This document shows positions 1-59,768 of a stretch of 59,768 nt of DNA, piece after piece. Under the pieces are notes generated by a model that ran no database searches, had not been told where the DNA came from, and worked only from the letters and a program-made list of their open reading frames with translations. How positions within the stretch are numbered: position 1 is the stretch's first letter; every line of letters begins with the position of its first letter. The DNA is from Pseudomonadota bacterium (GTDB lineage: Bacteria > Chloroflexota > UBA6077 > JAJPHF01): positions 1 to 59,768 of the forward strand of contig JAJPHF010000122.1 of assembly GCA_021325365.1 (NCBI GenBank), read 5' to 3'. Made by a program: the position numbers and the translations under genes.

Positions 1-1062
1 AACTGGAACGGGACCACCTGGCCCAGCACGAACTGGGACAACGATGGCAACCTGCTCACTGATGGGACGAACAGCTACACCTGGAACGCGCGCAATCAGC
101 TCACGGCCATCAGCGGCGGGACCACGGCGAGCTTCAGCTACGATGCCTTCGGGCGCCGCCAGAGCAAGACGACGAGCGGCACGGCGACCAGCTTCCTGTA
201 CGACGGCCTGAATGCCGTGCAGGAGCGGGTGGGCGGCTCGATCACCGCCAACCTGCTGACGGGCGGCCTGGACGAGGTCTTCGCCCGGACCGAGGGCACC
301 ACGACCCGAGCCCTGTTGGCGGATGCCTTGGGCAGCACGGTGGCGCTGGTGGAGCCGGGCGGCAGCATTCTGACGCAGTACCAGTACGAGCCGTACGGGC
401 AGACGACGGTGCTGGGGACGGCGAGCGGCAACCCGAGCCAGTATACAGGGCGGGAGAACGACGGGACCGGGCTATACTACTACCGCGCCCGCTACTACAG
501 CCCGACCTACCAGCGCTTCCTCAGCGAGGACCCGCTGGGCTTCGGTGGCGGGGATGTCAATCTCTATGCCTACGCTGGCAATGCGCCGACCAAGCACAAG
601 GACCCGCTGGGCCTCACGAAGGCAACGAGAGAGGATCTAACCCCCGAAGATCCAGATTGGGAGGATATTCCTCGCGAAGGCGACTGCGCTCCATGGCCCC
701 TGTGCTTTGTCAATCCACAGCTTGCCGCTGCTCTTGGGGGTGGCGCTGGCGTAACTGTAACGATCCTAGAGAATGATGAAGGCGTGGTATGGGGTACCGC
801 TGAAACCCCTAACGGTATCATAGAGTTTATGGGCAATCTGACGATGGAAGGCAGATTGTTGATTGTGAGACAGTTACATATCGAAGGTGCAGGTTCTGGC
901 ACCGCTGGATTGCTCATTCTATCCAGAATTGTTCAAGCACTCGGCAGACAGTTTGGCGCTACCGAGGTCGAGATTCATGGTGGTGTCCGGACAACCGGGG
1001 CAAACCCAGGCCATATTCCGCGTCCTATCAGAGTGCCAGTCCCACCCAGTGAGGAGCAATAA
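1..1062 (+). CDS. RHS repeat-associated core protein, C-terminal part (5' end outside window)
   Basis: The frame is open from the first base, so this is the last 353 residues of a larger RHS protein. YD-type repeats are visible (SYDAFGRR, FLYDG, YEPYGQ), then the RHS core hallmark YYRARYYSPTYQRFLSEDP and NLYAYAGN, ending at DPLGL at about residues 201-205. Everything after that motif, about 148 residues, is the variable tip, which in polymorphic toxins is the toxin domain cleaved inside the RHS shell. Base composition drops sharply at the tip (from about base 620), as expected for an exchanged module. The tip has a conserved-looking GGVRTTGANPG segment near its end, but I do not recognise the toxin family. 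The small gene 3 bases downstream is in the place of an immunity gene. Confidence 0.9.
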   Translation, partial: NWNGTTWPSTNWDNDGNLLTDGTNSYTWNARNQLTAISGGTTASFSYDAFGRRQSKTTSGTATSFLYDGLNAVQERVGGSITANLLTGGLDEVFARTEGTTTRALLADALGSTVALVEPGGSILTQYQYEPYGQTTVLGTASGNPSQYTGRENDGTGLYYYRARYYSPTYQRFLSEDPLGFGGGDVNLYAYAGNAPTKHKDPLGLTKATREDLTPEDPDWEDIPREGDCAPWPLCFVNPQLAAALGGGAGVTVTILENDEGVVWGTAETPNGIIEFMGNLTMEGRLLIVRQLHIEGAGSGTAGLLILSRIVQALGRQFGATEVEIHGGVRTTGANPGHIPRPIRVPVPPSEEQ

Positions 1063-1065
1063 GTT

Positions 1066-1314
1066 ATGGCTACAGTATGGCTTACTGGATGGAGGCCAGG
1101 AATGCGCAAAGTAAGTGTCTCAAGGAATCTAATGTCTATCACTGGGTTGCCGCTCAGCAGTGCCCATGAAATCACATGCCGCCTGCTTGACGGAGATACA
1201 ATACCAATACACACCAACTCCCCAGCGGTGGCTGAGACTTTGTATGATCGGTTATCGAAACTTGGAGTGATATGTCACATCGATGAGACTGATGATGGGC
1301 CGTTTATGTCGTAA
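1066..1314 (+). CDS. Small protein resembling the bL12 C-terminal domain; candidate immunity protein
   Basis: An 82-residue protein starting 3 bases after the RHS stop, with a GAGGAG ribosome site about 8 bases upstream of its ATG, so it is probably co-translated. Residues about 13-75 follow the pattern of the ribosomal protein L7/L12 C-terminal domain: KVSVSRNLMSITGLPLSSA matches the KV-x-V-x-TGL-x-L-x-x-A signature, and an A-x-x-L-x-x-x-L-x-x-x-G helix-strand pattern follows. It lacks the L12 N-terminal dimerisation domain and is not a ribosomal gene. By position it is probably the immunity partner of the RHS tip. The fold assignment is by eye. It shares the low GC of the tip, consistent with the two moving together. 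Confidence 0.6.
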   Translation: MATVWLTGWRPGMRKVSVSRNLMSITGLPLSSAHEITCRLLDGDTIPIHTNSPAVAETLYDRLSKLGVICHIDETDDGPFMS

Positions 1315-1668
1315 CGCACGGCCTCTTCAGTTGCATGGAGCCGCCTCACCAGGCATTGGCTCAGGAAGATCTCCAACTCGCCATCGCCTAGCAGGAGGCC
1401 ACGGAAGACCAGAGATGACGAGACCAATGTTCCGTGGGAAGGTGTATTATGCCACTGAATAGCCACCTCACACCGGGAGCCTTCGGTGTACCCGGCCCTA
1501 CGTTACCGCGCATACTGCGGGCCAGTTGAGGCCGTACTTATGCGAATATTACCGGCCCTGACACACGCTGATCAACTCGTTTCCCTGAGCGCGGCGCCTT
1601 GCCGCGGTGCCGGGTTGACTGTCTAGCATTGGAGTCAGCAACTCGGCCGTGACGGACCCGAGGGCTGA
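1315..1668. other. Intergenic, no convincing gene
   Basis: 354 bases after the putative immunity gene. Short open frames occur on both strands but none has a ribosome site and a plausible protein together. No repeat or hairpin terminator was recognised. It may hold the promoter of the following secreted-protein gene. Confidence 0.4.
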
Positions 1669-2936
1669 ATGTACCGTATACCAACATCTCTTTTGGCTGT
1701 GCGCACTATCGCGATGGCGGTCGCCGCGCTGCTGATGACAACTGTTGTGACCAGCGTATATAGCCGGGCGTCCGCTTCCTATGCCGAGCCGTTCAATGGC
1801 CGGCCCACCTGGCCCGAACCCTGGCGCTCGCTCGATTGGGATCTGACGGCGCACTCGCGCGACCCGGACACTTGGCGCGCCCCGCTTCCTATGGACGCCG
1901 CACACGGCGTCACCTGCGCGGCCCCACCAGCAGTTCACGCGGTCAATTCGTACGATGATACAGTTTTCCTCTGCAACGACCATTCATGACGGCCATCAAC
2001 GCCAGCGGTTACGGCGTCATCTACCTTACGCCGAGTCACGTGGTGGACTTCGCGGACGGCGAGGCCGCCATCCGCTTCGACCTCTCTACCCTCCGTACTT
2101 CGCCCCGCGACTGGATCGACTTCTGGTTCAGCCCCTACGACGCCCACCTCCAACTCCCGCTCGAAGACTGGCTCCCCGACCTGAACGGCCCGCCGCGCAA
2201 CGCCATCCATATCAAGATGGAGAGCCTGCACGGGACCACGCCCTTCAAGGCGTTCGTCTACCGCAACTTTCGGGAAGAGGACCTGGGCGGCAACTCGCAG
2301 ACGGGCTACGAGAGCTTCCTGGAGCCGAGCGCCCTGCGCCGCGACACCTTCGAGCTGGAAATCTCGCGGACACACCTGAAGTTTGGCATGCCGGCCTACG
2401 ACTTCTGGTGGGTGGACACGGACATCGCGGATCTGGGCTGGGACCAAGGGGTGGTGCAGTTCGGCCACCACTCCTACGACCCGACGCGCAACTGCCCGAC
2501 CTGCGGCCCCAACACCTGGCACTGGGACAACGTCTCTATCTCCTCGGCCGTCCCGTTCACCATGCTGCGCGCCGACCGCCGGTATGTGGACCCCGACACC
2601 GAGCCCGGCGTGAATTTCCCTGGCCCCTCGCCTCAGGGCAGCCGGCTGCGCTTCGCGGGCGTCGGGCGCAACATCGAGGTGAGCTTCGACGGCGGCACAA
2701 GCTGGGAGCCGGCGCAGCTGCAGACGCAGATGAAGTACGACTACAGCCGCTTCCAATCGTACTGGACGCCGATCCCCGCCGGTGTCCGCAGCGTGCAGTT
2801 CCGCGGCGAGAGCGCGACGCCCGGGCTGCCGTGGATGGTGCAGGACGTCGCCATCTGGTCGCGCGAGGTGCCTGCCGCGCAGAGCCACACGCAGCCGCCG
2901 AGCGAGCAGGCCACGCTGTACCAGTGCCCGCTATAG
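1669..2936 (+). pseudogene. Secreted protein gene split by a frameshift (two overlapping frames, ATGA junction)
   Basis: The first frame (1669-1989, 106 residues) has a GAGGG site, an N-terminal hydrophobic signal segment (about residues 9-31), then a mature region ending ...TVFLCNDHS. The second frame (1986-2936, 316 residues) begins MTAINASGYGVIYLTP and overlaps the first at an ATGA. The two halves read as one continuous protein: the first has no complete domain, and the second has no signal peptide and no good ribosome site of its own. The simplest reading is one about 420-residue exported protein broken by a one-base shift near 1986. The second half is rich in W/D/Y beta-type segments (FDLSTLRTSPRDWIDFW, GWDQGVVQFGHHSY), suggesting a carbohydrate-binding or jelly-roll fold, but no catalytic family is claimed. 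The alternatives are a sequencing error or true translational coupling. Confidence 0.7.
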
Positions 2937-3028
2937 CCTCCTGCAGCGCTCGTCTGGCGCCCTGGTAGCGCGATTCCCGCGGTCGCTAGCGATGACGCGG
3001 TGGCCAATGCCGGGGCGCAAAGGTGGCG

Positions 3029-3460
3029 TCAGGGCCAGCCGAGCGCCTCCCGCACTTCCGCCTCGCGCCAGCCTGGCAGGCGGTAGCCGTGGATGATCTG
3101 CTGCTGGAGGTCGGTCCAGGTGAACAGCCGCGAGCGCCAGTCCCCGGCCGCGGCGACCCAGTCCAGCATCAGCCGCGCCCGCACCTCCAGCCGGGCGAGG
3201 GGCACCGTCTGCGGGATGAGCATGATCCCGCCGTGCGGGCGTCCCGCGCGCTCGAACACGGCGTGCAGGCGCCGGAAGTCGATCTGGTTGTGCGAGAGGA
3301 GCAGGCGGCCCTGCTGCGAGGCGAATAGGAGCTGGTCCTCATCATCGTCGCTCACCCGCTGCGCTTGCTGCACCGTCAGCACGTCGAACCCGTGCGCCGC
3401 GAGGGCCGCGGCAAGGCGATGATCCACGCACTCGTCCAGGTACAGGGCCGGCGCCGCCAT
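3029..3460 (-). CDS. DUF5615 family PIN-like toxin
   Basis: 143 residues. The N-terminus LYLDECVDHRLAAALAAHGF, then QQAQRVSDDDEDQLLFASQQ and LLLSHNQIDF, is the DUF5615 (Mut7-C/PIN-like RNase) pattern with acidic residues at D9/E10, the DDDEDQLL segment and the final N-x-x-DF. Members act as the toxin, a presumed RNase, beside a DUF433 antitoxin. Its ATG overlaps the stop of the DUF433 gene (TGATG), the usual translational coupling of these pairs. It converges on the frameshifted secreted-protein gene with about 90 bases between. The length is somewhat above the usual 110-120 residues because of a C-terminal extension. Confidence 0.85.
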   Translation of the reverse strand: MAAPALYLDECVDHRLAAALAAHGFDVLTVQQAQRVSDDDEDQLLFASQQGRLLLSHNQIDFRRLHAVFERAGRPHGGIMLIPQTVPLARLEVRARLMLDWVAAAGDWRSRLFTWTDLQQQIIHGYRLPGWREAEVREALGWP

Positions 3461-3717
3461 CAGCCGTCGGCGACTTGGGCCCGGATGCGGTCATCCACCT
3501 CACGCCGGTGTGCCTCATAGTAGGCAAGCGCCTCTCTCACGTCCTCCGCGGTCAGGCGCGGGTACGCGGCGAGCATGGTCGGCATGTCCTGGTACTCGCG
3601 CCAGGCGACGACGATCGCGCGGACGGGCACGCGGGTGCCGCGCACCACCGGCTCGCCGCCCTGGATGCGCGGGTTGCGGATGATCCGCCCAAACGGGGAC
3701 GGTTGCGCTACAGCCAT
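3460..3717 (-). CDS. DUF433 family antitoxin
   Basis: 85 residues from the ATG at 3717, chosen because AGGGAG lies 8 bases upstream and the DUF433 domain starts right after it. The frame is open further upstream, but that extension has no family resemblance. The core IIRNPRIQGGEPVVRGTRVP followed by TMLAAYPRLTAEDVREALAYY is the winged-helix DUF433 signature (GKPxIxGTRIxV, then hP-x-LT-x-x-D-h-x-x-A-L-x-Y). Antitoxins of this family neutralise the DUF5615 partner and probably autoregulate. It is first in a two-gene operon with the toxin and divergent from the zinc-finger/integrase operon. Confidence 0.85.
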   Translation of the reverse strand: MAVAQPSPFGRIIRNPRIQGGEPVVRGTRVPVRAIVVAWREYQDMPTMLAAYPRLTAEDVREALAYYEAHRREVDDRIRAQVADG

Positions 3718-4106
3718 CTCTGCTGCTCCCTGCGGCGCGGGACACGCCGGGCACTGTCCGGGTGGCGTCGCGCGGCAGCCGTTGGGCACGACCCACGTCA
3801 ACGCTCTCGCCGGCCTCCGTCGCCCTGCTTCATCATAACCGCTGCGAGCTGCCCAGGTCAGCGCGCCTGCGGACGATAGGCGCCCCGCCGCTCGGTTGCT
3901 GACGATAGGTCCATCCCAGCCGTCAGCACGCGCGCCCAACCCGGCGCTCACAGAATCCGGCGCTGGCAACCTCAGCGGCGGTCGCGGTCGCCCCATTTCG
4001 GAGTGCGCTCCAGGCTGCTACCCCCAAGCGGCCCACGCGAACTGCCCGAGCAAGGGGAGCGAGCCGGCACCTTTGGCGACGTGAGATCAACCCCGATAAT
4101 GGCATA
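3718..4106. other. Divergent intergenic region between the toxin-antitoxin pair and the integrase operon
   Basis: About 390 bases, GC-rich then AT-richer toward 4090. It must contain the promoters of the DUF433 operon (leftward). No coding sequence, repeat or RNA was recognised. Confidence 0.4.
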
Positions 4107-4137
4107 GTGTTCAGCGTACTTATGATATACTGAACAC
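4107..4137 (+). promoter_or_regulatory. Inverted repeat overlapping a -10 element upstream of the zinc-finger/integrase operon
   Basis: Perfect 8-base arms GTGTTCAG (4107-4114) and CTGAACAC (4130-4137) are separated by 15 bases. A TATACT hexamer (4126-4131) lies in the right half, and the ATG of the downstream gene is at 4149. The layout suggests a repressor operator controlling the integrase operon. No convincing -35 was found at 17 bases. Confidence 0.5.
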
Positions 4138-4148
4138 GAGAGGATGCC

Positions 4149-4385
4149 ATGGCCGATGCACGCGAGAAGATAGTGGTCAGTGAGCGACACATCAAGTTGT
4201 CGCCGCGGACCTGCGCGACCTGCGGTCAGCCGTTTCACGGTTGGGGCCGACAGCGCTTCTGCACTGTGAGCTGTCAGCGGCGCTGGGACTACCTGCAGCA
4301 TGCCGACGCGCGCCGCGCACGGCGCCGCGAACGGTACCAGGTCCAGAAGCGGGCGACAGCCCGAGTGCGAGAGGGAGGGGAGTAG
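4149..4385 (+). CDS. Small zinc-finger protein encoded upstream of the integrase
   Basis: 78 residues. The centre contains C-x2-C and C-x3-C pairs (TCATCGQPF ... RFCTVSCQ), a treble-clef-like zinc site, followed by a very basic tail (RRARRRERYQ) suited to nucleic-acid binding. The gene ends 2 bases before the integrase ATG and GGGAGGGGAG at its end serves as the integrase ribosome site, so the two are co-expressed. In integrative elements this position is often held by an excisionase or regulator. This protein has no HTH that I can see, so its role is inferred from position only. Confidence 0.7.
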   Translation: MADAREKIVVSERHIKLSPRTCATCGQPFHGWGRQRFCTVSCQRRWDYLQHADARRARRRERYQVQKRATARVREGGE

Positions 4386-4387
4386 AG

Positions 4388-5530
4388 ATGGCCGGCAGGA
4401 AGCGCGGCAACGGCGAGGGCAGTATCTCACAGCACCCGGACGGCCGCTGGTGGGCGCGAATCACGCTGCCCAACGGGAAGCGGAAGGCGTACTACGGCAA
4501 GACGCGCGAGGACGTGAAGCGACTGCTGACGAAGGCCCTCCATGACCAGCAAGAGGGCCTGCCTATCGTCAGCGAGCGTCAGACGCTCGGCCAGTTCCTC
4601 ACGCGGTGGCTCGACGACACGGCCCGGCACCGGGTGCGCCCCGGCACGTTCCGGCGCTATCGCGAGCTTATCCACCTGCACACCGTGCCGACTCTCGGCA
4701 AGCTCGTGCTGACCAAGCTGGGCCCTCAGCACCTGAGCCACCTCTACGCCGAGAAGCTGGAGGCGGGGTTGTCCACGCGGACCGTCGAGTTCCTGCATCG
4801 AACACTTCACTGCGCGCTCAAGGAAGCCGTGCTCTGGGGACTGATCGCTCGTAACCCGGCCGACGCCGTGAAGCCGCCGAAGCCTCAGCGCCCGCCCATT
4901 CGGCCGCTCAACCACGAGCAGGCGCAGGCGCTCTTGCATGCCGCGGACGGCGATCCGCTGGAAGCCCTCTACGTGATGGCCCTGATGACCGGCATGCGGC
5001 AGGGCGAGCTGCTTGGGCTACAGTGGGCGGATCTCGACTGGGACAGCGGCCGGCTCCAGGTCCGGCACACGCTCCAGTGGCACAAGGGCGGCGTCTGGAC
5101 GCTGGACGACCCGAAGACCGGCCACAGCCGGCGGAGCATCCGTCTGCCGGCCAGTGCGCTGCAGGCGCTCAAGGCGCACCGCGCGCGCCAGGCCGAGCAG
5201 CGGTTGGTGATGGGCGCGGCCTGGGAAGACAACGATCTGGTCTTCTGCAACGGTCTCGGGCGCCCTCTGGAGCCGACGAACCTGCTGCACCGCTCCTACA
5301 AGCGCCTCCTTGACAGGGCCGGCCTGGCGCGCGTTCGCTTCCACGATCTCCGGCACACCTACGCCACCCTCGCGCTCCGCGACGGCGTACCCGTGAAGGT
5401 GGTCTCAGAGACGCTCGGCCACGCCAGCATCACGCTGACGCTCGATACCTACAGCCACGTCCTCCCCGACATGCAGGACGACGCGGCGGCCCGGATGGAG
5501 CGGTTGCTTGGCCGCGCCGCCGGCGGCTAG
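4388..5530 (+). CDS. Tyrosine-type site-specific integrase
   Basis: 380 residues from the ATG at 4388, behind a strong purine-rich site. The frame extends upstream but only over the preceding gene. The N-terminal GNGEGSI/DGRWWARI region is the arm-type AP2-like DNA-binding domain, residues about 60-150 are the SAM-like core-binding domain, and the catalytic domain shows R204 (TGMRQGE), H319-x-x-R322 (HDLRH), H345 (LGH) and the nucleophile Y355 (DTYSH). All five active-site residues are present. It is followed by a hairpin terminator and then by a tRNA-Met gene whose 3' end faces it. This is the normal arrangement of an integrative element inserted in a tRNA, with the element extending to the left. 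Confidence 0.95.
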   Translation: MAGRKRGNGEGSISQHPDGRWWARITLPNGKRKAYYGKTREDVKRLLTKALHDQQEGLPIVSERQTLGQFLTRWLDDTARHRVRPGTFRRYRELIHLHTVPTLGKLVLTKLGPQHLSHLYAEKLEAGLSTRTVEFLHRTLHCALKEAVLWGLIARNPADAVKPPKPQRPPIRPLNHEQAQALLHAADGDPLEALYVMALMTGMRQGELLGLQWADLDWDSGRLQVRHTLQWHKGGVWTLDDPKTGHSRRSIRLPASALQALKAHRARQAEQRLVMGAAWEDNDLVFCNGLGRPLEPTNLLHRSYKRLLDRAGLARVRFHDLRHTYATLALRDGVPVKVVSETLGHASITLTLDTYSHVLPDMQDDAAARMERLLGRAAGG

Positions 5531-5573
5531 CGCCGGGTTGGTATCACGGTTGGTATCAGACGGCAAAACATGA

Positions 5574-5604
5574 GCCCCCTGGACATGCCAGGGGGCCCCA
5601 TTTT
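5574..5604. terminator. Hairpin terminator between the integrase and the tRNA
   Basis: A 9-bp perfect stem (GCCCCCTGG / CCAGGGGGC) with a 5-base loop is followed by CCCATTTT on the + strand. On the - strand it is followed by a short T-rich run. It can therefore stop both the integrase transcript and the tRNA transcript. Confidence 0.75.
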
Positions 5605-5630
5605 CTAAGCCGGCATTGGCTTTCTGGCGG

Positions 5631-5702
5631 TGGCGGAGGAGGGATTTGAACCCCCGACCAAGGGCTTATGAGTCCCCTGCTCTACCGCTGAGCTACTCCG
5701 CC
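5631..5702 (-). tRNA. tRNA-Met (anticodon CAU)
   Basis: The cloverleaf was read by eye on the - strand. The acceptor GGCGGAG/CTCCGCC has 7 perfect pairs, the D arm is GCTC-AGCGGTA-GAGC, the anticodon loop is CTCATAA with CAT, and the T arm is GGGGG-TTCAAAT-CCCTC with one G-T pair. The discriminator is A and CCA is not encoded. The anticodon stem has four G-C/G-T pairs but an A-G mismatch at 31-39. The CAU anticodon fits elongator Met; a tRNA-Ile with lysidine-modified CAU cannot be excluded. Its 3' half faces the integrase and is the likely attachment site. Confidence 0.85.
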
Positions 5703-5911
5703 CGGTACGCTGCCCGCCGAGCCGGTGCGCCGCGTCCGGCCAGGGCAGTGGTATGGGTATACGCGGCGGCCAGCACCAACCGGTGACAACCGCCCTGCGT
5801 GTCTGCCACGAAAGTATACCCGTCCGCCGGCGGGACTGGCAAAGCCGCTTCCTTGCTGCGGCCTGCATCCGGCTCGAGGGGTCTGGTACACTGGCGCCCA
5901 TCGGGGGTTGG

Positions 5912-6535
5912 ATGCGGATCACAGTCTTGACGCGCCGGTGGGCCCGCCCTGGCCGGGAAGCCGCGTTGGTTGCCGCGAGCAGGGAGCTGATCGAGCCGGT
6001 CGGCCCGCAGCGAGAGGCGCTCGACCGTAGCGAGATCTTTCAGGGCCTCACCGATCCCTGCCAGACGCTCTACCTCGCAACCTGGCAGAGCCGCGAGGCG
6101 TACCTGGAGCACCGCGCGCACGGCTGTATCGACATGCGCCTCGATCCCCTCTGCCGGGGCGAAGCCGCACGGTATTTCTTGCGGCGCTGGGTCGTGTACG
6201 AGAACCCACAGGCGCGGGCCACCACGGTCGATTGCGTGCTGCTCCAGAGCCCGCCCGACCAGCGGGAGGTGCTGTGGGCATTTCTCTTGCGCGAATCCGG
6301 CCCGAAGATTCGCACCCAGCCGGGGTTCTGCTACCGCCGGATCTACCAGAACCTCGACCACCCCGACCACGTGGTCGTCGTGCGCGGCTGGGAGTCGCCC
6401 GCGGCCTGGGAGCGATTCCGCGATGAAGTCGAGCCTAGCATCAACCTGGCTGGGCACTTCATCGGGGCCGCCACCGAGCACTTCATCGGCCTGGTGCAGC
6501 GCGAGTTCGGCACCCCGTCTGCGGGTGAGGCCTAA
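5912..6535 (+). CDS. Tandem antibiotic-biosynthesis-monooxygenase-like (ABM, ferredoxin-fold) protein
   Basis: 207 residues from the ATG at 5912 (GGGGG 4 bases upstream). Two alpha-beta barrel units follow each other. The first has FQGLTDPCQTLYLATWQSRE and EAYLEHRAH, the second has YRRIYQNLDHPDHVVVVRGW and AAWERF. Each shows the strand-strand-helix pattern of the ABM/dimeric alpha-beta barrel superfamily (ydhR/heme-degrading type). No catalytic residue assignment is possible, so the function (monooxygenase, stress protein or binding fold) is open. It stands alone between the tRNA and clpB. Confidence 0.6.
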   Translation: MRITVLTRRWARPGREAALVAASRELIEPVGPQREALDRSEIFQGLTDPCQTLYLATWQSREAYLEHRAHGCIDMRLDPLCRGEAARYFLRRWVVYENPQARATTVDCVLLQSPPDQREVLWAFLLRESGPKIRTQPGFCYRRIYQNLDHPDHVVVVRGWESPAAWERFRDEVEPSINLAGHFIGAATEHFIGLVQREFGTPSAGEA

Positions 6536-6810
6536 CGCCCCGCAGGGCGCGGACACCGGGCGCCAGGCCCGGCCCATCCTGCCTGGCCCGCGCCCTGCTG
6601 TTAGTACACAGGCCGAAGATGCGCCCGCGCCTCGGCCGTCCGCGGATCGACGGGGTTGGCTTCGCTCGGGGTGACGGCGCGGGGCGTCTTACCGGTTTCC
6701 AACACGGTTCTAACAGGCCGCTTGCCCGACGCCACGATCGCCCTTATGGCGAGCCACTACTATAGATAGAGTAGGGATTTGTCGCCGCAATTCCCCGTGG
6801 GAGGTTCGAT

Positions 6811-9417
<2,607 letters not shown>

Positions 9418-9440
9418 GCGCCGCGAGCCGCCGAGCGAGG

Positions 9441-9478
9441 GAGGGACGAGCCATGTCGGCTCGTCCCTCTTCTCGTTT
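9441..9478 (+). terminator. Rho-independent terminator of clpB
   Basis: A 12-bp perfect stem (GAGGGACGAGCC at 9441-9452, GGCTCGTCCCTC at 9458-9469) with a 5-base loop, followed by TTCTCGTTT. It starts 23 bases after the clpB stop. Confidence 0.85.
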
Positions 9479-9492
9479 GAATCAGCCCCGCA

Positions 9493-9672
9493 TCAGTTCG
9501 GCGCGTAGGCGAGCCGCAAGGCGATTGCCCAGCAGCGCTGGCACGTCATCTGGGCCAGGTCTAGCGTGTGGCGCGGGTAGGGATACTGGCGGCTGCCGGC
9601 CGCCTGCGGCTCCTGGCAGACGTAGCAGGCCCACGGGGCAATACCGTGCTGGGGAGTGGCGACGAGTAGCAT
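9493..9672 (-). CDS. Small zinc-ribbon protein, 59 residues
   Basis: A short gene on the - strand, convergent to clpB. Its ATG at 9672 has GAGGAGG with 7 bases spacing. An overlapping ATG slightly upstream in another frame gives a featureless Arg/Pro-rich peptide and is rejected. The product has two CxxC pairs, CYVC (16-19) and CQRC (44-47), separated by a 24-residue loop, the layout of a single zinc ribbon. Trp residues next to each pair (PWACYVC, CQRCWAIA) and the hydrophobic C-terminus suggest a compact fold. Function unknown. It belongs with several other small CxxC proteins in this window. Confidence 0.6.
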   Translation of the reverse strand: MLLVATPQHGIAPWACYVCQEPQAAGSRQYPYPRHTLDLAQMTCQRCWAIALRLAYAPN

Positions 9673-9855
9673 GAACCATCCTCCTCGGTGGCGCTGTCGG
9701 GCTCTACGCTACCGGTCGCGTGCCGCGAGCGATGTGAGCGCCATCACACTGCCGGTAAAGAGCCGGTGAAGGCTGCGCCCCGGAGCCGGCCGCCTCGCGG
9801 GCGGGCGGCCTATGATGCCCGTGGTCCCTGGGGAGGGCCCGGCCCGAGCCACGAT

Positions 9856-9863
9856 GCCTAGCT
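9856..9863. repeat. Left 8-bp target duplication (GCCTAGCT) of the IS66-type element
   Basis: Identical to 14374-14381 and immediately outside the left terminal repeat that starts at 9864. IS66-family elements make 8-bp target duplications. Confidence 0.8.
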
Positions 9864-10104
9864 GTAAGCGTTCAACTCCCCCATTTGATGGCCTCACCGC
9901 GAGCTTGCCCAGCGGGCTGCGACGCGCGACAACCGCGGCATGATCGAGACGCCCTGCCTGCTGGAGCCCGCGCTATGGGTGACCGCTCCGGCTCTTGACC
10001 CCGGTCCTCTGCTGGAGCAGGTGGCGATGCTCCGGCGGGAGACCGCTGTCCGGCGTGCGGAGAATACCGGCCTGCCAGCCCGCAACCGTGGGCTGAACGG
10101 CTAC
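9864..10104 (+). mobile_element. Miniature IS66-derived unit (internal, 241 bp)
   Basis: A GTAAGCGTTCA-type end at 9864 is mirrored by an inverted end (GGCTGAACGGCTAC, ending 10104). Between them an open stretch from 9940 encodes LLEQVAMLRRETAVRRAEN, resembling the coiled-coil N-terminus of IS66 TnpC, and runs into the right repeat. It looks like an internally deleted IS66 copy (MITE-like). No separate target duplication is visible around the inner end. Confidence 0.45.
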
Positions 10105-10138
10105 TTGACGAGAAGCCCGGTCATCACATACATTCCGT

Positions 10139-10384
10139 GTAATCGTTCACCTATCCCGGTCGAGTAGCGAGCAGCGATGGCGCCGCCCTGGTCTGGAGCC
10201 CGGCTTCGCTGGCGGCCACCAGAACGGCCAATAGCGGCCGGCTTTGCTGCCGACAGGTCGCCGCCACGGTCAGCAGCCGCTCGGCAAAACGACTGCCCGC
10301 CTCACTATCCAACCCGAAACGGCCCTTGCGCCACAGCGCGGCCGGCCGCAGGACGCGCCCCGCCACATTGTTGGTCGACTCCAC
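10139..10384 (-). pseudogene. IS66 family transposase (TnpC) C-terminal remnant with its terminal repeat
   Basis: On the - strand, residues STNNVAGRVLRPAALWRKG, DSEAGSRFAERLLTVAATC and APSLLATRPG match the C-terminal region of IS66 TnpC (STNNxAERxLRP-x-x-x-RK, EAGSRFxERxLTxxATxRQQ, PSLLP). The stop codon at 10151 lies inside an IS66-type end (GTAATCGTTCACCTATCCC from 10139), where tnpC normally ends. Upstream the gene is cut off at 10385, where another degenerate end (GTATGCGTTGAGTCCCCC) begins. Only about 80 of about 500 residues remain, so it is inactive. Confidence 0.8.
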
Positions 10385-10402
10385 GTATGCGTTGAGTCCC
10401 CC
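10385..10402 (+). repeat. Degenerate IS66-type end
   Basis: GTATGCGTTGAGTCCCCC resembles the outer end of the element and abuts the truncated tnpC remnant. It marks a junction between two insertions or a deletion endpoint. Confidence 0.5.
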
Positions 10403-10414
10403 GCGGTGCCGGGA

Positions 10415-11767
10415 CTAGAGGAAGCGGTTAGATGGCACCGGCGACCCCAGCCGCAAGCGGCGTCGGTCCCCCTCTGACCGGAGCGCCCCCGCCGTCGCGT
10501 CCCCGGTCATGGTGCCGGCGCGTGCGGCCAGCGCTCGAAGCGCCGCCAGGTCCACCTTCGGCAGCGCCTCGGCCGGGAGCGTCGTGCCGACCAGCCGCGT
10601 CGCCAGTTCCGCCACCTCACCCTCACGCGGCGCGGACTCCTTCACCTGGCGCGTCTCTGGGTCAACGGCTAGGCGCGTTTCCCAGGGCGTCCGGCTGACC
10701 TGGTAGAGATACGTCGTCAGATCGGCCGCGAACATGGGCTCGCTCAGCCAGCAGGTGGCGTGACTGAAGAGGACCTGCCCGGGCCGTTGGAGGGTCAGCG
10801 ATCTCAGCACCTCGGGGGGCAGTCTATCCAGATCGTAGGCGACGACGAGCCCCGGCGCCACGGTCCCTCCCACCCCGTCGCGGCCGGTGACCCAGGGCTC
10901 GACTGGGAGCTCCAGCAAGTGCGCGACCGCCTCGGCGAGGATGGCGCTCTCCCGGTCGGGGAGAGCGAATACTCGCGGCGGCGAGAGGCCCAGCGCATCG
11001 AGCGCGACGGCGAGCCGCCGGATCCCCTCCAGGCACAGCTCGTCGGAGTCCTGGATGTAAGCGTAGCGCCCGTGCATGCCCTCGTCGAAGCCGAAGGGGG
11101 ACAGGTGCAGGAGGATGCTACCATTCAGCACGAAGTGCCAGCCGCGGAGGTCCCGCCCGTCCAGTGCGGCGACGCCGTCCAGGGCATCCGCCCGCGCCAG
11201 CATGCCCTCAAGGGCCGTGGTCATCCCCTGGTAGGGCTCGCCGTGGTACATGCGCAGTCCCGGTAAGAGCCTGCGCGGCTCGGCCAGGTCGCCGGTCATG
11301 ATCGCGTTGAACGCCAGCAGATAGCGGCAGTGGAAGCTTCGCGCGAGGAGGTCCGGCGCCGCGCGCAGGAACCGACACGCCTCCGCGTTCAGGAGGTCCA
11401 TCTCGAGCGCGGTCACCAGTTCGGTGACGATGCTCTCTCGCCCCGGCGCCAGCGTGTTCGCGCGGGCGAGAATTGTCGCGGCGATAGCCGGCAAGCGCTG
11501 CTCGACGAGCGCGTCGCCCAGGGCGTAGAGCGCCGAGACATCGTCAGGATCGGCGACGACCTGCACCACCTTAGCCGCGAAGGCCGCCCCGGCGAGGGCC
11601 GCGCTGATGCGCTCGAACAGCGCGAGCGCTTCCGTCCAGCGGCGCCGGTCAGCGCCGAGTTGCCCGGGATACCTGAGCACCTCGCGGAGCTGCTGGAACG
11701 CCGCCCTGGCATCGCCCGCAGCGAGCGCCGTGGCGGCATCGGCTTGCAGCCGCTCATAGTCGGCCAT
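10415..11767 (-). CDS. TPR-like hypothetical protein carried in the IS66-type element
   Basis: 450 residues, ATG at 11767 behind GGAGG (8 bases). The first half is all helical with alternating A/L patterns typical of tetratricopeptide-like repeats (AATALAAGDARAAFQQLREVL, YALGDALVEQRLPAIAATIL ARANTLAPG). The second half changes character: HGRYAYIQDSDELCLEGIRRL, VFALPDRESAILAEAVAHLL and LVVAYDLDRLPPEVLRSL look like an alpha/beta domain. No catalytic motif is recognised and I cannot name a family. No signal peptide or membrane segment, so it is cytoplasmic. It is the largest cargo gene, not a known transposition gene. GC is similar to the chromosome. Confidence 0.75.
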   Translation of the reverse strand: MADYERLQADAATALAAGDARAAFQQLREVLRYPGQLGADRRRWTEALALFERISAALAGAAFAAKVVQVVADPDDVSALYALGDALVEQRLPAIAATILARANTLAPGRESIVTELVTALEMDLLNAEACRFLRAAPDLLARSFHCRYLLAFNAIMTGDLAEPRRLLPGLRMYHGEPYQGMTTALEGMLARADALDGVAALDGRDLRGWHFVLNGSILLHLSPFGFDEGMHGRYAYIQDSDELCLEGIRRLAVALDALGLSPPRVFALPDRESAILAEAVAHLLELPVEPWVTGRDGVGGTVAPGLVVAYDLDRLPPEVLRSLTLQRPGQVLFSHATCWLSEPMFAADLTTYLYQVSRTPWETRLAVDPETRQVKESAPREGEVAELATRLVGTTLPAEALPKVDLAALRALAARAGTMTGDATAGALRSEGDRRRLRLGSPVPSNRFL

Positions 11768-12352
11768 GAGTTGACCTCCTAACAGGGTGACGGTTCAGCT
11801 ACCCCGTGGTGCGGGGAGCTGCGATGGCCACACCCGTGGGCCTTCTCCGCGCTACTGGACCCGGGAGGGCCTCTCGCGCTGCATGCTGGTACTATGGCGG
11901 CCCACCGGCCGTGTCAGAGCCATTGCAGGAGCACGGCCGGAGGCGCGGATGGACGTATGGAGAGCTCTGTCACCGCCTCCCCAACCGTCGCCATCATGGC
12001 CGAGGGTGCTGCTCTGGCCTGGGCAGCGGCTGATCGAAGTCGCCGACACGCACGACGTCGTTCGGAGGTAAGCGTTCAGCGTCCCTGACCTCCGGGGCGC
12101 AACGATCGCTAAGCATAGTGGCGTCAGGATCACGGAAAAGGCGCGCGGCCCCTGCCTTGCTCCCTCACGCGCGCATCCGCGAGCTGGAAGCTCGGCTGGG
12201 GCAGACCTCGTCCAACTCCTCGCGTCCCCCGTCGTCGGATCGACCCCAGGCAGGGTGTCGGTGAGCAGCTTGGAGACCATGGGGCAGCCCTCCGGCCGGT
12301 ACTGCGCGCCCCGCGAGCAGGCGCCCGGACGGTTCCGATCCTTAGGCCGGGG
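11768..12352. other. Intergenic region inside the IS66-type element, with further IS66-like ends
   Basis: 585 bases with no convincing gene. Two sequences resemble IS66 ends in + orientation: GTGACGGTTCAGCTACCCC at 11787-11805 and GTAAGCGTTCAGCGTCCC at 12068-12085. The second lacks a matching target duplication. They suggest that the cargo was assembled by successive insertions. Confidence 0.4.
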
Positions 12353-12826
12353 TCAGTCGATTTCCCGGCGCCGTCCACAGCCCGGGCAGACGGCTGTTTC
12401 AAGCGTGTTGGACAAGCCGCAGCGGCAGTGCCACAGGGTCGGGGCTGAGTCGCTATATCCGCGCGCTTCCGGTTTCAGCGCGGCACCGGGTGCGGCAGGG
12501 CGGGGTACGGTCGACGGAATGTCCGCCGGAGGGACGTAGCGGCCCACCTCCTCTCCTCGGCGCTTCTCCTCCGCCCATAGTTCCTTGACCGAGTAGCCAC
12601 AGCGGAAGCAGAACCGGTGTCCAACGAGCATGAACATACCACACGGGCAAACCCAGCCGGTCGGCCTGGACTGGCCGACGAGGTTGAGCAAGTAAAGCCA
12701 TGGGTCCGACATGCCCCGCGAACATTGTCGGCAAATGAGGTCCGGTAGCGGATAGTCCGCCGACCAGGAGAAGTCGTTCTGCTGGCCGCATGCGGTGCAG
12801 TACAATGCGACATCTGTCGTGGCCAT
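12353..12826 (-). CDS. Multi-zinc-ribbon hypothetical protein
   Basis: 157 residues, start at 12826 with GGAGAG upstream. Four cysteine-pair groups are visible: CTAC(10-13), CRQC(32-35), a CPC/CFRC group (about 60-76), and CRCG...CPGC near the C-terminus (about 134-152), so two to three zinc ribbons are likely. A Pro/Ala-rich linker separates the last ribbon. No catalytic domain is seen; such proteins bind nucleic acid or protein partners. Cargo of the IS66-type element, in the same orientation as its neighbours. Confidence 0.7.
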   Translation of the reverse strand: MATTDVALYCTACGQQNDFSWSADYPLPDLICRQCSRGMSDPWLYLLNLVGQSRPTGWVCPCGMFMLVGHRFCFRCGYSVKELWAEEKRRGEEVGRYVPPADIPSTVPRPAAPGAALKPEARGYSDSAPTLWHCRCGLSNTLETAVCPGCGRRREID

Positions 12827-12856
12827 AGGTTTCTCTCCACGTGGTGCCTTGCCAGG

Positions 12857-12930
12857 GTATGCGTTCAGCCCCTCTGTGCCCCAGGGAGCAGAGTGCTTAC
12901 CTGCTGCTTACAAGGGGGCTGAACCCTTAC
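12857..12930. repeat. 74-bp unit bounded by inverted IS66-like ends
   Basis: The left end is GTATGCGTTCAGCCCCTCTG (12857-12876). The right end read inward is GTAAGGGTTCAGCCCCCTTG (12930-12911). Sixteen or more positions agree. The unit is too short to encode anything and could fold into a hairpin. It sits exactly at the broken 3' end of the WG-repeat gene, so it may mark where that gene was cut. Confidence 0.55.
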
Positions 12931-12943
12931 AATGTCCCCTCGA

Positions 12944-14123
12944 TCATCGGCCAAATTGTGGGGCAATCGCTATATGTCCAGCGCTGTCGATATAGCCCCA
13001 CCGTCCTCCGTCACACACCGCTGCCAGCCCCTGAGAAAATCTGCCGCCAAGCAGAAACCGCGGGTTAATTATCATCCTGCCGGTTTTATCGATGTAACCC
13101 ACGTGATTGTCTCCGGAATTGCCGAAGTACGTCACCATCGCCATGTTTTCCGAGAACGGGCTGCTGCGTCGAACTGTGGTTGGATTATTACCTCGCCATT
13201 CTCATCGATATACCCAAACATTCCACCGTCGAACCGGACTGCTGCTACCCATCTGAGAAGTCGGTAGCTGGAAGGCTGGAGAATGCAGCACCTGTAGTTG
13301 TCCCCGAAAACTGCAACCCAATAACTAGACGCCCCTGTTGATCTATGTACCCCCAATTATCATTGTTATCCGATACGGCGGTCCTGCCGCCGTGAAATTC
13401 CAGTCCACTATATGAGATGTCAATCGTAACAGCACCAGTTTTGTCGACGTATTGCGTACCACTACCTTGATTCCTATCTGGTATCACGATGGCCAGGCCA
13501 TCAGAAAAATCTCGCGCCGCGAAATATCGAGGATTGATTACGAATGACCCCGTGTAGTCAATATAACCTGCATGATTGCCGAAGCTGACCGCGGCCAGGT
13601 CGTCATGAAATGGGCTGGCCCAATCAAATTGCGGCTCGATTGCAACACGACCATTAGGATCGATATAACCAAACTTGCCGTTTTGGCCTATAACTCCAAG
13701 ATCTTCCGAGAACACGTACACCAACCACTCTAACGGCGGGTCTGCGATAACGTTGCCCTGTTTGTCAATGTACTGGGCGTGATCGCCTATGAGAATAGGC
13801 GCAACGCCGTCATGAAAGTCACCGACCATATCATATTGTGGCGGTATGATAATGCGATCGGTCCGATCGATAAAAGCCCATTTGTCGCCGACCGCCACGC
13901 CGGCCATGTCCTCAGAGAAGGTCCGTGCGCCAGGGGTCTGGTAATCCCATTCGCAGTCGAACCACGACGGGTTAGTCTGGATCAGAAGACGCGGGTCCAG
14001 TAGCGTGTGGGGAACGATAGGAGCCGTGCGAGCCCAGGTGACGCTTTGCTCTCTCGCACTGGTTCCGGGCAGGAAGCCAAGGCAGGCACAAAGTCCTAGT
14101 ACCAGAATAACCCCTACCTTCAT
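12944..14123 (-). pseudogene. Secreted WG-repeat protein, broken by two frameshifts and truncated
   Basis: ATG at 14123, chosen for AAGGAGAG 9 bases upstream and the signal peptide that follows (MKVGVILVLGLCACLG). Repeats of the WG type (GYIDxxGxxxIxPQF...F-x-DGLA) run throughout: YIDPNGRVAIEPQF, GYIDYTGSFVINPRY, GYIDQQGRLVI, then in other frames GYIDENGEVIIQPQF and GYIDSAGHIAIAPQF. The frame changes near 13250 (after FSDG) and near 13145 (at the FSENMAMV-like segment). The last repeat stops at APQFGR, 13 bases before the IS66-like end at 12930. The gene is therefore decayed, or contains two one-base errors, and lacks its 3' end. AT-rich relative to its surroundings. Confidence 0.8.
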
Positions 14124-14373
14124 CTTGGGCTCTCCTTGCCGGAATCGCAGTGGCACCATTACGTCGCCGGAAGTGCTCATCGGCGCTACCGGCCGATCCC
14201 CGCAACATGCTCACTCGCCGCGTCGAGCACCGAGCGCGAGTGCCACGAGAGGTCTTGCCGTTCTCTACGCGGCTCTGACGGCAGGGGCAGCGCGGTCAGC
14301 ATCATAGCCCGTGGTATACGGCGCGACCGGCCCGGAGTGCAACCCGCGGCTAGCAGGGGGCCTGAACGCTTAC

Positions 14374-14381
14374 GCCTAGCT
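14374..14381. repeat. Right 8-bp target duplication (GCCTAGCT)
   Basis: Identical to 9856-9863, immediately outside the right terminal repeat ending at 14373. Confidence 0.8.
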
Positions 14382-14441
14382 TATCCAGCCGGCCCGCGCG
14401 CCCGGCGCGGCGGCCCCGGAGCGCGCTTGCGGGAGACCAAG

Positions 14442-14972
14442 ATGGACGACGCGATCACCGTCAGGCTAGACCGCCCGATCAGGTCCCTCCCCCTACAAGA
14501 CGCCTTGCGCACGATCGGCTATGGCCTGGAGGCCAGCCGCGTGCGGCGCGCACGCTTGCAGCTCAGCGCGGCCGGCGTCGTCGTGGAGACCACGGGCGCC
14601 TACGCTGTGCGATCCTATAGCTGGGACGATCTGGTCGTGCAGGTGCGGGTGCAGCGCGGGCTGCGCCAGCCCGGCGGGCCGGCCGCCGACCCGTGGACGC
14701 TCACGCGCTGGTCGGTGCTGCTGCGCGCGACGGGATTGCTGCTCGATGCCCAGAGCGTGCGCCAGGCCGAGATCGAGGCGGCCGTAGCGCCATCCGACGC
14801 ACCGCGCGCCTGTCAGCTCACGGTGCGCGTGGGCGAACAGGTCGTCCTCACCGCCGCGGCGATCCACGAGCGACTGGAATGGCTCCGCCTGCGCCACGCC
14901 GCCGACCGTGCCGAGCCTGCGGTCCCCGCCGCCCCGCGCCCCGCCTGGCGGCTGCGCTGGCCGCGCCGTTAG
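14442..14972 (+). CDS. Hypothetical protein, 176 residues
   Basis: ATG at 14442 with GGGAG upstream. The frame is open further upstream, but that part crosses the insertion boundary and reads as random Arg/Ala-rich sequence. Residues about 3-75 (VRLDRPIRSLPLQDALRTIG and RARLQLSAAGVVVETTGAY) form a mixed alpha/beta unit. A helical/strand second half and a Pro/Arg tail follow. No signal peptide or membrane segment. I do not recognise a family. Its upstream region was separated by the IS66-type insertion, which may have displaced its promoter. Confidence 0.5.
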   Translation: MDDAITVRLDRPIRSLPLQDALRTIGYGLEASRVRRARLQLSAAGVVVETTGAYAVRSYSWDDLVVQVRVQRGLRQPGGPAADPWTLTRWSVLLRATGLLLDAQSVRQAEIEAAVAPSDAPRACQLTVRVGEQVVLTAAAIHERLEWLRLRHAADRAEPAVPAAPRPAWRLRWPRR

Positions 14973-15244
14973 CTACCGCCCAGGCCGTCGAGCCCTGGAC
15001 GCGGAGGACCGCCACGGCCAGCACTCGCCGCCCGTTGCTCGCGGCTGCTCGCCCGCGTACCCGTCGGCTCCCCGCGCCGACCGCCGCTCGGCTGCCCATC
15101 TGCTATAGTCGGCCGCGATTTGGCGCTGAGATGAAGTCGCCGCCCCGCCCTTCGACTCGATGGCACGCGGACAGAGTACGCCGGCGGGACCACGCTGGCG
15201 CGAGCCGCCGACGGGGTAGCCTCGTGCGCGGCGAAGGAGGTGAG

Positions 15245-16205
15245 ATGGGCAGGCTCGCCCGCAGCATGATCTACTCGCGTCGCTGGCTCGCCGTCGTCCT
15301 CGTGGCGATCGCCGTCGCCACGGCCGGCGCCCCAGGTTACGCCCGCACGTTACGTCAGGCGCCGCCGCCGAGCGCCGCCGATGCTCAGGCCGCGGACATC
15401 GTCACGCTGGCGCGGGATGCCATGACGAAGAACGACCTGAAGTCGGTCATCGTGCGGGTGACGATCGACGGGCAAGAACTCGTGACCGAGGCCCTCGGCG
15501 ATTCGATGACTGGTGTGCCGGCCACCACGGATATGCACTTCCGAGCTGAATGCCTTGTACGCGGACCCGTTTCGCCAGTGGACCCCCCAGGAGCTGATCC
15601 AGATCGGTCTCTCCACGCCACGGGTGTTCGCACCCGGCGCCAACTGGGACTACTCGCACACGAACTACGTCATCCTGGGTCAGGCGCTGGAGAAGATCAC
15701 GGGCCAGCCGCTGGCGACGCTGCTGCAAGAGTACGTCCTCGAGCCCCTGGGCTTGAACGATACCGCGAGCTGGTCTACGCCCACGATCCCCGCGCCGGTG
15801 CTGCACGCGTTCAGCTCGGAGCGCCGCGAAGCGCTCGGCATCGCGCCCGGTACTCGCTTCTATGAAGAGTCGACGTACTGGAACCCCTCCTGGACGCTCG
15901 CCGCGGGCGCAATCCAGACAACCAACATCTACGATATGACCGCGACGGCGATCGCCGTGGGCGAGGGCACGCTGCTGTCGTCCGAGTCCCACCAGGCCCA
16001 GGTGGCCCCCCGCCTCCTCGGGTTCGGCGCCCCCCTGGCGGGCTGCCCCAACTGCCACACGCTGCGGCGATCGCCGCCCGCCTGGCCCCTGAGGACGCGC
16101 CGCCCGTCAGTGCGCAGTGAGATGCCCGTTCGTTCGCGGCCGCCTCCCGCCTCACCCCGCACGCGCCGCGGTCCACGGCAGTATTGGAGATCGTGGACGG
16201 GGTAG
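15245..16205 (+). pseudogene. Serine hydrolase (beta-lactamase class C / DD-peptidase type), internally deleted
   Basis: The gene begins well (GGAGG, ATG at 15245, signal peptide SRRWLAVVLVAIAVATAG) and reads to TDMHFRAE near 15548. There the frame jumps to one that continues LYADPFRQWTPQELIQIG, NWDYSHTNYVILGQALEKIT and PLGLNDTASW, the YxN-motif region of the family. The stretch between, which normally carries the nucleophile motif SxxK and the following helices (about 70 residues), is missing. The C-terminus also loses its frame after AGCPNCHTL near 16060. With neither SxxK nor the final HTG-type motif, the product cannot be catalytic. Confidence 0.8.
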
Positions 16206-16223
16206 CGACGGGGGCGAGGGGCG

Positions 16224-16553
16224 TTATCCCTCGTCGGATTCGAGGGAGGCCTCGAGGTCGAGGATCGGGCCGCCCGGGATGTCGCGGGTTGCGACGCGCC
16301 GGAGGTGCTGGAACTGCTCCAGGTGGGCGCTCGCCCGCTGCAAGTAGGCCGCGCTCAGCTCTAGCCGCTGGCGTGCGTCGGGGGGCAGGTCGGGGTGGGC
16401 GATGAGCACCATGCTGAGATTGCCGAGCGCGCCCGTCAGGTCGTTGTTGATGCAGTGCGCGATGCCGCGGGCGGTGAGCTGGGCGCCCTCCAGGCGAGCG
16501 CGGCTCCCTGCGGCAGCCGCGCCAGGCTCGAGCGCCGCTTCGTCCTCGGCCAT
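16224..16553 (-). CDS. Orphan histidine-kinase dimerisation (DHp-like) domain protein
   Basis: 109 residues from the ATG at 16553 (AAGGGGG 6 bases upstream). Residues 25-90 resemble a HisKA helix pair. GIAHCINNDLTGALGNLSMV matches the phospho-acceptor box G-x-AH-x-x-NN-x-L-x-x-h-x-G, with the candidate histidine H33, followed by a second long helix. There is no HATPase domain and no receiver or sensor domain. It could be a phosphotransfer protein, a partner that dimerises with a full kinase, or a kinase fragment. No cognate regulator is adjacent; the nearest gene upstream (16613, same strand) is an amidohydrolase. Confidence 0.6.
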   Translation of the reverse strand: MAEDEAALEPGAAAAGSRARLEGAQLTARGIAHCINNDLTGALGNLSMVLIAHPDLPPDARQRLELSAAYLQRASAHLEQFQHLRRVATRDIPGGPILDLEASLESDEG

Positions 16554-16612
16554 GGAACACCCCCTTCCGAACATCGTACAAGAGGGCGGCACCCCGTCCG
16601 CTCGCCGTCCAG

Positions 16613-17491
16613 TTAAGAGGTAGTTGGCTCGGCTGCCCCGCCATCCGCCGCGGCAACCGTCAGGCGTGGGTAGAGTCGCAGCGCCGTGCCGCCGAGGATC
16701 GCGCCCTGGTCGGCGGCGGGGAGCGCCGCGATAGCCTGGCGCATGGCCGCCAGCATCGCGCCGAGCGGCCCGGGCGTGTGCGGCAGGTCGGAGCCCCACA
16801 GCAGCCGCGCCGCCCCGAACCGCTCTACCAGTAGGTGCATGACGCGTTCCGCTGGCGCGTCTGCCGCCGCCAGCCGCTGCAAGTTGATCGTGGACAGCTT
16901 CAGGTGAAGATTGAACGGAGCAAGAGCGAGCAGCGGCCCGAGGCCGTACAACGGCGGCCCTTCCTCCCACGGTGGGTTGCCTGCGTGGTCGAGCACGACG
17001 GGCACCCCGGGAAAGCGCTCCAGCATCGCTCGCAGCGCCGGCAGGCCGGCAGCGTACTGGCCGAACGACCAGAACACGCACACCGGCACCCTGAGCCGCG
17101 CCGCCTGCGCCCAGACCGCAGGCGTCTGCAGCCAGTCCATGCCGCCCTGGCGGTTGGCGGCCACTAGCCGCACGCCCGCCGCGCCGCGCTCCGCGACCCA
17201 GTAGGCCAGCCGCTCGGCCGCGTCGGACGCGAGCGTGTCGATGCCGCAGACGGCGGCCACGCGCCCCGGATGCCGCCGTGCGCTGTCCACCACATAACTG
17301 TTGTCCCAGCCGTGGACGTGCGCGAACTGCACCAGCAGCGCGCGGTCCACGCCCGCCGCGTCCATCGCCGTCAGCAGGCCCTCGGTGTCTAGCCGGCGGG
17401 CGATCGTGTCCGACAGCTGGCCGTCCACCGCGCTAAACGGGTAGCGTGCCTGGTCCGGCGCGATGACGTGCGCGTGAGCGTCGACGATCAC
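16613..17491 (-). CDS. Amidohydrolase family protein (TIM-barrel, amidohydrolase-2 type)
   Basis: 292 residues. The GTG at 17491 is preferred because GGAGG lies 10 bases upstream and the metal-binding HAH (VIVDAHAHVIAPD) starts right after it; longer upstream extensions are featureless. A later histidine on a barrel strand (VVLDHAG) and the aspartate of LLWGSDLPHTPG complete the amidohydrolase-2 metal site. The family includes decarboxylases (ACMSD/LigW-type) and lactonases. It follows a degraded dihydroxyphthalate-decarboxylase-like gene on the same strand, hinting at an aromatic-acid pathway. The substrate is unknown. Confidence 0.8.
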   Translation of the reverse strand: MIVDAHAHVIAPDQARYPFSAVDGQLSDTIARRLDTEGLLTAMDAAGVDRALLVQFAHVHGWDNSYVVDSARRHPGRVAAVCGIDTLASDAAERLAYWVAERGAAGVRLVAANRQGGMDWLQTPAVWAQAARLRVPVCVFWSFGQYAAGLPALRAMLERFPGVPVVLDHAGNPPWEEGPPLYGLGPLLALAPFNLHLKLSTINLQRLAAADAPAERVMHLLVERFGAARLLWGSDLPHTPGPLGAMLAAMRQAIAALPAADQGAILGGTALRLYPRLTVAAADGGAAEPTTS

Positions 17492-17526
17492 GGTGGCGCG
17501 GCCTCCTTGGCGCGATGCGGCGGGCG

Positions 17527-17712
17527 TCAGGCGCCGGGCGCCGCGAGCGTCTCCGGGATGAATAGCTCCTCGATTGTGAAGGGGCGCGGGATGAGGCCCT
17601 GCTCGTGGGCGAAGCTCAGCGTCAGGTCGTCCGAGCGCACGGAGCCGTCGATGAGCGGGTGGTTCAGGTCGTGGTCGGCGACCGCAAGCACGAGCGGTGG
17701 CTGCGCTGCCAT
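17527..17712 (-). pseudogene. 4,5-dihydroxyphthalate decarboxylase-like gene reduced to its two ends
   Basis: The ATG at 17712 has GGGGAG upstream and opens a 61-residue frame. The first about 33 residues (PLVLAVADHDLNHPLIDGSV) match the N-terminus of the 4,5-dihydroxyphthalate decarboxylase/periplasmic-binding-like family. The rest (AHEQGLIPRPFTIEELFIPE) matches its extreme C-terminus. About 270 residues between are absent, with the reading frame preserved, so this is a clean in-frame internal deletion. The product cannot be an enzyme. Next to the amidohydrolase, it is a relic of a catabolic operon. Confidence 0.7.
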
Positions 17713-17862
17713 GGCGTCTCCCCACACGCGGCGCCTTCAGCACACCGCGGCGTAGCCCACGATACCGCGCCGGCCGCCACGAGTCAATCCGACCCACTTG
17801 GGGGAGGAGGCCGCCCCGGCGTATGATGGCGTCACCATCTCGCCAGGCGACAGGAGGATGCG

Positions 17863-19026
17863 ATGCCGCTCGTCCGCGCGCGTGCCGTCGGGGCGCTGGG
17901 CGCCCTCGTCCTGCTCCTCGGGGCCTGCGCCCCCGCGTCCGCGCCGCCCGCGACCCAGCCCGCCAGCGCGACGACCGCGCCGACCGCCGGCGCTGCTCAG
18001 GCTGTCGCCGCGTCCCCGCCGCCCGCCGCCCAGGCGGCGGCCTCTACCGCCGCCCCGGCGCCTGTCCACGTGCGCCTATCCGGCCAGAAGCTAGCCGTCG
18101 AGGGCGTCACCTGGATCGCCGAGGAGCGTGGCTATTTCCGTCAGGAAGGCATCGAGATTGAGAACGTCTCCTTCACCTCGGCCTCGGAGATGATCCCCGC
18201 GCTCGCCACGGGCCAGCTCGAGGCCGCGCCCATGCCCGCCAACCCCGCCATGTGGAACGCCGTGGCGCGGGGCGTCAACGCCCGCGTGATGCTCGACCTG
18301 GGCACCTACCGGCCCGGCGAGAGCGAGCAAGCGGTCGCCATCCGCAAGGCCGTATGGGACGCGGGCCGCGGGCACCAGCTCGAAGACCTACGCGGCATGG
18401 CCGTCGCCATCACCCCGCCGGGCAAGGCAACCACCAGCGGCTGCGCCCTCTCCGCGGGGCTGGCCAGCGTTGGCCTAACGCTCGACGACCTAGACATTCA
18501 GCCCGTCCCCTTCCCCGAGATGGTTGCCGCCTTCGCCAACGGCGCGATCGACGCCGCGCTGATCACCGAGCCGTTCAAGACGCGCGCCATCCAGCAGGGC
18601 ACCGCCGTGAGCTTCATGGGCCTCGGCGACATGTATCCCAACTTCACCATCGCCACGCTCGGCTTCGCCGACAGCCTCTACAGCAACCGCGCCGCCGCCA
18701 AGGGCTTCGTGCGCGCCTACCTCAAGGCGTTGCGCGAGTACCTGGCGGCGATGAGCGGCCAGGCCGGCGATGCGGCCAAGGCCCAGGTGGTAGACGTCAT
18801 CGCCCGTGGCACCGGCATCGATCCCGACACGGTCCGCGCGATGGTGCCGCCCAACTTCAACCCGAACGGGCTGCCCAACCGCGACTCGATGATGTACTGC
18901 TACGGTTTCTTCCGCGACCAGGGCCTCATCCCCCAACCGATCTCCGACGCCGCATTCGCCAACCTCTGGGGCACCGATCTGGTGAACGAGGTGCTCGACG
19001 AGGTCGGCCGCGTCCCGGAGAGCTGA
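17863..19026 (+). CDS. ABC transporter substrate-binding lipoprotein (NMT1/TauA-like)
   Basis: 387 residues behind AGGAGG. The lipobox LLGAC gives a lipid-anchored Cys22, followed by a long Ala/Pro/Thr linker (to about residue 65). The binding fold is of the NMT1/THI5/SsuA type: EERGYFRQEGIEIE, ALATGQLEAAPMPANPAMWNA, LRGMAVAITPPGKATTSG, FANGAIDAALITEPF. Such receptors take up sulfonates, nitrate, pyrimidine precursors or aromatic acids. No permease or ATPase gene lies beside it. It is divergent from the amidohydrolase/decarboxylase remnant, a context often seen with phthalate-type receptors. Confidence 0.85.
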   Translation: MPLVRARAVGALGALVLLLGACAPASAPPATQPASATTAPTAGAAQAVAASPPPAAQAAASTAAPAPVHVRLSGQKLAVEGVTWIAEERGYFRQEGIEIENVSFTSASEMIPALATGQLEAAPMPANPAMWNAVARGVNARVMLDLGTYRPGESEQAVAIRKAVWDAGRGHQLEDLRGMAVAITPPGKATTSGCALSAGLASVGLTLDDLDIQPVPFPEMVAAFANGAIDAALITEPFKTRAIQQGTAVSFMGLGDMYPNFTIATLGFADSLYSNRAAAKGFVRAYLKALREYLAAMSGQAGDAAKAQVVDVIARGTGIDPDTVRAMVPPNFNPNGLPNRDSMMYCYGFFRDQGLIPQPISDAAFANLWGTDLVNEVLDEVGRVPES

Positions 19027-19143
19027 GCGCCGCGCCCGGCCCGCGAATCCAGTAATACCGAATCCGCGGTACTTCACGCCGTAGGCGATCATCACTTCGA
19101 GAGCAACTCTTCGCTGCCGGTCCGATAGCCGGACGGGGCCGCG

Positions 19144-20352
19144 TCACGCGGCGGCGCGTGCCTGGAAGCGGAGCGGCAGGCGCGTCACGCCGCGAAGAAA
19201 CGTATTGTCGGTCAGCTCGGGCGCCGCGCGTTCCGCAAGCTCGATCGCCTGTAAGCGACGGAGCAGGATGGTCAGCGCGACCCGCGACTCCAGCCGTGCT
19301 AATGGTGCCCCCAAGCAGAAGTGGATGCCAGCGCCGAACGCCAGGTGCGGGTTGGGGGTACGCGTCACGTCGAAGCGGTCGGGCGCCGCGAACACGGCCG
19401 CATCGCGGTTGGCGGCCGCCGTCCAGGCCAGGATGCGCTGGCCGGCCTTGAGATGCTGGCCGCCGATCTCCGTGTCGCGCGCCACGAAGCGCGCGATCGC
19501 CTGGACGGGGCCGTCGTAGCGCAGCGCCTCCTCGACGGCCGAGGGCACCAGCGTTAGATCGGCCTGCAGGCGCGCGAGCTGGTCCGGATGGTCGAGCAGG
19601 GCCAGCACGGCGTTGCCGAGCAGGTTCGTCGTGGTGATGTGTCCCGCGACGAGCAGCACCGTGCAGAACGCCAGCACCTCCCCCTCGCTCAGCCGCTGCC
19701 CCTCCACCTCGGCGGCCACCAGCCGGCTGACGAGGTCGTCCTTCGGGGTGGCGCGCCGCTGGTCCACCACGTCGCGGAAGTAGTTGTTCATCTCTTGGAG
19801 CAGCTGCATCCGCTCCCTCACGAGCGGCGAGTTGGCGTCCGTGGGTATCTCGTTGGTGCCGCTCACCAGGGCGTCCGCCCAGGCCTTGAACGTCGGGCGG
19901 TCGCTGGCGGGCACGCCGAGCATCTCGGCGATGACCGTCACTGGGAGGGGATAGGCGAGATCGGCGATCAGGTCCATGTGACCGGCGGGGATCACCGCGT
20001 CGAGCATCGCCTCGGTCAGCTCGGCGATGTGCGGCTCAAGCTGGGCGATGGCGCGCGGCGTGAAGGCGCGCGAGACGAGGTCGCGCAACAGCCGGTGCCG
20101 CGGCGGATCGGTCCCCACCAGGCTGCTGCCCACCCGTATCTGCTCGATCATCTGTGGGTCGGCCCCGGTCAGCAGGCGCGTGCGATCCGAGGAGAACGTG
20201 TCGTGGTCGGTAATGACGTGCCGCACGTCGTCGTAGCGATAGACCGCCCAGAAGCCCGTGCGCTCGTCGTAGGCCACGGGATGGTCGCGCCGCATCATTG
20301 CGTAGAACGGATAGGGATCGCGCCGGTACTCGGCCGGAGGCACTACGTTCAT
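19144..20352 (-). CDS. Cytochrome P450
   Basis: 402 residues from the ATG at 20352. The frame stays open upstream but is only antisense to the next gene. Conserved P450 features: I-helix LLVAGHITTTNL (acid/alcohol pair changed to H-I, TT retained), ExxR as EEALR, the heme loop FGAGIHFCLG with the thiolate Cys at about 346, and the R of PDRFDVTR. The size and the absence of a membrane anchor place it with soluble class I bacterial P450s that hydroxylate small molecules with ferredoxin partners. No ferredoxin or reductase is next to it. It is divergent from the chagasin-like gene with a 243-base shared upstream region. Substrate unknown. Confidence 0.93.
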   Translation of the reverse strand: MNVVPPAEYRRDPYPFYAMMRRDHPVAYDERTGFWAVYRYDDVRHVITDHDTFSSDRTRLLTGADPQMIEQIRVGSSLVGTDPPRHRLLRDLVSRAFTPRAIAQLEPHIAELTEAMLDAVIPAGHMDLIADLAYPLPVTVIAEMLGVPASDRPTFKAWADALVSGTNEIPTDANSPLVRERMQLLQEMNNYFRDVVDQRRATPKDDLVSRLVAAEVEGQRLSEGEVLAFCTVLLVAGHITTTNLLGNAVLALLDHPDQLARLQADLTLVPSAVEEALRYDGPVQAIARFVARDTEIGGQHLKAGQRILAWTAAANRDAAVFAAPDRFDVTRTPNPHLAFGAGIHFCLGAPLARLESRVALTILLRRLQAIELAERAAPELTDNTFLRGVTRLPLRFQARAAA

Positions 20353-20595
20353 CTCATCCACCTGCCTGCTGCCCCACTGTGACGATATCGAACTCCACAC
20401 GAAGGGTTGGCTGCCGCAGAGCCCGTGCCGCCGGGCGCGGCCACAGCCTGCGCCGGCCATCCACCGTGCCGCGGCATCCCGCCCGCCCGCGCCTCGCCCG
20501 CGGCACCAGCCCTGCGCGTCGCGCGCTCGTCCGTTACCTTGCCACAGCCCGCGCCGATGGGCCAAGATACGCCCAGCGCGCGAAGGAGAGACCTG

Positions 20596-21045
20596 ATGCG
20601 ACTGGCCCGGTTCTGGCGCGGCGGCCTGGCGGCCGCGCTCGCCGTCGGCGTGCTCGCGCTCGGCGCCCCGCTCGGCCAGGCGGCCCCCGGCGACCAGGCC
20701 CACGCGGGCAGCTTCTGCGGCGACGCTCCCGAGCTGCCCGCCGACGCGCCCCCGACGGCCATCGCCGCCACGGTCGGGGTACCGTTCTCGATCACGCTCG
20801 ACGCCAACCCCACCACCGGCTACTCGTGGGAGCTGGCCACCCCGCTCGACGCGAACGTGGTCGATCTGTTGCAGCACACCTATCAGCGCAATGGCCCCGC
20901 CCGGCCGGGCGCGGGCGGCACGGCGATCTGGACGTTCGAGCCGCTCTGCACGGGCTTCACGACCATCGTGCTGCGCTACAGCCGGCCCTGGGAGCCCAAC
21001 GACCCGAGCGACCGCCAGGTCGCCTACGACATCTACATCCACTGA
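20596..21045 (+). CDS. Secreted chagasin-type cysteine protease inhibitor (I42 family)
   Basis: 149 residues from the ATG at 20596 (AAGGAGAG). The signal peptide is at about residues 8-30. The three inhibitory loops of chagasin are recognisable in order: NPTTGYSW (71-78), the Gly-rich PGAGGTAIW loop (about 104-112) and RPW (130-132) before the end. The family inhibits papain-like cysteine proteases by inserting these loops into the active-site cleft. Two cysteines (C41 and C118) could form a disulfide. It acts outside the cell; the target is unknown, perhaps a competitor's or the host's own protease. Confidence 0.85.
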   Translation: MRLARFWRGGLAAALAVGVLALGAPLGQAAPGDQAHAGSFCGDAPELPADAPPTAIAATVGVPFSITLDANPTTGYSWELATPLDANVVDLLQHTYQRNGPARPGAGGTAIWTFEPLCTGFTTIVLRYSRPWEPNDPSDRQVAYDIYIH

Positions 21046-21477
21046 GGAACGGTCAAACGATGCTCCTTTACCAGGTGGTTAACTGCTAGGCCGGGCGCGG
21101 GATTCAGCGTGCTCCTCGGGCGCGGAAGGTCGCATCGTTTGCCCCGTACGATACTCCCCCGGTAGCCTGCCGCGGGCCGGGCCGGCGGGGGCGTGCCCCG
21201 GGCCGGGCGCGGGCGGCGGGCGGGGTGGGAGGCGTGTACGGCGTAAGATTGGCGACCACGTCGCGCGAGCTAGCAGGCGCTCTCCGGCGCGTCTCGCGGC
21301 CTGGCAGGGCGCAGCAAGCAGCGCCCCTACAAAGTAATGCATTGGCGGGAGGCGATCGTCCGGCGCGGTTGGTGGGCAGCGACGCTGGGAGCATAGCCGG
21401 GGGAGCCGGGCGACCGGCGGGTGCCGGTGGGGGGGCAGCCGGGGGCCTGCCCGCCATTGCTGCCCCCCGGGCCGTGG
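21046..21477. other. Intergenic region with a small inverted-repeat unit
   Basis: 432 bases without a convincing gene. Perfect 10-base arms CAAACGATGC (21054-21063) and GCATCGTTTG (21132-21141) bound an about 90-bp unit. The rest is low-complexity G/C-rich sequence. Confidence 0.4.
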
Positions 21478-21492
21478 GTTACACTGTGTAAC
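21478..21492. promoter_or_regulatory. Perfect palindrome immediately before the HTH-MEDS-kinase start
   Basis: GTTACAC-T-GTGTAAC, 7-base arms, ends 2 bases before the ATG at 21495. No ribosome site fits in between, so either the mRNA is leaderless or this start is not used. It is a natural candidate operator for the HTH domain of the adjacent protein. Confidence 0.45.
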
Positions 21493-21494
21493 GT

Positions 21495-23300
21495 ATGAAG
21501 GATCTGGCGAGCGCGCAGCCGGCCGCCACCCGCGCACGAGTGACGAGCGCCGGTGCGCGCCGCGAGTACAGCATCTCGCAGGCAGCGGGGCTGCTCGGCG
21601 TCAGCCGCGTGACGCTCTGGCGCTGGATTCGGGCCGGCCGCCTCCCCGTCACGCGGCTCGGCCACCGCACCGCCCGCATCCAGCATGACGACCTGGAACG
21701 GTTCCTGCGTGATGCCGGCCCGGCCGGCGCGCGTACCTGGGCAAGCCGCAAGCGAGGCGCCGGGGCGGGGCTTTCTCGTGGTACTGTGCTGCCCTCGGAT
21801 GGGGGAGCGATGACGACGTCTGAGCACTTCGTGCAGTTCTATGAAGCCGATGCGTACCTCCTCGACGCGGTGGCCGAATTCACCGGGGCGGCGCTGCGCG
21901 CGGGGGACCGCGCGATCGTCGTCGCCACCGAGCCCCACCGCGACGGCCTGGCGGAGCGGCTGCGAGCCGCCGGCTGCGACCTGACCGCGGCCTCCGCCGA
22001 TGGGCAGTACGTGGCACTCGATGCGGCCGAGGTCCTGTCCCGCTTCATGGTGGACGGCACCCCGGACCCCGCACGCTTCGCGGGGCTCTTCGGCGACCTC
22101 ATCGCGCGAGCGACTGAGGGCGGGCGCGGCGTGCGCATCTTCGGCGAGATGGTCGCGCTGCTCGCGGCCGATGGCTACCATGCTGCCACCATCCGCCTCG
22201 AGCAGCTCTGGAACGAGCTACAGGCAGCGTATCCCTTTGTGCTCTTCTGCGCCTACCCGATGGAGCGTCTGGGCGGCGAGGCGCTTGGGCAGCTCGTCGC
22301 GAGCGTCTGCGCCGAGCACGGCCGCGTGATCCCCGCCGAGAGCTACACGGCGCTGGCGAGCCGAGGCGCCCGCCAGCTAGCCGTGACGGCCCTACAACAG
22401 AAGGCCCGCTCGCTGGAAACGGAGATCGCACGGCGCAAGCAGGCCGAGGAGCAGCTACGGGTGGCGCTGGAGGCCGAGCGCGCCGCCCGTGAGGCGGCCG
22501 AGCGGGCGCTGCGCGTCCGCAACGAGTTTCTGGCCATCGCGGCGCACGAGCTGAAGACGCCGCTCACGTCCCTCTCGGGGCAGGCGCAGCTGGTGCTGCG
22601 TCGGTTCGAGCGCGAGGGCCAGCTGGAGCCGCGGCGCGTGCAGCAGTCGCTACAGACGATCACCGGGCAGTCGCAGAAGCTCTCGCGTCTGATCAACCAC
22701 CTGTTGGACATCGCCCGCCTGGAAACTGGCCAGCTCGCGATCGAGCCGCGGCGCACCGACGTGGCGGCGCTCGTCGCGCAGGTCGTGGCGAGCGCCCAGG
22801 AGTGGAGCCCGCAGCACCCGATCGATCTCAGCGCCCCGGCGTCGCTGGAAGCCGAGGTAGACCCGTTGCGCTTCGAGCAGGTGGTGAGCAACCTGCTGGA
22901 CAACGCCGTCAAGTACAGCCCCGACGGCGGCGCGATCGAGGTCGCGCTGGTCCCGCGCGCCGACGGCACGGTGGAGCTGTCGGTGCGCGATCACGGCCTG
23001 GGCATCCCGCCCGACAAGCGCGAGAGCATCTTCGACCGCTTCTACCAGGCCCACGCCGACGACCATCGCAGCGGGCTGGGGCTGGGGCTGTACATCTGCC
23101 GCCAGATCGTGGACCTGCACGGCGGCGCGATCCGCGCTGAGTTCCCGCCGGACGGCGGCACGCGCTTCGTCGTGCGCCTGCCGCTCGCCGTGGACGAGCT
23201 AGCGGCCGCCCGCGCCCGCCACGAGCGCACCGCGCCTGCTCCTGGCCTGCGCGAGCCACTTACCGGCGACGGCGCTCTCGTCCCTGGCCTCACCGGCTGA
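21495..23300 (+). CDS. HTH-MEDS-sensor histidine kinase fusion
   Basis: 601 residues. An excisionase/MerR-like helix-turn-helix (about 25-72: YSISQAAGLLGVSRVTLWRW) is followed by a MEDS domain (about 108-285: EHFVQFYEADAYLLDAVAEF, FGEMVALL), the DcmR-type sensory domain, then a coiled coil (about 300-345) and HisKA with H351 in AAHELKTPL. The HATPase part has the N box NLLDNAVKYSP near 466 and Gly boxes DHGLGIPP and GLGLGLYICR. DNA binding, sensing and kinase are thus in one chain. A second in-frame ATG at 21810 has a much better ribosome site (GGGGGAG) and would yield MEDS-kinase without the HTH, so two products are possible. No response regulator is adjacent. Confidence 0.9.
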   Translation: MKDLASAQPAATRARVTSAGARREYSISQAAGLLGVSRVTLWRWIRAGRLPVTRLGHRTARIQHDDLERFLRDAGPAGARTWASRKRGAGAGLSRGTVLPSDGGAMTTSEHFVQFYEADAYLLDAVAEFTGAALRAGDRAIVVATEPHRDGLAERLRAAGCDLTAASADGQYVALDAAEVLSRFMVDGTPDPARFAGLFGDLIARATEGGRGVRIFGEMVALLAADGYHAATIRLEQLWNELQAAYPFVLFCAYPMERLGGEALGQLVASVCAEHGRVIPAESYTALASRGARQLAVTALQQKARSLETEIARRKQAEEQLRVALEAERAAREAAERALRVRNEFLAIAAHELKTPLTSLSGQAQLVLRRFEREGQLEPRRVQQSLQTITGQSQKLSRLINHLLDIARLETGQLAIEPRRTDVAALVAQVVASAQEWSPQHPIDLSAPASLEAEVDPLRFEQVVSNLLDNAVKYSPDGGAIEVALVPRADGTVELSVRDHGLGIPPDKRESIFDRFYQAHADDHRSGLGLGLYICRQIVDLHGGAIRAEFPPDGGTRFVVRLPLAVDELAAARARHERTAPAPGLREPLTGDGALVPGLTG

Positions 23301-23392
23301 AACTCTGGTCAGGTCAGGCCACTCGCGGCCTGTGGGCCGGCTGCCGCGCGATAATAGCCGATCTGGCCCGGCGGCTCGGCTACTGGGCGGGT

Positions 23393-23582
23393 CCTCACCC
23401 CGGCCCTCTCCCCGGGGGAGAGGGGGAGGGACGGACCTCACCCCCCTGCCCCCCTCTCCCCTAGGAGAGGGGGAGGACGCCGCCCGCGGGACCGGCTGCC
23501 CAGACTGCTCACCCCTGTCCCGTGGGAGAAGGGGGGACGACCGCCATCGCCCCGACGCTCTCCCAGAGGGAGAGGGGGAGAG
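23393..23582. repeat. Cluster of four REP-like palindromes
   Basis: Units at about 23393-23430, 23435-23475, 23508-23537 and 23552-23581 each have the form CCCTCWCCC...GGGGGAGAGGGGGAG, imperfect hairpins with CTCTCCC/GGGAGAG arms. The same family recurs at about 24466, 39792, 39843, 40831, 42280 and 44463, always between or at the very edges of genes. They fill the 311-base gap after the kinase gene. Confidence 0.8.
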
Positions 23583-23611
23583 AACGCGATCGCCGGATTG
23601 GGTTTGGGACC

Positions 23612-24436
23612 TCAGCGTGTGTTGCCGAACGCCGTGGCGAGCCGCTGTGCGGCGGCCCGGTCGCCTTCGATACCCACGGTGCCGTCGGTGAGCGCGGCGA
23701 GGGGCAGGCGCCCCCAGATGAGGCGGATCAGCGCCTCGATGGGCAGGCGCAACGTCACGTCGGCGGTCGCGGGGGCGCCACGCGCCACCTCCATCTGGCC
23801 GCCGTGCCAGCGCAGCGTCACCGGGCCGCCGCCCGCGCCGCTCGTCTCGGCGAGGGCGTGGCCCACGCCGTCGCCGAGCGCGTCCGCCTTCGCCAGCCGG
23901 GGCGCGCCGGCCAGGACGTAGTCGCTCAAGAGCGCGGCCGCGTGCGGCTCGACGGTCGCCGCCGGGTCGCGCACGATGCGCACGTCCCAGCGGTGCAGCG
24001 CCGGCTCGTGGAGGCGCAGGTAGGCCACTTGCAGGACCGGCGTGATGCCCGCCGCCATCGGCACGCTCGGCCGCACCAGGTCGTCGTCCGACAGCGGCTC
24101 CAAGCGGTCGTAGAAGGCGGCCGTGTTGCGCTCCAGGCGGTCGATTAGCTCGGCGTCGGGCAGCGCCCTCACCTGGGCGCGGCGCGCGTCGCGCTCGGCC
24201 ATCGAGAACTCGACCGGCTGGCCGGCGAGCGCGCCCTGCACCTGCTGGCCGAAGCGGTCCATCCCTTCCGCCAGGTGCGCCACGATCTCGCGCACGTCCC
24301 AGCCGGGGCACCACGTCGGCGCGGTCCAGCCCGCTGTGTCCAGCGTTCGCGTGTAGTCGGCCAGCGCCGCCACCTCGCCTTGCGCCGCCTCGCGCAGCGC
24401 CGCCACCTGGGCGCGCGGCGATTCTGTCTGTGCCAT
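23612..24436 (-). CDS. Maleylpyruvate isomerase / mycothiol-dependent (DinB-like) family protein
   Basis: 274 residues from the ATG at 24436 (AAGGAGCG, 8 bases). The N-terminal four-helix bundle (about 10-160) has the family's metal and contact positions: WTAPTWCPGWDVREIVAHLAEG with the H of AHL, and LHEPALHRWDVR near 150 with an H-x3-D site. The C-terminal domain (about 180-274: TLRWHGGQMEVARG, DVTLRLPIEALIRLIWGRL) is the SCP2-like domain that normally follows. The family is thiol-dependent isomerases/transferases (TIGR03083). The exact reaction is unknown. It precedes REP repeats and lies in the same direction as the FAH gene. Confidence 0.8.
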   Translation of the reverse strand: MAQTESPRAQVAALREAAQGEVAALADYTRTLDTAGWTAPTWCPGWDVREIVAHLAEGMDRFGQQVQGALAGQPVEFSMAERDARRAQVRALPDAELIDRLERNTAAFYDRLEPLSDDDLVRPSVPMAAGITPVLQVAYLRLHEPALHRWDVRIVRDPAATVEPHAAALLSDYVLAGAPRLAKADALGDGVGHALAETSGAGGGPVTLRWHGGQMEVARGAPATADVTLRLPIEALIRLIWGRLPLAALTDGTVGIEGDRAAAQRLATAFGNTR

Positions 24437-24465
24437 ACGGGCGCTCCTTCGCTTAGTTCGCCGGA

Positions 24466-24585
24466 CCCCCTCCCCCAACCCCCGCCCCCCATGGGGGGGC
24501 GGGGGCTTCCGGCGCAGCCGGGGGCGGCTCCGCTCGCTCCCCCCTTTCCCCCTATGGGGGAGAGGGGGGCTGGGGGGGTGAGGGG
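24466..24585 (-). repeat. Bipartite REP element (about 120 bp), inverted copy
   Basis: Two hairpins, CCCGCCCCCCATGGGGGGGCGGG and CCCCTTTCCCCCTATGGGGG..., joined by a conserved spacer (GGCGCAGCCGGGGGCGG). Read on the - strand it is the same composite as 42280-42390, so this is a defined repeat family, not random low complexity. Confidence 0.7.
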
Positions 24586-25515
24586 TCACCCCTTCGCGTA
24601 CTTGCCGGTGAGCTGCGGCGTCGTGCCCTCCTGGCCGGCGTTCTGGCGGTCCAGGCGCGTCTCGCGCCCCCAGGTGCGCTTCAGCTCGTCGCGGACGTTG
24701 ACGTGCAGTCGCCCCAGGCCCTCGACCTCCAGCTCGATCTTGTCGCCGTCCTGGAAGGCGTGCAGCCCGCGGTGGTTCGTGCCGAGCGCCAGCACGTCGC
24801 CCGGCTCCATCGCGTGGATGCTGGTGACCCACTCGATGCAGCGCGGGATCTTGTGCGCCATGTCGCTCGTGTTGTAGTTCTGCTTCAGCTCGCCGTTGTT
24901 CCAGAGCCGCACTTGCAGGTGGTTCACGTCCGCGATCTCGTCGGGCGTGACGAGGTACGGCCCCATCGGGGCGAACGTGTCGCGCGACTTCATCTGGTAG
25001 AAGGTGTTGCCCGCCGGCGGCAGCCCGCGCGCCGAGCCGTCGATGAAGTTCATGTACCCAAACACGTAGTCCATCGCCTCGGACGCCTTGACGTTCGACG
25101 CCCGCCGGTTGAACACCAGCGCGATCTCGGCCTCGCCCTCGAAGATCGTCGCCGGCACGTCGGGCAGTACCAGCGTGTCGCCGTCGCCGATGATCGCGCT
25201 CGGCGCCTTCAGGAAGGCGTTGATCGGCGCCGGCTCGGCGCGCGTGCCGTCCTCCATGTAGTTCACGGCCATGCAGACGATCGTGTAGGGCTTCGGCACC
25301 GGCGGCCGAATGCGCACCTGGCTCTGCGGCACGCCCTGGCCCTGCGCCGCCGCCTGCTCCAGCTTCGGTCGCAGGTCGCCCCAGCGCTCGATGACGCCGC
25401 GCAGGAGGTCGCCCGGCCCGAGGTTCGGCACGTCGCGCACGACGGCCGACACGTCCACCACCGCGTCGCCCTTCAGCACGCCCAGCTTGAAGTCGTCGAA
25501 GAACAGCAGCTTCAC
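24586..25515 (-). CDS. Fumarylacetoacetate hydrolase (FAH) family protein
   Basis: 309 residues. It starts with GTG at 25515 (AAGGGGAAGGGA upstream) giving VKLLFFDDFKLGV. The FAH catalytic core begins after residue about 75: PYTIVCMAVNYMEDG, the metal-binding glutamates of FEGEAEIALVF, the aspartate of YMNFIDGSAR, KSRDTFAPMGPYLV, and GDVLALGTNHRG. The family cleaves C-C bonds of acylpyruvates or decarboxylates oxaloacetate-like acids. It is the last gene of a -strand operon with an ABC permease (13-base gap) and a receptor, so the imported compound is probably an organic or aromatic acid. Confidence 0.88.
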   Translation of the reverse strand: MKLLFFDDFKLGVLKGDAVVDVSAVVRDVPNLGPGDLLRGVIERWGDLRPKLEQAAAQGQGVPQSQVRIRPPVPKPYTIVCMAVNYMEDGTRAEPAPINAFLKAPSAIIGDGDTLVLPDVPATIFEGEAEIALVFNRRASNVKASEAMDYVFGYMNFIDGSARGLPPAGNTFYQMKSRDTFAPMGPYLVTPDEIADVNHLQVRLWNNGELKQNYNTSDMAHKIPRCIEWVTSIHAMEPGDVLALGTNHRGLHAFQDGDKIELEVEGLGRLHVNVRDELKRTWGRETRLDRQNAGQEGTTPQLTGKYAKG

Positions 25516-25528
25516 GGTCCCTTCCCCT

Positions 25529-27259
25529 TTACACCCGGATGTTCTCGCCGCGCGACACCCGCAAGAATACCACGGCCACCAGCAAGATCATCGCCACCTG
25601 CACGACCGTGAACGCCGACGACGCGCCCGTCGGGTCGTACGTCAGCAGGCTCCACAGCGCCGTCGAGAGCGTTTCGGTGCCGCTGCGCGCCAGCAGCAGC
25701 GACATCGACACCTCGCGCATGAACGTGATGAACAGCAGCAGCCAGGCCGCCACCAGCCCCGGCCGCAACAGTGGCCAGTAGATGCGCCACATCGTCGTCA
25801 GCCAGCCGGCGCCGCTCATGCGCGCCGACTCCTCCAGCTCGCCCGACACCGAGACGATCGCCGCGGAGACCGTGCGCTGGCCGTAGGGGAGGTAGCGGAT
25901 CAGGTAGGCCACCAGCAGCACCCAGATGGTGCCGTAGAGCGGCGTGCGCAGCAGCGCCACGAAGATGCCGATCGCCATGACCAGCCCCGGCACGCCCACG
26001 GGCACCGTCGTCACGACGTCCAGCCAGCCGCGCGCCCAGCTGCGCGTGCGGTGGACGACGTAGGCGACGACGTAGGCGAGCACGACCGCCAGCGTGGCGC
26101 CGGCTGCCGCCAGGAACAGGCTGTTGCGGACCGCGCGCAGCGCGATCGGGTTCGTCGTGGCGATGTAGACGTAGTATTGCGGCGAGAACTGGCTCGGATC
26201 GACGTAGCCCAGCCAGGCCCGCGAGAAGGAGACGACCACCAGCGTGCCGATCGGCAGCAGCACGGCGACCGTCAGGTAGAACAGGTTGAAGGCGAGCGCC
26301 AGGTAGCGCCCGGCGCCCAGGTCGAGGATCTCGGAGCGGTAGCCGCGGCCGCCGATCGTCGCGAACGAGCGCCCGGCCGTCATCCGCCGCTGGAGGAGGA
26401 TGCCCGCCACCGTGAGCGCCATCAGCAGGCAGCCCAGCGCCGCCCCGAAGTTGTAGTCGGGCGGCGACTTCGCCATCCCGTCGTAGATCTGCGTGGAGAG
26501 CGTCTGCAGGCCGTGCCCGTAGCCCAGCACTAGCGGGCTGCCCAGGTCCTCGATGCCGAGCACGAACGACAGGATCAGGCTGGACAGGATGGCCGGCGCC
26601 GCCAGCGGCAGGGTGATGTGCAAGAGCGTCCCGAGCGCGCTGGCGCCCGAGACACGCGCCGCGTGCTCCAGCGCCGGGTCCATCTGGCTCAACGCGCCGA
26701 CGCAGAACAGGTACACCAGCGGCACGTGGGCGATGCCGCAGACCCAGATGATGCCCAGGTGCGTGTAGGCGTCGAACGGCGGCTCGGCCAGGCCGAGGGT
26801 GTCCATCGCCAGGCGGTTCAGCAGCCCCACCGTGGGCGACGCCAAGTAGCTCCAGGCGATCGCGCTCAAGAGCGGCGAGATGAAGAACGGGATCGGGTTG
26901 GCGGCGAACAGCGCCCCGCGCAGCGGCACGTTCGTGCGCGTCACGATCCAGGCCAGCGCGACGCCCCAGGCGCACGCCAGCAGCGCGCTGCCCGCGCCGA
27001 TGACGAGGCTGTTGCCGAGCGCGGCGAGCGTGCGCGGCGCGGCGAGGCGCGCGTAGTTGTCGAGGCTGTAGGTCGAGGCGAGCAGCCCCTGGTCCACCTG
27101 CACGCTGCGCCAGACGACCACCGCGAGCGGTCCCAGGATCGCCACCGAGACCACGGCCGCGACGCCGAGCAGCAGCAGGTTCTCGGGCCGCGCCAGCAGC
27201 GGCGCCGCCCACGCCTGCGCCCGGACGACGGGCCGCGGTAGCGCCTCTTGCGTAGCCAC
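25529..27259 (-). CDS. ABC transporter permease, fused two-domain (FbpB/ThiP type)
   Basis: 576 residues with about 12 hydrophobic segments in two homologous halves. Each half carries an EAA loop for the ATPase: EHAARVSGASALGTLLHITLP (about 200) and EESARMSGAGWLTTMWRIYW (about 475). Such fused permeases serve iron(III), thiamine, 2-aminoethylphosphonate and related importers with SBP_bac_6/8 receptors. The receptor gene is directly upstream, but no ATP-binding protein gene is in the operon or elsewhere in the window, so the ATPase must be encoded elsewhere and shared. A 32-bp palindrome separates receptor and permease. Confidence 0.9.
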   Translation of the reverse strand: MATQEALPRPVVRAQAWAAPLLARPENLLLLGVAAVVSVAILGPLAVVVWRSVQVDQGLLASTYSLDNYARLAAPRTLAALGNSLVIGAGSALLACAWGVALAWIVTRTNVPLRGALFAANPIPFFISPLLSAIAWSYLASPTVGLLNRLAMDTLGLAEPPFDAYTHLGIIWVCGIAHVPLVYLFCVGALSQMDPALEHAARVSGASALGTLLHITLPLAAPAILSSLILSFVLGIEDLGSPLVLGYGHGLQTLSTQIYDGMAKSPPDYNFGAALGCLLMALTVAGILLQRRMTAGRSFATIGGRGYRSEILDLGAGRYLALAFNLFYLTVAVLLPIGTLVVVSFSRAWLGYVDPSQFSPQYYVYIATTNPIALRAVRNSLFLAAAGATLAVVLAYVVAYVVHRTRSWARGWLDVVTTVPVGVPGLVMAIGIFVALLRTPLYGTIWVLLVAYLIRYLPYGQRTVSAAIVSVSGELEESARMSGAGWLTTMWRIYWPLLRPGLVAAWLLLFITFMREVSMSLLLARSGTETLSTALWSLLTYDPTGASSAFTVVQVAMILLVAVVFLRVSRGENIRV

Positions 27260-27308
27260 TTGCGTATCCCCTGGCGCGCGGTTGGCTAGTGGTCGGTCAC
27301 TGGTGAAG

Positions 27309-27340
27309 TGATGTGTGTGGTGAGCTCACCACACACATCA
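27309..27340. promoter_or_regulatory. 32-bp perfect palindrome between receptor and permease genes
   Basis: The arms TGATGTGTGTGGTGAG and CTCACCACACACATCA are fully complementary with no spacer. On the transcript it forms a 14-16 bp hairpin without a following U-run, 19 bases after the receptor stop. It could protect the receptor mRNA from 3' decay, attenuate transcription of the permease, or be a protein site. Confidence 0.65.
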
Positions 27341-27359
27341 GATTACGCGTGACGCGGTG

Positions 27360-28526
27360 CTAGCGCTTGAAGATTTGCCGGTACTCGTCGCGCGCCGCCT
27401 CCATCGTCTTCGGGTCGAGGTTCTTCCAGTCCAGGGGGATCGACTTGATCTCGGCGAGCGGCGGCGAGTAGGCGCGCACCTCGTCGGGCACCTTCAGCCC
27501 GTCGCGCCCCGACGACAGCCCTTCCAGCCGCGTGTACATCGACTGGCCCTCCTCGCCGAACAGCCAGTCCACGAACAGCTTGGCCGCGTTCGGGTGCGGC
27601 GCCTTCGCGAGGATGCCGTAGGGATGACCGAGCATCGTCACCCCCTCTTGCGGGTAGTAGGCGTTCATTTGCACGCCCGTCTGCGCCACCGTCTGGACCA
27701 GGCGGCTCGGCAGCGTCACCGACAGCCACAGCTCGCCGCTCGCCAGCTTCTGCGTGCCCGACACCGAGCTACCGGTGTTCGTCACTGGCTGGAGGGCGGC
27801 CACCTGCGCCATGTAGTCGGCGGGCATCACCTTGCGCAGGCCGATGTAGGTGTAGAGCGCCGCTTCGCCGCCCCCCACGTCGGGAAACTCGAACTTGCCG
27901 CGCAGCTGCGGGTCCACCAGGTCGTTCCAGCTATGGATCTCCTTGGGGTAGAACTTCGGGTTCGTGATCGGCGCGAAGGTGTAGGCCACCGGCGACATCC
28001 AGTAGCCCGGCTCGTAGGTCAGGCCCGCCTTCTTCGAGCTGTCGTAGTGGGCGTACTCGGGCGACTCGTACTGGAGCAGCGCGTTCGCGGCCTTCAGGTC
28101 GTAGAACAGGCGCGGTGACGCCACCGCGAACACGTCCACGGTGACGCGATCGGCCTTCACCTCTTCCTGGATGCGCGCCGCCACGGCGGCGGTCTGCGCG
28201 CGCTCGTGATTGATCTGCAGGTTGGGGAGGCCGTAGCGGGCCTTGAACGCCTCGCCCATCTCGACGGCGGTGGCGGGCACGACCACTGCGTCGAGCCAGT
28301 CTAGCTCGCCCTCCTGGCGCGCGGCCTGGATCAGCCCGGCCACGCGGTCGCGCTCCGCGCCCGAGAGCGACGCCAGCACCGGCGCGTCGGCCGCCGTGGG
28401 CGCCGGCCCGCTGGCCGCCGGCTGCGCCGACCCGCCGCCAGCCGCGCCGCCGCTGGCGGGCGCCCCGCAGGCCACGGCTGCCAGCAGCCACACCACCAAC
28501 GCCGCGCGCGCCAGCGTCCCGTTCAT
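27360..28526 (-). CDS. ABC transporter substrate-binding lipoprotein (iron(III)-type, SBP_bac_6/8)
   Basis: 388 residues, GAGGAGG 5 bases before the ATG. The lipobox AAVAC puts the lipidated Cys at 20, followed by a Gly/Ala/Pro linker. The fold is that of FbpA/AfuA-like receptors: AGLIQAARQEGELDW, FKARYGLPNLQI, DVFAVASPRLFYDLKAANAL, WNDLVDPQLRGKFEFPDVG, NAAKLFVDWLFGEEGQ. The conserved Tyr pair for iron is not obvious, so an organic ligand is possible. First gene of the receptor-permease-FAH operon. Confidence 0.87.
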   Translation of the reverse strand: MNGTLARAALVVWLLAAVACGAPASGGAAGGGSAQPAASGPAPTAADAPVLASLSGAERDRVAGLIQAARQEGELDWLDAVVVPATAVEMGEAFKARYGLPNLQINHERAQTAAVAARIQEEVKADRVTVDVFAVASPRLFYDLKAANALLQYESPEYAHYDSSKKAGLTYEPGYWMSPVAYTFAPITNPKFYPKEIHSWNDLVDPQLRGKFEFPDVGGGEAALYTYIGLRKVMPADYMAQVAALQPVTNTGSSVSGTQKLASGELWLSVTLPSRLVQTVAQTGVQMNAYYPQEGVTMLGHPYGILAKAPHPNAAKLFVDWLFGEEGQSMYTRLEGLSSGRDGLKVPDEVRAYSPPLAEIKSIPLDWKNLDPKTMEAARDEYRQIFKR

Positions 28527-28582
28527 CGAAGCCTCCTCGTAGTGGAGCGGCTTTCCGGCGGATTGATCCGGCGGTACCGGCC

Positions 28583-28610
28583 GGGCGGCGGGGGACGAGC
28601 CCCCGCCCTA
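28583..28610. terminator. G/C-rich hairpin between the amidohydrolase and the receptor gene
   Basis: GGGCGGCGGGGG-ACGAG-CCCCCGCCC, an imperfect stem with a 5-base loop, followed by TACCTTTT on the + strand. It lies upstream of the receptor start on the - strand and downstream of the amidohydrolase stop; a terminator role for the latter is likely. Confidence 0.45.
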
Positions 28611-28662
28611 CCTTTTGGCGCAACGGCCGTGAAACCCGCCGTAAGCTGGGGCGCGGGGGCGG

Positions 28663-29850
28663 CTACAGCCCCAGCTTGTACACGCGGCTCACGTTCTCGC
28701 GGCCCAGCTTGCGGACCACGGCCGGGTCGAGCCCCGCGCAGTTCTCCTCCAGCCCCCGCCGCGAGTAGGGCCAGGTCGTCTGGTGGTGCGGGTAGTCGTT
28801 GCCCCACATGAAGTTGTCGGCCCCGTACAGCGGGACGCCCAGCATGCCCGCCCGGTCGTCCTCGAAGCTGAAGTAGGCATTCTCGCGCAGGTACGCGCTC
28901 GGGCTGCGCCGGTTCACGTTGCGCTCGGGATCGTACGTGCTCTCGCGCCCGAGGTTGTAGTCGACGCGCTGCACCAGCCCGGCCACCCAGTGGCACTCGA
29001 ACTCCGAGCACACGACCTGCAAGCTCGGGTAGCGGTCGAACACTCCCGAGAAGATCAGGTTGCTCAGGAACTCCACGGCCGGCAGCTGGCGCGTCGTGCG
29101 CATGATCTGCTTGCGCGGGTCGAACTCGCGCGCGCCCTGGTCCACGTGGTGGCGGGGCAGGTTCTGGCTGGAGTTGGAGTGGACCGTGAGCGGGATGTCC
29201 AGTTCGGCGGCGGTGGCCCACAACGGCTCGTAGCAGGGCTCGTAGTAGCCGCTGCCGAGGATCTGGGTGGGGATGTGGACCGACTTGCAGCCGCGCTTGA
29301 CGTACTCCCGCATGTCGGCCACGGCGGCATCGACGTCGAGGACCGAGATGAGCGGCATCGGGAACAGGCGCTTGGGCGCGTAGCTGGCGAACTCCAGGAT
29401 CCACTCGTTGTACGAGCGGAAGATGGCGCGCTGGAACTTCGCGTCGGTCTGCGAGTAGTTGAAGCGTGTCGGGCTGGAGAAGATGATCTCGGCCTCCACG
29501 CCGTCGCGGTCCATGTCCGCGACGTGGGCCGCCGGGTCCCAGCCGCCGGGATAGTCCTCGTAGCGGAAGGTCTCGTTGAACTCCAGCATGCGGCGCTGGA
29601 AGGCGCGCGGGTCCTCCCACTGCTCCATGTTGCTGATGCCCTCGGGCTTCTCGACGATGTGGCCGAGGGCGAAGTAGGCCGAGCGCATCGGCTCCAGGCC
29701 GTCGGTGATGATCCAGAGCCCCTTGCTCAGCCCCGGCGGGTCCTGGACGACGTGCGGCGCGCGGTCGCCGTACTCGCGCTGCACGCGCGCCCAGGCATCC
29801 GGATGCTCGGCCACGTGCGTGTCGGCCGAGATCAACTGGAAATCGAGCAT
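28663..29850 (-). CDS. Amidohydrolase family protein (amidohydrolase-2)
   Basis: 395 residues, strong GGGGGAGG 5 bases before the ATG. It starts with the metal motif SADTHVAEHP (DxH form in place of HxH). Barrel histidines are seen in IPLTVHSNSSQNLPRHH and SEFECHWVAG, and the catalytic aspartate in MWGNDYPHHQTTWP. The length and motifs fit the large amidohydrolase-2 proteins found with catabolic gene sets. It is in the same direction as the receptor-permease-FAH operon and may act on the same compound, but a hairpin lies between. Substrate unknown. Confidence 0.87.
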   Translation of the reverse strand: MLDFQLISADTHVAEHPDAWARVQREYGDRAPHVVQDPPGLSKGLWIITDGLEPMRSAYFALGHIVEKPEGISNMEQWEDPRAFQRRMLEFNETFRYEDYPGGWDPAAHVADMDRDGVEAEIIFSSPTRFNYSQTDAKFQRAIFRSYNEWILEFASYAPKRLFPMPLISVLDVDAAVADMREYVKRGCKSVHIPTQILGSGYYEPCYEPLWATAAELDIPLTVHSNSSQNLPRHHVDQGAREFDPRKQIMRTTRQLPAVEFLSNLIFSGVFDRYPSLQVVCSEFECHWVAGLVQRVDYNLGRESTYDPERNVNRRSPSAYLRENAYFSFEDDRAGMLGVPLYGADNFMWGNDYPHHQTTWPYSRRGLEENCAGLDPAVVRKLGRENVSRVYKLGL

Positions 29851-29951
29851 GTCGCCTCCCCCGCAACCCCACCGCGCCAGCGAGATCGCGCGTCAGTCTG
29901 CCGCTCCGATCGTGCGGGTTATAGCGCGCGGTCGGGCGGGGGGCAACGTCA

Positions 29952-29977
29952 AAGGCCGGGGTGGCTGCCCCGGCCTT
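29952..29977 (-). terminator. Hairpin after the cupin gene
   Basis: AAGGCCGGGG / CCCCGGCCTT, 10-bp perfect stem and 6-base loop, 30 bases beyond the cupin stop. It serves - strand transcription. Confidence 0.6.
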
Positions 29978-30006
29978 CCCGCGAGCGGCGCGTCTGCCGC
30001 TTGCTA

Positions 30007-30369
30007 CTAGACGTACACGCGGTCGTCGCCCACGCCCTGGTCCTTGGCGGCGCAGCGTACCATGACCAGCGGCACGTCGCCGTTGCTCTCGAACCAGTAC
30101 TTCGTGTTGCGCGGGATGTAGATGCCGCCGCCGCGCTCCAGCGTGGCCAGCACGGCGTCACCCTCGCCGTAGAACGTCACACGACCGTCGATTACCACCC
30201 AGGTGGCGTCGGAACCGTAGTGCGAGTGCAGCGCCGTCTCGCCGCCCTTCTCCCACACGTGCGCTAGCACGACTTGCGTGTCGGTGCGCACCACCGCCGC
30301 CACGTGCGCGTTGCCCACCGCCTCCGGCCCGATCGTGAACGTCTGGACGGTCTCTGTGGCCTGGCTCAT
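30007..30369 (-). CDS. Single-domain cupin protein
   Basis: 120 residues, AGGAGG upstream. The two cupin motifs are visible: LAHVWEKGGETALHSHYG (with H-x-H) and LERGGGIYIPRNTKYWF (with G-x5-P). The usual glutamate of motif 1 is not clear and the second motif lacks its histidine (N-T-K-Y), so metal binding may be partial. Cytoplasmic. It follows the cyclase gene in the same direction by 24 bases, suggesting co-transcription. Confidence 0.85.
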   Translation of the reverse strand: MSQATETVQTFTIGPEAVGNAHVAAVVRTDTQVVLAHVWEKGGETALHSHYGSDATWVVIDGRVTFYGEGDAVLATLERGGGIYIPRNTKYWFESNGDVPLVMVRCAAKDQGVGDDRVYV

Positions 30370-30393
30370 CGCGATCCTCCTCCGCGCCCCGGC

Positions 30394-32070
30394 TTATCTG
30401 GCCCCATGATACGGGATTGGGGGTAGGGCCTCCAGCGCGCGCGCGTCGGGGACGACGTGGATGCGGACGGGGCGGCTGCGGCCGCGCACCTCCAGCTCGT
30501 GGGTCGGGAAGGCCGACAGGTCCAGGCCGGCGCTGCGCGCCACGTCCTCGGAGACGACGAGCTGGCAGCCGTACTCCTTCGTGAGGGCTTCCAGGCGGCT
30601 GGCGGTGTTGACCACGTCGCCGATCGCCGTCAGGTAGCGCGCGCGGCCGTAGCCCATCTCGCCCACGACGACGTGGCCCGTGTGGATGCCGATGCCGATC
30701 GCCAGCGGCTCCTTCAGGTCGTGGCGCAGCGTGCCGTTCAGCCGCTCCAGCGCGCGCGCCATCGCCACCGCGCCCGCCAGCGCCTCGCGGCAGCCCTGCG
30801 CGGCGCCGCTGTCCAGGCCGAACAGCGCCATGATGCCGTCGCCGACGAACTGGTTGGGCAGCCCGCCCGCGCGCTCGATGGCCTGTCCCATCGCCGCCGT
30901 GTACTGGTTCAGCAGGAACACCACGTCGTAGGGCAGCCGCTGCTCCGCCAGCCCGGTGAAGGCGCGCAGGTCGCTGAACAGCACCGCCAGCTCGCGCTCG
31001 GCGCCGCCGGTGTAGGCGGCGTGCCGCAGGTCGGCGGGCAAGCCCCCACGCGGCGGCAGCAGTGGGAACACCTCCACGTCCTGCGTGGGGCGCACCTGGC
31101 AGGCGAGGCGCACGTTGGGCGGCGCGTCGATGCGCTTGAGCACGCGGGCCTCGTCGGCGGTGGGCCGGGGCAGCGCCGCCAGGCCCGCGCCGATGCGCGT
31201 GCGGCAGGTCGAGCAGCGCCCGCGCCCGCCGCACAGCGAGGCGTGCGGGATGCCGGCGGCGCGGCTCGCCTCCAGAATGGTCGTGCCGGGCGCGACGGCC
31301 ACGCGCTGACCGCTGGGGTAGGTGACGGCGAGGACGCCGTGCCGCCGCTGCCAGGCGGTGCGCAGCGGGCGCGCGGCGAAGGTGAGCGCGACGCAGCCCA
31401 GGAAGACACCGATCGCCACGTTGCGCGCCTCGTCGACGCGGGCCACCTCCTCCGGCGGCGGCGCCCCCATCACGGCCTGTAGCCGGGCGGGATCGGCGGC
31501 CAGCGGCGCGACCTCGCGTCCCATCTGGACGAAACCCAGCAGCGCGAACAGCGGCACCAGCAGCCCCAGTAGGCGGAGCGCGGGCAGCGCCGGCACCCCC
31601 TGGGGCTTCGCCCGCAGCCAGTGATAGACGCCCAGCCAGCCGTGGACCCAGGCGACGGTGAGCAGCGTGAGCTGCTCCAGGCCCGTCGTCGGGCTGACCA
31701 CCCAGTAGATGAAGAGCATGCGCGTGTAAGTATCGTTCACCCCGAGCACGGTGTGCTGCACGCGCGTGCCGAAGATGTGGGTGAACAGCAGCACGGGGAT
31801 GCACAGGCCGAGCGCGAGCCGCACCAGCTCCCAGCGCGGCAGGCGCAGGTGGCGGCGGCGGTAGATCGCCCAGAGCGCCAGCGTGATGTGCAGCGTTAGG
31901 CTGGTGTAGAGGACCAGTGTGGGGAGCGGGAAGCGCCAGAAGTCGGTGAACCACAGGCGGCCGGCCTCGGCCGCGCCCAGCGAGATCATCCCCAGCGCGT
32001 GGTTCAGCAGGTGGCTGGTGACGTAGGTGAACAGCACCAACCCCGAGAAAAGCCGCAGTCGCTGGGTCAT
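30394..32070 (-). CDS. Class III adenylate/guanylate cyclase with membrane heme-like module and 2Fe-2S domain
   Basis: 558 residues from the ATG at 32070; the open frame upstream of it is Arg/Pro-rich and has no support. Residues about 8-235 form six or so membrane segments with paired histidines (H20, H24, H61, H98, H106, H143, H150), like the heme-b membrane domain of fumarate/succinate reductases. Residues about 245-335 are a plant-type 2Fe-2S ferredoxin domain with C280-x5-C286-x2-C289 and C324. Residues about 355-540 are the cyclase: metal aspartates D367 (LFSDLRAF) and D411 (FVGDGIMALFG), and the NTASRLE transition-state motif. The order suggests that a quinone or redox signal is turned into cAMP or cGMP. 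The usual Lys before the GDG motif is Gln, leaving the nucleotide specificity open. Confidence 0.9.
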   Translation of the reverse strand: MTQRLRLFSGLVLFTYVTSHLLNHALGMISLGAAEAGRLWFTDFWRFPLPTLVLYTSLTLHITLALWAIYRRRHLRLPRWELVRLALGLCIPVLLFTHIFGTRVQHTVLGVNDTYTRMLFIYWVVSPTTGLEQLTLLTVAWVHGWLGVYHWLRAKPQGVPALPALRLLGLLVPLFALLGFVQMGREVAPLAADPARLQAVMGAPPPEEVARVDEARNVAIGVFLGCVALTFAARPLRTAWQRRHGVLAVTYPSGQRVAVAPGTTILEASRAAGIPHASLCGGRGRCSTCRTRIGAGLAALPRPTADEARVLKRIDAPPNVRLACQVRPTQDVEVFPLLPPRGGLPADLRHAAYTGGAERELAVLFSDLRAFTGLAEQRLPYDVVFLLNQYTAAMGQAIERAGGLPNQFVGDGIMALFGLDSGAAQGCREALAGAVAMARALERLNGTLRHDLKEPLAIGIGIHTGHVVVGEMGYGRARYLTAIGDVVNTASRLEALTKEYGCQLVVSEDVARSAGLDLSAFPTHELEVRGRSRPVRIHVVPDARALEALPPIPYHGAR

Positions 32071-32377
32071 CGTGCCGCGTTCCCCGCCGTGGTTGCTCGC
32101 GCGCTCGCGTAGCCGGCCGAGCGTTTCCGCCCGGCCGCCGCGCGCCGCTGGGATCCGGCCGCGCACTCGGTGCGCGGCGGCCGCGCGATGGGGCTCGCCA
32201 CTTGCCCTGCCAGGCATCCGCAGCGCGGACGGGAAACCCGTCCGCCCGCGCGGGCGGGGCCGCGGCCCCATACACTAATACGCGCGCACCCTGGCGGCAG
32301 ATTGACGGGGTGAATCCCGGGGTAGTGTGCCAGCCGGGGGCGGGGCCGGCGCCGAACGCGCCGCCCGCCCCGCGGGC
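32071..32377. other. Intergenic, upstream of the cyclase gene
   Basis: 307 bases, very GC-rich. It contains the leader and promoter of the cyclase gene (leftward) and the 3' flank of the alcohol dehydrogenase gene. No gene, RNA or clear promoter was recognised. Confidence 0.35.
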
Positions 32378-33415
32378 CTAGGTCGCGGGCTGGTTGGTTA
32401 TGACGAGCTTGCCGAACTGCTCGTGGGCGGCGAGCCGCCGCAGCGCGTCCGGCACGCCGTCGAGCGGGTAGGTGCGATCGACGACTGCCTGGAGGGCGCC
32501 GTCCGCGGCCAGCCCCAGCACGGTCGCCAGCTCGGCGCGGGTGCCGCCGTAGCAGCCGATGAACTGGAGCTGCTTGGCGAAGAACGGCCAGAGGTTGAAG
32601 CCCACGTCGCCGCCCGTGGTTGCGCCGCACGTTACCAGCCGCCCGTTACGCGCGAGCGCGCTCACGCTCGCCGGCCACGTCGCCTGCCCCACGTGCTCGA
32701 ACACCACGTCCACGCCGCGCTTGTTCGTCAGGTCGCGCACCGCGCGCCCCACGTCTTGCGCGTAATGATCGATCGTCGCCTCCGCGCCAAGCGCCTGCAC
32801 GAGGTCGGCCTTGTCGGCGCTGCCGACCGTCGCCAGCACGCGCGCCCCCATGCGATTCGCGATCTGCACCGCGGCCGAGCCCACGCCGCTGTTGCCGCCC
32901 CACACGAGCACCGTCTCGCCCAGCTGAAGGCGCGCGCGGCTCAGCATGTGCCAGGCCGTGACCGCCGACAGCGCCAGCGCGGCGGCTTGCACGGCATCCA
33001 GGCCCGCCGGCCGCGGCACCAGGCTGTTCGCCGGCACAAGCACGTACTCGGCGTAGCCGCCGTCGCTGATGAGGCCGAGGATGTCGCTCCGCAGGCAGGT
33101 GGTCTCCTCGCCACGCAGGCAGAACTCGCACTCGCCACAGTGCAGGTAGGGATGGACGACCACGGCGTCGCCCTCGCGCACCCCGGTCGTCCCCGAGCCG
33201 AGCGCGGCCACCGTGCCCGCCACCTCCGAGCCGGGCGTGTGCGGCAGCTGGGGCTTCACCGGCAGGCTGCCCTCGCACAGCCAGAGGTCCAGGTGGTTCA
33301 CGCCGCAGGCCGCCACCTGCACCAGCGCCTGGCCCGGACCAGGCTCGGGCGTGGGCACCTCCTCGACGCGAAGCTGGTCCGGGCCGCCGAACTCGTGCAG
33401 TCGTACCGCGCGCAC
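32378..33415 (-). CDS. Zinc-type alcohol dehydrogenase / quinone oxidoreductase (MDR family)
   Basis: 345 residues. GTG at 33415 is chosen because GAGGAGG lies 6 bases upstream and the family N-terminus (VRAVRLHEFGGPDQLRVEEV) begins there. The GroES-like part has CGVNHLDLW, HTPGSEVAG (Ser where zinc ADHs have His) and four structural-zinc cysteines in CGECEFCLRGEETTC. The Rossmann part has VWGGNSGVGSAAVQIA for NAD(P)H. Related proteins are zinc alcohol dehydrogenases and crotonyl-CoA-reductase-like enzymes. Follows the GMC dehydrogenase gene in the same direction with a 254-base gap. Substrate unknown. Confidence 0.9.
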   Translation of the reverse strand: MRAVRLHEFGGPDQLRVEEVPTPEPGPGQALVQVAACGVNHLDLWLCEGSLPVKPQLPHTPGSEVAGTVAALGSGTTGVREGDAVVVHPYLHCGECEFCLRGEETTCLRSDILGLISDGGYAEYVLVPANSLVPRPAGLDAVQAAALALSAVTAWHMLSRARLQLGETVLVWGGNSGVGSAAVQIANRMGARVLATVGSADKADLVQALGAEATIDHYAQDVGRAVRDLTNKRGVDVVFEHVGQATWPASVSALARNGRLVTCGATTGGDVGFNLWPFFAKQLQFIGCYGGTRAELATVLGLAADGALQAVVDRTYPLDGVPDALRRLAAHEQFGKLVITNQPAT

Positions 33416-33669
33416 GCTCGCCTCCTCATCGCCCCCCGTCGCGCGGGGCACGTTCTCGCCCACCCTCGCCCGGGGCTTGTCCTGACCGTACCGCCGCCGC
33501 GGGCGCGCGTCAAGCCCAGGCAGCCAGACGGCGTGGGCTGCCCAGGTACGGCGCGGCCGCCTGGCGTGGCGGCGGGCCGCGGGCCGGCGGGGGGCCGGGG
33601 CGCCGCGACTGGGTGTCCGGCGCCCCCGAAGGCCGCTGGGATGCTGCCCCGCCGGCCTCCGCCCTGGGC

Positions 33670-35391
33670 CTAGACCAGCGGCCCGGGGTTGCGGATGTAG
33701 CGGTTGACGATGGCGTCGGCCGTGTAGTAGGCGAGCGCTTGCAGCGTGAGCGTGGGGTTGTGACCGCTGAGCGTGGGGTAGGTCGCGGTGCCCATGATGA
33801 ACAGGTTGGGGTGGTCCCAGCTCTGGCTGTAGCGGTTGACGACGCCCTCGCGCGGGTTCGCGCTCATGCGCGTGCCGCCGGCGTGGTGGGCGCCCGGGCC
33901 GGGGCCGGGCATGCCCGAATCCCACACCACCGAGCCCCCCATCGCCCGCCCGATCTCCAGCTCCCGCTCCAGCAGGAACTGGACCTTCGCGATCTCGGAC
34001 GGCTTGCGCCAGTCGTGCGTGATGCGCGGCGCGGGCAGGCCGAACTCGTCGCGGACGTTCGGGTCGAGATCGACGTACTGGTCGGGCCAGGGCATCAGCT
34101 CGGTGAAGTTGCTGATGGACAGGTGGCGCGCGTAGTACTTGGCGAAGAAGTCGCGGAAGGGGGCGCCCCAGCGGGCCATGCCGGGCGGCGGGTTCATGCC
34201 CTGCACGACGCCGATCGGGCCGCCGTCGAGCGCGATGGTGCCGACCGAGATCGCGCCGCCCTGGAGGAACCCCAGCCCGCCGTGGTCGAAGTTGTCGGCC
34301 TCGTAGTCGTCGATTGTGTGCTTGCCGTTGTTCGGGCCCATGTTGACGTGGATGTACTTGTCGTCGAAGCCCACCATCACGCGCGCCCCGCCGTGGGCGA
34401 AGAAGTACTTGCCCACCAGGCCGCTGGAGTTGGCCAGGCCGAGGGGGTAGCGGTCGGTGGCCGAGAGCAAGAGCAGGCGCGTGCAGTCGTAGACGGCCGG
34501 GCTCAGGATCACCAGGTCGGCGTCGATCGTGGTGTCCTCGCGGCCCGGGCCGTAGTAGGACACGCCGGTGATCCGCCCGCTGTTGTCGCTGTTGATGCGG
34601 TAGACCATGCTGCCCGTGCGCAGCTCGAAGTTGCCGGTGGCGTCGGCCTCCGGCAGCTTCGTCACCAGGATGCTCGACTTGGCGCCGACGTGGCAGCCGA
34701 ACGCCTGGCAGAAGCCGCAGTAGGTGCAGCCCGGCCGGCCGCGGTACGGCTGGGTGGCGATCGCCTTGGGCGTGGGGAACGGGTGGTAGCCGAGCGAGCG
34801 GGCCGCGTCGTCGAAGATCGTGCACGAGTTGTCGTCCACGACCGGCGGCAGCGGGTACTCGCGCTGGCGCGGCGACTCGAAGTAGTTGCCGCCCTCCTGA
34901 ATGCGGCCCTGGATGTTGCCGGCCTTGCCGCCTACCCCCAGCTCGTACTCCGCCTGGTCGTAGAACGGCTCCAGATCGGCGTAGGTGAGCGGCCAGTCCA
35001 TGAGCCCGGAGCCCTCGGGAATGGCGTCGGCGCCGTAGCGCTCGATCGCGTTCGAGCGCTCGCGGAAGATCTCCTCGTGATAGCGCCAGGACATCGTGCC
35101 GTAGTGCACGGTGCCGCCGCCGGCCTGGTTGCCGTTGTTGATCACGCCGATGGGCACGGCGCGCGTGTTCTCGTTGGGGCGATAGGTGACCGGCTGGCGC
35201 TTCGGGTCGGGGCGCAGGTCCATGCGCTGGAAGAAGCGCAGCTCGTCGTGCGGCTCGAAGTCCTTGGTCTCCAGCCGCGGGCCGCGCTCCAGCCCGACCA
35301 CGCGCAGGCCGGCTTTGCCCAGCTCGGCGGCCAGGATGCCCCCGGCGCCGCCGACGCCGATGATGACCACGTCTGCCGACTGCTGCGCCAT
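33670..35391 (-). CDS. GMC oxidoreductase, gluconate 2-dehydrogenase-like flavoprotein
   Basis: 573 residues, GGGAGGAGAG before the ATG. The FAD-binding Rossmann start ADVVIIGVGGAGGILAAEL is at residues 6-24. A cysteine cluster CTYCGFCQAFGCHVGAK is typical of the periplasmic gluconate/2-keto-sugar dehydrogenase flavoproteins rather than of plain GMC oxidases. The C-terminal active-site region has HHAGGTRM, PNLFIMGTATYPT and HNPTLTLQALAY. It lacks its own signal peptide and is probably exported bound to the Tat-signal subunit encoded 3 bases upstream. The heme c subunit of classic three-component enzymes is absent here. Confidence 0.92.
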   Translation of the reverse strand: MAQQSADVVIIGVGGAGGILAAELGKAGLRVVGLERGPRLETKDFEPHDELRFFQRMDLRPDPKRQPVTYRPNENTRAVPIGVINNGNQAGGGTVHYGTMSWRYHEEIFRERSNAIERYGADAIPEGSGLMDWPLTYADLEPFYDQAEYELGVGGKAGNIQGRIQEGGNYFESPRQREYPLPPVVDDNSCTIFDDAARSLGYHPFPTPKAIATQPYRGRPGCTYCGFCQAFGCHVGAKSSILVTKLPEADATGNFELRTGSMVYRINSDNSGRITGVSYYGPGREDTTIDADLVILSPAVYDCTRLLLLSATDRYPLGLANSSGLVGKYFFAHGGARVMVGFDDKYIHVNMGPNNGKHTIDDYEADNFDHGGLGFLQGGAISVGTIALDGGPIGVVQGMNPPPGMARWGAPFRDFFAKYYARHLSISNFTELMPWPDQYVDLDPNVRDEFGLPAPRITHDWRKPSEIAKVQFLLERELEIGRAMGGSVVWDSGMPGPGPGAHHAGGTRMSANPREGVVNRYSQSWDHPNLFIMGTATYPTLSGHNPTLTLQALAYYTADAIVNRYIRNPGPLV

Positions 35392-35394
35392 GGC

Positions 35395-36159
35395 TCACTC
35401 TCCTCCCGCTCGCGAGCTACCGGTCGACGCCCGCTGGTCGTACTGCTGCTTGAGGCCCAGGATCGGCGCGCGGGTGAACTTGGCATCGGTCTGCATGTCG
35501 CTGCGCAGGTAGCGCTCCTGGGCGCCATCGAACTCGACCAGCCGCCAGCCGGCGAAGTCGCGGTTGCCCCCGTACACGGGGTCGGCAAACATGCCCTCGA
35601 TCGTGTGCGTCCAGAGCGTGTTGAAGAACGCCTGCGCGGTCGGCCAGGTGAAGGTGCCGGCGTCGCCGCGCTCGACCGCGCTCAGGGTGTCGTCCTGCTG
35701 CTCGGGCGTCAGGTGGGCGAAGTCCTGGCCGTACTGGGCCTGGGTGTAGGCGTCGAGCGCCTGGAGCCCGCGGCGGTAGAAGTCCTGCTGGTCCATGTAG
35801 GGGCCGGCGAGGGCGAGGTCGATGTAGTTCAGCACGTCGGCGTCGCGGGCGCCCGGCTTGCCGGGGGCGCCGGGCCAGAAGCGCTCGGCGATGGCGGCCA
35901 CCGTGTCGGCCTGGTCGCCGTTGAAGAAGGCGTACAGCGCGTCGTCGCGCTGCTCGACCAGCGAGGGCGTTTGCGACGCTTGCGCCGCCGGGCGGGCGCC
36001 GTGGCCGGGCATCGTGTGCGGCGCCGTCTCCTCCGCGGTCAGGTGTTGCGCATGGGCCTGGTGCAGAGCCGTGCCGCCGCCCAGCCCGACGGCCACGATG
36101 CCGGCGCCGCCGCCGGCGCGGCGCAGAAACTGTCGCCGTGATAGTCCGCGACTAGCCAT
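35395..36159 (-). CDS. Gluconate 2-dehydrogenase subunit 3-like protein with Tat signal
   Basis: 254 residues from the ATG at 36159 (GAGGGGCG). The twin-arginine motif SRRQFLRRAGG opens a Tat signal (to about residue 38). The mature part (YAFFNGDQADTVAAIAERFWPG, DVLNYIDLALAG, FFNTLWTHTIEGMFADPVYGGN, GWRLVEFDG) is the small subunit 3 fold of membrane-bound gluconate dehydrogenases, which escorts the flavoprotein through Tat. The gene ends 3 bases before the flavoprotein ATG, a tight operon. First gene of the pair. Confidence 0.9.
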   Translation of the reverse strand: MASRGLSRRQFLRRAGGGAGIVAVGLGGGTALHQAHAQHLTAEETAPHTMPGHGARPAAQASQTPSLVEQRDDALYAFFNGDQADTVAAIAERFWPGAPGKPGARDADVLNYIDLALAGPYMDQQDFYRRGLQALDAYTQAQYGQDFAHLTPEQQDDTLSAVERGDAGTFTWPTAQAFFNTLWTHTIEGMFADPVYGGNRDFAGWRLVEFDGAQERYLRSDMQTDAKFTRAPILGLKQQYDQRASTGSSRAGGE

Positions 36160-36451
36160 CGAACGCCCCTCTCTGCCAGTGGAGGCGGACAAGCTGTGGT
36201 CCGCGCGCCGGCGATGCGCCTCTCGCGGGCTGATGGTAGTCGCTCGATTCGGGGCTGTCAATAGCCGCGCGGTATGTTTCGCCGCGCGGCTGTATGCGCC
36301 GGCCCTGAGCTGGCGGGGGCGGCGTGACGACGTTCACGGGCGGAGTGTGGGGGCGCTCACAGCGGGGCGAAAGGGGGGGGGCCTACACTGACCATAGAGC
36401 GTGATGGCAGCGCTCGAAGCGCCAACACGACGCGCGGTGAGGTGCGTGACG

Positions 36452-36556
36452 ATGAGCTGGACGGCGCTACTCGGCCTGGTCTGGCTCGCGTTCGCCGCGG
36501 CTTACGTCCTGGGCCCTGCCAACCGTTTCGCCCTCCTCCCCTCCTTCCTCGAATAG
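36452..36556 (+). CDS. Possible 34-residue single-span membrane protein
   Basis: ATG at 36452 with GAGGTG 7 bases upstream. The product is one hydrophobic helix (TALLGLVWLAFAAAYVLG, residues 4-21) with a short polar tail ending at a stop, and a strong hairpin follows 10 bases later. It lies alone between divergent and convergent genes. Too short for similarity arguments; it could be chance, though the ribosome site, clean helix and terminator argue for a gene. Confidence 0.4.
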   Translation: MSWTALLGLVWLAFAAAYVLGPANRFALLPSFLE

Positions 36557-36565
36557 CTCTTCCCC

Positions 36566-36607
36566 GGCGGGGCTGGAGCGAGCGGCGCGACTCGCCCCAG
36601 CCCCGCC
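36566..36607. terminator. Hairpin between the small membrane gene and the isochorismatase-like gene
   Basis: GGCGGGGCTGG (36566-36576) pairs with CCAGCCCCGCC (36597-36607), 11 bp perfect, and an inner GCGAG/CTCGC pairing extends it. It sits between two convergent genes and can serve both. Confidence 0.55.
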
Positions 36608-36635
36608 TCCCCCCTGACTCGGGTGCGGAGCGCCT

Positions 36636-37280
36636 CTACTGGAAGCTGATCAGGTCCGTGCGGGACAAGGTCACGGCGCGCTCGCGCAGCGGCTCGTTGT
36701 CCGGGTTGGTGAAGCCGGGCTGGTTGAGCAGCTGGTAGCGCGTGAGCAGGACGGCGAAGTCGTCCGGCGCCGACATCCCGTCCTCGGGGACCACGACGGT
36801 ATAGCCGCGGGTGTTCGCGTCGAACGAGGTGTAGAGCACGGCGCCGTTGGCGGCGGTGCCGACGATGATGGCGGTGCGGATGCCATGGCTGCGCAGGAGG
36901 TCGTCGAGCTGCGTATTGTAGAACTTGTCCGCGCTGCTCGTGACCACCGGATCGTCCGGGCGCGGGGCCACCTCGGGCAAGATCGTGGTGCCCGGCGCCG
37001 TGGTGTTCGAGTACACGACGAAGACGTTGGCCTGGCGAGCGCGGTCGAGCAGGCCCGCGATGGCGGGCAGCGTCGCCTGGCAGCCTGGCCGCGGGCCGCA
37101 GACGGCGCTGTTGATGTCGAGCACCAGGTAGGCCGTGGTGGCGGGGTCGAGCGTGACGGCGGCCGGCGCGGGGATCGTGGGTATCGCCTGCGCGCTGACG
37201 GCTGGCGCGGCCGCGGGCAGCAGGCTCGGTAGGAGCGCCGCGAGCAGGGCGACGAGGGCAATCAGCCGGTGACGGTGCAT
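36636..37280 (-). CDS. Secreted isochorismatase-like hydrolase
   Basis: 214 residues from the ATG at 37280 (GGGAGGGAGG). A signal peptide (about 5-32) is followed by the isochorismatase fold: TAYLVLDINSAVCG (first catalytic Asp), ANVFVVYSNT, a Lys in SADKFYNTQLDDLLRSHG, then IIVGTAANGAVLYTSFDANTRGY. In cysteine hydrolases of this family the segment before the last helix reads T-N-x-C-V; here the position of Cys is Ala (NGAV). It may therefore be a non-cysteine member like the true isochorismatases, or inactive. Export is unusual for the family. Convergent with the small membrane gene. Confidence 0.8.
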   Translation of the reverse strand: MHRHRLIALVALLAALLPSLLPAAAPAVSAQAIPTIPAPAAVTLDPATTAYLVLDINSAVCGPRPGCQATLPAIAGLLDRARQANVFVVYSNTTAPGTTILPEVAPRPDDPVVTSSADKFYNTQLDDLLRSHGIRTAIIVGTAANGAVLYTSFDANTRGYTVVVPEDGMSAPDDFAVLLTRYQLLNQPGFTNPDNEPLRERAVTLSRTDLISFQ

Positions 37281-37452
37281 GGTCCTCCCTCCCAACGATT
37301 GCGGCTAGCGCGCGGCCGCCGCGGCCGCCGCGCTGCTGGCGCCTACTGTAGCACGCTTCGCGGCAGGCCGCCGCGGCCGATTCGCCGGGCGGCCTGCGTA
37401 TGGCGCGAGCCGCGTCGCGACCCGTCCGGGGCTGCTGCTCAGGCGCGGCGGC

Positions 37453-37983
37453 TCAGCGAGCGGCGGGCACGGTGCTCGGCAGGGGGGCGACGTGGCCGCA
37501 CTGCTGGCAGGTGCGGTGCGCCTCCGAGCCGTAGAACTCCTCGTAGACGCGCGAGACCGGGTCCTGGTGGTAGTCGGGCACGTAGCGCGACGTCTCGTAG
37601 AGCTTGGCGCCGCACTGGTCGCAGTACCAGACGAAGCGGTCGTCCTCGTCGTGATGGCGCTGGCGCTCCAGTACCAGCAGGAAGGCGTCGGGCGCGAAGT
37701 GCGGCGAATGGGGCGTGCCGGCCGGGCAGTAGACGACCTCGCCTTCCTGCAAGGTGGCGACCTTTCGCTCGCCCTCGGGGGTGATGTAGTGCAAGTCCAG
37801 CGTGCCCTTGATCACGTACATGACCTCGTCGCTCGGGTCGATGTGGAACTCGCTGCGGCCGACGCGCCCGCGGGCGACGAAGGCGACGCTGTGCGGCTCC
37901 TGCCAGAGGACGTTCACGGGTTTCGGAGCATTGCTGAGGGCGCTGGTAATCTCCGCGAGGTTGACGACGTTCAGCTCGCTCAT
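37453..37983 (-). CDS. nbaC: 3-hydroxyanthranilate 3,4-dioxygenase
   Basis: 176 residues from the ATG at 37983 (GGGGAG). The cupin iron site has H47, E53 and H92 (EFHIDPSDEVMYVIKG, AGTPHSPHF), with the substrate-contact arginines R43 and R107 in place (VGRSEFH, LERQRHH). The C-terminal rubredoxin-like site of the bacterial enzymes is present: CDQC (121-124) and CQQC (159-162). It opens the ring of 3-hydroxyanthranilate in tryptophan/kynurenine degradation. No other kynurenine gene is adjacent, so its substrate could be a related aminophenol acid. Confidence 0.88.
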   Translation of the reverse strand: MSELNVVNLAEITSALSNAPKPVNVLWQEPHSVAFVARGRVGRSEFHIDPSDEVMYVIKGTLDLHYITPEGERKVATLQEGEVVYCPAGTPHSPHFAPDAFLLVLERQRHHDEDDRFVWYCDQCGAKLYETSRYVPDYHQDPVSRVYEEFYGSEAHRTCQQCGHVAPLPSTVPAAR

Positions 37984-38240
37984 GGCTCTCTCCCCTCGCT
38001 GCGCGGCGCACATCGCCGCGGCCCGGGTCCGGGGCCGCGCGTCCATAATATACGGCAGCAAGCTCTGTCCCTTGCAGGCGAGGCCGTCCGGCGCACGAAA
38101 AACGCCCGAGGCCCTGCCGCTGGAGGGACCCTGGGCGCCCCATATCGCGCCGGCCGTGGCGGTTAAAATGGGTGCTCGGCCAGCGCGCCACCTCTTCACT
38201 AGAGAAGATGGTTGGCGCGGGGTCAGCGTTCGGGGGAGGC

Positions 38241-38438
38241 TTAGGCGGGCCGACGAGTGCGCGACGGCTCGGGCGGCTTCTGGCGGGCCGCCCGGCGTGC
38301 CTTCAACGCGGCGATCTCCGCGCGGAACGCCGCCCGCGCCTCGGGGTCTGGCCGCACCAGACCGGTCGTCTCGTCGAGGACGCCGTGCCGAGCCTGGTCG
38401 AGAATCTCCTGGACAGTGGGCCAGCGTCGGTCGGCCAT
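38241..38438 (-). CDS. Small hypothetical protein downstream of the JAB-domain gene
   Basis: 65 residues from the ATG at 38438, GGAGG 5 bases upstream. WPTVQEILDQARHGVLDETT is followed by a long Ala/Arg/Glu helix (ARAAFRAEIAALKARRAARQ) and a basic tail. It begins 13 bases after the JAB-like gene ends, same strand, so the two form a pair. No family is recognised. A role as partner or neutraliser of the JAB protein is possible but unproven. Confidence 0.55.
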   Translation of the reverse strand: MADRRWPTVQEILDQARHGVLDETTGLVRPDPEARAAFRAEIAALKARRAARQKPPEPSRTRRPA

Positions 38439-38451
38439 GATGCCCTCCGGC

Positions 38452-39189
38452 TCAGCGTTCAAGACGATCATACCGCAACCGGAGTCGTGGCGCGATGCGC
38501 TGCATGACCTCGTGCAATTGTTGCCGGTGCGCCTCTTCCGGCAACAGCGTACCGGCTTCAATGAGCGCATCGTAGCGTGCGTCGAGCGCCGCGTCGGTAT
38601 CGCTCCAGGCAATCAGCCCATCCTCGGGGCTCGCCGTGGCCTGCCCACGGCGCTTAGTGAGGACGTGCCAGGCCCCATCGCGTCCCACCGCCGCCATAGT
38701 GCGGATCTCGGGATGAGCCAACAGCAGGGCGAGGTCCTGGGCGGAGAGGCTCGTGTTCGCCGGGTGAGTATGGAGCTGGACGTAGCGACGCCCCGGGCGC
38801 AGCAGCCCTAGCTGTGACTCCAAATGAATACGGTCCGCCTGCCCCTCGAGCGTTGGGCCAAGGGGGCGGCCGGTATCCGCGTCGAGCACGGCCCCTACCT
38901 CCACCCCGGACTGGGCCGTCCGTTGACGCAGGATTTCCCCCGCTCCCGCGATGCGCGGTGCGGCTTCGGCCGACACACCATGCGCGCGTAGCAAGGCCAC
39001 GACTTCGGGGCGATTACCCTCCGACGCGCCACCGGCGCCACTGCCGCCGCCTCCGCCGCCCCGATCGCCAGTGGACTCGCCGACCCGGATGCTGGCCACC
39101 AGTTGCCCCGCCTCCTTACGCCCAAGCGCTTCTTGTAGACTGGCCTCGCGCCGCATCGTACCCCACCGCGGATCGTGCGTGCGATGCAC
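38452..39189 (-). CDS. JAB/MPN-like metalloprotease domain protein, N-terminus uncertain
   Basis: About 245 residues from a GTG at 39189 with GGAGG 5 bases upstream. An ATG at 39156 is an alternative, and the frame is open, without a start, back to a stop near 39236. The N-terminal 45 residues are basic and helical, then a Gly-rich linker (DRGGGGGGSGAGG). The C-terminal half carries YVQLHTHPANTSLSAQDLAL, a JAMM motif of the form H-x-H-P...S-x-x-D with one residue fewer than canonical, as in phage- and toxin-associated JAB proteins. An upstream Glu (VEVGAVLDADTG region) would be the fourth ligand. It may be the remaining tail of a larger phage or toxin protein. Function unproven. Confidence 0.6.
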   Translation of the reverse strand: MHRTHDPRWGTMRREASLQEALGRKEAGQLVASIRVGESTGDRGGGGGGSGAGGASEGNRPEVVALLRAHGVSAEAAPRIAGAGEILRQRTAQSGVEVGAVLDADTGRPLGPTLEGQADRIHLESQLGLLRPGRRYVQLHTHPANTSLSAQDLALLLAHPEIRTMAAVGRDGAWHVLTKRRGQATASPEDGLIAWSDTDAALDARYDALIEAGTLLPEEAHRQQLHEVMQRIAPRLRLRYDRLER

Positions 39190-39258
39190 CAATGCCTCCG
39201 TGCCGGCGCGGGAGAGCTGGCCAGCGCGGCGGTTGAGCTACTCGGCAGTCGGCGGCCG

Positions 39259-39305
39259 TTGACGGGAGTTTTGGGGCGGCAGTAGAATACTGACGAATCT
39301 AGTCA
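39259..39305 (+). promoter_or_regulatory. Promoter and operator-like dyad of the Rrf2-cysteine operon
   Basis: TTGACG (39259-39264) and TAGAAT (39283-39288) are separated by 18 bases. At the expected transcription start lies TGAC-N7-GTCA (39291-39305), a dyad placed where a repressor such as the Rrf2 protein encoded 20 bases downstream would block transcription. Confidence 0.65.
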
Positions 39306-39324
39306 ACAATAATGGGGTGGGCCG

Positions 39325-39759
39325 GTGAAGATCTCGATGCGCAGCGACTACGGGGGCCGGGCGCTCCTGTACCTCGCCGAGCGCTACGGCCAAGGCCCCA
39401 TTCAGAGCGGCGAGATCGCCGCCCAGCAGAACATCCCCGAGACGTACCTGGAGCAGCTCCTCGTGGTGCTGCGCCGCGCCGGGCTCGTTCGCAGCCTGCG
39501 CGGCCCGGCCGGCGGCCACATGCTGGCGCGGCCGCCGCGCGACATCCGCCTCGGCGAGGTCGTGGCCGCGATGGAGGGGCCGTCACAGACCCTGGCCTGC
39601 TCGGACCAGCGGGGCTGCCGGGTGAACCCCGGCTGCGTGCTGTACGACGTGTGGAACGAGCTGGAGTCGACCTCGCGCGCTATCGTCGACGGGGTCACGC
39701 TCGCCGACCTGCTGGAGCGCCAGGAGGCGACCCAGCGCCGCGTGATGTACCACATCTGA
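39325..39759 (+). CDS. Rrf2 family regulator with IscR-like cluster cysteines
   Basis: 144 residues from the GTG at 39325, which gives the family start [20 protein letters not shown]. The winged helix-turn-helix ([35 protein letters not shown]) matches Rrf2/IscR/CymR. Cysteines C92, C98 and C104 have the same spacing and numbering as the 2Fe-2S ligands of E. coli IscR, so it probably senses iron-sulfur or sulfur status. It is the first gene of the cysteine cluster and has its own promoter with a dyad. The likely role is repression of the downstream sulfur genes when sulfide/cysteine is sufficient (inference). Confidence 0.92.
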
Positions 39760-39791
39760 GCCGGTGCGAGAGAGACGGATGGCCCAGACGC

Positions 39792-39878
39792 GCCCTCACC
39801 CCGGCCCTCTCCCAGGGGGAGAGGGCGCAGGACGCGGGGAACGCCCTCACCCCGGCCCTCTCCCAGGGGGAGAGGGGG
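39792..39878 (+). repeat. Two direct REP units upstream of (or within) cysK
   Basis: Two near-identical units (about 39792-39826 and 39843-39878) of GCCCTCACCCCGGCCCTCTC followed by CCAGGGGGAGAGGG. The second ends at the cysK GTG and provides its GGGGGAGAGGG ribosome site. If translation started further up (GTG 39764 or ATG 39779), each unit would encode [11 protein letters not shown]. Confidence 0.8.
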
Positions 39879-40813
39879 TGACCGCCGTGCCCGGCGTGCG
39901 GCCGCTGGTAGTGGATAGCGTGCTCGGCCTGATCGGCAACACGCCGCTCGTGCGCCTGGGCCGCGTGACGCCGGCGGGCGCGGCGACCGTGCTGGGCAAG
40001 CTGGAGTCGCTCAACCCGGCCGGCAGCGTGAAGGACCGCATCGCGCTGGCGATGATCGCGGCGGCCGAGCGCGAGGGGCGGCTGCGGCCGGGCGCGACGA
40101 TCGTCGAGCCGACGAGCGGCAATACGGGGATCGGCCTGGCGATGGTCGCGGCGGCGCGCGGCTACCGGCTCATCCTGACGATGCCGGAGGACATGACGCT
40201 GGAGCGGCGGCGGCTGCTGGCGCGCTTCGGCGCCGAGCTGATCCTGACGCCGGCCATCGAGGGCATGTCGGGCGCGGTGTTCGCGGCGCAAGAGCTGCTG
40301 AACCAGCACCCGGACTACTTCATGCCGGGGCAGTTCGACAATCCGGCGAATCCGGCGGTGCACCGCGCGACGACGGCCGAGGAGATCTGGACGGCCACGG
40401 CGGGGCAGATCGACGCGTTCGTGGCGGGGGTCGGCACGGGCGGCACGATCACCGGGGTGGGGCAGGTGCTGAAGGAGCGCCGCCCGACGGCGCGGGTCGT
40501 GGCCGTCGAGCCCGCGCGCTCGCCAGTGCTGGCCGGCGGCCGGCCGCGCCCGCACGCGATCCAGGGCATCGGCGCGAGCTTCGTGCCGAGCGTGCTGGAC
40601 CGCACGGTCGTCGACGAGCTGGTGGCCGTGCGGGACGAGGACGCGATCGAGATGGCGCTGCGGCTGACGCGCGAGGAGGGGCTGCTGGTCGGCGTGTCGG
40701 CCGGCGCCAACGTCTGGGCCGCGCTGCGCGTGGCGGGGAGCCTCGCGCCCGAGCAGGTCGTGGTGACGATCCTGCCCGACACGGGCGAGCGCTATCTGAC
40801 GATGGAATGGTAG
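39878..40813 (+). CDS. cysK: Cysteine synthase (CysK/CysM-type, PLP-dependent)
   Basis: 311 residues from the GTG at 39878, where the normal family start follows ([19 protein letters not shown]). The frame is open to 39764, but the extra about 35 residues are REP-encoded. The PLP lysine is K52 in [11 protein letters not shown], the substrate loop is [12 protein letters not shown], and the phosphate cup is [12 protein letters not shown]. It catalyses beta-replacement of O-acetylserine (or O-phosphoserine) with sulfide or a thiocarboxylated carrier. It is second in the operon after the Rrf2 gene. The closeness of carrier and E1 genes suggests that at least one of the two synthases here uses the carrier. 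Confidence 0.92.
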
Positions 40814-40830
40814 GAGCAGACGCCCCGTCC

Positions 40831-40862
40831 GCCCTCGCCATGAGGGGATGGGGGAGGGGGCG
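40831..40862 (+). repeat. Degenerate REP unit between cysK and the carrier-E1 gene
   Basis: GCCCTCGCCATGAGGGGATGGGGGAGGGGGC belongs to the CCCTC...GGGGGAGGG family but its stem is poor. It lies in the 73-base gap of the operon. Confidence 0.5.
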
Positions 40863-40886
40863 CCAGGCCCCGGGAGGAAGTAGGTA

Positions 40887-41978
40887 ATGGTTGCGGTCTA
40901 CGTGCCCACGTCGCTGCGGCGGCTGACGGACGGACAGGCGAAGGTGGAGGCGCAGGGCGCCACGCTGGCAGCCGTCCTCGACGATCTGGAAGGGCGCTTC
41001 CCGGGCTTCCGCCAGGCGCTCGTGGCCGACGACGGCGAGCTGCACCGCTTCGTCAACGTCTTCGTGAACCAGCAGGAGGTGGGCGACGCGGTGGGCGTGG
41101 CGACGCCGATCGGCCAGGCGGACGAGGTAGCGTTCATCCCGGCGATTGCCGGGGGGGCGACGCCGTTCACGCCGGTGCAGGTGCAGCGCTACAGCCGCCA
41201 CCTGATCCTGCCGGAAATCGGGCCGCGCGGCCAGCGCAAGCTGCTGAACGCGAAGGTGCTGCTCATCGGCGCGGGCGGGCTGGGCTCGCCGGCGGCGCTG
41301 TATCTCGCCGCGGCGGGCGTGGGCACGCTGGGCCTGATCGACTTCGACGAGGTCGACCTGACGAACCTGCACCGCCAGATCCTGCACGGCCACAAGGACA
41401 TCGGCCGCCACAAGCTGGACTCGGCGCGCGACCGCCTGGCCGACGTGAACCCGGACGTGCAGGTGGTGCCGCACTCGGTGGCGCTGTCGTCGGAGAACGC
41501 GCTGGAGATCATCGGCCAGTACGACATCGTCGTGAACGGCTGCGACAACTTCCCGACGCGCTATCTGACGAACGACGCCTGCGTGCTGCTGAAGAAGCCG
41601 CTGGTGGACGGCAGCATCTTCAAGTTCGACGGGCAGGCGACGGTGTTCCTGCCGGGGCAGGGCTGCTACCGCTGCCTCTTCCCGGCGCCGCCGCCGCCCG
41701 GCTCGGTGCCGAGCTGTGCCGAGGGCGGCGTGCTGGGCGTGCTGCCGGGGATCATCGGCTGCATCCAGGCGATCGAGACGATCAAGCTGATTCTGGGGCT
41801 GGGCGAGTCCCTGGCCGGGCGGCTGCTGCTGTTCGACGCGCTGGCGATGGAGTTCCGCGAGGTGAAGCTGCGCCGCGACCCGGAGTGCCCGGTCTGCGGC
41901 GACAACCCGACGATCACGGAGCTGATCGACTACGTGGAGTTCTGCGGCTTGCCGCGCGAGTCGGCGCTGATCGGCTGA
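40887..41978 (+). CDS. Fusion of a MoaD/ThiS-like sulfur carrier with a ThiF/MoeB-type E1 enzyme
   Basis: 363 residues, GGGAGGAAG upstream. Residues 1-90 are a beta-grasp carrier ending in AIAGG (Gly-Gly at 89-90), closely similar to the free 91-residue carrier encoded next. Residues about 98-360 are the adenylating E1 domain: LIGAGGLGSPAALYLAAAGV (nucleotide loop), DFDEVDLTNLHRQILH, the cysteine of SCAEGGVLGVLPG (C277), and zinc pairs CYRC and CPVC. E1 enzymes adenylate the C-terminal Gly of the carrier so that it can receive sulfur. In the fused copy the Gly-Gly is followed by ATPFTP, so it cannot act as a carrier unless cleaved. Part of the cysteine operon. Confidence 0.93.
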   Translation: MVAVYVPTSLRRLTDGQAKVEAQGATLAAVLDDLEGRFPGFRQALVADDGELHRFVNVFVNQQEVGDAVGVATPIGQADEVAFIPAIAGGATPFTPVQVQRYSRHLILPEIGPRGQRKLLNAKVLLIGAGGLGSPAALYLAAAGVGTLGLIDFDEVDLTNLHRQILHGHKDIGRHKLDSARDRLADVNPDVQVVPHSVALSSENALEIIGQYDIVVNGCDNFPTRYLTNDACVLLKKPLVDGSIFKFDGQATVFLPGQGCYRCLFPAPPPPGSVPSCAEGGVLGVLPGIIGCIQAIETIKLILGLGESLAGRLLLFDALAMEFREVKLRRDPECPVCGDNPTITELIDYVEFCGLPRESALIG

Positions 41979-42003
41979 TGCCGTCATCCCCTGGAGTAAT
42001 GAG

Positions 42004-42279
42004 ATGGCTGTGAGCGTACGCATTCCCCCGATCCTGCGCGAGACGACCGGCGGCGAGCGAGCGGTCGAGAGCGACGCGCCGACGGTGGCGGCGGTGCTGG
42101 CGGACATCGACCAGCGGCACCCGGGGTTCCACGACCGGCTGTTCTCGGACGACGGCGAGCTACGCCGCTTCGTGAACATTTACGTCAACGACGAGGACAT
42201 CCGCTACCTGGACCAGCTCGACACCCCGGTGCAGGATGGCGATACGGTCTCCATCCTGCCGGCGGTGGCGGGGGGATGA
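42004..42279 (+). CDS. MoaD/CysO-like sulfur carrier protein
   Basis: 91 residues, GGAG before the ATG, ending exactly in PAVAGG, the free C-terminal di-glycine needed for thiocarboxylation. The beta-grasp pattern is VSVRIPPILRETTGGERAVE, AAVLADIDQRHPGFHDRL, DGELRRFVNIYVNDEDIRYL and GDTVSILPAVAGG. With the E1 and CysM encoded either side and a JAMM protease at the end, it corresponds to CysO of the mycobacterial pathway: thiocarboxylated carrier plus serine-derived acceptor gives carrier-cysteine, and the protease frees cysteine. Confidence 0.93.
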   Translation: MAVSVRIPPILRETTGGERAVESDAPTVAAVLADIDQRHPGFHDRLFSDDGELRRFVNIYVNDEDIRYLDQLDTPVQDGDTVSILPAVAGG

Positions 42280-42390
42280 CCCCTCACCCCCCTACCCCCC
42301 TCTCCCCCACAGGGGAAAGGGGGGAGCCAGCCGCGGCGGCGGTGCCGGGAAGTCCCCGCCCCCTATTGGGGGCGGGGGTTGGGGGAGAGG
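42280..42390 (+). repeat. Bipartite REP element, direct copy
   Basis: Two hairpins (CTCTCCCCCACAGGGGAAAG... and CCCCGCCCCCTATTGGGGGC...) joined by a spacer with AGCCGCGGCGG. This is the same composite as 24466-24585 in the opposite orientation. It lies between the carrier and cysM genes, where it may shape or stabilise the operon mRNA. Confidence 0.7.
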
Positions 42391-42430
42391 GTCTCGCTCC
42401 GCCCCGGACACGATAGAGTAAGGAACCCTG

Positions 42431-43414
42431 ATGGCAATGCGGCAGCCGCAAGCGATGCGGCCAGAGGCAGCGGGGCCGACCGGCCCGTTCGCCGACGTCG
42501 TGGCGGCGATCGGTCATACGCCGTTGGTGGAGCTGCAGCGCTTCAGCCCAAAGCCGGGCGTGCGCATCTTCGCCAAGCTGGAGGGGCACAACCCCACCGG
42601 CAGCGTGAAGGACCGCATCGCGCGGCAGATGATCGAGGCGGCCGAGCGGGAGGGCCGGCTGCGGCCCGGCCAGACGCTGCTGGAGCCGACGAGCGGCAAC
42701 ACGGGCATCGCGCTGGCGATGATCGGGCAGCGCAAGGGCTACAAGCTGATCGCGGTGATGCCCGAGAACGTGAGCGAGGAGCGGCGTCAGCTGCTCAAGC
42801 TGTACGGCGCCACGATCGTCGGCTCGGACCCCACGAAGGGCTCGAACGGCGCGATCGAGGTGGCGCACGCGATGGCCGCGGCCGATCCGTCGCTGTACAT
42901 GCTCGACCAGTACGCGAACCCGGCCAACTGGCAGGCGCACTACGAGACGACGGGGCCGGAGATCGTCGCGGCGCTGCCCGACGTGGACGTGTTCGTGGCG
43001 GGGCTGGGCACCGGCGGCACGCTGATGGGGGTGGGGCGCTACTTGAAAGCGCACAATCCGAGCGTGCGGGTGATCGCCGCCGAGCCCGACCAGGGCGAGC
43101 TAGTGTCGGGCCTGCGCAGCCTGGCCGACGGCTTCATCCCGCCGATCTTCGACCCGAGCGTGCTGAACGGCAAGGTGATCATCAACACGCCGAACGCCGT
43201 GGCGCTGACGCGCGAGCTGGCGGCGCGGGAGGGCATCTTCGCGGGCGTGTCGTCGGGCGGCGCGCTGCACTGCGCGCTGCGGGTGGCGCGGCGGATGGAG
43301 CGCGGCAACGTCGTGGTACTATTTGCCGACGGCGGCTGGAAGTACCTCAGCACGGGCCTCTGGTCGGCGGAGGGCGCCGACAGCGAGGCGCTGAGCAGCC
43401 AGCTACTCTGGTAA
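42431..43414 (+). CDS. cysM: Cysteine synthase, CysM-like (probable sulfur-carrier-dependent)
   Basis: 327 residues from the ATG at 42431 (AAGGA upstream). The PLP lysine is K60 in [13 protein letters not shown]. The substrate loop is [13 protein letters not shown] and the phosphate cup is GLGTGGTLMGVG. Of the two synthases in the operon, this one lies directly after the free carrier and before the JAMM protease, matching the order cysO-cysM and the associated mec of Mycobacterium. Its likely reaction is transfer of the thiocarboxylate sulfur to an O-phosphoserine- or O-acetylserine-derived aminoacrylate. The C-terminus ends SSQLLW, without the extra cap of MetB-type proteins. Confidence 0.92.
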   Translation: MAMRQPQAMRPEAAGPTGPFADVVAAIGHTPLVELQRFSPKPGVRIFAKLEGHNPTGSVKDRIARQMIEAAEREGRLRPGQTLLEPTSGNTGIALAMIGQRKGYKLIAVMPENVSEERRQLLKLYGATIVGSDPTKGSNGAIEVAHAMAAADPSLYMLDQYANPANWQAHYETTGPEIVAALPDVDVFVAGLGTGGTLMGVGRYLKAHNPSVRVIAAEPDQGELVSGLRSLADGFIPPIFDPSVLNGKVIINTPNAVALTRELAAREGIFAGVSSGGALHCALRVARRMERGNVVVLFADGGWKYLSTGLWSAEGADSEALSSQLLW

Positions 43415-43505
43415 ACCCTCGATCTGGCGCCGCGAATGGGGCTGATTCGCTCGCCGGCGGACCGCCCGCGCGGACTGATAGTCGATTGAGCCGCGAGGAG
43501 GGCGG

Positions 43506-43913
43506 GTGGTCTACATCTCTCGGGCGATGCTGGACGAGATGATCGCGCATGCCCAGGCGGGCCTGCCGTACGAGGCCTGCGGCATGGTGGCGGGCAAGGG
43601 CGACCGCGCGACGCGCGTCTATCCGGCGCACAACGCCGAGGCGAGCGAGGTGCGCTACCTGATGGAGCCGCGCGATCAGCTCCGGATCATGCAGGACATG
43701 GAGGACCACGACTGGGACCTCCTGGGCATCTTCCACTCCCATACCCACACCCCCGCTTATCCCTCGCAGACCGACGTGTCGTTGGCCTACTATCCCGACG
43801 CCTACTACATCATCGTGTCGCTGCAAGACCGCGCGAACCCCAGCGTGCGCGCCTTCCGCATCCTCGACGGCCGCATCCACGAGGAGTCGATCGAGGAGCC
43901 GCCCCCGGACTAG
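43506..43913 (+). CDS. mec: JAMM/MPN+ metalloprotease, Mec-like
   Basis: 135 residues from the GTG at 43506 (GAGGAGGG). The zinc site is complete: E24 in PYEACGMVAG, H77-x-H79, S87 and D90 in FHSHTHTPAYPSQTD. Proteins of this form next to CysO/CysM release cysteine from the carrier-cysteine adduct (Mec of M. tuberculosis). The Ala-Tyr-Pro-Ser box (AYPS) is as in that family. It ends the cysteine operon, 91 bases after cysM. Confidence 0.93.
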   Translation: MVYISRAMLDEMIAHAQAGLPYEACGMVAGKGDRATRVYPAHNAEASEVRYLMEPRDQLRIMQDMEDHDWDLLGIFHSHTHTPAYPSQTDVSLAYYPDAYYIIVSLQDRANPSVRAFRILDGRIHEESIEEPPPD

Positions 43914-44095
43914 CTCGACCCCTCCTCCCCGCCCGCCTGCCACCAAGACGTTGCATAGAGATGAGACTTCCCTTATACTGCGCGCCGTGGTCCGCGCGGT
44001 CTCCGCGGCTGGCCCGCGGCGTAGGTCGAGCGTCGCCGGCGATGGGCGCGGAGCCCCAGGAGCGCGGCCAACGATCAGGGAGGAGGACCTGCAAC

Positions 44096-44389
44096 GTGAG
44101 CTTTGTGGACAAGCCGCTCAAGTGCCGTGAGTGCGACGTGGAGTTCGTCTTCACGGCCGGCGAGCAGGCGTTTTTCGCCGAGAAGGGGTTGATGAACGAC
44201 CCGCAGCGCTGCCCGGAGTGCCGAGCCGTGCGGCGGCGGGAGCGGTTGGGGCGTGAGCCCCGCGAGATGCACCCGGTCACCTGCGCGGCCTGCGGCGTCG
44301 AGACGACGGTGCCGTTCCTGCCGCGCTACGACCGTCCGGTGTACTGCAGCACCTGCTTCGAGCGGGTGCGGGTCGGCGCCGAGGTCTAG
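44096..44389 (+). CDS. Zinc-ribbon domain protein (zf-trcl-like)
   Basis: 97 residues from the GTG at 44096, with GGAGGAGG 9 bases upstream; longer frames are rejected because this start gives the family N-terminus VSFVDKPLKCRECDVEF. The first ribbon is KCREC ... RCPEC (with the conserved FTAGEQAFFAEKG between), the second CAACG ... YCSTC with RPVYC. Both four-cysteine sites are intact. Members are widespread in Chloroflexota-type genomes with unknown, probably nucleic-acid-related function. 182 bases after the Mec-like gene, so it may be a separate unit. Confidence 0.85.
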   Translation: MSFVDKPLKCRECDVEFVFTAGEQAFFAEKGLMNDPQRCPECRAVRRRERLGREPREMHPVTCAACGVETTVPFLPRYDRPVYCSTCFERVRVGAEV

Positions 44390-44462
44390 CCGCCCGGGCC
44401 CGGTGCCGGGGCCCTGGCCGGCGGGCCAACCCGCCGCCATCCTAGCGGCCTGTGGCGGCCGC

Positions 44463-44501
44463 CTGCCCTCACCCTAGCCCGCTCCCAGGGGGAGCGGGGA
44501 C
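44463..44501 (+). repeat. REP unit upstream of the DUF72 gene
   Basis: CTGCCCTCACCCTAGCCCGC then TCCCAGGGGGAGCGGGGAC. Member of the same palindromic family; it lies in the 265-base gap that otherwise holds nothing recognisable. Confidence 0.7.
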
Positions 44502-44654
44502 TATCATATCTCTGTAGCCGTGGGCGCTCCTGCGGGAGACGCCGTCGGTGGCAGGAAGTGGTCAAGGGGCGGGGGCGGGCGGCCGCCGCGCGTCTGGCCC
44601 GCGGCTTGCGAGAGAGCCGGGGAGCGCCGGCCGGCGCGGCGCGAGGAGGCGGCG

Positions 44655-45572
44655 ATGATCTACGTGGGCACAGCGGGCTGGTCCTACCCCGAGGGCAAGG
44701 GCAAGTGGGATGGCATCTTCTATCCCGCCGGCCGGCGCGGACCGGACCAGCTCGCGTACTACGCCGAGCACTTCCGCGCTGTCGAGATCAACAGCTCCTT
44801 CTACCGGCCGCTCGCGCCGCACGTCGCGGCGAGCTGGGCGCGCAAGACGCCGGCCGATTTCCGCTTCACCGCCAAGCTCTACCAGAAGTTCACGCACCCG
44901 AAGATGTACCAGGAGGCCACGGGCGAGGCGGTGGACGTGCGTGCCGAGGACGTGGCCCGCTTCAAGGAGGGCCTGGCGCCGCTGGTGGACGCCGGCAAGC
45001 TGGGGGCGCTGCTCGCGCAGTTCCCGCCGAGCTTCAAGGCCGACGAGGAGACGCTGACGCAGCTCGAAGACCTCATCCGCCAGTTCGCCGAGTACCCGCT
45101 GGCCGTGGAGCTGCGGCACCGTAGCTGGTCGGAGAGCGCCGAGGCGGCGCGGCTGCTCGTGGACAACAACGTGGCCTGGTGCCTCATCGACGAGCCGAAG
45201 TTTCGTACGTCGCTGGGGGCCGTGCCGCTCACCAGCCGGCTCGGCTACCTGCGCTTCCACGGGCGCAACGCCAAGGAGTGGTGGCACGGCGACCGCGAGA
45301 GCCGCTACGACTACCTGTACAGCGCCGGCGAGCAGCAGCAGCTCGCGGCCGAGGTGGAGACGGTGGCGGAGCGCGCTACCGACACCTACGTGTTCTACAA
45401 CAACCACTACCGCGCGAAGGCGGTGGCGAACGCCACGCAGCTCAAGCTGGCGCTCGGCCAGCCCGTGACCGGCGAGTTCTCGCCGGAGATGCTGGCGGAG
45501 TACCCGGCGCTGGCGGCGGCGCTCGAAGGACGCCCGGCGCCGGCCGCGCCGCGGGCCGCCGGCGGGGGATGA
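44655..45572 (+). CDS. DUF72 (YecE-like) family protein
   Basis: 305 residues from the ATG at 44655 (GAGGAGG). The TIM-barrel family is recognised from the start IYVGTAGWSYPEGKGKWDG, YAEHFRAVEINSSFYRPL, FRFTAKLYQKFTHPK, the middle LAQFPPSFKADEETLTQL, AVELRHRSW, and YLRFHGRN with the terminal TYVFYNNHYRAKAVANA. Full length. The function of DUF72 is not established. Monocistronic, followed by a two-way terminator. Confidence 0.9.
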   Translation: MIYVGTAGWSYPEGKGKWDGIFYPAGRRGPDQLAYYAEHFRAVEINSSFYRPLAPHVAASWARKTPADFRFTAKLYQKFTHPKMYQEATGEAVDVRAEDVARFKEGLAPLVDAGKLGALLAQFPPSFKADEETLTQLEDLIRQFAEYPLAVELRHRSWSESAEAARLLVDNNVAWCLIDEPKFRTSLGAVPLTSRLGYLRFHGRNAKEWWHGDRESRYDYLYSAGEQQQLAAEVETVAERATDTYVFYNNHYRAKAVANATQLKLALGQPVTGEFSPEMLAEYPALAAALEGRPAPAAPRAAGGG

Positions 45573-45590
45573 CGGGCTCCCGGACGAGAA

Positions 45591-45632
45591 AGAAAAGGGG
45601 GCGGGTCAGACTACCCGCCCCCTTTTCTCGTC
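45591..45632. terminator. Bidirectional terminator between DUF72 and the GYP-repeat gene
   Basis: AGAAAAGGGGGCGGGT (45591-45606) pairs with ACCCGCCCCCTTTTCT (45613-45628), 16 bp perfect with a 6-base loop. A-rich and T-rich flanks make it work in both directions for the two convergent genes. Confidence 0.85.
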
Positions 45633-45638
45633 TAGCGT

Positions 45639-46166
45639 CTAGCAGTAGGGGAAGCCCGTGCCCAGCCCGTAGCCGTAGCTGCTGCACCCGTAGCCGTACG
45701 CGCCGTAGCCCGCGCCCGGATAGCCGGCGCCGTAGGGGTAGCCGTAGCCGATGCCGTAGGGGCTGTAGGCGCCAAAGGTGCCCACGCCATACGGATAGCT
45801 GCCGTAGCCGGGATAGCCGTAGCCGGGATAGCCATAGCCCGGGTAGCCGAAGCCGGGGTAGCCGTAGCCGGGATAGCCATAGCCCGGGTAGCCGAAGCCG
45901 GGATAGCCGTAACCCATGTAGCCGTAGCCCGGGTACCCGAAGCCGGGATAGCCATAGCCCGGGTAGCCGTAGCCCGGGTAGCCGTAGCCCGGGTAGCCAT
46001 AGCCCGGGTAGCCATAGCCCGGGTAGCCATAGCCGGGGTAGCCATAGCCCGGGTAGCTACCGTAGCCGATGCCGGGATAGCCGTAGTATTGCGCCGAGGC
46101 ACTGGGCGCCCCGAAGCCGACAGCCAGCAGCGCCATCAGGGCCAGTGCCACCAGGATGCGTCGCAT
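45639..46166 (-). CDS. Secreted Gly-Tyr-Pro repeat protein
   Basis: 175 residues, GGAGAGGAGGGG directly before the ATG at 46166. The signal peptide is VALALMALLAVGFGAPSASA, cleavage near residue 26. The mature part is almost only G, Y, P (with F, S and a few others), about fifteen tandem copies of a GYPGYGYP-type unit coded by nearly identical 12-24-base DNA repeats, ending with two cysteines (CSSYG, PYC). It is surely disordered or forms a repetitive coil, perhaps a cell-surface or adhesive protein. The copy number may vary between strains, or be misassembled. Confidence 0.8.
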   Translation of the reverse strand: MRRILVALALMALLAVGFGAPSASAQYYGYPGIGYGSYPGYGYPGYGYPGYGYPGYGYPGYGYPGYGYPGYGYPGFGYPGYGYMGYGYPGFGYPGYGYPGYGYPGFGYPGYGYPGYGYPGYGSYPYGVGTFGAYSPYGIGYGYPYGAGYPGAGYGAYGYGCSSYGYGLGTGFPYC

Positions 46167-46330
46167 CCCCTCCTCTCCTTCCTCAGGCCGGGCGCCCCGG
46201 CCTGACGCGATGGGCCCGGTCGGTCCCACCGTGGCTGACGCTATTCTACCCTAGGAAGCCGGATCGGTTCTCGGGCTTGGGACGCAACTGTGACACCGCC
46301 ACCTTGGCGCCGCCCCTCGCGCCCGGGGGC

Positions 46331-47155
46331 TCAGCCGTCGCTCGCCAGCCGCGCGAGGACGACGAGCCGCGCGCTGTCGCTGGCTAGCTCTTCGAGCGCG
46401 TAGCCGCCGTACACCCCCTCGACGCGAAAGCCCGCGCGCTGGAGCAGCCATTCCAGCTCGTAGCGGTAGTAGTAGCGCAGCGTCAGCTCGTGGACCCAGC
46501 GGCGGAGGGCGCCGTCGGGCGCCGCCACGTCGTACAGCGCGGTCAGGTGCTGGAGCTGCCGCGCCGCGTCGATCTCGCGCAGCCACCACTTGCTCACCAC
46601 GGCACCCGTCGGCTCGCGGTGGCTCCACTGGTGGACCAGCACGCCCTCCGGCTGGCCCAGGAACGCGCCGGGCGGAAAGGCCACGTCGATCGCCAGCTGC
46701 CCCCCGGGGTACAGGTGGCGGCGCACGGCTCCGAGCGTCGCCAGTTGGTCGTCGGCGGTCGCGCAGTAGCCCAGGAGGTCGAGCGGCGCGAGCGCCAGGC
46801 GAAAGCGCTCGTCGCGCGCCAGCGTCCGCACGTCGGTGGCGGCGAGCCGCCAGCGCTCCGCCGCTGGGTCGAGCGCCCGCAAGCGCGCCTCGGCGCGGGC
46901 CAGCATCGGGCGCGACAGGTCGACGCCGACCGCCGTGTGCCCGGAGCGCACGAGCCCCGCCAGCACGCGGCCGGTGCCGCAGCCTAGCTCTAGCACCGGG
47001 CCGCCGCCCGCCGTGCGCGCCAGCTCGCAGTACAGCGCCACGTCGGCGCTCAGCGCGTCGTGCTCCAGGTCGTAATAGCGCGCGACGACCTCCTCGACGG
47101 AGGGCTGAGGGCTGGGTGCTGCGTGCTGAGCCAGGTGGGGCCGCTCGCCGCTCAA
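46331..47155 (-). CDS. Class I SAM-dependent methyltransferase
   Basis: About 274 residues; the start is uncertain (TTG at 47155; no ATG or GTG fits before the fold). Motif I is VLELGCGTGRVLAGL (54-68), motif II VGVDLSRPMLARAEARL, post-motif I ATDVRTL, motif III-IV LALAPLDLLGYCATADDQLATL and YPGGQLAIDVAFP. The C-terminal part LTLRYYYRYELEWLLQRAGF is the usual strand swap. Substrate unknown. It begins in a patch of CTCAGCACT repeats, which may account for the poor start. Confidence 0.85.
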   Translation of the reverse strand: MSGERPHLAQHAAPSPQPSVEEVVARYYDLEHDALSADVALYCELARTAGGGPVLELGCGTGRVLAGLVRSGHTAVGVDLSRPMLARAEARLRALDPAAERWRLAATDVRTLARDERFRLALAPLDLLGYCATADDQLATLGAVRRHLYPGGQLAIDVAFPPGAFLGQPEGVLVHQWSHREPTGAVVSKWWLREIDAARQLQHLTALYDVAAPDGALRRWVHELTLRYYYRYELEWLLQRAGFRVEGVYGGYALEELASDSARLVVLARLASDG

Positions 47156-47182
47156 CTCAGCACTCAGCCTTTTCTACGCAGC
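47104..47182. repeat. CTCAGCACT-type short repeats
   Basis: GCTGGGTGCTGCGTGCTGAG (47111-47130) and CTCAACTCAGCACTCAGCC (47151-47169), then GCAGCACTCGTCGCACTCG. The same sequence type recurs at 54349-54400. It overlaps the 5' end of the methyltransferase frame. Confidence 0.6.
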
Positions 47183-47196
47183 ACTCGTCGCACTCG

Positions 47197-47577
47197 TCAC
47201 TCCGTCCAGTAGCGGCGGCTGGCGAGGCTGTACGCGCCCTCGATGAGCACGAACAGGCCGAGCAGCAGGAGGGCATTGGGCCAGGCCAGCATCCGCAGCG
47301 CCTGGAGCCAGAGCGCGAACATGAGCAGGAAGCTCGCCAGCAGGGCGTGCGGGAGATAGCTCAAGACGCCGCGGGTGGGGCGGCGCGGCTCGCGCCGGCG
47401 CGCGGCGGCCGCGAGCGTGAGCGCGCCTGTCGTGCCGAGCGCGAGCCACAAGCTGCCGTAGAAGACGCCCTGGGCGCCGGGCGCGCTGGGCGGTACGCCC
47501 AGCACCGTGAGGACCCACGCGAGCCAGCCGAGCAGCGCACACACGAGGGTGATCCCGCTGGCACTCCCAACCCGCAT
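47197..47577 (-). CDS. Hypothetical four-helix membrane protein
   Basis: 126 residues, GGAGG 6 bases before the ATG. Hydrophobic segments at about 8-28 (GITLVCALLGWLAWVLTVLG), 38-58, 75-93 and 97-115, short loops, basic patches (RRREPRRPTR) facing the cytoplasm. No family is recognised. It follows a small zinc-ribbon gene by 24 bases on the same strand and probably shares its transcript. Confidence 0.75.
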   Translation of the reverse strand: MRVGSASGITLVCALLGWLAWVLTVLGVPPSAPGAQGVFYGSLWLALGTTGALTLAAAARRREPRRPTRGVLSYLPHALLASFLLMFALWLQALRMLAWPNALLLLGLFVLIEGAYSLASRRYWTE

Positions 47578-47601
47578 GCGCTGCCTCCGCCTGATAATAC
47601 C

Positions 47602-47817
47602 TCAGGCGCGCGCCGCCGCGCTGGCGAGGGCCTGTCGCTGGGCCGTGGACGAGAGCCGCCGCCGCTCGGGGCGGGCGAGCCGCGCCTCCTCGGCCGCGGT
47701 CAGGCTGTAGCCGCACTGCAGGCAGTTGACGAAGCGGGTCCCGTAGACCTCGGGATTGATGCCCGCCTCCTCGAAGAGGTCACCGTGGCAGCGGGGACAC
47801 CCCTTGAGCCACATCAT
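47602..47817 (-). CDS. Small zinc-ribbon protein, 71 residues
   Basis: Start at the first of two adjacent ATGs (47817), with GGGAGGAG 9 bases upstream. MMWLKGCPRCHGDLFEEAG holds the first CxxC (8-11) and VNCLQCGYSLTAAEEARLA the second (about 33-36), a simple ribbon followed by a basic helix. Sequences of this type (CPRCxGDLF...CLQCGY) are common in high-GC environmental bacteria and remain without function. First gene of a two-gene unit with the membrane protein. Confidence 0.75.
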   Translation of the reverse strand: MMWLKGCPRCHGDLFEEAGINPEVYGTRFVNCLQCGYSLTAAEEARLARPERRRLSSTAQRQALASAAARA

Positions 47818-48000
47818 CGTCTTGCACTCCTCCCCATCGTCGTTGGCCGACGCGGGCGGCCACGGCTCGCCGGACCGGGAGACGCGCGAACGCGCGTGCC
47901 GAGCGCGGCGCACCCGACGTCGCCAAGCATGGTACGGCGCCCGGCATCGCGGATCCGTCAGCGCGAGGCGCACAAAACTCGCAAACGGATCACAAGGGCG

Positions 48001-48786
48001 TCAGCCGGGTGGCTCGAACAGGTAGCCGCGGCCGGGGACGGTGCGGATGTAGCGCGGCGCGTCGGCGTCGTCCTCGAGCTTGTGGCGAAGGCGGCGGATG
48101 CCGACGCGCAGGTACGAGCGGTCGTGACGGTACTCGGGGCCCCAGGCGCGCGTGAGTAGCTCCTCGTGGGGGAGCAGCCGGCCGGGGTTGCGCGCCAGCT
48201 CGACGAGGAGCTGCCACTCGGTGGGGCGGAGGGGGATCTCGCGGCCGCCGCGGAACAGCCGGCGGCGGCCGAAGTCGAGAGTCATCTCGCCGGCGACGAG
48301 CACCTGGCGGGCCTGCGCCTCGGTGGGGCGCAGGCGGCGCAGCACGGCGCGCAGCCGCGCGAGCAGCAGCTCGGGCAGGCACGTGGCGGGCACGTAGTCG
48401 TCGGCGCCCAGGTCGAGCGCGCGGATGGCGGTGACGTCGTCGCCGGCGGCGCCGAGCGCGACGATCGGCATGGCCGAGCCGAGCCGGAGCCGTCGCAGCA
48501 GCTCCAGGCCGCCGAGCGCCGTCGCCTCCAAGTCGAGCAGCGCCAGGTCGGGGCGCTCGGTCGCGCACAGGCGCAGCGCGTCGCGCGCGCTGTCGCACTC
48601 CAGCACGCGGTAACCAGCCGCCGCGAGCACGGCGCCCAGCGCGCGGCGGCCGGCGGGCTCGGCGGCCAGCAGCACGCGGAGCCGCGGCCCGCGCGCCCGC
48701 GGGGCGGCGCGCTCGGCGCCCCGCCGGCCGCGCCAGGGGGCCGGCGCGTCGGGCGGACGGTCAGGGCTGATGACGACACGCGGCAT
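48001..48786 (-). CDS. OmpR/PhoB-family response regulator with atypical receiver
   Basis: 261 residues. The Pro/Arg-rich N-terminus (to about 35) is unusual. The receiver (about 36-155) keeps the phospho-acceptor region LALLDLEATALGG but has AAE where the acidic pair should be (RVLLAAEPAG) and ATC in place of the conserved KPF (GADDYVPATCLPELLL), so Mg-dependent phosphorylation is doubtful. The winged-helix DNA-binding domain (about 165-258: LTRAWGPEYRHDRSYLRVGI RRLRHKLE, YIRTVPGRGYLF) is intact. No histidine kinase is next to it. 8 bases after the LmbE-type gene, same strand. Confidence 0.87.
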   Translation of the reverse strand: MPRVVISPDRPPDAPAPWRGRRGAERAAPRARGPRLRVLLAAEPAGRRALGAVLAAAGYRVLECDSARDALRLCATERPDLALLDLEATALGGLELLRRLRLGSAMPIVALGAAGDDVTAIRALDLGADDYVPATCLPELLLARLRAVLRRLRPTEAQARQVLVAGEMTLDFGRRRLFRGGREIPLRPTEWQLLVELARNPGRLLPHEELLTRAWGPEYRHDRSYLRVGIRRLRHKLEDDADAPRYIRTVPGRGYLFEPPG

Positions 48787-48794
48787 GACTCACC

Positions 48795-49526
48795 TCAGCG
48801 CGGGCGCAGGACGCGGAACGCCTCGGCGTACGGGACGCCGAGCGCCTTGCCGTTCTCGGCCGCCCAGCCGCGCACGAACGGCTCTACTTGCTCGAGGGCG
48901 AACTGGCTCTGGTGCTCGGCCAGGGCCGCCAGCTTCTGGTCGAGCGTGGCGGTGACGTCCACCCAGGTGTCGGCCTGCTGCGCGGCCACGAGGTAAACGG
49001 TCGGCACCGCCCAGGGCTCCAGGCCGTCGCGGAACAGCTCCGGAAAGATCAGTCGGTTGCGCGCCGTGGGGAAGACGGCGGCCAGCGCGGCCTCGCCGGC
49101 GGCGCGGTGGTCCGGGTGGTTGACGTATTCCGCGCCGAAGAAGTAAGTCGTCGGGTCCTGGCAGACGACGACGTCGGGCCGGAAGCGGCAGATCGCCTCG
49201 GCGATGGCGCGGCGCAGCGCCAGGCTAGGCTCCAGGACGCCGTCCTCGTAGCCCAGGCACCACACGTCGCGGCCGCCGAGGCGCGCAAGCGCCGCGCGCT
49301 GCTCGGCGCGGCGGATCGGCGCCAGGCGCTCGGGCGTCATGGTGGGGTCGGCGCTACCCTTGTTGCCGTCGGTGCAGAGCAGGTAGACGCACGCGGCGCC
49401 CTGACGCGCCCAGAGCGCGATGGTGCCCGCTACCGTGAAGTCGGCGTCATCCGGGTGGGCCATGACCGCGAGCACGCGCTCCGGCTGGCCGGCGATCGCC
49501 CGCTCTGCGCCGCTGTAATAGGGCAT
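48795..49526 (-). CDS. PIG-L/LmbE-family deacetylase
   Basis: 243 residues. The zinc motif MAHPDDADF at about 22-30 and the third ligand in NHPDHRAAGEAAL identify the N-acetylglucosaminyl-type deacetylase family (MshB, BshB, LmbE). The order of segments (CTDGNKGSADP, RRAEQRAALARLG, CLGYEDGVLEPS) is typical of the bacillithiol/mycothiol-like and sugar deacetylases. The actual substrate is unknown. It is followed 8 bases later by the response-regulator gene, so the two are expressed together. Confidence 0.88.
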   Translation of the reverse strand: MPYYSGAERAIAGQPERVLAVMAHPDDADFTVAGTIALWARQGAACVYLLCTDGNKGSADPTMTPERLAPIRRAEQRAALARLGGRDVWCLGYEDGVLEPSLALRRAIAEAICRFRPDVVVCQDPTTYFFGAEYVNHPDHRAAGEAALAAVFPTARNRLIFPELFRDGLEPWAVPTVYLVAAQQADTWVDVTATLDQKLAALAEHQSQFALEQVEPFVRGWAAENGKALGVPYAEAFRVLRPR

Positions 49527-49603
49527 TGCTCTTGCCTCTAGCGTTCCCCCGGCCGCGGGGGACCAGCTCGGGGGACGCCCTATTCCCTCGCGCCCGCGGG
49601 ACG

Positions 49604-49999
49604 CTAGCGTGTCGGCGGCGCGGGGCGGCGCAGATTGCCGGCCCAGGCGCCGAGCGACCCCGCCACGGCCGCGAGCACGATATTCCAGGCCACGAGCGCT
49701 ACCAGATCCTCGGCGGCGGGCGCCTCCAGCGGCCGCACGACCTGGTAGACGATGCCGACGAGGCCGGCCACGGCCCCGGCGAGCACGGCGGCTTCAAGGC
49801 CCGGCCGCAGCTCGCCGAGCGCCGTGGCGACGCGGAAGCTCGCCCAGCCGCACAGGCCGAGGTTGACGATCAGATCGACCAGCTCGATCGCCGCGCGCAG
49901 GTCCGAGTCGCTCAGGCTGCGCGACGCCTCGCCAGCCAGCACGTCGACGCAGGCGATGGCGCAGCCGATGGCGAGCCCCCAGAGGAGGATCAACCGCAT
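49604..49999 (-). CDS. Hypothetical membrane protein
   Basis: 131 residues from the ATG at 49999; no good ribosome site is seen, so a longer start is possible. Four hydrophobic segments (MRLILLWGLAIGCAIACVDV, LVDLIVNLGLCGWASFRV, LEAAVLAGAVAGLVGIVY, LVALVAWNIVLAAVAGSLGA). No family recognised. Lies downstream of nothing obvious and 248 bases from the divergent threonine ammonia-lyase gene. Confidence 0.6.
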   Translation of the reverse strand: MRLILLWGLAIGCAIACVDVLAGEASRSLSDSDLRAAIELVDLIVNLGLCGWASFRVATALGELRPGLEAAVLAGAVAGLVGIVYQVVRPLEAPAAEDLVALVAWNIVLAAVAGSLGAWAGNLRRPAPPTR

Positions 50000-50247
50000 T
50001 GCGGTTCGCCACCGGCTGCTCCCCGGTCGTGTGCTTGCCTCGACACCCGCTGCACGCGGCCACCTGTTTCCGGCCCGGCGGCGTCCGCCCACGCCTCCGC
50101 GGCTCGTCAAGGGTCGAAGTCGTTTGGCGCACGGACCGGTGTCGTCCGCGCAGGTCGGGGCGGCACCTGCCCTGCCAGTATAGCAGCGCCTGCGCGGCAG
50201 AGGCGCGGTATACTGACCTCGATGGCCGACCCCGGCCGGGAGGCGCC

Positions 50248-51513
50248 ATGCTCCACCCCCAGGACGTTGCGGCCGCCGCGGACCGCCTGGCGCCCTACAT
50301 CCGACCCACCCCCACGGTCCGCTCGCGCTTCTTCTCCGAGCTGGCCGGCTGCGACGTGTACCTGAAAGAGGAAAACCTCCAGCGGGGCGGATCGTTCAAG
50401 CTGCGCGGCGCGCTGAACCGCCTGCTCACGCTGTCGCCCGCCGAGCGCGCGCGCGGCGTCATCACCGCCTCGGCGGGCAACCACGGCCAGGGCGTGGCCA
50501 TCGCCGCTGGCATCGTTGGCTGCCGCGCCACCGTCGTCATGCCCGTGAACGCGCCGCTCGCCAAGGTCGAGGCGACGCGCGGGTACGGCGCGCGGGTCGT
50601 GCTGCACGGCGCGACCTACGACGACGCGCAGGCGCAAGCGCACCGGCTGGCCGAGACGCGGGACCTCGTCTACGTGCCGGCCTTCGACGACCTGGCGGTG
50701 ATGGCCGGGCAGGGCACGGTCGCGCTGGAGATGCTGGCCGCGGTGCCGGACCTGGAGGCGCTGGTCGTGCCCGTCGGCGGCGGCGGGCTGATCGGGGGGA
50801 TCGCGACGGTAGCCAAGGCGCACGTGCCGCCGCCGCGCGTGTACGGCGTGCAGGCGGCGGGCGCCGCGGCGGCGGTCGCGGCGTTCCGCAGCGGCCGCCT
50901 GCAACCCACCCCGGAGGTGCACACGTTCGCCGACGGCATCGCCGTGAAGGCGCCGTCGGCGCTCACGCTGGCCCACCTGCGCGAGCGGGTGGACGATGTG
51001 ACGGCCGTGCCGGACGACTGGATCGCCGAGGCCGTCGTGCTGCTGATGGAGCGCTCGAAGCTGGTGGTCGAGGGGGCCGGCGCGGCGGGGCTGGCGGCGG
51101 TGCTCGCGGGGCGCCTGCCGGTCGAGGGGCTGCGGGTGGGCGTGGTGCTGAGCGGCGGCAACATCGACCTCACGACCATCGACCGGATCGTGCTGCACGG
51201 CCTAACGGCGGCCGGCCGCTACCTCGTCTTCCGCACCCGCCTGGAAGACCGGCCGGGCGAGCTGGCGCGGCTGTCGCGGCTGCTGGCCCACGAGCGCGTG
51301 AACATCGAGGACGTGCGGCACCACGTGCGTGGCGTGGCGCTCGGCGTGAACGAGGTCGAGCTGGAGCTGACCGTCGAGACTCGCAACCTGGCCCACGGCG
51401 AGCGGGTCTTGGAGCGGTTGCGCGAGGCGGGCTACACGGCGGCGCCGGAGCCGCCCATCGGCGCCTCGGGCAAGCGGACGGCCGCGCTGGGCTCGCTCGC
51501 GGCCGAGCGATAG
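50248..51513 (+). CDS. ilvA: Threonine ammonia-lyase
   Basis: 421 residues, GGGAGG before the ATG. PLP lysine K51 in GGSFKLRGALN, the SAGNHGQG substrate loop, and the phosphate-binding VGGGGLIGG. Residues about 330-410 form a single ACT domain (FRTRLEDRPGELARLSRLLA, VNEVELELTVETRN), the regulatory form of about 400-residue enzymes (TdcB/short IlvA type). It converts threonine to 2-oxobutyrate and ammonia, the first step to isoleucine. The gene is followed 19 bases later by the CPBP protease gene. Confidence 0.95.
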   Translation: MLHPQDVAAAADRLAPYIRPTPTVRSRFFSELAGCDVYLKEENLQRGGSFKLRGALNRLLTLSPAERARGVITASAGNHGQGVAIAAGIVGCRATVVMPVNAPLAKVEATRGYGARVVLHGATYDDAQAQAHRLAETRDLVYVPAFDDLAVMAGQGTVALEMLAAVPDLEALVVPVGGGGLIGGIATVAKAHVPPPRVYGVQAAGAAAAVAAFRSGRLQPTPEVHTFADGIAVKAPSALTLAHLRERVDDVTAVPDDWIAEAVVLLMERSKLVVEGAGAAGLAAVLAGRLPVEGLRVGVVLSGGNIDLTTIDRIVLHGLTAAGRYLVFRTRLEDRPGELARLSRLLAHERVNIEDVRHHVRGVALGVNEVELELTVETRNLAHGERVLERLREAGYTAAPEPPIGASGKRTAALGSLAAER

Positions 51514-51532
51514 CTAGGAGAGCCGGCGCCTG

Positions 51533-52477
51533 ATGGCCGAGCCCGACACGCTGGTCCCCGGGCCTCACCTGCCCGACGAGCGGGCGAACGTGCGCCGCGG
51601 CCTGCTGCTGTTCCTGGCCGTGGCGTTCGGCATGGCCTGGGCGCTATGGGGCCTGCTCTGGCTGCGCGGCGGGCTGGCCCATCCGCGGTCCGTCGTGGTG
51701 CTGGTCGTCTCCATGTACGCGCCGGCGCTCGGAGTGCTCGCCGCCTGGCGCCTCGCCGATCGGCCGGCGCTGCGGCTGAGCGGGGTGCGCCGGCGCGGCC
51801 CGTGGCGCGCGTACCTGTGGGCCTACCTGCTGATCCCCGCCCTGCTGATCCTCGGCGCCGCGCTGTGCGTGCTGGTCGGCGTGCAGCGCGTCGACCCGAC
51901 GTTCAGCCTCGTGCGCGAGCAGTTCGAGCGGCTGGGCCGGCCGGCGCCGCCGCCCCCGCCCATGCCGGTGGCGCTGTTCATGGCGCTGCCGGCGTTCGTC
52001 GTGGCCCCGGCGCTCAACGTGCTGGCGACCATTGGCGAGGAGCTGGGCTGGCGCGGCTACCTCTGGGCGCGGCTGCAGCCGCTAGGGCCGCGGCGCGCGG
52101 CGCTCCTGATCGGCGTGATCTGGGGCGTGTGGCACGCGCCGCTGATTGCGATAGGCTACAACTACCCCGGCTCCCCGGTCCTCGGTCCGCTCCTGATGGT
52201 CGGCTTCACCGTGGTCTACGGCGTGGCGCTCGCCTGGCTGCGCGCGCGCTCGGGCAGCGTGTGGCCGGCGGCGCTGGCGCACGGCGCGATCAACGCCGAG
52301 GCCGGCGCGATTGCCGTGTTTCTCACCGCCGCTAGCCCGCTGGTAGGCGCGCCGATCGGGCTGGTCGCGCTGCTGCCGGCCGCCGCCTGCGCCGGCCTGC
52401 TCCTCTGGCGCGGCCCCTGGGCGGCGGGCGCTAGCGTCCCGTCGGCGGCCGAGCACCCGTCGGATCGGGCGCTGTGA
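51533..52477 (+). CDS. CPBP family intramembrane metalloprotease
   Basis: 314 residues, ribosome site AGGAGAG. About eight membrane segments. The three CPBP motifs are present in order: EELGWRGYLWA (EE-x3-R), GVIWGVWHAPLIAIG (with the catalytic H), and AALAHGAINAEA (H-x3-N). The family (CAAX prenyl endopeptidase/bacteriocin-processing type) cuts peptides in the membrane. The role here is unknown. Co-directional with threonine ammonia-lyase, perhaps read through by chance. Confidence 0.92.
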   Translation: MAEPDTLVPGPHLPDERANVRRGLLLFLAVAFGMAWALWGLLWLRGGLAHPRSVVVLVVSMYAPALGVLAAWRLADRPALRLSGVRRRGPWRAYLWAYLLIPALLILGAALCVLVGVQRVDPTFSLVREQFERLGRPAPPPPPMPVALFMALPAFVVAPALNVLATIGEELGWRGYLWARLQPLGPRRAALLIGVIWGVWHAPLIAIGYNYPGSPVLGPLLMVGFTVVYGVALAWLRARSGSVWPAALAHGAINAEAGAIAVFLTAASPLVGAPIGLVALLPAAACAGLLLWRGPWAAGASVPSAAEHPSDRAL

Positions 52478-52546
52478 GGCACGCCGCTGAATGGCCGCGC
52501 ACCGTCCACAATGCCTCCACAAGCGAGCGGCGGGGCGGCGAGCGGC

Positions 52547-53029
52547 TCAGGCGCCCGAGTCTTGGAGCGCCTGGCGGAACGGCTCGGGGATCGGCGTGGC
52601 GCCGGGCAGGTCCGCGGGCGGCGCGTCGGCCTCCCGCTCGTCCTCTACGCCGAACGCGTCGAGCAGCGCCTCGTCGGCAAAGATCGGCAAGCGCGCCCGC
52701 AGGGCGAGCGCCACGCCGTCGGCGGCCGACGTGGGATAGACCGCCTCGCCCGCGTCCCCGTGGAGGACCAGGCTGGTGCGAGCGCGGTTGGTGTCCGCCA
52801 ACCCGAGGTTCACGCTGACGCGGCCCGCGTGCTGGCGCAGCAGCGCCCCCACGAGCGCGCACAGCCCCGCGCGCTCGGACGGCTGGTGGGCCAGCTCTTG
52901 GCCGACCACCACGGCATCCTCCGGCGACAGCGTCACCTGGAGCCGCCGCCCGCGCCCCGCCTCGTAGAACACGACCTTCCAGCCCGCGTGCTGACACCAG
53001 CTCAGCCCGAGAATGGAGAGCGCCACCAT
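52547..53029 (-). CDS. Bifunctional nuclease (BFN/DUF151) domain protein
   Basis: 160 residues, AGGGGG before the ATG at 53029. The DUF151 signature runs VSVNLGLADTNRARTSLVLH, then YPTSAADGVALALRARLPIFADEALLDAFGV (equivalent to the R-P-S-D-A-x-x-L-A-x-R-x-x-x-P-I-x-V segment, here with SAAD). A Glu/Asp/Pro-rich C-terminus follows. Family members have RNase and DNase activity in plants and Thermotoga. AT-richer DNA upstream (53030-53100) contains the repeated octamer AGACATAG and is probably its promoter. Confidence 0.8.
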   Translation of the reverse strand: MVALSILGLSWCQHAGWKVVFYEAGRGRRLQVTLSPEDAVVVGQELAHQPSERAGLCALVGALLRQHAGRVSVNLGLADTNRARTSLVLHGDAGEAVYPTSAADGVALALRARLPIFADEALLDAFGVEDEREADAPPADLPGATPIPEPFRQALQDSGA

Positions 53030-53386
53030 CGTTTCCCCCTGTGTCGTGAGTTAGGCCATTTTAGACATAGCGAAAACTGAGACATAGACTACACTAATGC
53101 ATCGGGTCGGTCAAGCGCAATCGCGGCGACCGGTGAGCAGCGGCGCGGGCGGCGGACTAGGATAGCGCGACTCCCGGGCCGCGACCGGGGGCGGCGCGGC
53201 GAGGGGCGGGCGCCGGCGTGTATCCACTCGTGCGCGAGAGTCTCGCCAGCGTCGTCCCGGGCGAGCCGCCGCTGGGCGAGACACGCTGCATGGACGACCA
53301 GGTGGCGTGGCTGGACGCGGTAGCGGAGCTGGCCGCCGCCAGCCCTGCTTGTGACCCACTCGTTAGGCGCGAAGCCGCTCCGGCGC
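53030..53386. other. Intergenic between the BFN gene and the following gene
   Basis: Contains the leftward promoter region of the BFN gene (AT-rich, with AGACATAG at 53062-53069 and again at 53079-53086). A GTG-started open stretch at 53218-53448 overlaps the next start by 4 bases but lacks a ribosome site and is crossed by the next gene's own promoter, so it is not called. Confidence 0.4.
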
Positions 53387-53435
53387 TTGAAATCCGCGCG
53401 GTCCGGCCGCTAGAATGGTCTAGAACAACTGTTCT
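53387..53435 (+). promoter_or_regulatory. Promoter with LexA-like box
   Basis: TTGAAA (53387-53392) and TAGAAT (53411-53416) with 18 bases between. At the expected start site lies AGAACAACTGTTCT (53422-53435), a perfect GAAC-N4-GTTC dyad like the SOS (LexA) box of Gram-positive-type bacteria. The ribosome site GGAGGGG and the ATG at 53445 follow directly. Confidence 0.6.
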
Positions 53436-53444
53436 GGAGGGGCG

Positions 53445-53699
53445 ATGACTGAGGGGCTGCTCTGGTATGATGCGGACGGCAAGCGCCCGACCAGCCAGAA
53501 GATCGAGGATGCCGTGAACCGCTACCGGGAGCGCTTTGGACGGCCGCCGAACTGCTGCCACGTCCATCCCGACGCGCTCATTGAGCACGCGAGCGTGCAG
53601 GTGGTGGCGAACCCGCGGATTCTCCCGCACCACTACTGGGTGGGCATCGACGACAGCCTGCCGGTGGCGCGCGCGGCGCGGCGGCGGGGCGCGGCGTAG
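53445..53699 (+). CDS. Conserved hypothetical protein, 84 residues
   Basis: GGAGGGG 4-5 bases before the ATG and a clear promoter. LLWYDADGKRPTSQKIEDAV, NRYRERFGRPPNCCHVHPDA and PRILPHHYWVGIDD form a compact pattern I associate with an uncharacterised family common in Chloroflexota-like genomes (aerobic types), often near mobile genes. Function unknown. The LexA-like dyad suggests that it may be damage-inducible. It is followed 28 bases later by the metallophosphoesterase gene. Confidence 0.75.
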   Translation: MTEGLLWYDADGKRPTSQKIEDAVNRYRERFGRPPNCCHVHPDALIEHASVQVVANPRILPHHYWVGIDDSLPVARAARRRGAA

Positions 53700-53727
53700 C
53701 GGCCAGGCGTCGTAAAGCGGACCGCCG

Positions 53728-54330
53728 ATGACCCTCTGGGCTTTCGTGGCCGACGTCCACGGCAACTGGCGGGCGCTGGAGCACGCCGCCGCGCTGGCGC
53801 GGGCGCACGGCGCGGAGCGCTTCGTCGTGCTGGGCGACCTGCTCGGGCGCGGCCAGCCGGCGGCCTGCGTCGCCTGGGCGCGCGCCAACGCCGCGCTGGC
53901 CGTCGTCGGCAACCGCGACCTGGACCACATCGACCTCGTGGACGCGGGCGACCAGGCGTTCCTGCGCAGCCTGCCGCGCTGGGCGAGCGCGGATGACTTT
54001 CTCGTGACGCACGGCGACGCGAAGCTCACTCCCGACCTGGCGAGCGCGGACGAGCGCCGCGGCTTCCGCCGCGCCTACGCCGCGCTGGCCGCCGCCGACA
54101 AGCGCCTCTGGTTCTTCGGCCATACCCACCACGCCCGCGTGTGGCGCAAGGCCGCACCCGACGCGCCGCCCGAGCGGCTCGACGCGCCCTGCCTCCGCCT
54201 CGACCGCGACTCCGCGGTGCGCTACCTCGTCAACGTGGGCACCACCGGCCGGCGCCTGGCTGGTCGCGGCCCCACCTCCTTCACGCTCTACGACAGCGTG
54301 CGGGATCGCCTGGAGCGGCTGGAGCTGTAG
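53728..54330 (+). CDS. Calcineurin-like metallophosphoesterase
   Basis: 200 residues. The metal motifs are in order: VADVHGNW (D-x-H), VVLGDLLGRG (GD), VVGNRDLD (GN-x-D/H), LVTHGD (H) and FFGHTHHARVW (GH-x-H). This is the small YfcE/ApaH-like phosphodiesterase layout. Probably same transcript as the preceding small gene. The ribosome site is weak (AGCGGA). Substrate unknown. Confidence 0.88.
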   Translation: MTLWAFVADVHGNWRALEHAAALARAHGAERFVVLGDLLGRGQPAACVAWARANAALAVVGNRDLDHIDLVDAGDQAFLRSLPRWASADDFLVTHGDAKLTPDLASADERRGFRRAYAALAAADKRLWFFGHTHHARVWRKAAPDAPPERLDAPCLRLDRDSAVRYLVNVGTTGRRLAGRGPTSFTLYDSVRDRLERLEL

Positions 54331-54348
54331 CCGCCGCGCTATACTGGA

Positions 54349-54400
54349 GTGCTGAGTCGGGATGGTCTTGCTCAGCAGCTTGCACTCAGCACTCAGCACT
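54349..54400. repeat. CTCAGCACT-type short repeats, second site
   Basis: GTGCTGAGT at 54349-54357 is inverted relative to CACTCAGCACTCAGCACT at 54383-54400, forming a possible hairpin just upstream of the membrane-protein ribosome site. Same family as 47104-47182. Confidence 0.6.
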
Positions 54401-54411
54401 CGGAGGGCGCC

Positions 54412-54909
54412 ATGGTCCGTTGGCCGGCGGTTGGGGCGGGGTTCCTGATAGCGTTCGCGCTGTCGCTGCTGGCCGGCGTGCTGCTCGGGCGCTCGACCGT
54501 GGACGAGAACCCGGGCATCCTGGCGGTGCCGAGCTTCGTGGCGCTGTTCGCGGGCGGCTACGTGGCGGGGCGGCTCGCCGGGCGCGCGGGGCTGGCGAAC
54601 GGCGTGGCGGTCGCCGTGATCTTCATTTTCGTCGGCGCGAGCATCAAGGCACTGCAAGAGCTGGTGCTGGCTGCCCAATGGGGCCCGTTCGCCATCGGGC
54701 CGATGAACATGGGCGGCCTGCTGCTCGGCGACCTCATCCATCTCTGCGCCGCCACGCTCGGCGGGTGGCTCGCCGAGTCGCAGCTCCAGCGCCGCGAGCT
54801 GGCGCCCCCACCCGCCGACCCAGGGAACCCGGGCCGCGCCGGTTCCCGCAAGGGACGCGGCGCGCACGCCGCCTCGCACGCTTCCTCCGTTCGCGCCGAC
54901 CGCCACTAG
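54412..54909 (+). CDS. TIGR04086-like membrane protein
   Basis: 165 residues from the ATG at 54412 (GGAGGG). Hydrophobic spans at about 8-27 (GAGFLIAFALSLLAGVLLG), 38-58, 63-85 and 97-125, with glycine-rich packing (FAGGYVAGRLAGRAGLANG) typical of this uncharacterised family. The Pro/Arg/Ser tail (about 125-165) is cytoplasmic. The upstream frame is not used because the CTCAGCACT repeats occupy it. Confidence 0.75.
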   Translation: MVRWPAVGAGFLIAFALSLLAGVLLGRSTVDENPGILAVPSFVALFAGGYVAGRLAGRAGLANGVAVAVIFIFVGASIKALQELVLAAQWGPFAIGPMNMGGLLLGDLIHLCAATLGGWLAESQLQRRELAPPPADPGNPGRAGSRKGRGAHAASHASSVRADRH

Positions 54910-54918
54910 CGGGCGGGG

Positions 54919-55203
54919 CTATCGCACGCGGTAGCCGGCCGGCTCGTCCTGGGGTGACTCCCAGCGCAGCTCGACGTGGTCGACGCGGGCCGCGGGCGGT
55001 CCCTCGTGGCACCAGTCCACGAGCGCCTGCACCGCGGCGGGCGGGCCCTCGAACACCGCCTCCACGCGGCCATCGGGCAGGTTGCGCACCCAGCCCGCCA
55101 GGCCGCGCTCGCTCGCCACGCGCTGCGTGGTGCCGCGGAAGTACACCATCTGCACGCGCCCGCTGATCCAGACGTGGGCGCGCACCCGCTCGTCGGCCCT
55201 CAT
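54919..55203 (-). CDS. acyP: Acylphosphatase
   Basis: 94 residues from the ATG at 55203 (AAGGAGC). The signature GRVQMVYFRGTTQRVA carries the catalytic Arg (R23) and GWVRNLPDGRVEAVFEG the catalytic Asn (N41). The G-x-V-Q-G-V-x-F-R loop has Met and Tyr where Gly usually stands, which is tolerated in the family. It hydrolyses carboxyl-phosphates such as acetyl phosphate or 1,3-bisphosphoglycerate. Convergent with the membrane-protein gene with 9 bases between. Confidence 0.93.
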   Translation of the reverse strand: MRADERVRAHVWISGRVQMVYFRGTTQRVASERGLAGWVRNLPDGRVEAVFEGPPAAVQALVDWCHEGPPAARVDHVELRWESPQDEPAGYRVR

Positions 55204-55277
55204 CGGCGCTGCTCCTTTCTCGCCTGACGCTGCCACTCCTGGCGCCTGCTCGCCGGCGCGCCTCGGCGCGGCTCCGG

Positions 55278-56618
55278 CTATGGGGTCGTGGCGGCCAGGC
55301 GGTCGAGGACGCCGATCGTCAGGCGGCCGGCCAGGGCCAGGGCGTCGGGATCAACGAACTCGGCGCGGTCGCGCGGCGAGTGGTAGTTCGGGTCGTCCGA
55401 GCGGTAGATGAACAGCACCGGCACGCCCACGCGGTCGAACGAGGCGTGGTCGCTGTTGCCACTCACGCTGCCGGCGCGCGTCGTGTAGTTCTCCAGGCCG
55501 AGCGCGTCGGCCGCCGCGCTCGCCATGGCCACCAGGTCCGCGGCCCCCGAGAAGCTCTCCTCGTCGCCCACGCCGACCATGTCGAGGTTAATCATGGCGC
55601 GCAGGCTGGAGCGCACGTCCTCGGGCAGCGCCTCCACGAAGTGGCGGCTGCCCCGTAGGCCGATCTCCTCGGCGCCGAAGGTCACGAAGTAGAGCGTGTA
55701 GGGGTAGTCGCGCTGGGCGAAGTAGCGTGCCAGCTCCAGCACGGTGGCGGTGCCCGAGCCGTTGTCGTTGGCGCCCGGCCCGGCCGGCACCGAGTCGAAG
55801 TGCGCGCCGATGACGATAGCCCCGGGCCGCGTGCCTGGCCGCATGGCGATGACGTTCCGCGACTCGCGCGTGACCGTCTCCGCGTCGACGGTCACGCCGA
55901 CCCGCACGGGGCCGTTCTGCAACTCCTCCCGCAGCGCCTGGCCCTCGCTGCCCGGCAGGGAGACGGCGGGGATGGCGCTCTCGCCGGTTAGGTTGCCGGT
56001 GTAGCCGCCGTCGCTGTTGTTGAAGATGATCGCCGCCGTGGCGCCCGCCGCGGCGACGTTGGCGACCTTGTCCGAGAAGGGGATCTCTCCCCGCTCGACG
56101 AGCGCCACGCGTCCCTGGAGCGCGCCGGGCGCCCAGTCGCCGTCGCGGCCGAGCCCGGCGTCGGCTAGCTCGCCGGTTACGTCGCCGGCGGCCGAGTAGA
56201 CCAGCGCGCTCGTGTCGATCGGCGCGCCGGCGGGCGCGAGCGGCACGACCCGCGAGCTGCGCTCCTCGTAGGTGGTGATGGGGAACGGCTGAATCTCCGT
56301 CTGGTAGCCGTCGCGGGTCAGCTCGCCGGCCAGGTAGGTCGCGGCCTCGCTCTCCTGGTCCGTGCCGGTGGGCCGCGAGCCGATCGTCTCGGCCAGGTGG
56401 CGCACGTACTGGTAGGCCTCGTCGCCCGAGAAGGCGGCGGCCGGCGCCGCGGTGGCCGCCGCGGGCGCGTCGTCGTCGGCCCGCGCGGCCGGCGGCGCGA
56501 GCGTGGCGAGCGCGAGCGCCACCGCCAGCCCGCGCACGAGCCAGGCCCCCCTGGCCCGGCCCACCCCCGAGGTCCGAGCGCCCGCCGCCGTGCGAGCGTC
56601 GCGCGAATCCTCTTGCAT
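55278..56618 (-). CDS. Exported M28-family aminopeptidase with PA domain
   Basis: 446 residues from the ATG at 56618. The N-terminus has a hydrophobic export segment (VRGLAVALALATLAPPAARA, about 28-47). A protease-associated (PA) insert lies at about 120-225 (GRVALVERGEIPFSDKVANV). The catalytic domain shows the two-zinc ligands IGAHFDSV, GANDNGSG (bridging D), FGAEEIGL (E-E), INLDMVG and the final H in NYHSPRD. Full length for secreted M28 (aminopeptidase S/Y type). It degrades extracellular peptides. Monocistronic by spacing. Confidence 0.92.
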   Translation of the reverse strand: MQEDSRDARTAAGARTSGVGRARGAWLVRGLAVALALATLAPPAARADDDAPAAATAAPAAAFSGDEAYQYVRHLAETIGSRPTGTDQESEAATYLAGELTRDGYQTEIQPFPITTYEERSSRVVPLAPAGAPIDTSALVYSAAGDVTGELADAGLGRDGDWAPGALQGRVALVERGEIPFSDKVANVAAAGATAAIIFNNSDGGYTGNLTGESAIPAVSLPGSEGQALREELQNGPVRVGVTVDAETVTRESRNVIAMRPGTRPGAIVIGAHFDSVPAGPGANDNGSGTATVLELARYFAQRDYPYTLYFVTFGAEEIGLRGSRHFVEALPEDVRSSLRAMINLDMVGVGDEESFSGAADLVAMASAAADALGLENYTTRAGSVSGNSDHASFDRVGVPVLFIYRSDDPNYHSPRDRAEFVDPDALALAGRLTIGVLDRLAATTP

Positions 56619-56678
56619 CCCTCTGTCCCTTCCGCGCGCGACGCAAGTCTGCCACGTCGCCTGGCGCACGGCCGGATT

Positions 56679-57560
56679 CTAGCCTCTCGGCGGCGGGCGC
56701 GGCGGAGAATTAGGCGGTCTGGCGGCGGGCGGCGTCGAGGACGTGGCGGAGGAGGACGGCGTTGGTGACGGGGCCGGTGCCGCCGGGACGGGGGTGATGG
56801 CGCCGGCCACGGCGGCGACCGCGTCGTACGCCACGTCGCCGACCAGGCGGCCGTCCACCTCGTTCACCCCGAAGTCGAGCACCGTCGCGCCCGGCTGCAC
56901 CATCTCGGCGGTGATGAGGCCCGCGCGGCCGGCGGCGGCGATCAGCAGGTCAGCCTGACGTGTGACGGCAGCCAGGTCGGGCGTGCGCGAGTGGCAGACA
57001 GTGACCGTGGCGTCGAGGCCGATGAGCAGCAGCGCCAGCGGCCGGCCGACGGTGGGGCCGCGGCCGACGACGACGGCGCGCTGCCCGGCGATCGGCAGTC
57101 TGTTGCGCCGCAGCAGCTCGATGCCCCCCTCGGGCGTGCAGGGCGCGATCCCGGCGCGGCCCTGGGCCAGCAAGCCGAGGTTCAGCGGATGGGAGCCGTC
57201 CACATCCTTGGTCGGCGCCATCGCCGCGGCGGCCTCGGCCAGCGTGAGGGGAGCCGGGAGGGGCGCCTGGATGAGGATGCCGTGAACCGCCGGATCGGCG
57301 TCGAGGCGGCGGACCGCGGCGAGCACCGCGGCGGGGTCGGCGTCAGCCGGGAGCCGCGTCACCCTGCAGGCCATGCCCGCGCCCTCGTGGGCACGGACGA
57401 GGCTGCGGACGTAGGCGCTGGCCGCGGCCTCGTCGCCCACCTGCACGACCGCCAGGTGCGGCTGGGGGCCGCCGGCGGCGCGGAAGGCCGCCAGGTCGGC
57501 GGCCACCTCGTCGCGGATCGCGCGGGCTGCCGCCCGGCCGTCGAGCACGCGCGCGGTCAC
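56679..57560 (-). CDS. folD: Bifunctional methylenetetrahydrofolate dehydrogenase/cyclohydrolase FolD, C-terminus frameshifted
   Basis: 293 residues as read, from the GTG at 57560. Family motifs: SAYVRSLVRAHEGAGM (the Lys of YxxxK-type sites is Arg here), HGILIQAPLPAP, PTKDVDGSHPLNLG, CTPEGGIELL, VVGRGPTVGRPLALLL, and FGVNEVDGRLVGDVAYD. After AITPVP the reading frame shifts. The normal end G-G-T-G-P-V-T-N-A-V-L-L is found in the +1 frame down to a stop at 56708, so one C appears to be missing near 56797. As written, the protein ends in about 35 nonsense residues. It overlaps the upstream fchA-type gene by GTGA, so the two are translated together. Confidence 0.9.
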   Translation of the reverse strand: MTARVLDGRAAARAIRDEVAADLAAFRAAGGPQPHLAVVQVGDEAAASAYVRSLVRAHEGAGMACRVTRLPADADPAAVLAAVRRLDADPAVHGILIQAPLPAPLTLAEAAAAMAPTKDVDGSHPLNLGLLAQGRAGIAPCTPEGGIELLRRNRLPIAGQRAVVVGRGPTVGRPLALLLIGLDATVTVCHSRTPDLAAVTRQADLLIAAAGRAGLITAEMVQPGATVLDFGVNEVDGRLVGDVAYDAVAAVAGAITPVPAAPAPSPTPSSSATSSTPPAARPPNSPPRPPPRG

Positions 57561-58195
57561 GGGCGCTCCGCGGCCCGGCGTCGTACGGTGGCGAGGATGG
57601 CGGCCAGCCGGTCGGCGGCGCCGGCCGCGGCCGGTCCCAGCTCGTCCGCCATCGCCGCGGTGAAGGCGGCGTCCGCGATGCCCGTCAGGTTCAGCTCGCC
57701 CTGCACGGCCGCGGCGCGCATCGCGGCCTCGGCCAGGAAGGCGCCGGTCGCCACGTCGCCGAGCGCGTTGCGGTTGGTGATCGCGGCGGCCGTCTCGGCG
57801 AGGGCCAGCACGTCGCGGCAGCGCTGCACGACGGCGGCCGGCACGTTGGTCGCCTCGATCATGGCCGTCTGCAGGGCCGCCGCGCGGGCCGTGCGCTCGG
57901 CCTCGTTCGTCCGCGGCAGCCGCAGGGCGGCCATGACGGCCTCGTAGGCGGCGGCGTCGGCCTCGGCCAGCTCGAGCAGCGCCGCGCGGACGGCGTCGGC
58001 GGCGGCCGCCAGGTCGGCGACCTGGGCCTGCACGGCCTCGTACTGCTTGCGGCCCTCGGTGAGGCGCGCGGTCATGGCGATCATGGCCGCGCCGAGCGCG
58101 CCGCCAACCGCGGCGAGCGCACCGCCGCCGGGCGTCGGGCTGGAGGAGGCAGCCTGCTCGAGGAAGGCGCCAAGCGGCTGTTCACGGATGGTCAT
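57557..58195 (-). CDS. fchA: Cyclodeaminase/cyclohydrolase family protein (FchA/FtcD C-domain type)
   Basis: 212 residues, all helical, with PTPGGGALAAVGGALGAAMIAMTARL at the N-terminus (P-T-P-G-G-G), EGRKQYEAV and the later DVATGAFLAEAAMRAA, which identify the formimino-THF cyclodeaminase/methenyl-THF cyclohydrolase fold. Fused to FolD by a GTGA overlap, its natural role is in one-carbon folate metabolism: methenyl-THF hydrolysis or formimino-THF cyclodeamination. No ribosome site precedes the ATG at 58195, but a promoter ends just upstream. Confidence 0.9.
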   Translation of the reverse strand: MTIREQPLGAFLEQAASSSPTPGGGALAAVGGALGAAMIAMTARLTEGRKQYEAVQAQVADLAAAADAVRAALLELAEADAAAYEAVMAALRLPRTNEAERTARAAALQTAMIEATNVPAAVVQRCRDVLALAETAAAITNRNALGDVATGAFLAEAAMRAAAVQGELNLTGIADAAFTAAMADELGPAAAGAADRLAAILATVRRRAAERP

Positions 58196-58203
58196 CGCCG
58201 CGA

Positions 58204-58232
58204 ATTATAGGCGCCTGGCAGCCGCGCGGCAA
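58204..58232 (-). promoter_or_regulatory. Promoter for a leaderless fchA-folD transcript
   Basis: On the - strand, TTGCCG (58232-58227), 17 bases, TATAAT (58209-58204), and the ATG begins 8 bases further at 58195. With the start site about 7 bases after the -10, the mRNA would begin at or next to the ATG. Confidence 0.6.
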
Positions 58233-58348
58233 CCGCGTGGCTCGTTCATGGCCTTCCTGACCGCGGAGCCCGGTAGCTGCTGCTCGTTGCTGCCGCCTCG
58301 CCTGCCGATGGGCCTGAACACAGCCGCCGGACGGGCGCAGCCGCGCGG

Positions 58349-59446
58349 CTAGGGGACGAGCGCCCGCGCGGCGTCGATGTACTTGTAGTCGATGAACTTG
58401 TGCAGGTCGACCGGGGTGGGGACGAGCCCCTGCTGCACCCAGAAGTCCTGCTGCTGGATGACGTCGTCCAGGTCGATGCGCCCGTTCGCGTCGACCGGCA
58501 AGTTAGTGGCCTTGGCGATCGTGTCGCTCGGCAGGTTCGTCCACTTGCTAACGATCGCGAGTACCGCCGGGTCGGTCAGATGGTTGTCCTTGATCGCCGC
58601 GTTCGTGTCGCGGAGCCCGCGCAGGTAGGCGGCCAGGAAGCGCGTGATTACCGCGTCGCCCCGGGCGCTCATGCTGGGCCCGATCGTCAGCATCGAGCCG
58701 GTCTGCTCGGGGACCATCTCGCTCGCTTCGAGGAGCCGCACGCCGATGCCGCGCGACTCGATAAGGACCGGCCCCGGCTCGGGCAGGATGCCGGCGTCCA
58801 AGGCGCCGTTGGCCAGGGCGGGCGCGGTGTCGGTGTTGCTGATGCGCTGGACCTCCACGTCTTGCAGGCTCAGGCCGTACTTCTGGAACCCGTGGCGCAG
58901 CGCGTAGTCCACCGGCGACCCCTCGACGTTGAAGCTGACGCGCTTGCCGCGCAGGTCGGGGAGGGTCCGGACCTCGCCGCTGTCCCACAGCTCTTTGCGG
59001 AGCATCAGCGTGCTCGTGCTCGCCGAGCTTTGGACGGCCACCGCCTGCATGGAGACGTCCCGGGCGAGCGCGTTGAACAGGCTCGGGCTAGGCACGGCCG
59101 GAATGACGTCGAGCTGACCGGCGGCGAGCGGCGCGACCATCAGCGCGCCCGAGTCGAACGGCGAGTAGTTGACGGTGAAGCCTTCCTCGGCGAAGTAGCC
59201 CCGGTCCTCCGCAACGAACACGGGCGTGCCGGCCAGGATGGACAGGTAGCCCTGCTGAATCGTCTGGCGCTCGGCCGGCGCGGGCGCGGCCGCCTGCGTC
59301 GGGGGGGCCGCCGCGGCGCCGGCGGGCTGGCTGGTGCCGCTGGCCGCCGGCTCGGGCGTCGTTCCTGGCGCGGCCGCGGGCGTGGCGCAGGCAGTTAGCA
59401 GACCGAGCAAGGCCGCGATCAGGCGCGCGGGGGGGCGGCGCTGCAT
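58349..59446 (-). CDS. ABC transporter substrate-binding lipoprotein (NMT1/TauA-like)
   Basis: 365 residues, GGAGG before the ATG at 59446. Lipobox LLTAC with Cys20, then a Pro/Ala/Thr linker (to about 60). Binding fold: GYLSILAGTPVFVAEDRGYF, APLAAGQLDVIPAVPSPSLFNALARD, LRGKRVSFNVEGSPVDYAL, ALANGALDAGILPEPG, DAARALVP. It resembles the receptor at 17863 in architecture (about one third of aligned positions by eye), so both likely bind related small anions or aromatic acids. No permease or ATPase is adjacent inside the window. Confidence 0.85.
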   Translation of the reverse strand: MQRRPPARLIAALLGLLTACATPAAAPGTTPEPAASGTSQPAGAAAAPPTQAAAPAPAERQTIQQGYLSILAGTPVFVAEDRGYFAEEGFTVNYSPFDSGALMVAPLAAGQLDVIPAVPSPSLFNALARDVSMQAVAVQSSASTSTLMLRKELWDSGEVRTLPDLRGKRVSFNVEGSPVDYALRHGFQKYGLSLQDVEVQRISNTDTAPALANGALDAGILPEPGPVLIESRGIGVRLLEASEMVPEQTGSMLTIGPSMSARGDAVITRFLAAYLRGLRDTNAAIKDNHLTDPAVLAIVSKWTNLPSDTIAKATNLPVDANGRIDLDDVIQQQDFWVQQGLVPTPVDLHKFIDYKYIDAARALVP

Positions 59447-59768
59447 GTGAGCCTCCGTTCAGTAGCGGGTCATCGCGGAGCAAGGAAGCTCGCCGAACCG
59501 TGCTGACACCTGCCTTCAGGGTATCATCTCTGCCCGGGCGCGCGCACCGCGCTGGTTATCCCCCGCGTCCCCGGCGGCCCCGCGGCCGGCACCCGAGCGG
59601 TGCCGCCAAGGTGCCCCGATGCCTGGACGATGCCCCCATGTACGGCGACGCCGGGGCGCTCGCGGTGGCTGGGACACCGTAACGCAATTCACGGGCGCGC
59701 TGTGACCGGGTTCACTGTCTCCTCTTTGGGGCCGTGCGACCATAAGCCCGTCAGCCGCAGGGGCTGGC
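59447..59768. other. Intergenic at the window's right edge
   Basis: 322 bases upstream of the lipoprotein gene, running off the window. It must hold that gene's promoter. No coding sequence, RNA or repeat was recognised. Confidence 0.35.

Follow-up and report, generated by a model that had tools for sequence, protein, structure and literature searches.

A 4.5-kb block with IS66-type ends, an exact 8-bp target duplication and three cargo genes on a Chloroflexota contig

Mobile insertion cassettes (MICs) are known from Bacillus cereus and IS231 and belong to another IS family than IS66. They are named as non-autonomous elements in a study whose available part also tabulates two Paracoccus IS66 members with an 8 in a column that we take to be repeat length (PMC3281130). 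Passenger-carrying IS66 elements have already been published as tIS66, although the preliminary description of the DNA analysed here had called the class little described; according to the excerpt of that work, they account for 7 of the 25 Pseudomonas IS66 members in ISfinder (PMC12888890). ISPa75, as described in the same excerpt, has tnpA, tnpB, a DDE transposase and one passenger, fosZ (PMC12888890). For ISDge4 of the ISBst12 group, the accessible text gives a single gene for the transposase, ends that are imperfect (GTGACTACTCAGCA and GTAACTGCTCAGCA), and an 8-base direct repeat (PMC12898284).

We analysed a window of 59,768 nucleotides (the whole stretch of DNA under study), in which two outer ends, GTAAGCGTTCA at 9864 (+) and 14373 (-), enclose a block of 4,510 bp. 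Exact copies of GCCTAGCT flank these ends on the left (9856-9863) and on the right (14374-14381), which confirmed the inverted ends and 8-bp flanks claimed from the first inspection and amounts to the 8-bp target duplication expected of a complete IS66 element. The block lies in the intergenic space downstream of clpB. Nine ends were counted in the block, giving 13 possible inward-facing pairs; the adjacent 8-mers match only at 9864/14373 (0 mismatches), and those of the other 12 pairs have 5 to 8 mismatches. Two random 8-mers in the window are identical with a probability of 1.05e-4, or ~1.4e-3 over the 13 pairs. Among 257 end pairs from the window and the loci compared with it, with some places included twice, four (three of them distinct) had an 8-bp duplication with at most one mismatch; shifted offsets gave 0.23 on average. 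Matches resembling GTAAGCGTTCA numbered 17 in the window with two mismatches allowed, versus a chance mean of 5.92.

That the ends are of IS66 type, as had been proposed, was borne out by their homology to the ends of a tnpC-only IS66 element found intact in a different Chloroflexota genome (G305), and by IS66 transposase relics inside the block. The ends start with GTAA, and the TnpC of the G305 element is positive for PF03050 and NF033517. The 5' end and tnpC start of this element match the left outer end, which is of IRL type (the 5' end of an IS66 element) and, with its subterminal region, extends to the tnpC start codon (9864-9939, + strand). In local alignment with 200 shuffles, the left end reached z 12.7 to the G305 IRL, with ACAACCGCGGCATGATCGAGA identical, and it was the top match of the whole window for an 85-base G305 IRL query. 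The right outer end (14304-14373, - strand) is best read as IRL type as well, with z 4.5 to the left end and 1.1 to the G305 IRL; it is the top window match of the G305 1182 end, and ATGATG lies 68 nt inside its tip, much as in 5' ends. Its type is only weakly determined by these alignments, and two ends of the same type in one element would be unusual.

With the G305 IRR as query, seven of the ten best window matches fall in the block, which makes up 7.5% of the window (shuffled queries: mean 0.62, maximum 2 in 40); one of these seven, at 12770, was not counted as an end. Enrichment in the block was weak or absent with the other reference ends, which placed 4/10 (1057 end of G305; shuffles up to 3), 2/10 (G305 IRL) and 1/10 (1182 end; shuffles up to 2 for each of the latter) of their best matches there. 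The same 12-base end occurs in eight copies in G221, a genome of the order of G078, versus one for a control. TnpC relatives at E 1e-40 were present in 5 of 41 genomes of G305's class, G305 included. The lengths of the related elements in G305 (1,567 bp) and G250 (1,613 bp) leave space for tnpC alone, and the window retains only pieces of tnpC.

The preliminary description was right that no intact transposase is present; the single tnpC relic that it named turned out, by tblastn and TnpC profile, to be three, of 53, 77 and 31 codons, and the transposase of its own that a tIS66 carries is missing. The first relic (9940-10098, +) corresponds to the first 55 residues and was found by tblastn with residues 1-55 of the G305 TnpC (49% identity, E 6.7e-5); the TnpC profile does not detect it. 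The second (10154-10384, -) is open, covers residues 416-492 with 66% identity to the G305 TnpC (IS66 TnpC profile E 1.3e-30), and is truncated precisely at the end sequence of 10385. The third (12166-12258, +) represents the leucine-zipper/PPSSD region, at positions 37-67 of the profile (E 6.2e-10).

Seven further IS66-type ends lie inside the block, at 10104 (-), 10139 (+), 10385 (+), 11787 (+), 12068 (+), 12857 (+) and 12930 (-), and the unit is therefore a mosaic. The IRR-type end at 10094-10104 (-), the fourth best window match of the G305 IRR (z 0.4 without the 12-base tip), would together with 9864 bound a 241-bp mini-copy from which tnpC has been deleted; the flanks of this pair differ. 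Beside a tnpC stop codon lies a second IRR-type end (10139-10150, +; z 6.4 to the G305 IRR, whose second best window match it is), and a third lies at 10385-10414 (+; z 3.7), its tip and the stop codon of the TPR gene (see below) being 30 nt apart. A nested unit starting at 10385 was considered and rejected, its flank GACTCCAC having one exact copy only in the window. The degenerate IRR-type end at 11787-11811 (+), which precedes the start codon of the TPR gene by 19 nt, is the best window match of the G305 1057 end (z 2.7) and the third best of the G305 IRR (z 1.8). A perfect 12-bp end, GTAAGCGTTCAG, stands at 12068-12079 (+), and the sequence that follows it has no match among the reference ends. 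Finally, two inverted IRR-like ends bound a 74-bp piece (12857-12930), which lies 13 nt past the stop of the WG gene and, on its other side, 30 nt upstream of the zinc gene.

Three cargo genes, one of them split over three frames, lie between the outer ends in the manner of tIS66 passengers, and all are on the minus strand, as first noted. The first (10415-11767, -) encodes an intact 450-aa protein with a TPR superhelix at residues 1-195 and a conserved C-terminal part. Its structure model is confident (mean pLDDT 93.9), and the Foldseek and VIA-align matches of the model are mostly TPR superhelices, over residues 1-195. The second (12353-12826, -) encodes a 157-aa protein whose 12 cysteines are read as three four-Cys zinc ribbons rather than the four clusters originally described; no relative was found, and plasmids gave weak partial matches in two records. 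In the third (12947-14180, -), the WG repeats that had been reported are present, but not in one open frame: the pieces 13245-14180, 13135-13299 and 12947-13201 are in different frames, reflecting either a pseudogene or a sequencing error. In the protein database, six contigs each are listed for the zinc protein and for the WG protein in a 292-aa form.

No other 1.2-kb stretch of the window has a GC content as low as that of the WG gene (about 53% vs 70.8%), and a relative of the TPR protein was found in 3 of 400 Chloroflexota genomes, none of the three being among the 16 genomes of G078's order that were used in the site search below. We count this AT-richness and the patchy occurrence of TPR across Chloroflexota as support for a foreign origin of the cargo. 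A partial TPR relative was present in 1 of 72,556 plasmid records and none in viral_contigs, and neither PADLOC nor NCBIfam at E 0.01 gave a match for any of the three proteins. At 41 TPR loci in genome_contigs, the flanks (up to 8 kb, often shorter) held no zinc, WG or tnpC relative (tblastn E 0.01), and thus there is no indication that the TPR and zinc proteins work together. The largest family of recurrent neighbours at these loci reached 6/41, besides the TPR cluster itself (28/41). An 11-base end, at up to one mismatch, occurred in two of the 41; in L002 it lies 7.6 kb away from the gene, in L041 within the match to TPR itself.

The starts of the passenger genes lie close to ends. The distance from an IS66-type end to the start codon is 19 nt for the TPR gene and 30 nt for the zinc gene, and both have a ribosome-binding site, which for TPR sits between end and start codon. 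In G305, tspO starts 24 nt past the tip at 1740 and 38 nt past the 3' end that closes the intact tnpC. All three genes have a ribosome-binding site, and the 19-30 nt up to the end leave hardly any space for a promoter; a promoter scan found 1 against 1.0 expected. A reading frame starts within 40 nt of 5 of the 20 listed 3' ends, versus 1 of the 15 5' ends. These five are 11787, 12857, 1740 of G305, and the ends at loci L129 and L133, the last two with no visible ribosome-binding site; 10385 and 10139 have no reading-frame start within 40 nt. The tspO case is the sole parallel, because in 40 more stretches around scattered ends (all 22 other places in G305, all 15 others in G221, and 3 of the 8 others in G078) none of 32 end pairs had an 8-bp duplication at one mismatch or fewer, and one had it at two.

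Searches for an empty site and for a second copy were negative in the collections covered. The joined 20-base empty site is absent from viral_contigs. The gene on the right flank had no relative in genome_contigs (596 pattern stretches, none confirmed) and no match in four genomes of G157's family, where an empty answer is uninformative. The region 14382-21500 gave scattered matches in 11 of the 16 genomes of G078's order, and no match listed for the 16 covers the 1,000 bases that directly adjoin the insertion (from 14382). Fifteen loci fetched around ClpB relatives (L042-L056) were rejected as site comparators, being too distant, since homology to the window stops with the gene. A second copy of the unit was found neither in genome_contigs and viral_contigs nor in the four G157-family and 16 G078-order genomes, and a wide tblastx comparison returned noise and was set aside.

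Taken together, we read the block 9864-14373 as a mosaic that derives from a tnpC-only (ISBst12-like) Chloroflexota IS66 element, is non-autonomous and carries three captured genes, and give this reading a probability of roughly 0.6. Its left part would be the tnpC-deleted mini-copy, followed by a second tnpC fragment that has a 3' end of its own, and then by the three captured genes, with further IS66-type ends interspersed. An IS66 transposase would have recognised the outer ends on both sides and brought all 4.5 kb to the intergenic space downstream of clpB. Because no transposase is left inside, this enzyme would either have come from another copy (in trans) or have disappeared once the block was inserted. 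The TPR and zinc genes are probably transcribed from within the element, like passengers behind tnpC, since an IS66-type end cuts in so shortly upstream of each start codon. Cargo may also have arrived after insertion, because the internal ends show that later insertions and deletions shaped the block.

Abundant tnpC relics and internal ends, and a relic (10154-10384) cut exactly at an end sequence, would equally remain if an ordinary tnpC-carrying IS66 had made the duplication, and nested insertions and deletions had then destroyed tnpC and added genes singly, the cargo never having moved as a passenger with the outer ends. The same process is visible in G233, where reading frames of a serine recombinase interrupt the tnpC of an IS66 that has an exact 8-bp duplication (L129; Resolvase E 4.6e-34, Recombinase E 5.8e-5). 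However, the left relic is a plus-strand tnpC N-terminus and no plus-strand C-terminus was seen near 14373; the right end resembles a 5' end, on moderate evidence; and none of the 12 other end pairs in the block retains an 8-bp duplication. We regard this course of events as credible but unlikely.

Somewhat less probable again is serial capture, in which an IS66 used a 3' end farther out, each time taking the adjacent gene, and fossil 3' ends came to punctuate promoterless genes. The same-orientation ends 10139, 10385, 11787 and 12857 do lie between genes, the TPR and zinc genes and tspO begin just past such an end, and fosZ is located behind the transposase gene in ISPa75, according to the excerpt (PMC12888890). 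The pattern is based on two genomes only, however, and the difference between 3' and 5' ends near frame starts is a weak contrast, judged by eye. Moreover, the G305 unit is without an 8-bp duplication (none listed for L127), and surviving insertions favour places near gene ends anyway. In its general form, the idea would make Chloroflexota IS66 elements serial gene collectors: a skipped 3' end would capture a neighbour gene with its ribosome-binding site and without its promoter, arrays would form behind tnpC, with a fossil 3' end between one gene and the next and with expression driven from within the element, and finally tnpC would be lost and the transposase come from elsewhere. We consider this extension just as doubtful. 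Despite the many IS66-type ends in 4.5 kb, a chance 8-mer match in a graveyard of unrelated IS66 fragments is highly improbable, given the ~1.4e-3 for finding identical 8-mers among 13 pairs, and given that the match belongs to the two outermost ends, whose tips are the best.

The mosaic derivative that we favour resembles a known type of transposon, here carrying genes and left stranded. As in MICs, IS ends enclose cargo and there is no transposase gene; unlike in MICs, transposase relics persist in the block, and trans-mobilisation is putative here. With tIS66, as the excerpt presents ISPa75 and fosZ, the block shares GTAA-starting IS66 ends, passengers between the ends and target duplications (PMC12888890); it differs from ISPa75 in having no intact transposase, three cargo genes and several internal ends, and in probably belonging to another IS66 group. 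The relatives in G305 and G250 have room for tnpC alone, which would fit the ISBst12 group. ISDge4-type elements carry a transposase, with no cargo mentioned in the accessible text (PMC12898284), whereas the block here has cargo and only relics. In ISPa75, one passenger stands behind an intact transposase (PMC12888890, excerpt), and a three-gene version lacking the transposase in an environmental Chloroflexota would suggest that the IS66 family can move whole arrays of genes as passengers that are themselves stranded. How genes get picked up may be recorded in the internal end sequences and, if so, the transition from IS to transposon would be testable from sequence comparison alone.

The 4,510-bp block (9864-14373) is bounded by GTAAGCGTTCA at 9864 on the plus strand and at 14373 on the minus strand, and GCCTAGCT flanks it on either side. 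Matching flanks were found for only one of the 13 inward-facing end pairs within the block, namely 9864/14373, and such a match is expected by chance in ∼1.4 per 1,000 cases. This confirmed the preliminary description of a block with inverted ends and a flanking duplication, albeit with corrections to its content. Given the outer ends and the duplication, transposition of the block as one unit is the simplest reading. Because the block has no transposase, this would imply outside help at the time of movement, with a transposase from elsewhere moving the block, or else loss of its own transposase after insertion.

The IS66 nature of the ends, proposed in the preliminary description, was borne out by comparison with other Chloroflexota elements. 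Using an 87-residue relic of the transposase gene tnpC as query, matches were obtained in 14/400 Chloroflexota genomes at E 1e-12. The best was in G305, where locus L127 carries an intact IS66 element (3' end 1754, 5' end 3320) encoding a 493-aa TnpC (DDE_Tnp_IS66, E 8.2e-38; 310 bits against the NCBIfam model for IS66 transposases, cut-off 180); no 8-bp duplication was found around it. The match between the left end of the block and the 5' end of the G305 element extends as far as the start codon of tnpC (z 12.7, local alignment score against 200 shuffles). The right outer end looks like a 5' end; it scored z 4.5 against the left end but z 1.1 against the G305 5' end. We then scanned the whole window on both strands with G305 ends. 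With 45 bases of the 3' end, 7/10 best window matches fell inside the block (40 shuffled queries: mean 0.62, maximum 2), one of which, at 12770, was not counted as an end. The remaining G305 ends performed less well: the 1057 end placed 4/10 in the block (shuffles ≤3), a 45-base version of the 5' end 2/10 (shuffles ≤2), and the 1182 end 1/10 (shuffles ≤2).

Related elements were seen in further genomes. A 1,613-bp element in G250 (L130) has an exact 8-bp duplication and similar tips, which differ from GTAAGCGTTCAG at 2 or 3 positions. A 4,216-bp IS66 element in G233 (L129, contig 30, 3153-7368) has tips 2 or 3 mismatches from GTAAGCGTTCAG and the exact duplication CGGGCTCG; its tnpC is interrupted by serine recombinase reading frames (Resolvase, Recombinase). 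G221, from the same order as G078, contains GTAAGCGTTCAG 8 times versus once for the reversed control; 2/8 copies lie beside tnpC pieces and 7/8 within ∼620 bases of a contig end, the pattern expected of a multicopy element. In G078 itself (L102, contig 311, 4986-5277), a related IS66 element is represented by a single 5' end with a tnpC piece (residues 152-221) fused nearby, and no partner end was seen at ≤1 mismatch in the 10 kb of the locus; this is another deletion derivative.

Inside the block, three tnpC pieces are present in place of the single relic previously described. From 9864 on the plus strand, the 5' outer end leads into tnpC residues 1-55, as delimited by comparison with G305. 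An end at 10104 on the minus strand (z 0.4; this and the values at 11787, 12068, 12857 and 12930 are against the G305 3' end without the tip) is separated by a 34-bp spacer from the 3' end at 10139, which is followed by residues 416-492 on the minus strand. This second relic is cut by an end at 10385 (z 3.7 against the G305 3' end). The tip of this end and the TPR stop codon (gene at 10415-11767, minus strand) are 30 nt apart. Beyond a degenerate end at 11787 (z 1.8), a perfect 12-bp tip at 12068 (z 0.5) precedes the third relic, from the tnpC zipper region. The zinc gene (12353-12826) comes next. Two ends then bound a 74-bp piece (12857-12930; z 2.6 and 0.3, respectively), and the split WG gene lies between the 12930 end and the right outer end. 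The evidence is strong for the ends at 9864 and 10139 and fair for 10385, and consists mainly of tip and scan rank for 10104, 11787, 12068, 12857 and 12930. No stop codon interrupts the two longer relics, which favours sharp deletions over slow decay in shaping them, while providing no date.

The three cargo genes lie on a common strand, as transcription from one end would give. Of 7,996 candidates scored, at least 255 matched the intact TPR gene, counting itself, and the gene's relatives (41 loci) come from many groups, including Myxococcus, Streptomyces and Dictyobacter. Just 3/400 sampled Chloroflexota genomes carry one; G001, the genome of L004, also has a relative and was either not drawn or missed. 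This patchy distribution suggests that the gene was probably acquired horizontally. A confident structure model predicts a TPR superhelix at residues 1-195. The C-terminal part is strongly conserved in the family (motifs DLRGW and PGQVLWSH), and the Pfam and PDB sequence searches returned no match for it. The zinc protein had no relative other than itself among 36 candidates. The WG piece had 2,078 matches, itself included, the best other at 38% identity over 69%, and no other 1.2-kb stretch of the window (70.8% GC) has a GC content as low as that of its region (∼53%). The patchiness of TPR, the lack of zinc relatives and the low GC of WG make the three genes seem of separate origin, and there is no sign of a joint function. 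The reading as a passenger transposon was partly supported, for the IS66-type ends and the duplication; the joint role raised for the TPR and zinc proteins was not indicated.

The TPR gene starts 19 nt past an IS66-type end and the zinc gene (ATG) 30 nt past one, each with a ribosome-binding site and scant room for a promoter. In G305, tspO (PF03073, E 1.2e-46) starts 24 nt past the tip at 1740 and 38 nt past the intact element's 3' end, and its coding sequence stops 8 nt from a further IS66-type end. This gene lies within L127 (contig 65, 1057-3320), with a mini IS66 derivative of 126 bp (1057-1182) on one side and the intact element (1754-3320) on the other. A reading frame of at least 100 codons started within 40 nt of 5/20 3' ends versus 1/15 5' ends, the zinc gene being entered by an earlier GTG in another frame; among the scanned starts, only those of TPR, zinc and tspO had a ribosome-binding site as judged by eye. 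Their placement in two genomes suggests that passengers may sit behind tnpC and be read from inside the element.

The surrounding DNA is Chloroflexota. ClpB (6811-9417) shares 83% identity with its best match among the 400 sampled Chloroflexota genomes; at the DNA level, the nearest clpB in a set of 15 loci belongs to G078 (84% across the gene). The block lies between clpB and a reading frame (14442-14972) with no Pfam match. Upstream of clpB, to the left of the block, are a plus-strand tyrosine recombinase (4241-5530; Phage_integrase, E 8.5e-26) and a stretch of low GC (401-2000, 55-56%). To the right, a plus-strand beta-lactamase-fold frame (15513-16205, PF00144) overlaps the plus-strand frame 14693-15865, possibly through a frameshift resembling those in the WG gene.

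In the titles and abstract openings of the literature matches listed (the first 12 of 23 and 12 of 854 for two of the lists; mostly papers outside subscription journals), we recognised no description of an IS66 element that lacks a transposase and carries several cargo genes. Known systems include tIS66, that is, IS66 with a passenger, and ISPa75 with fosZ (PMC12888890); the tnpC-only ISBst12 group and ISDge4 with its 8-base repeat (PMC12898284); and mobile insertion cassettes (MICs) and two Paracoccus IS66 elements (PMC3281130). The block is best read as a variant of this already known passenger-carrying IS66 kind, one without an intact transposase and with several cargo genes.
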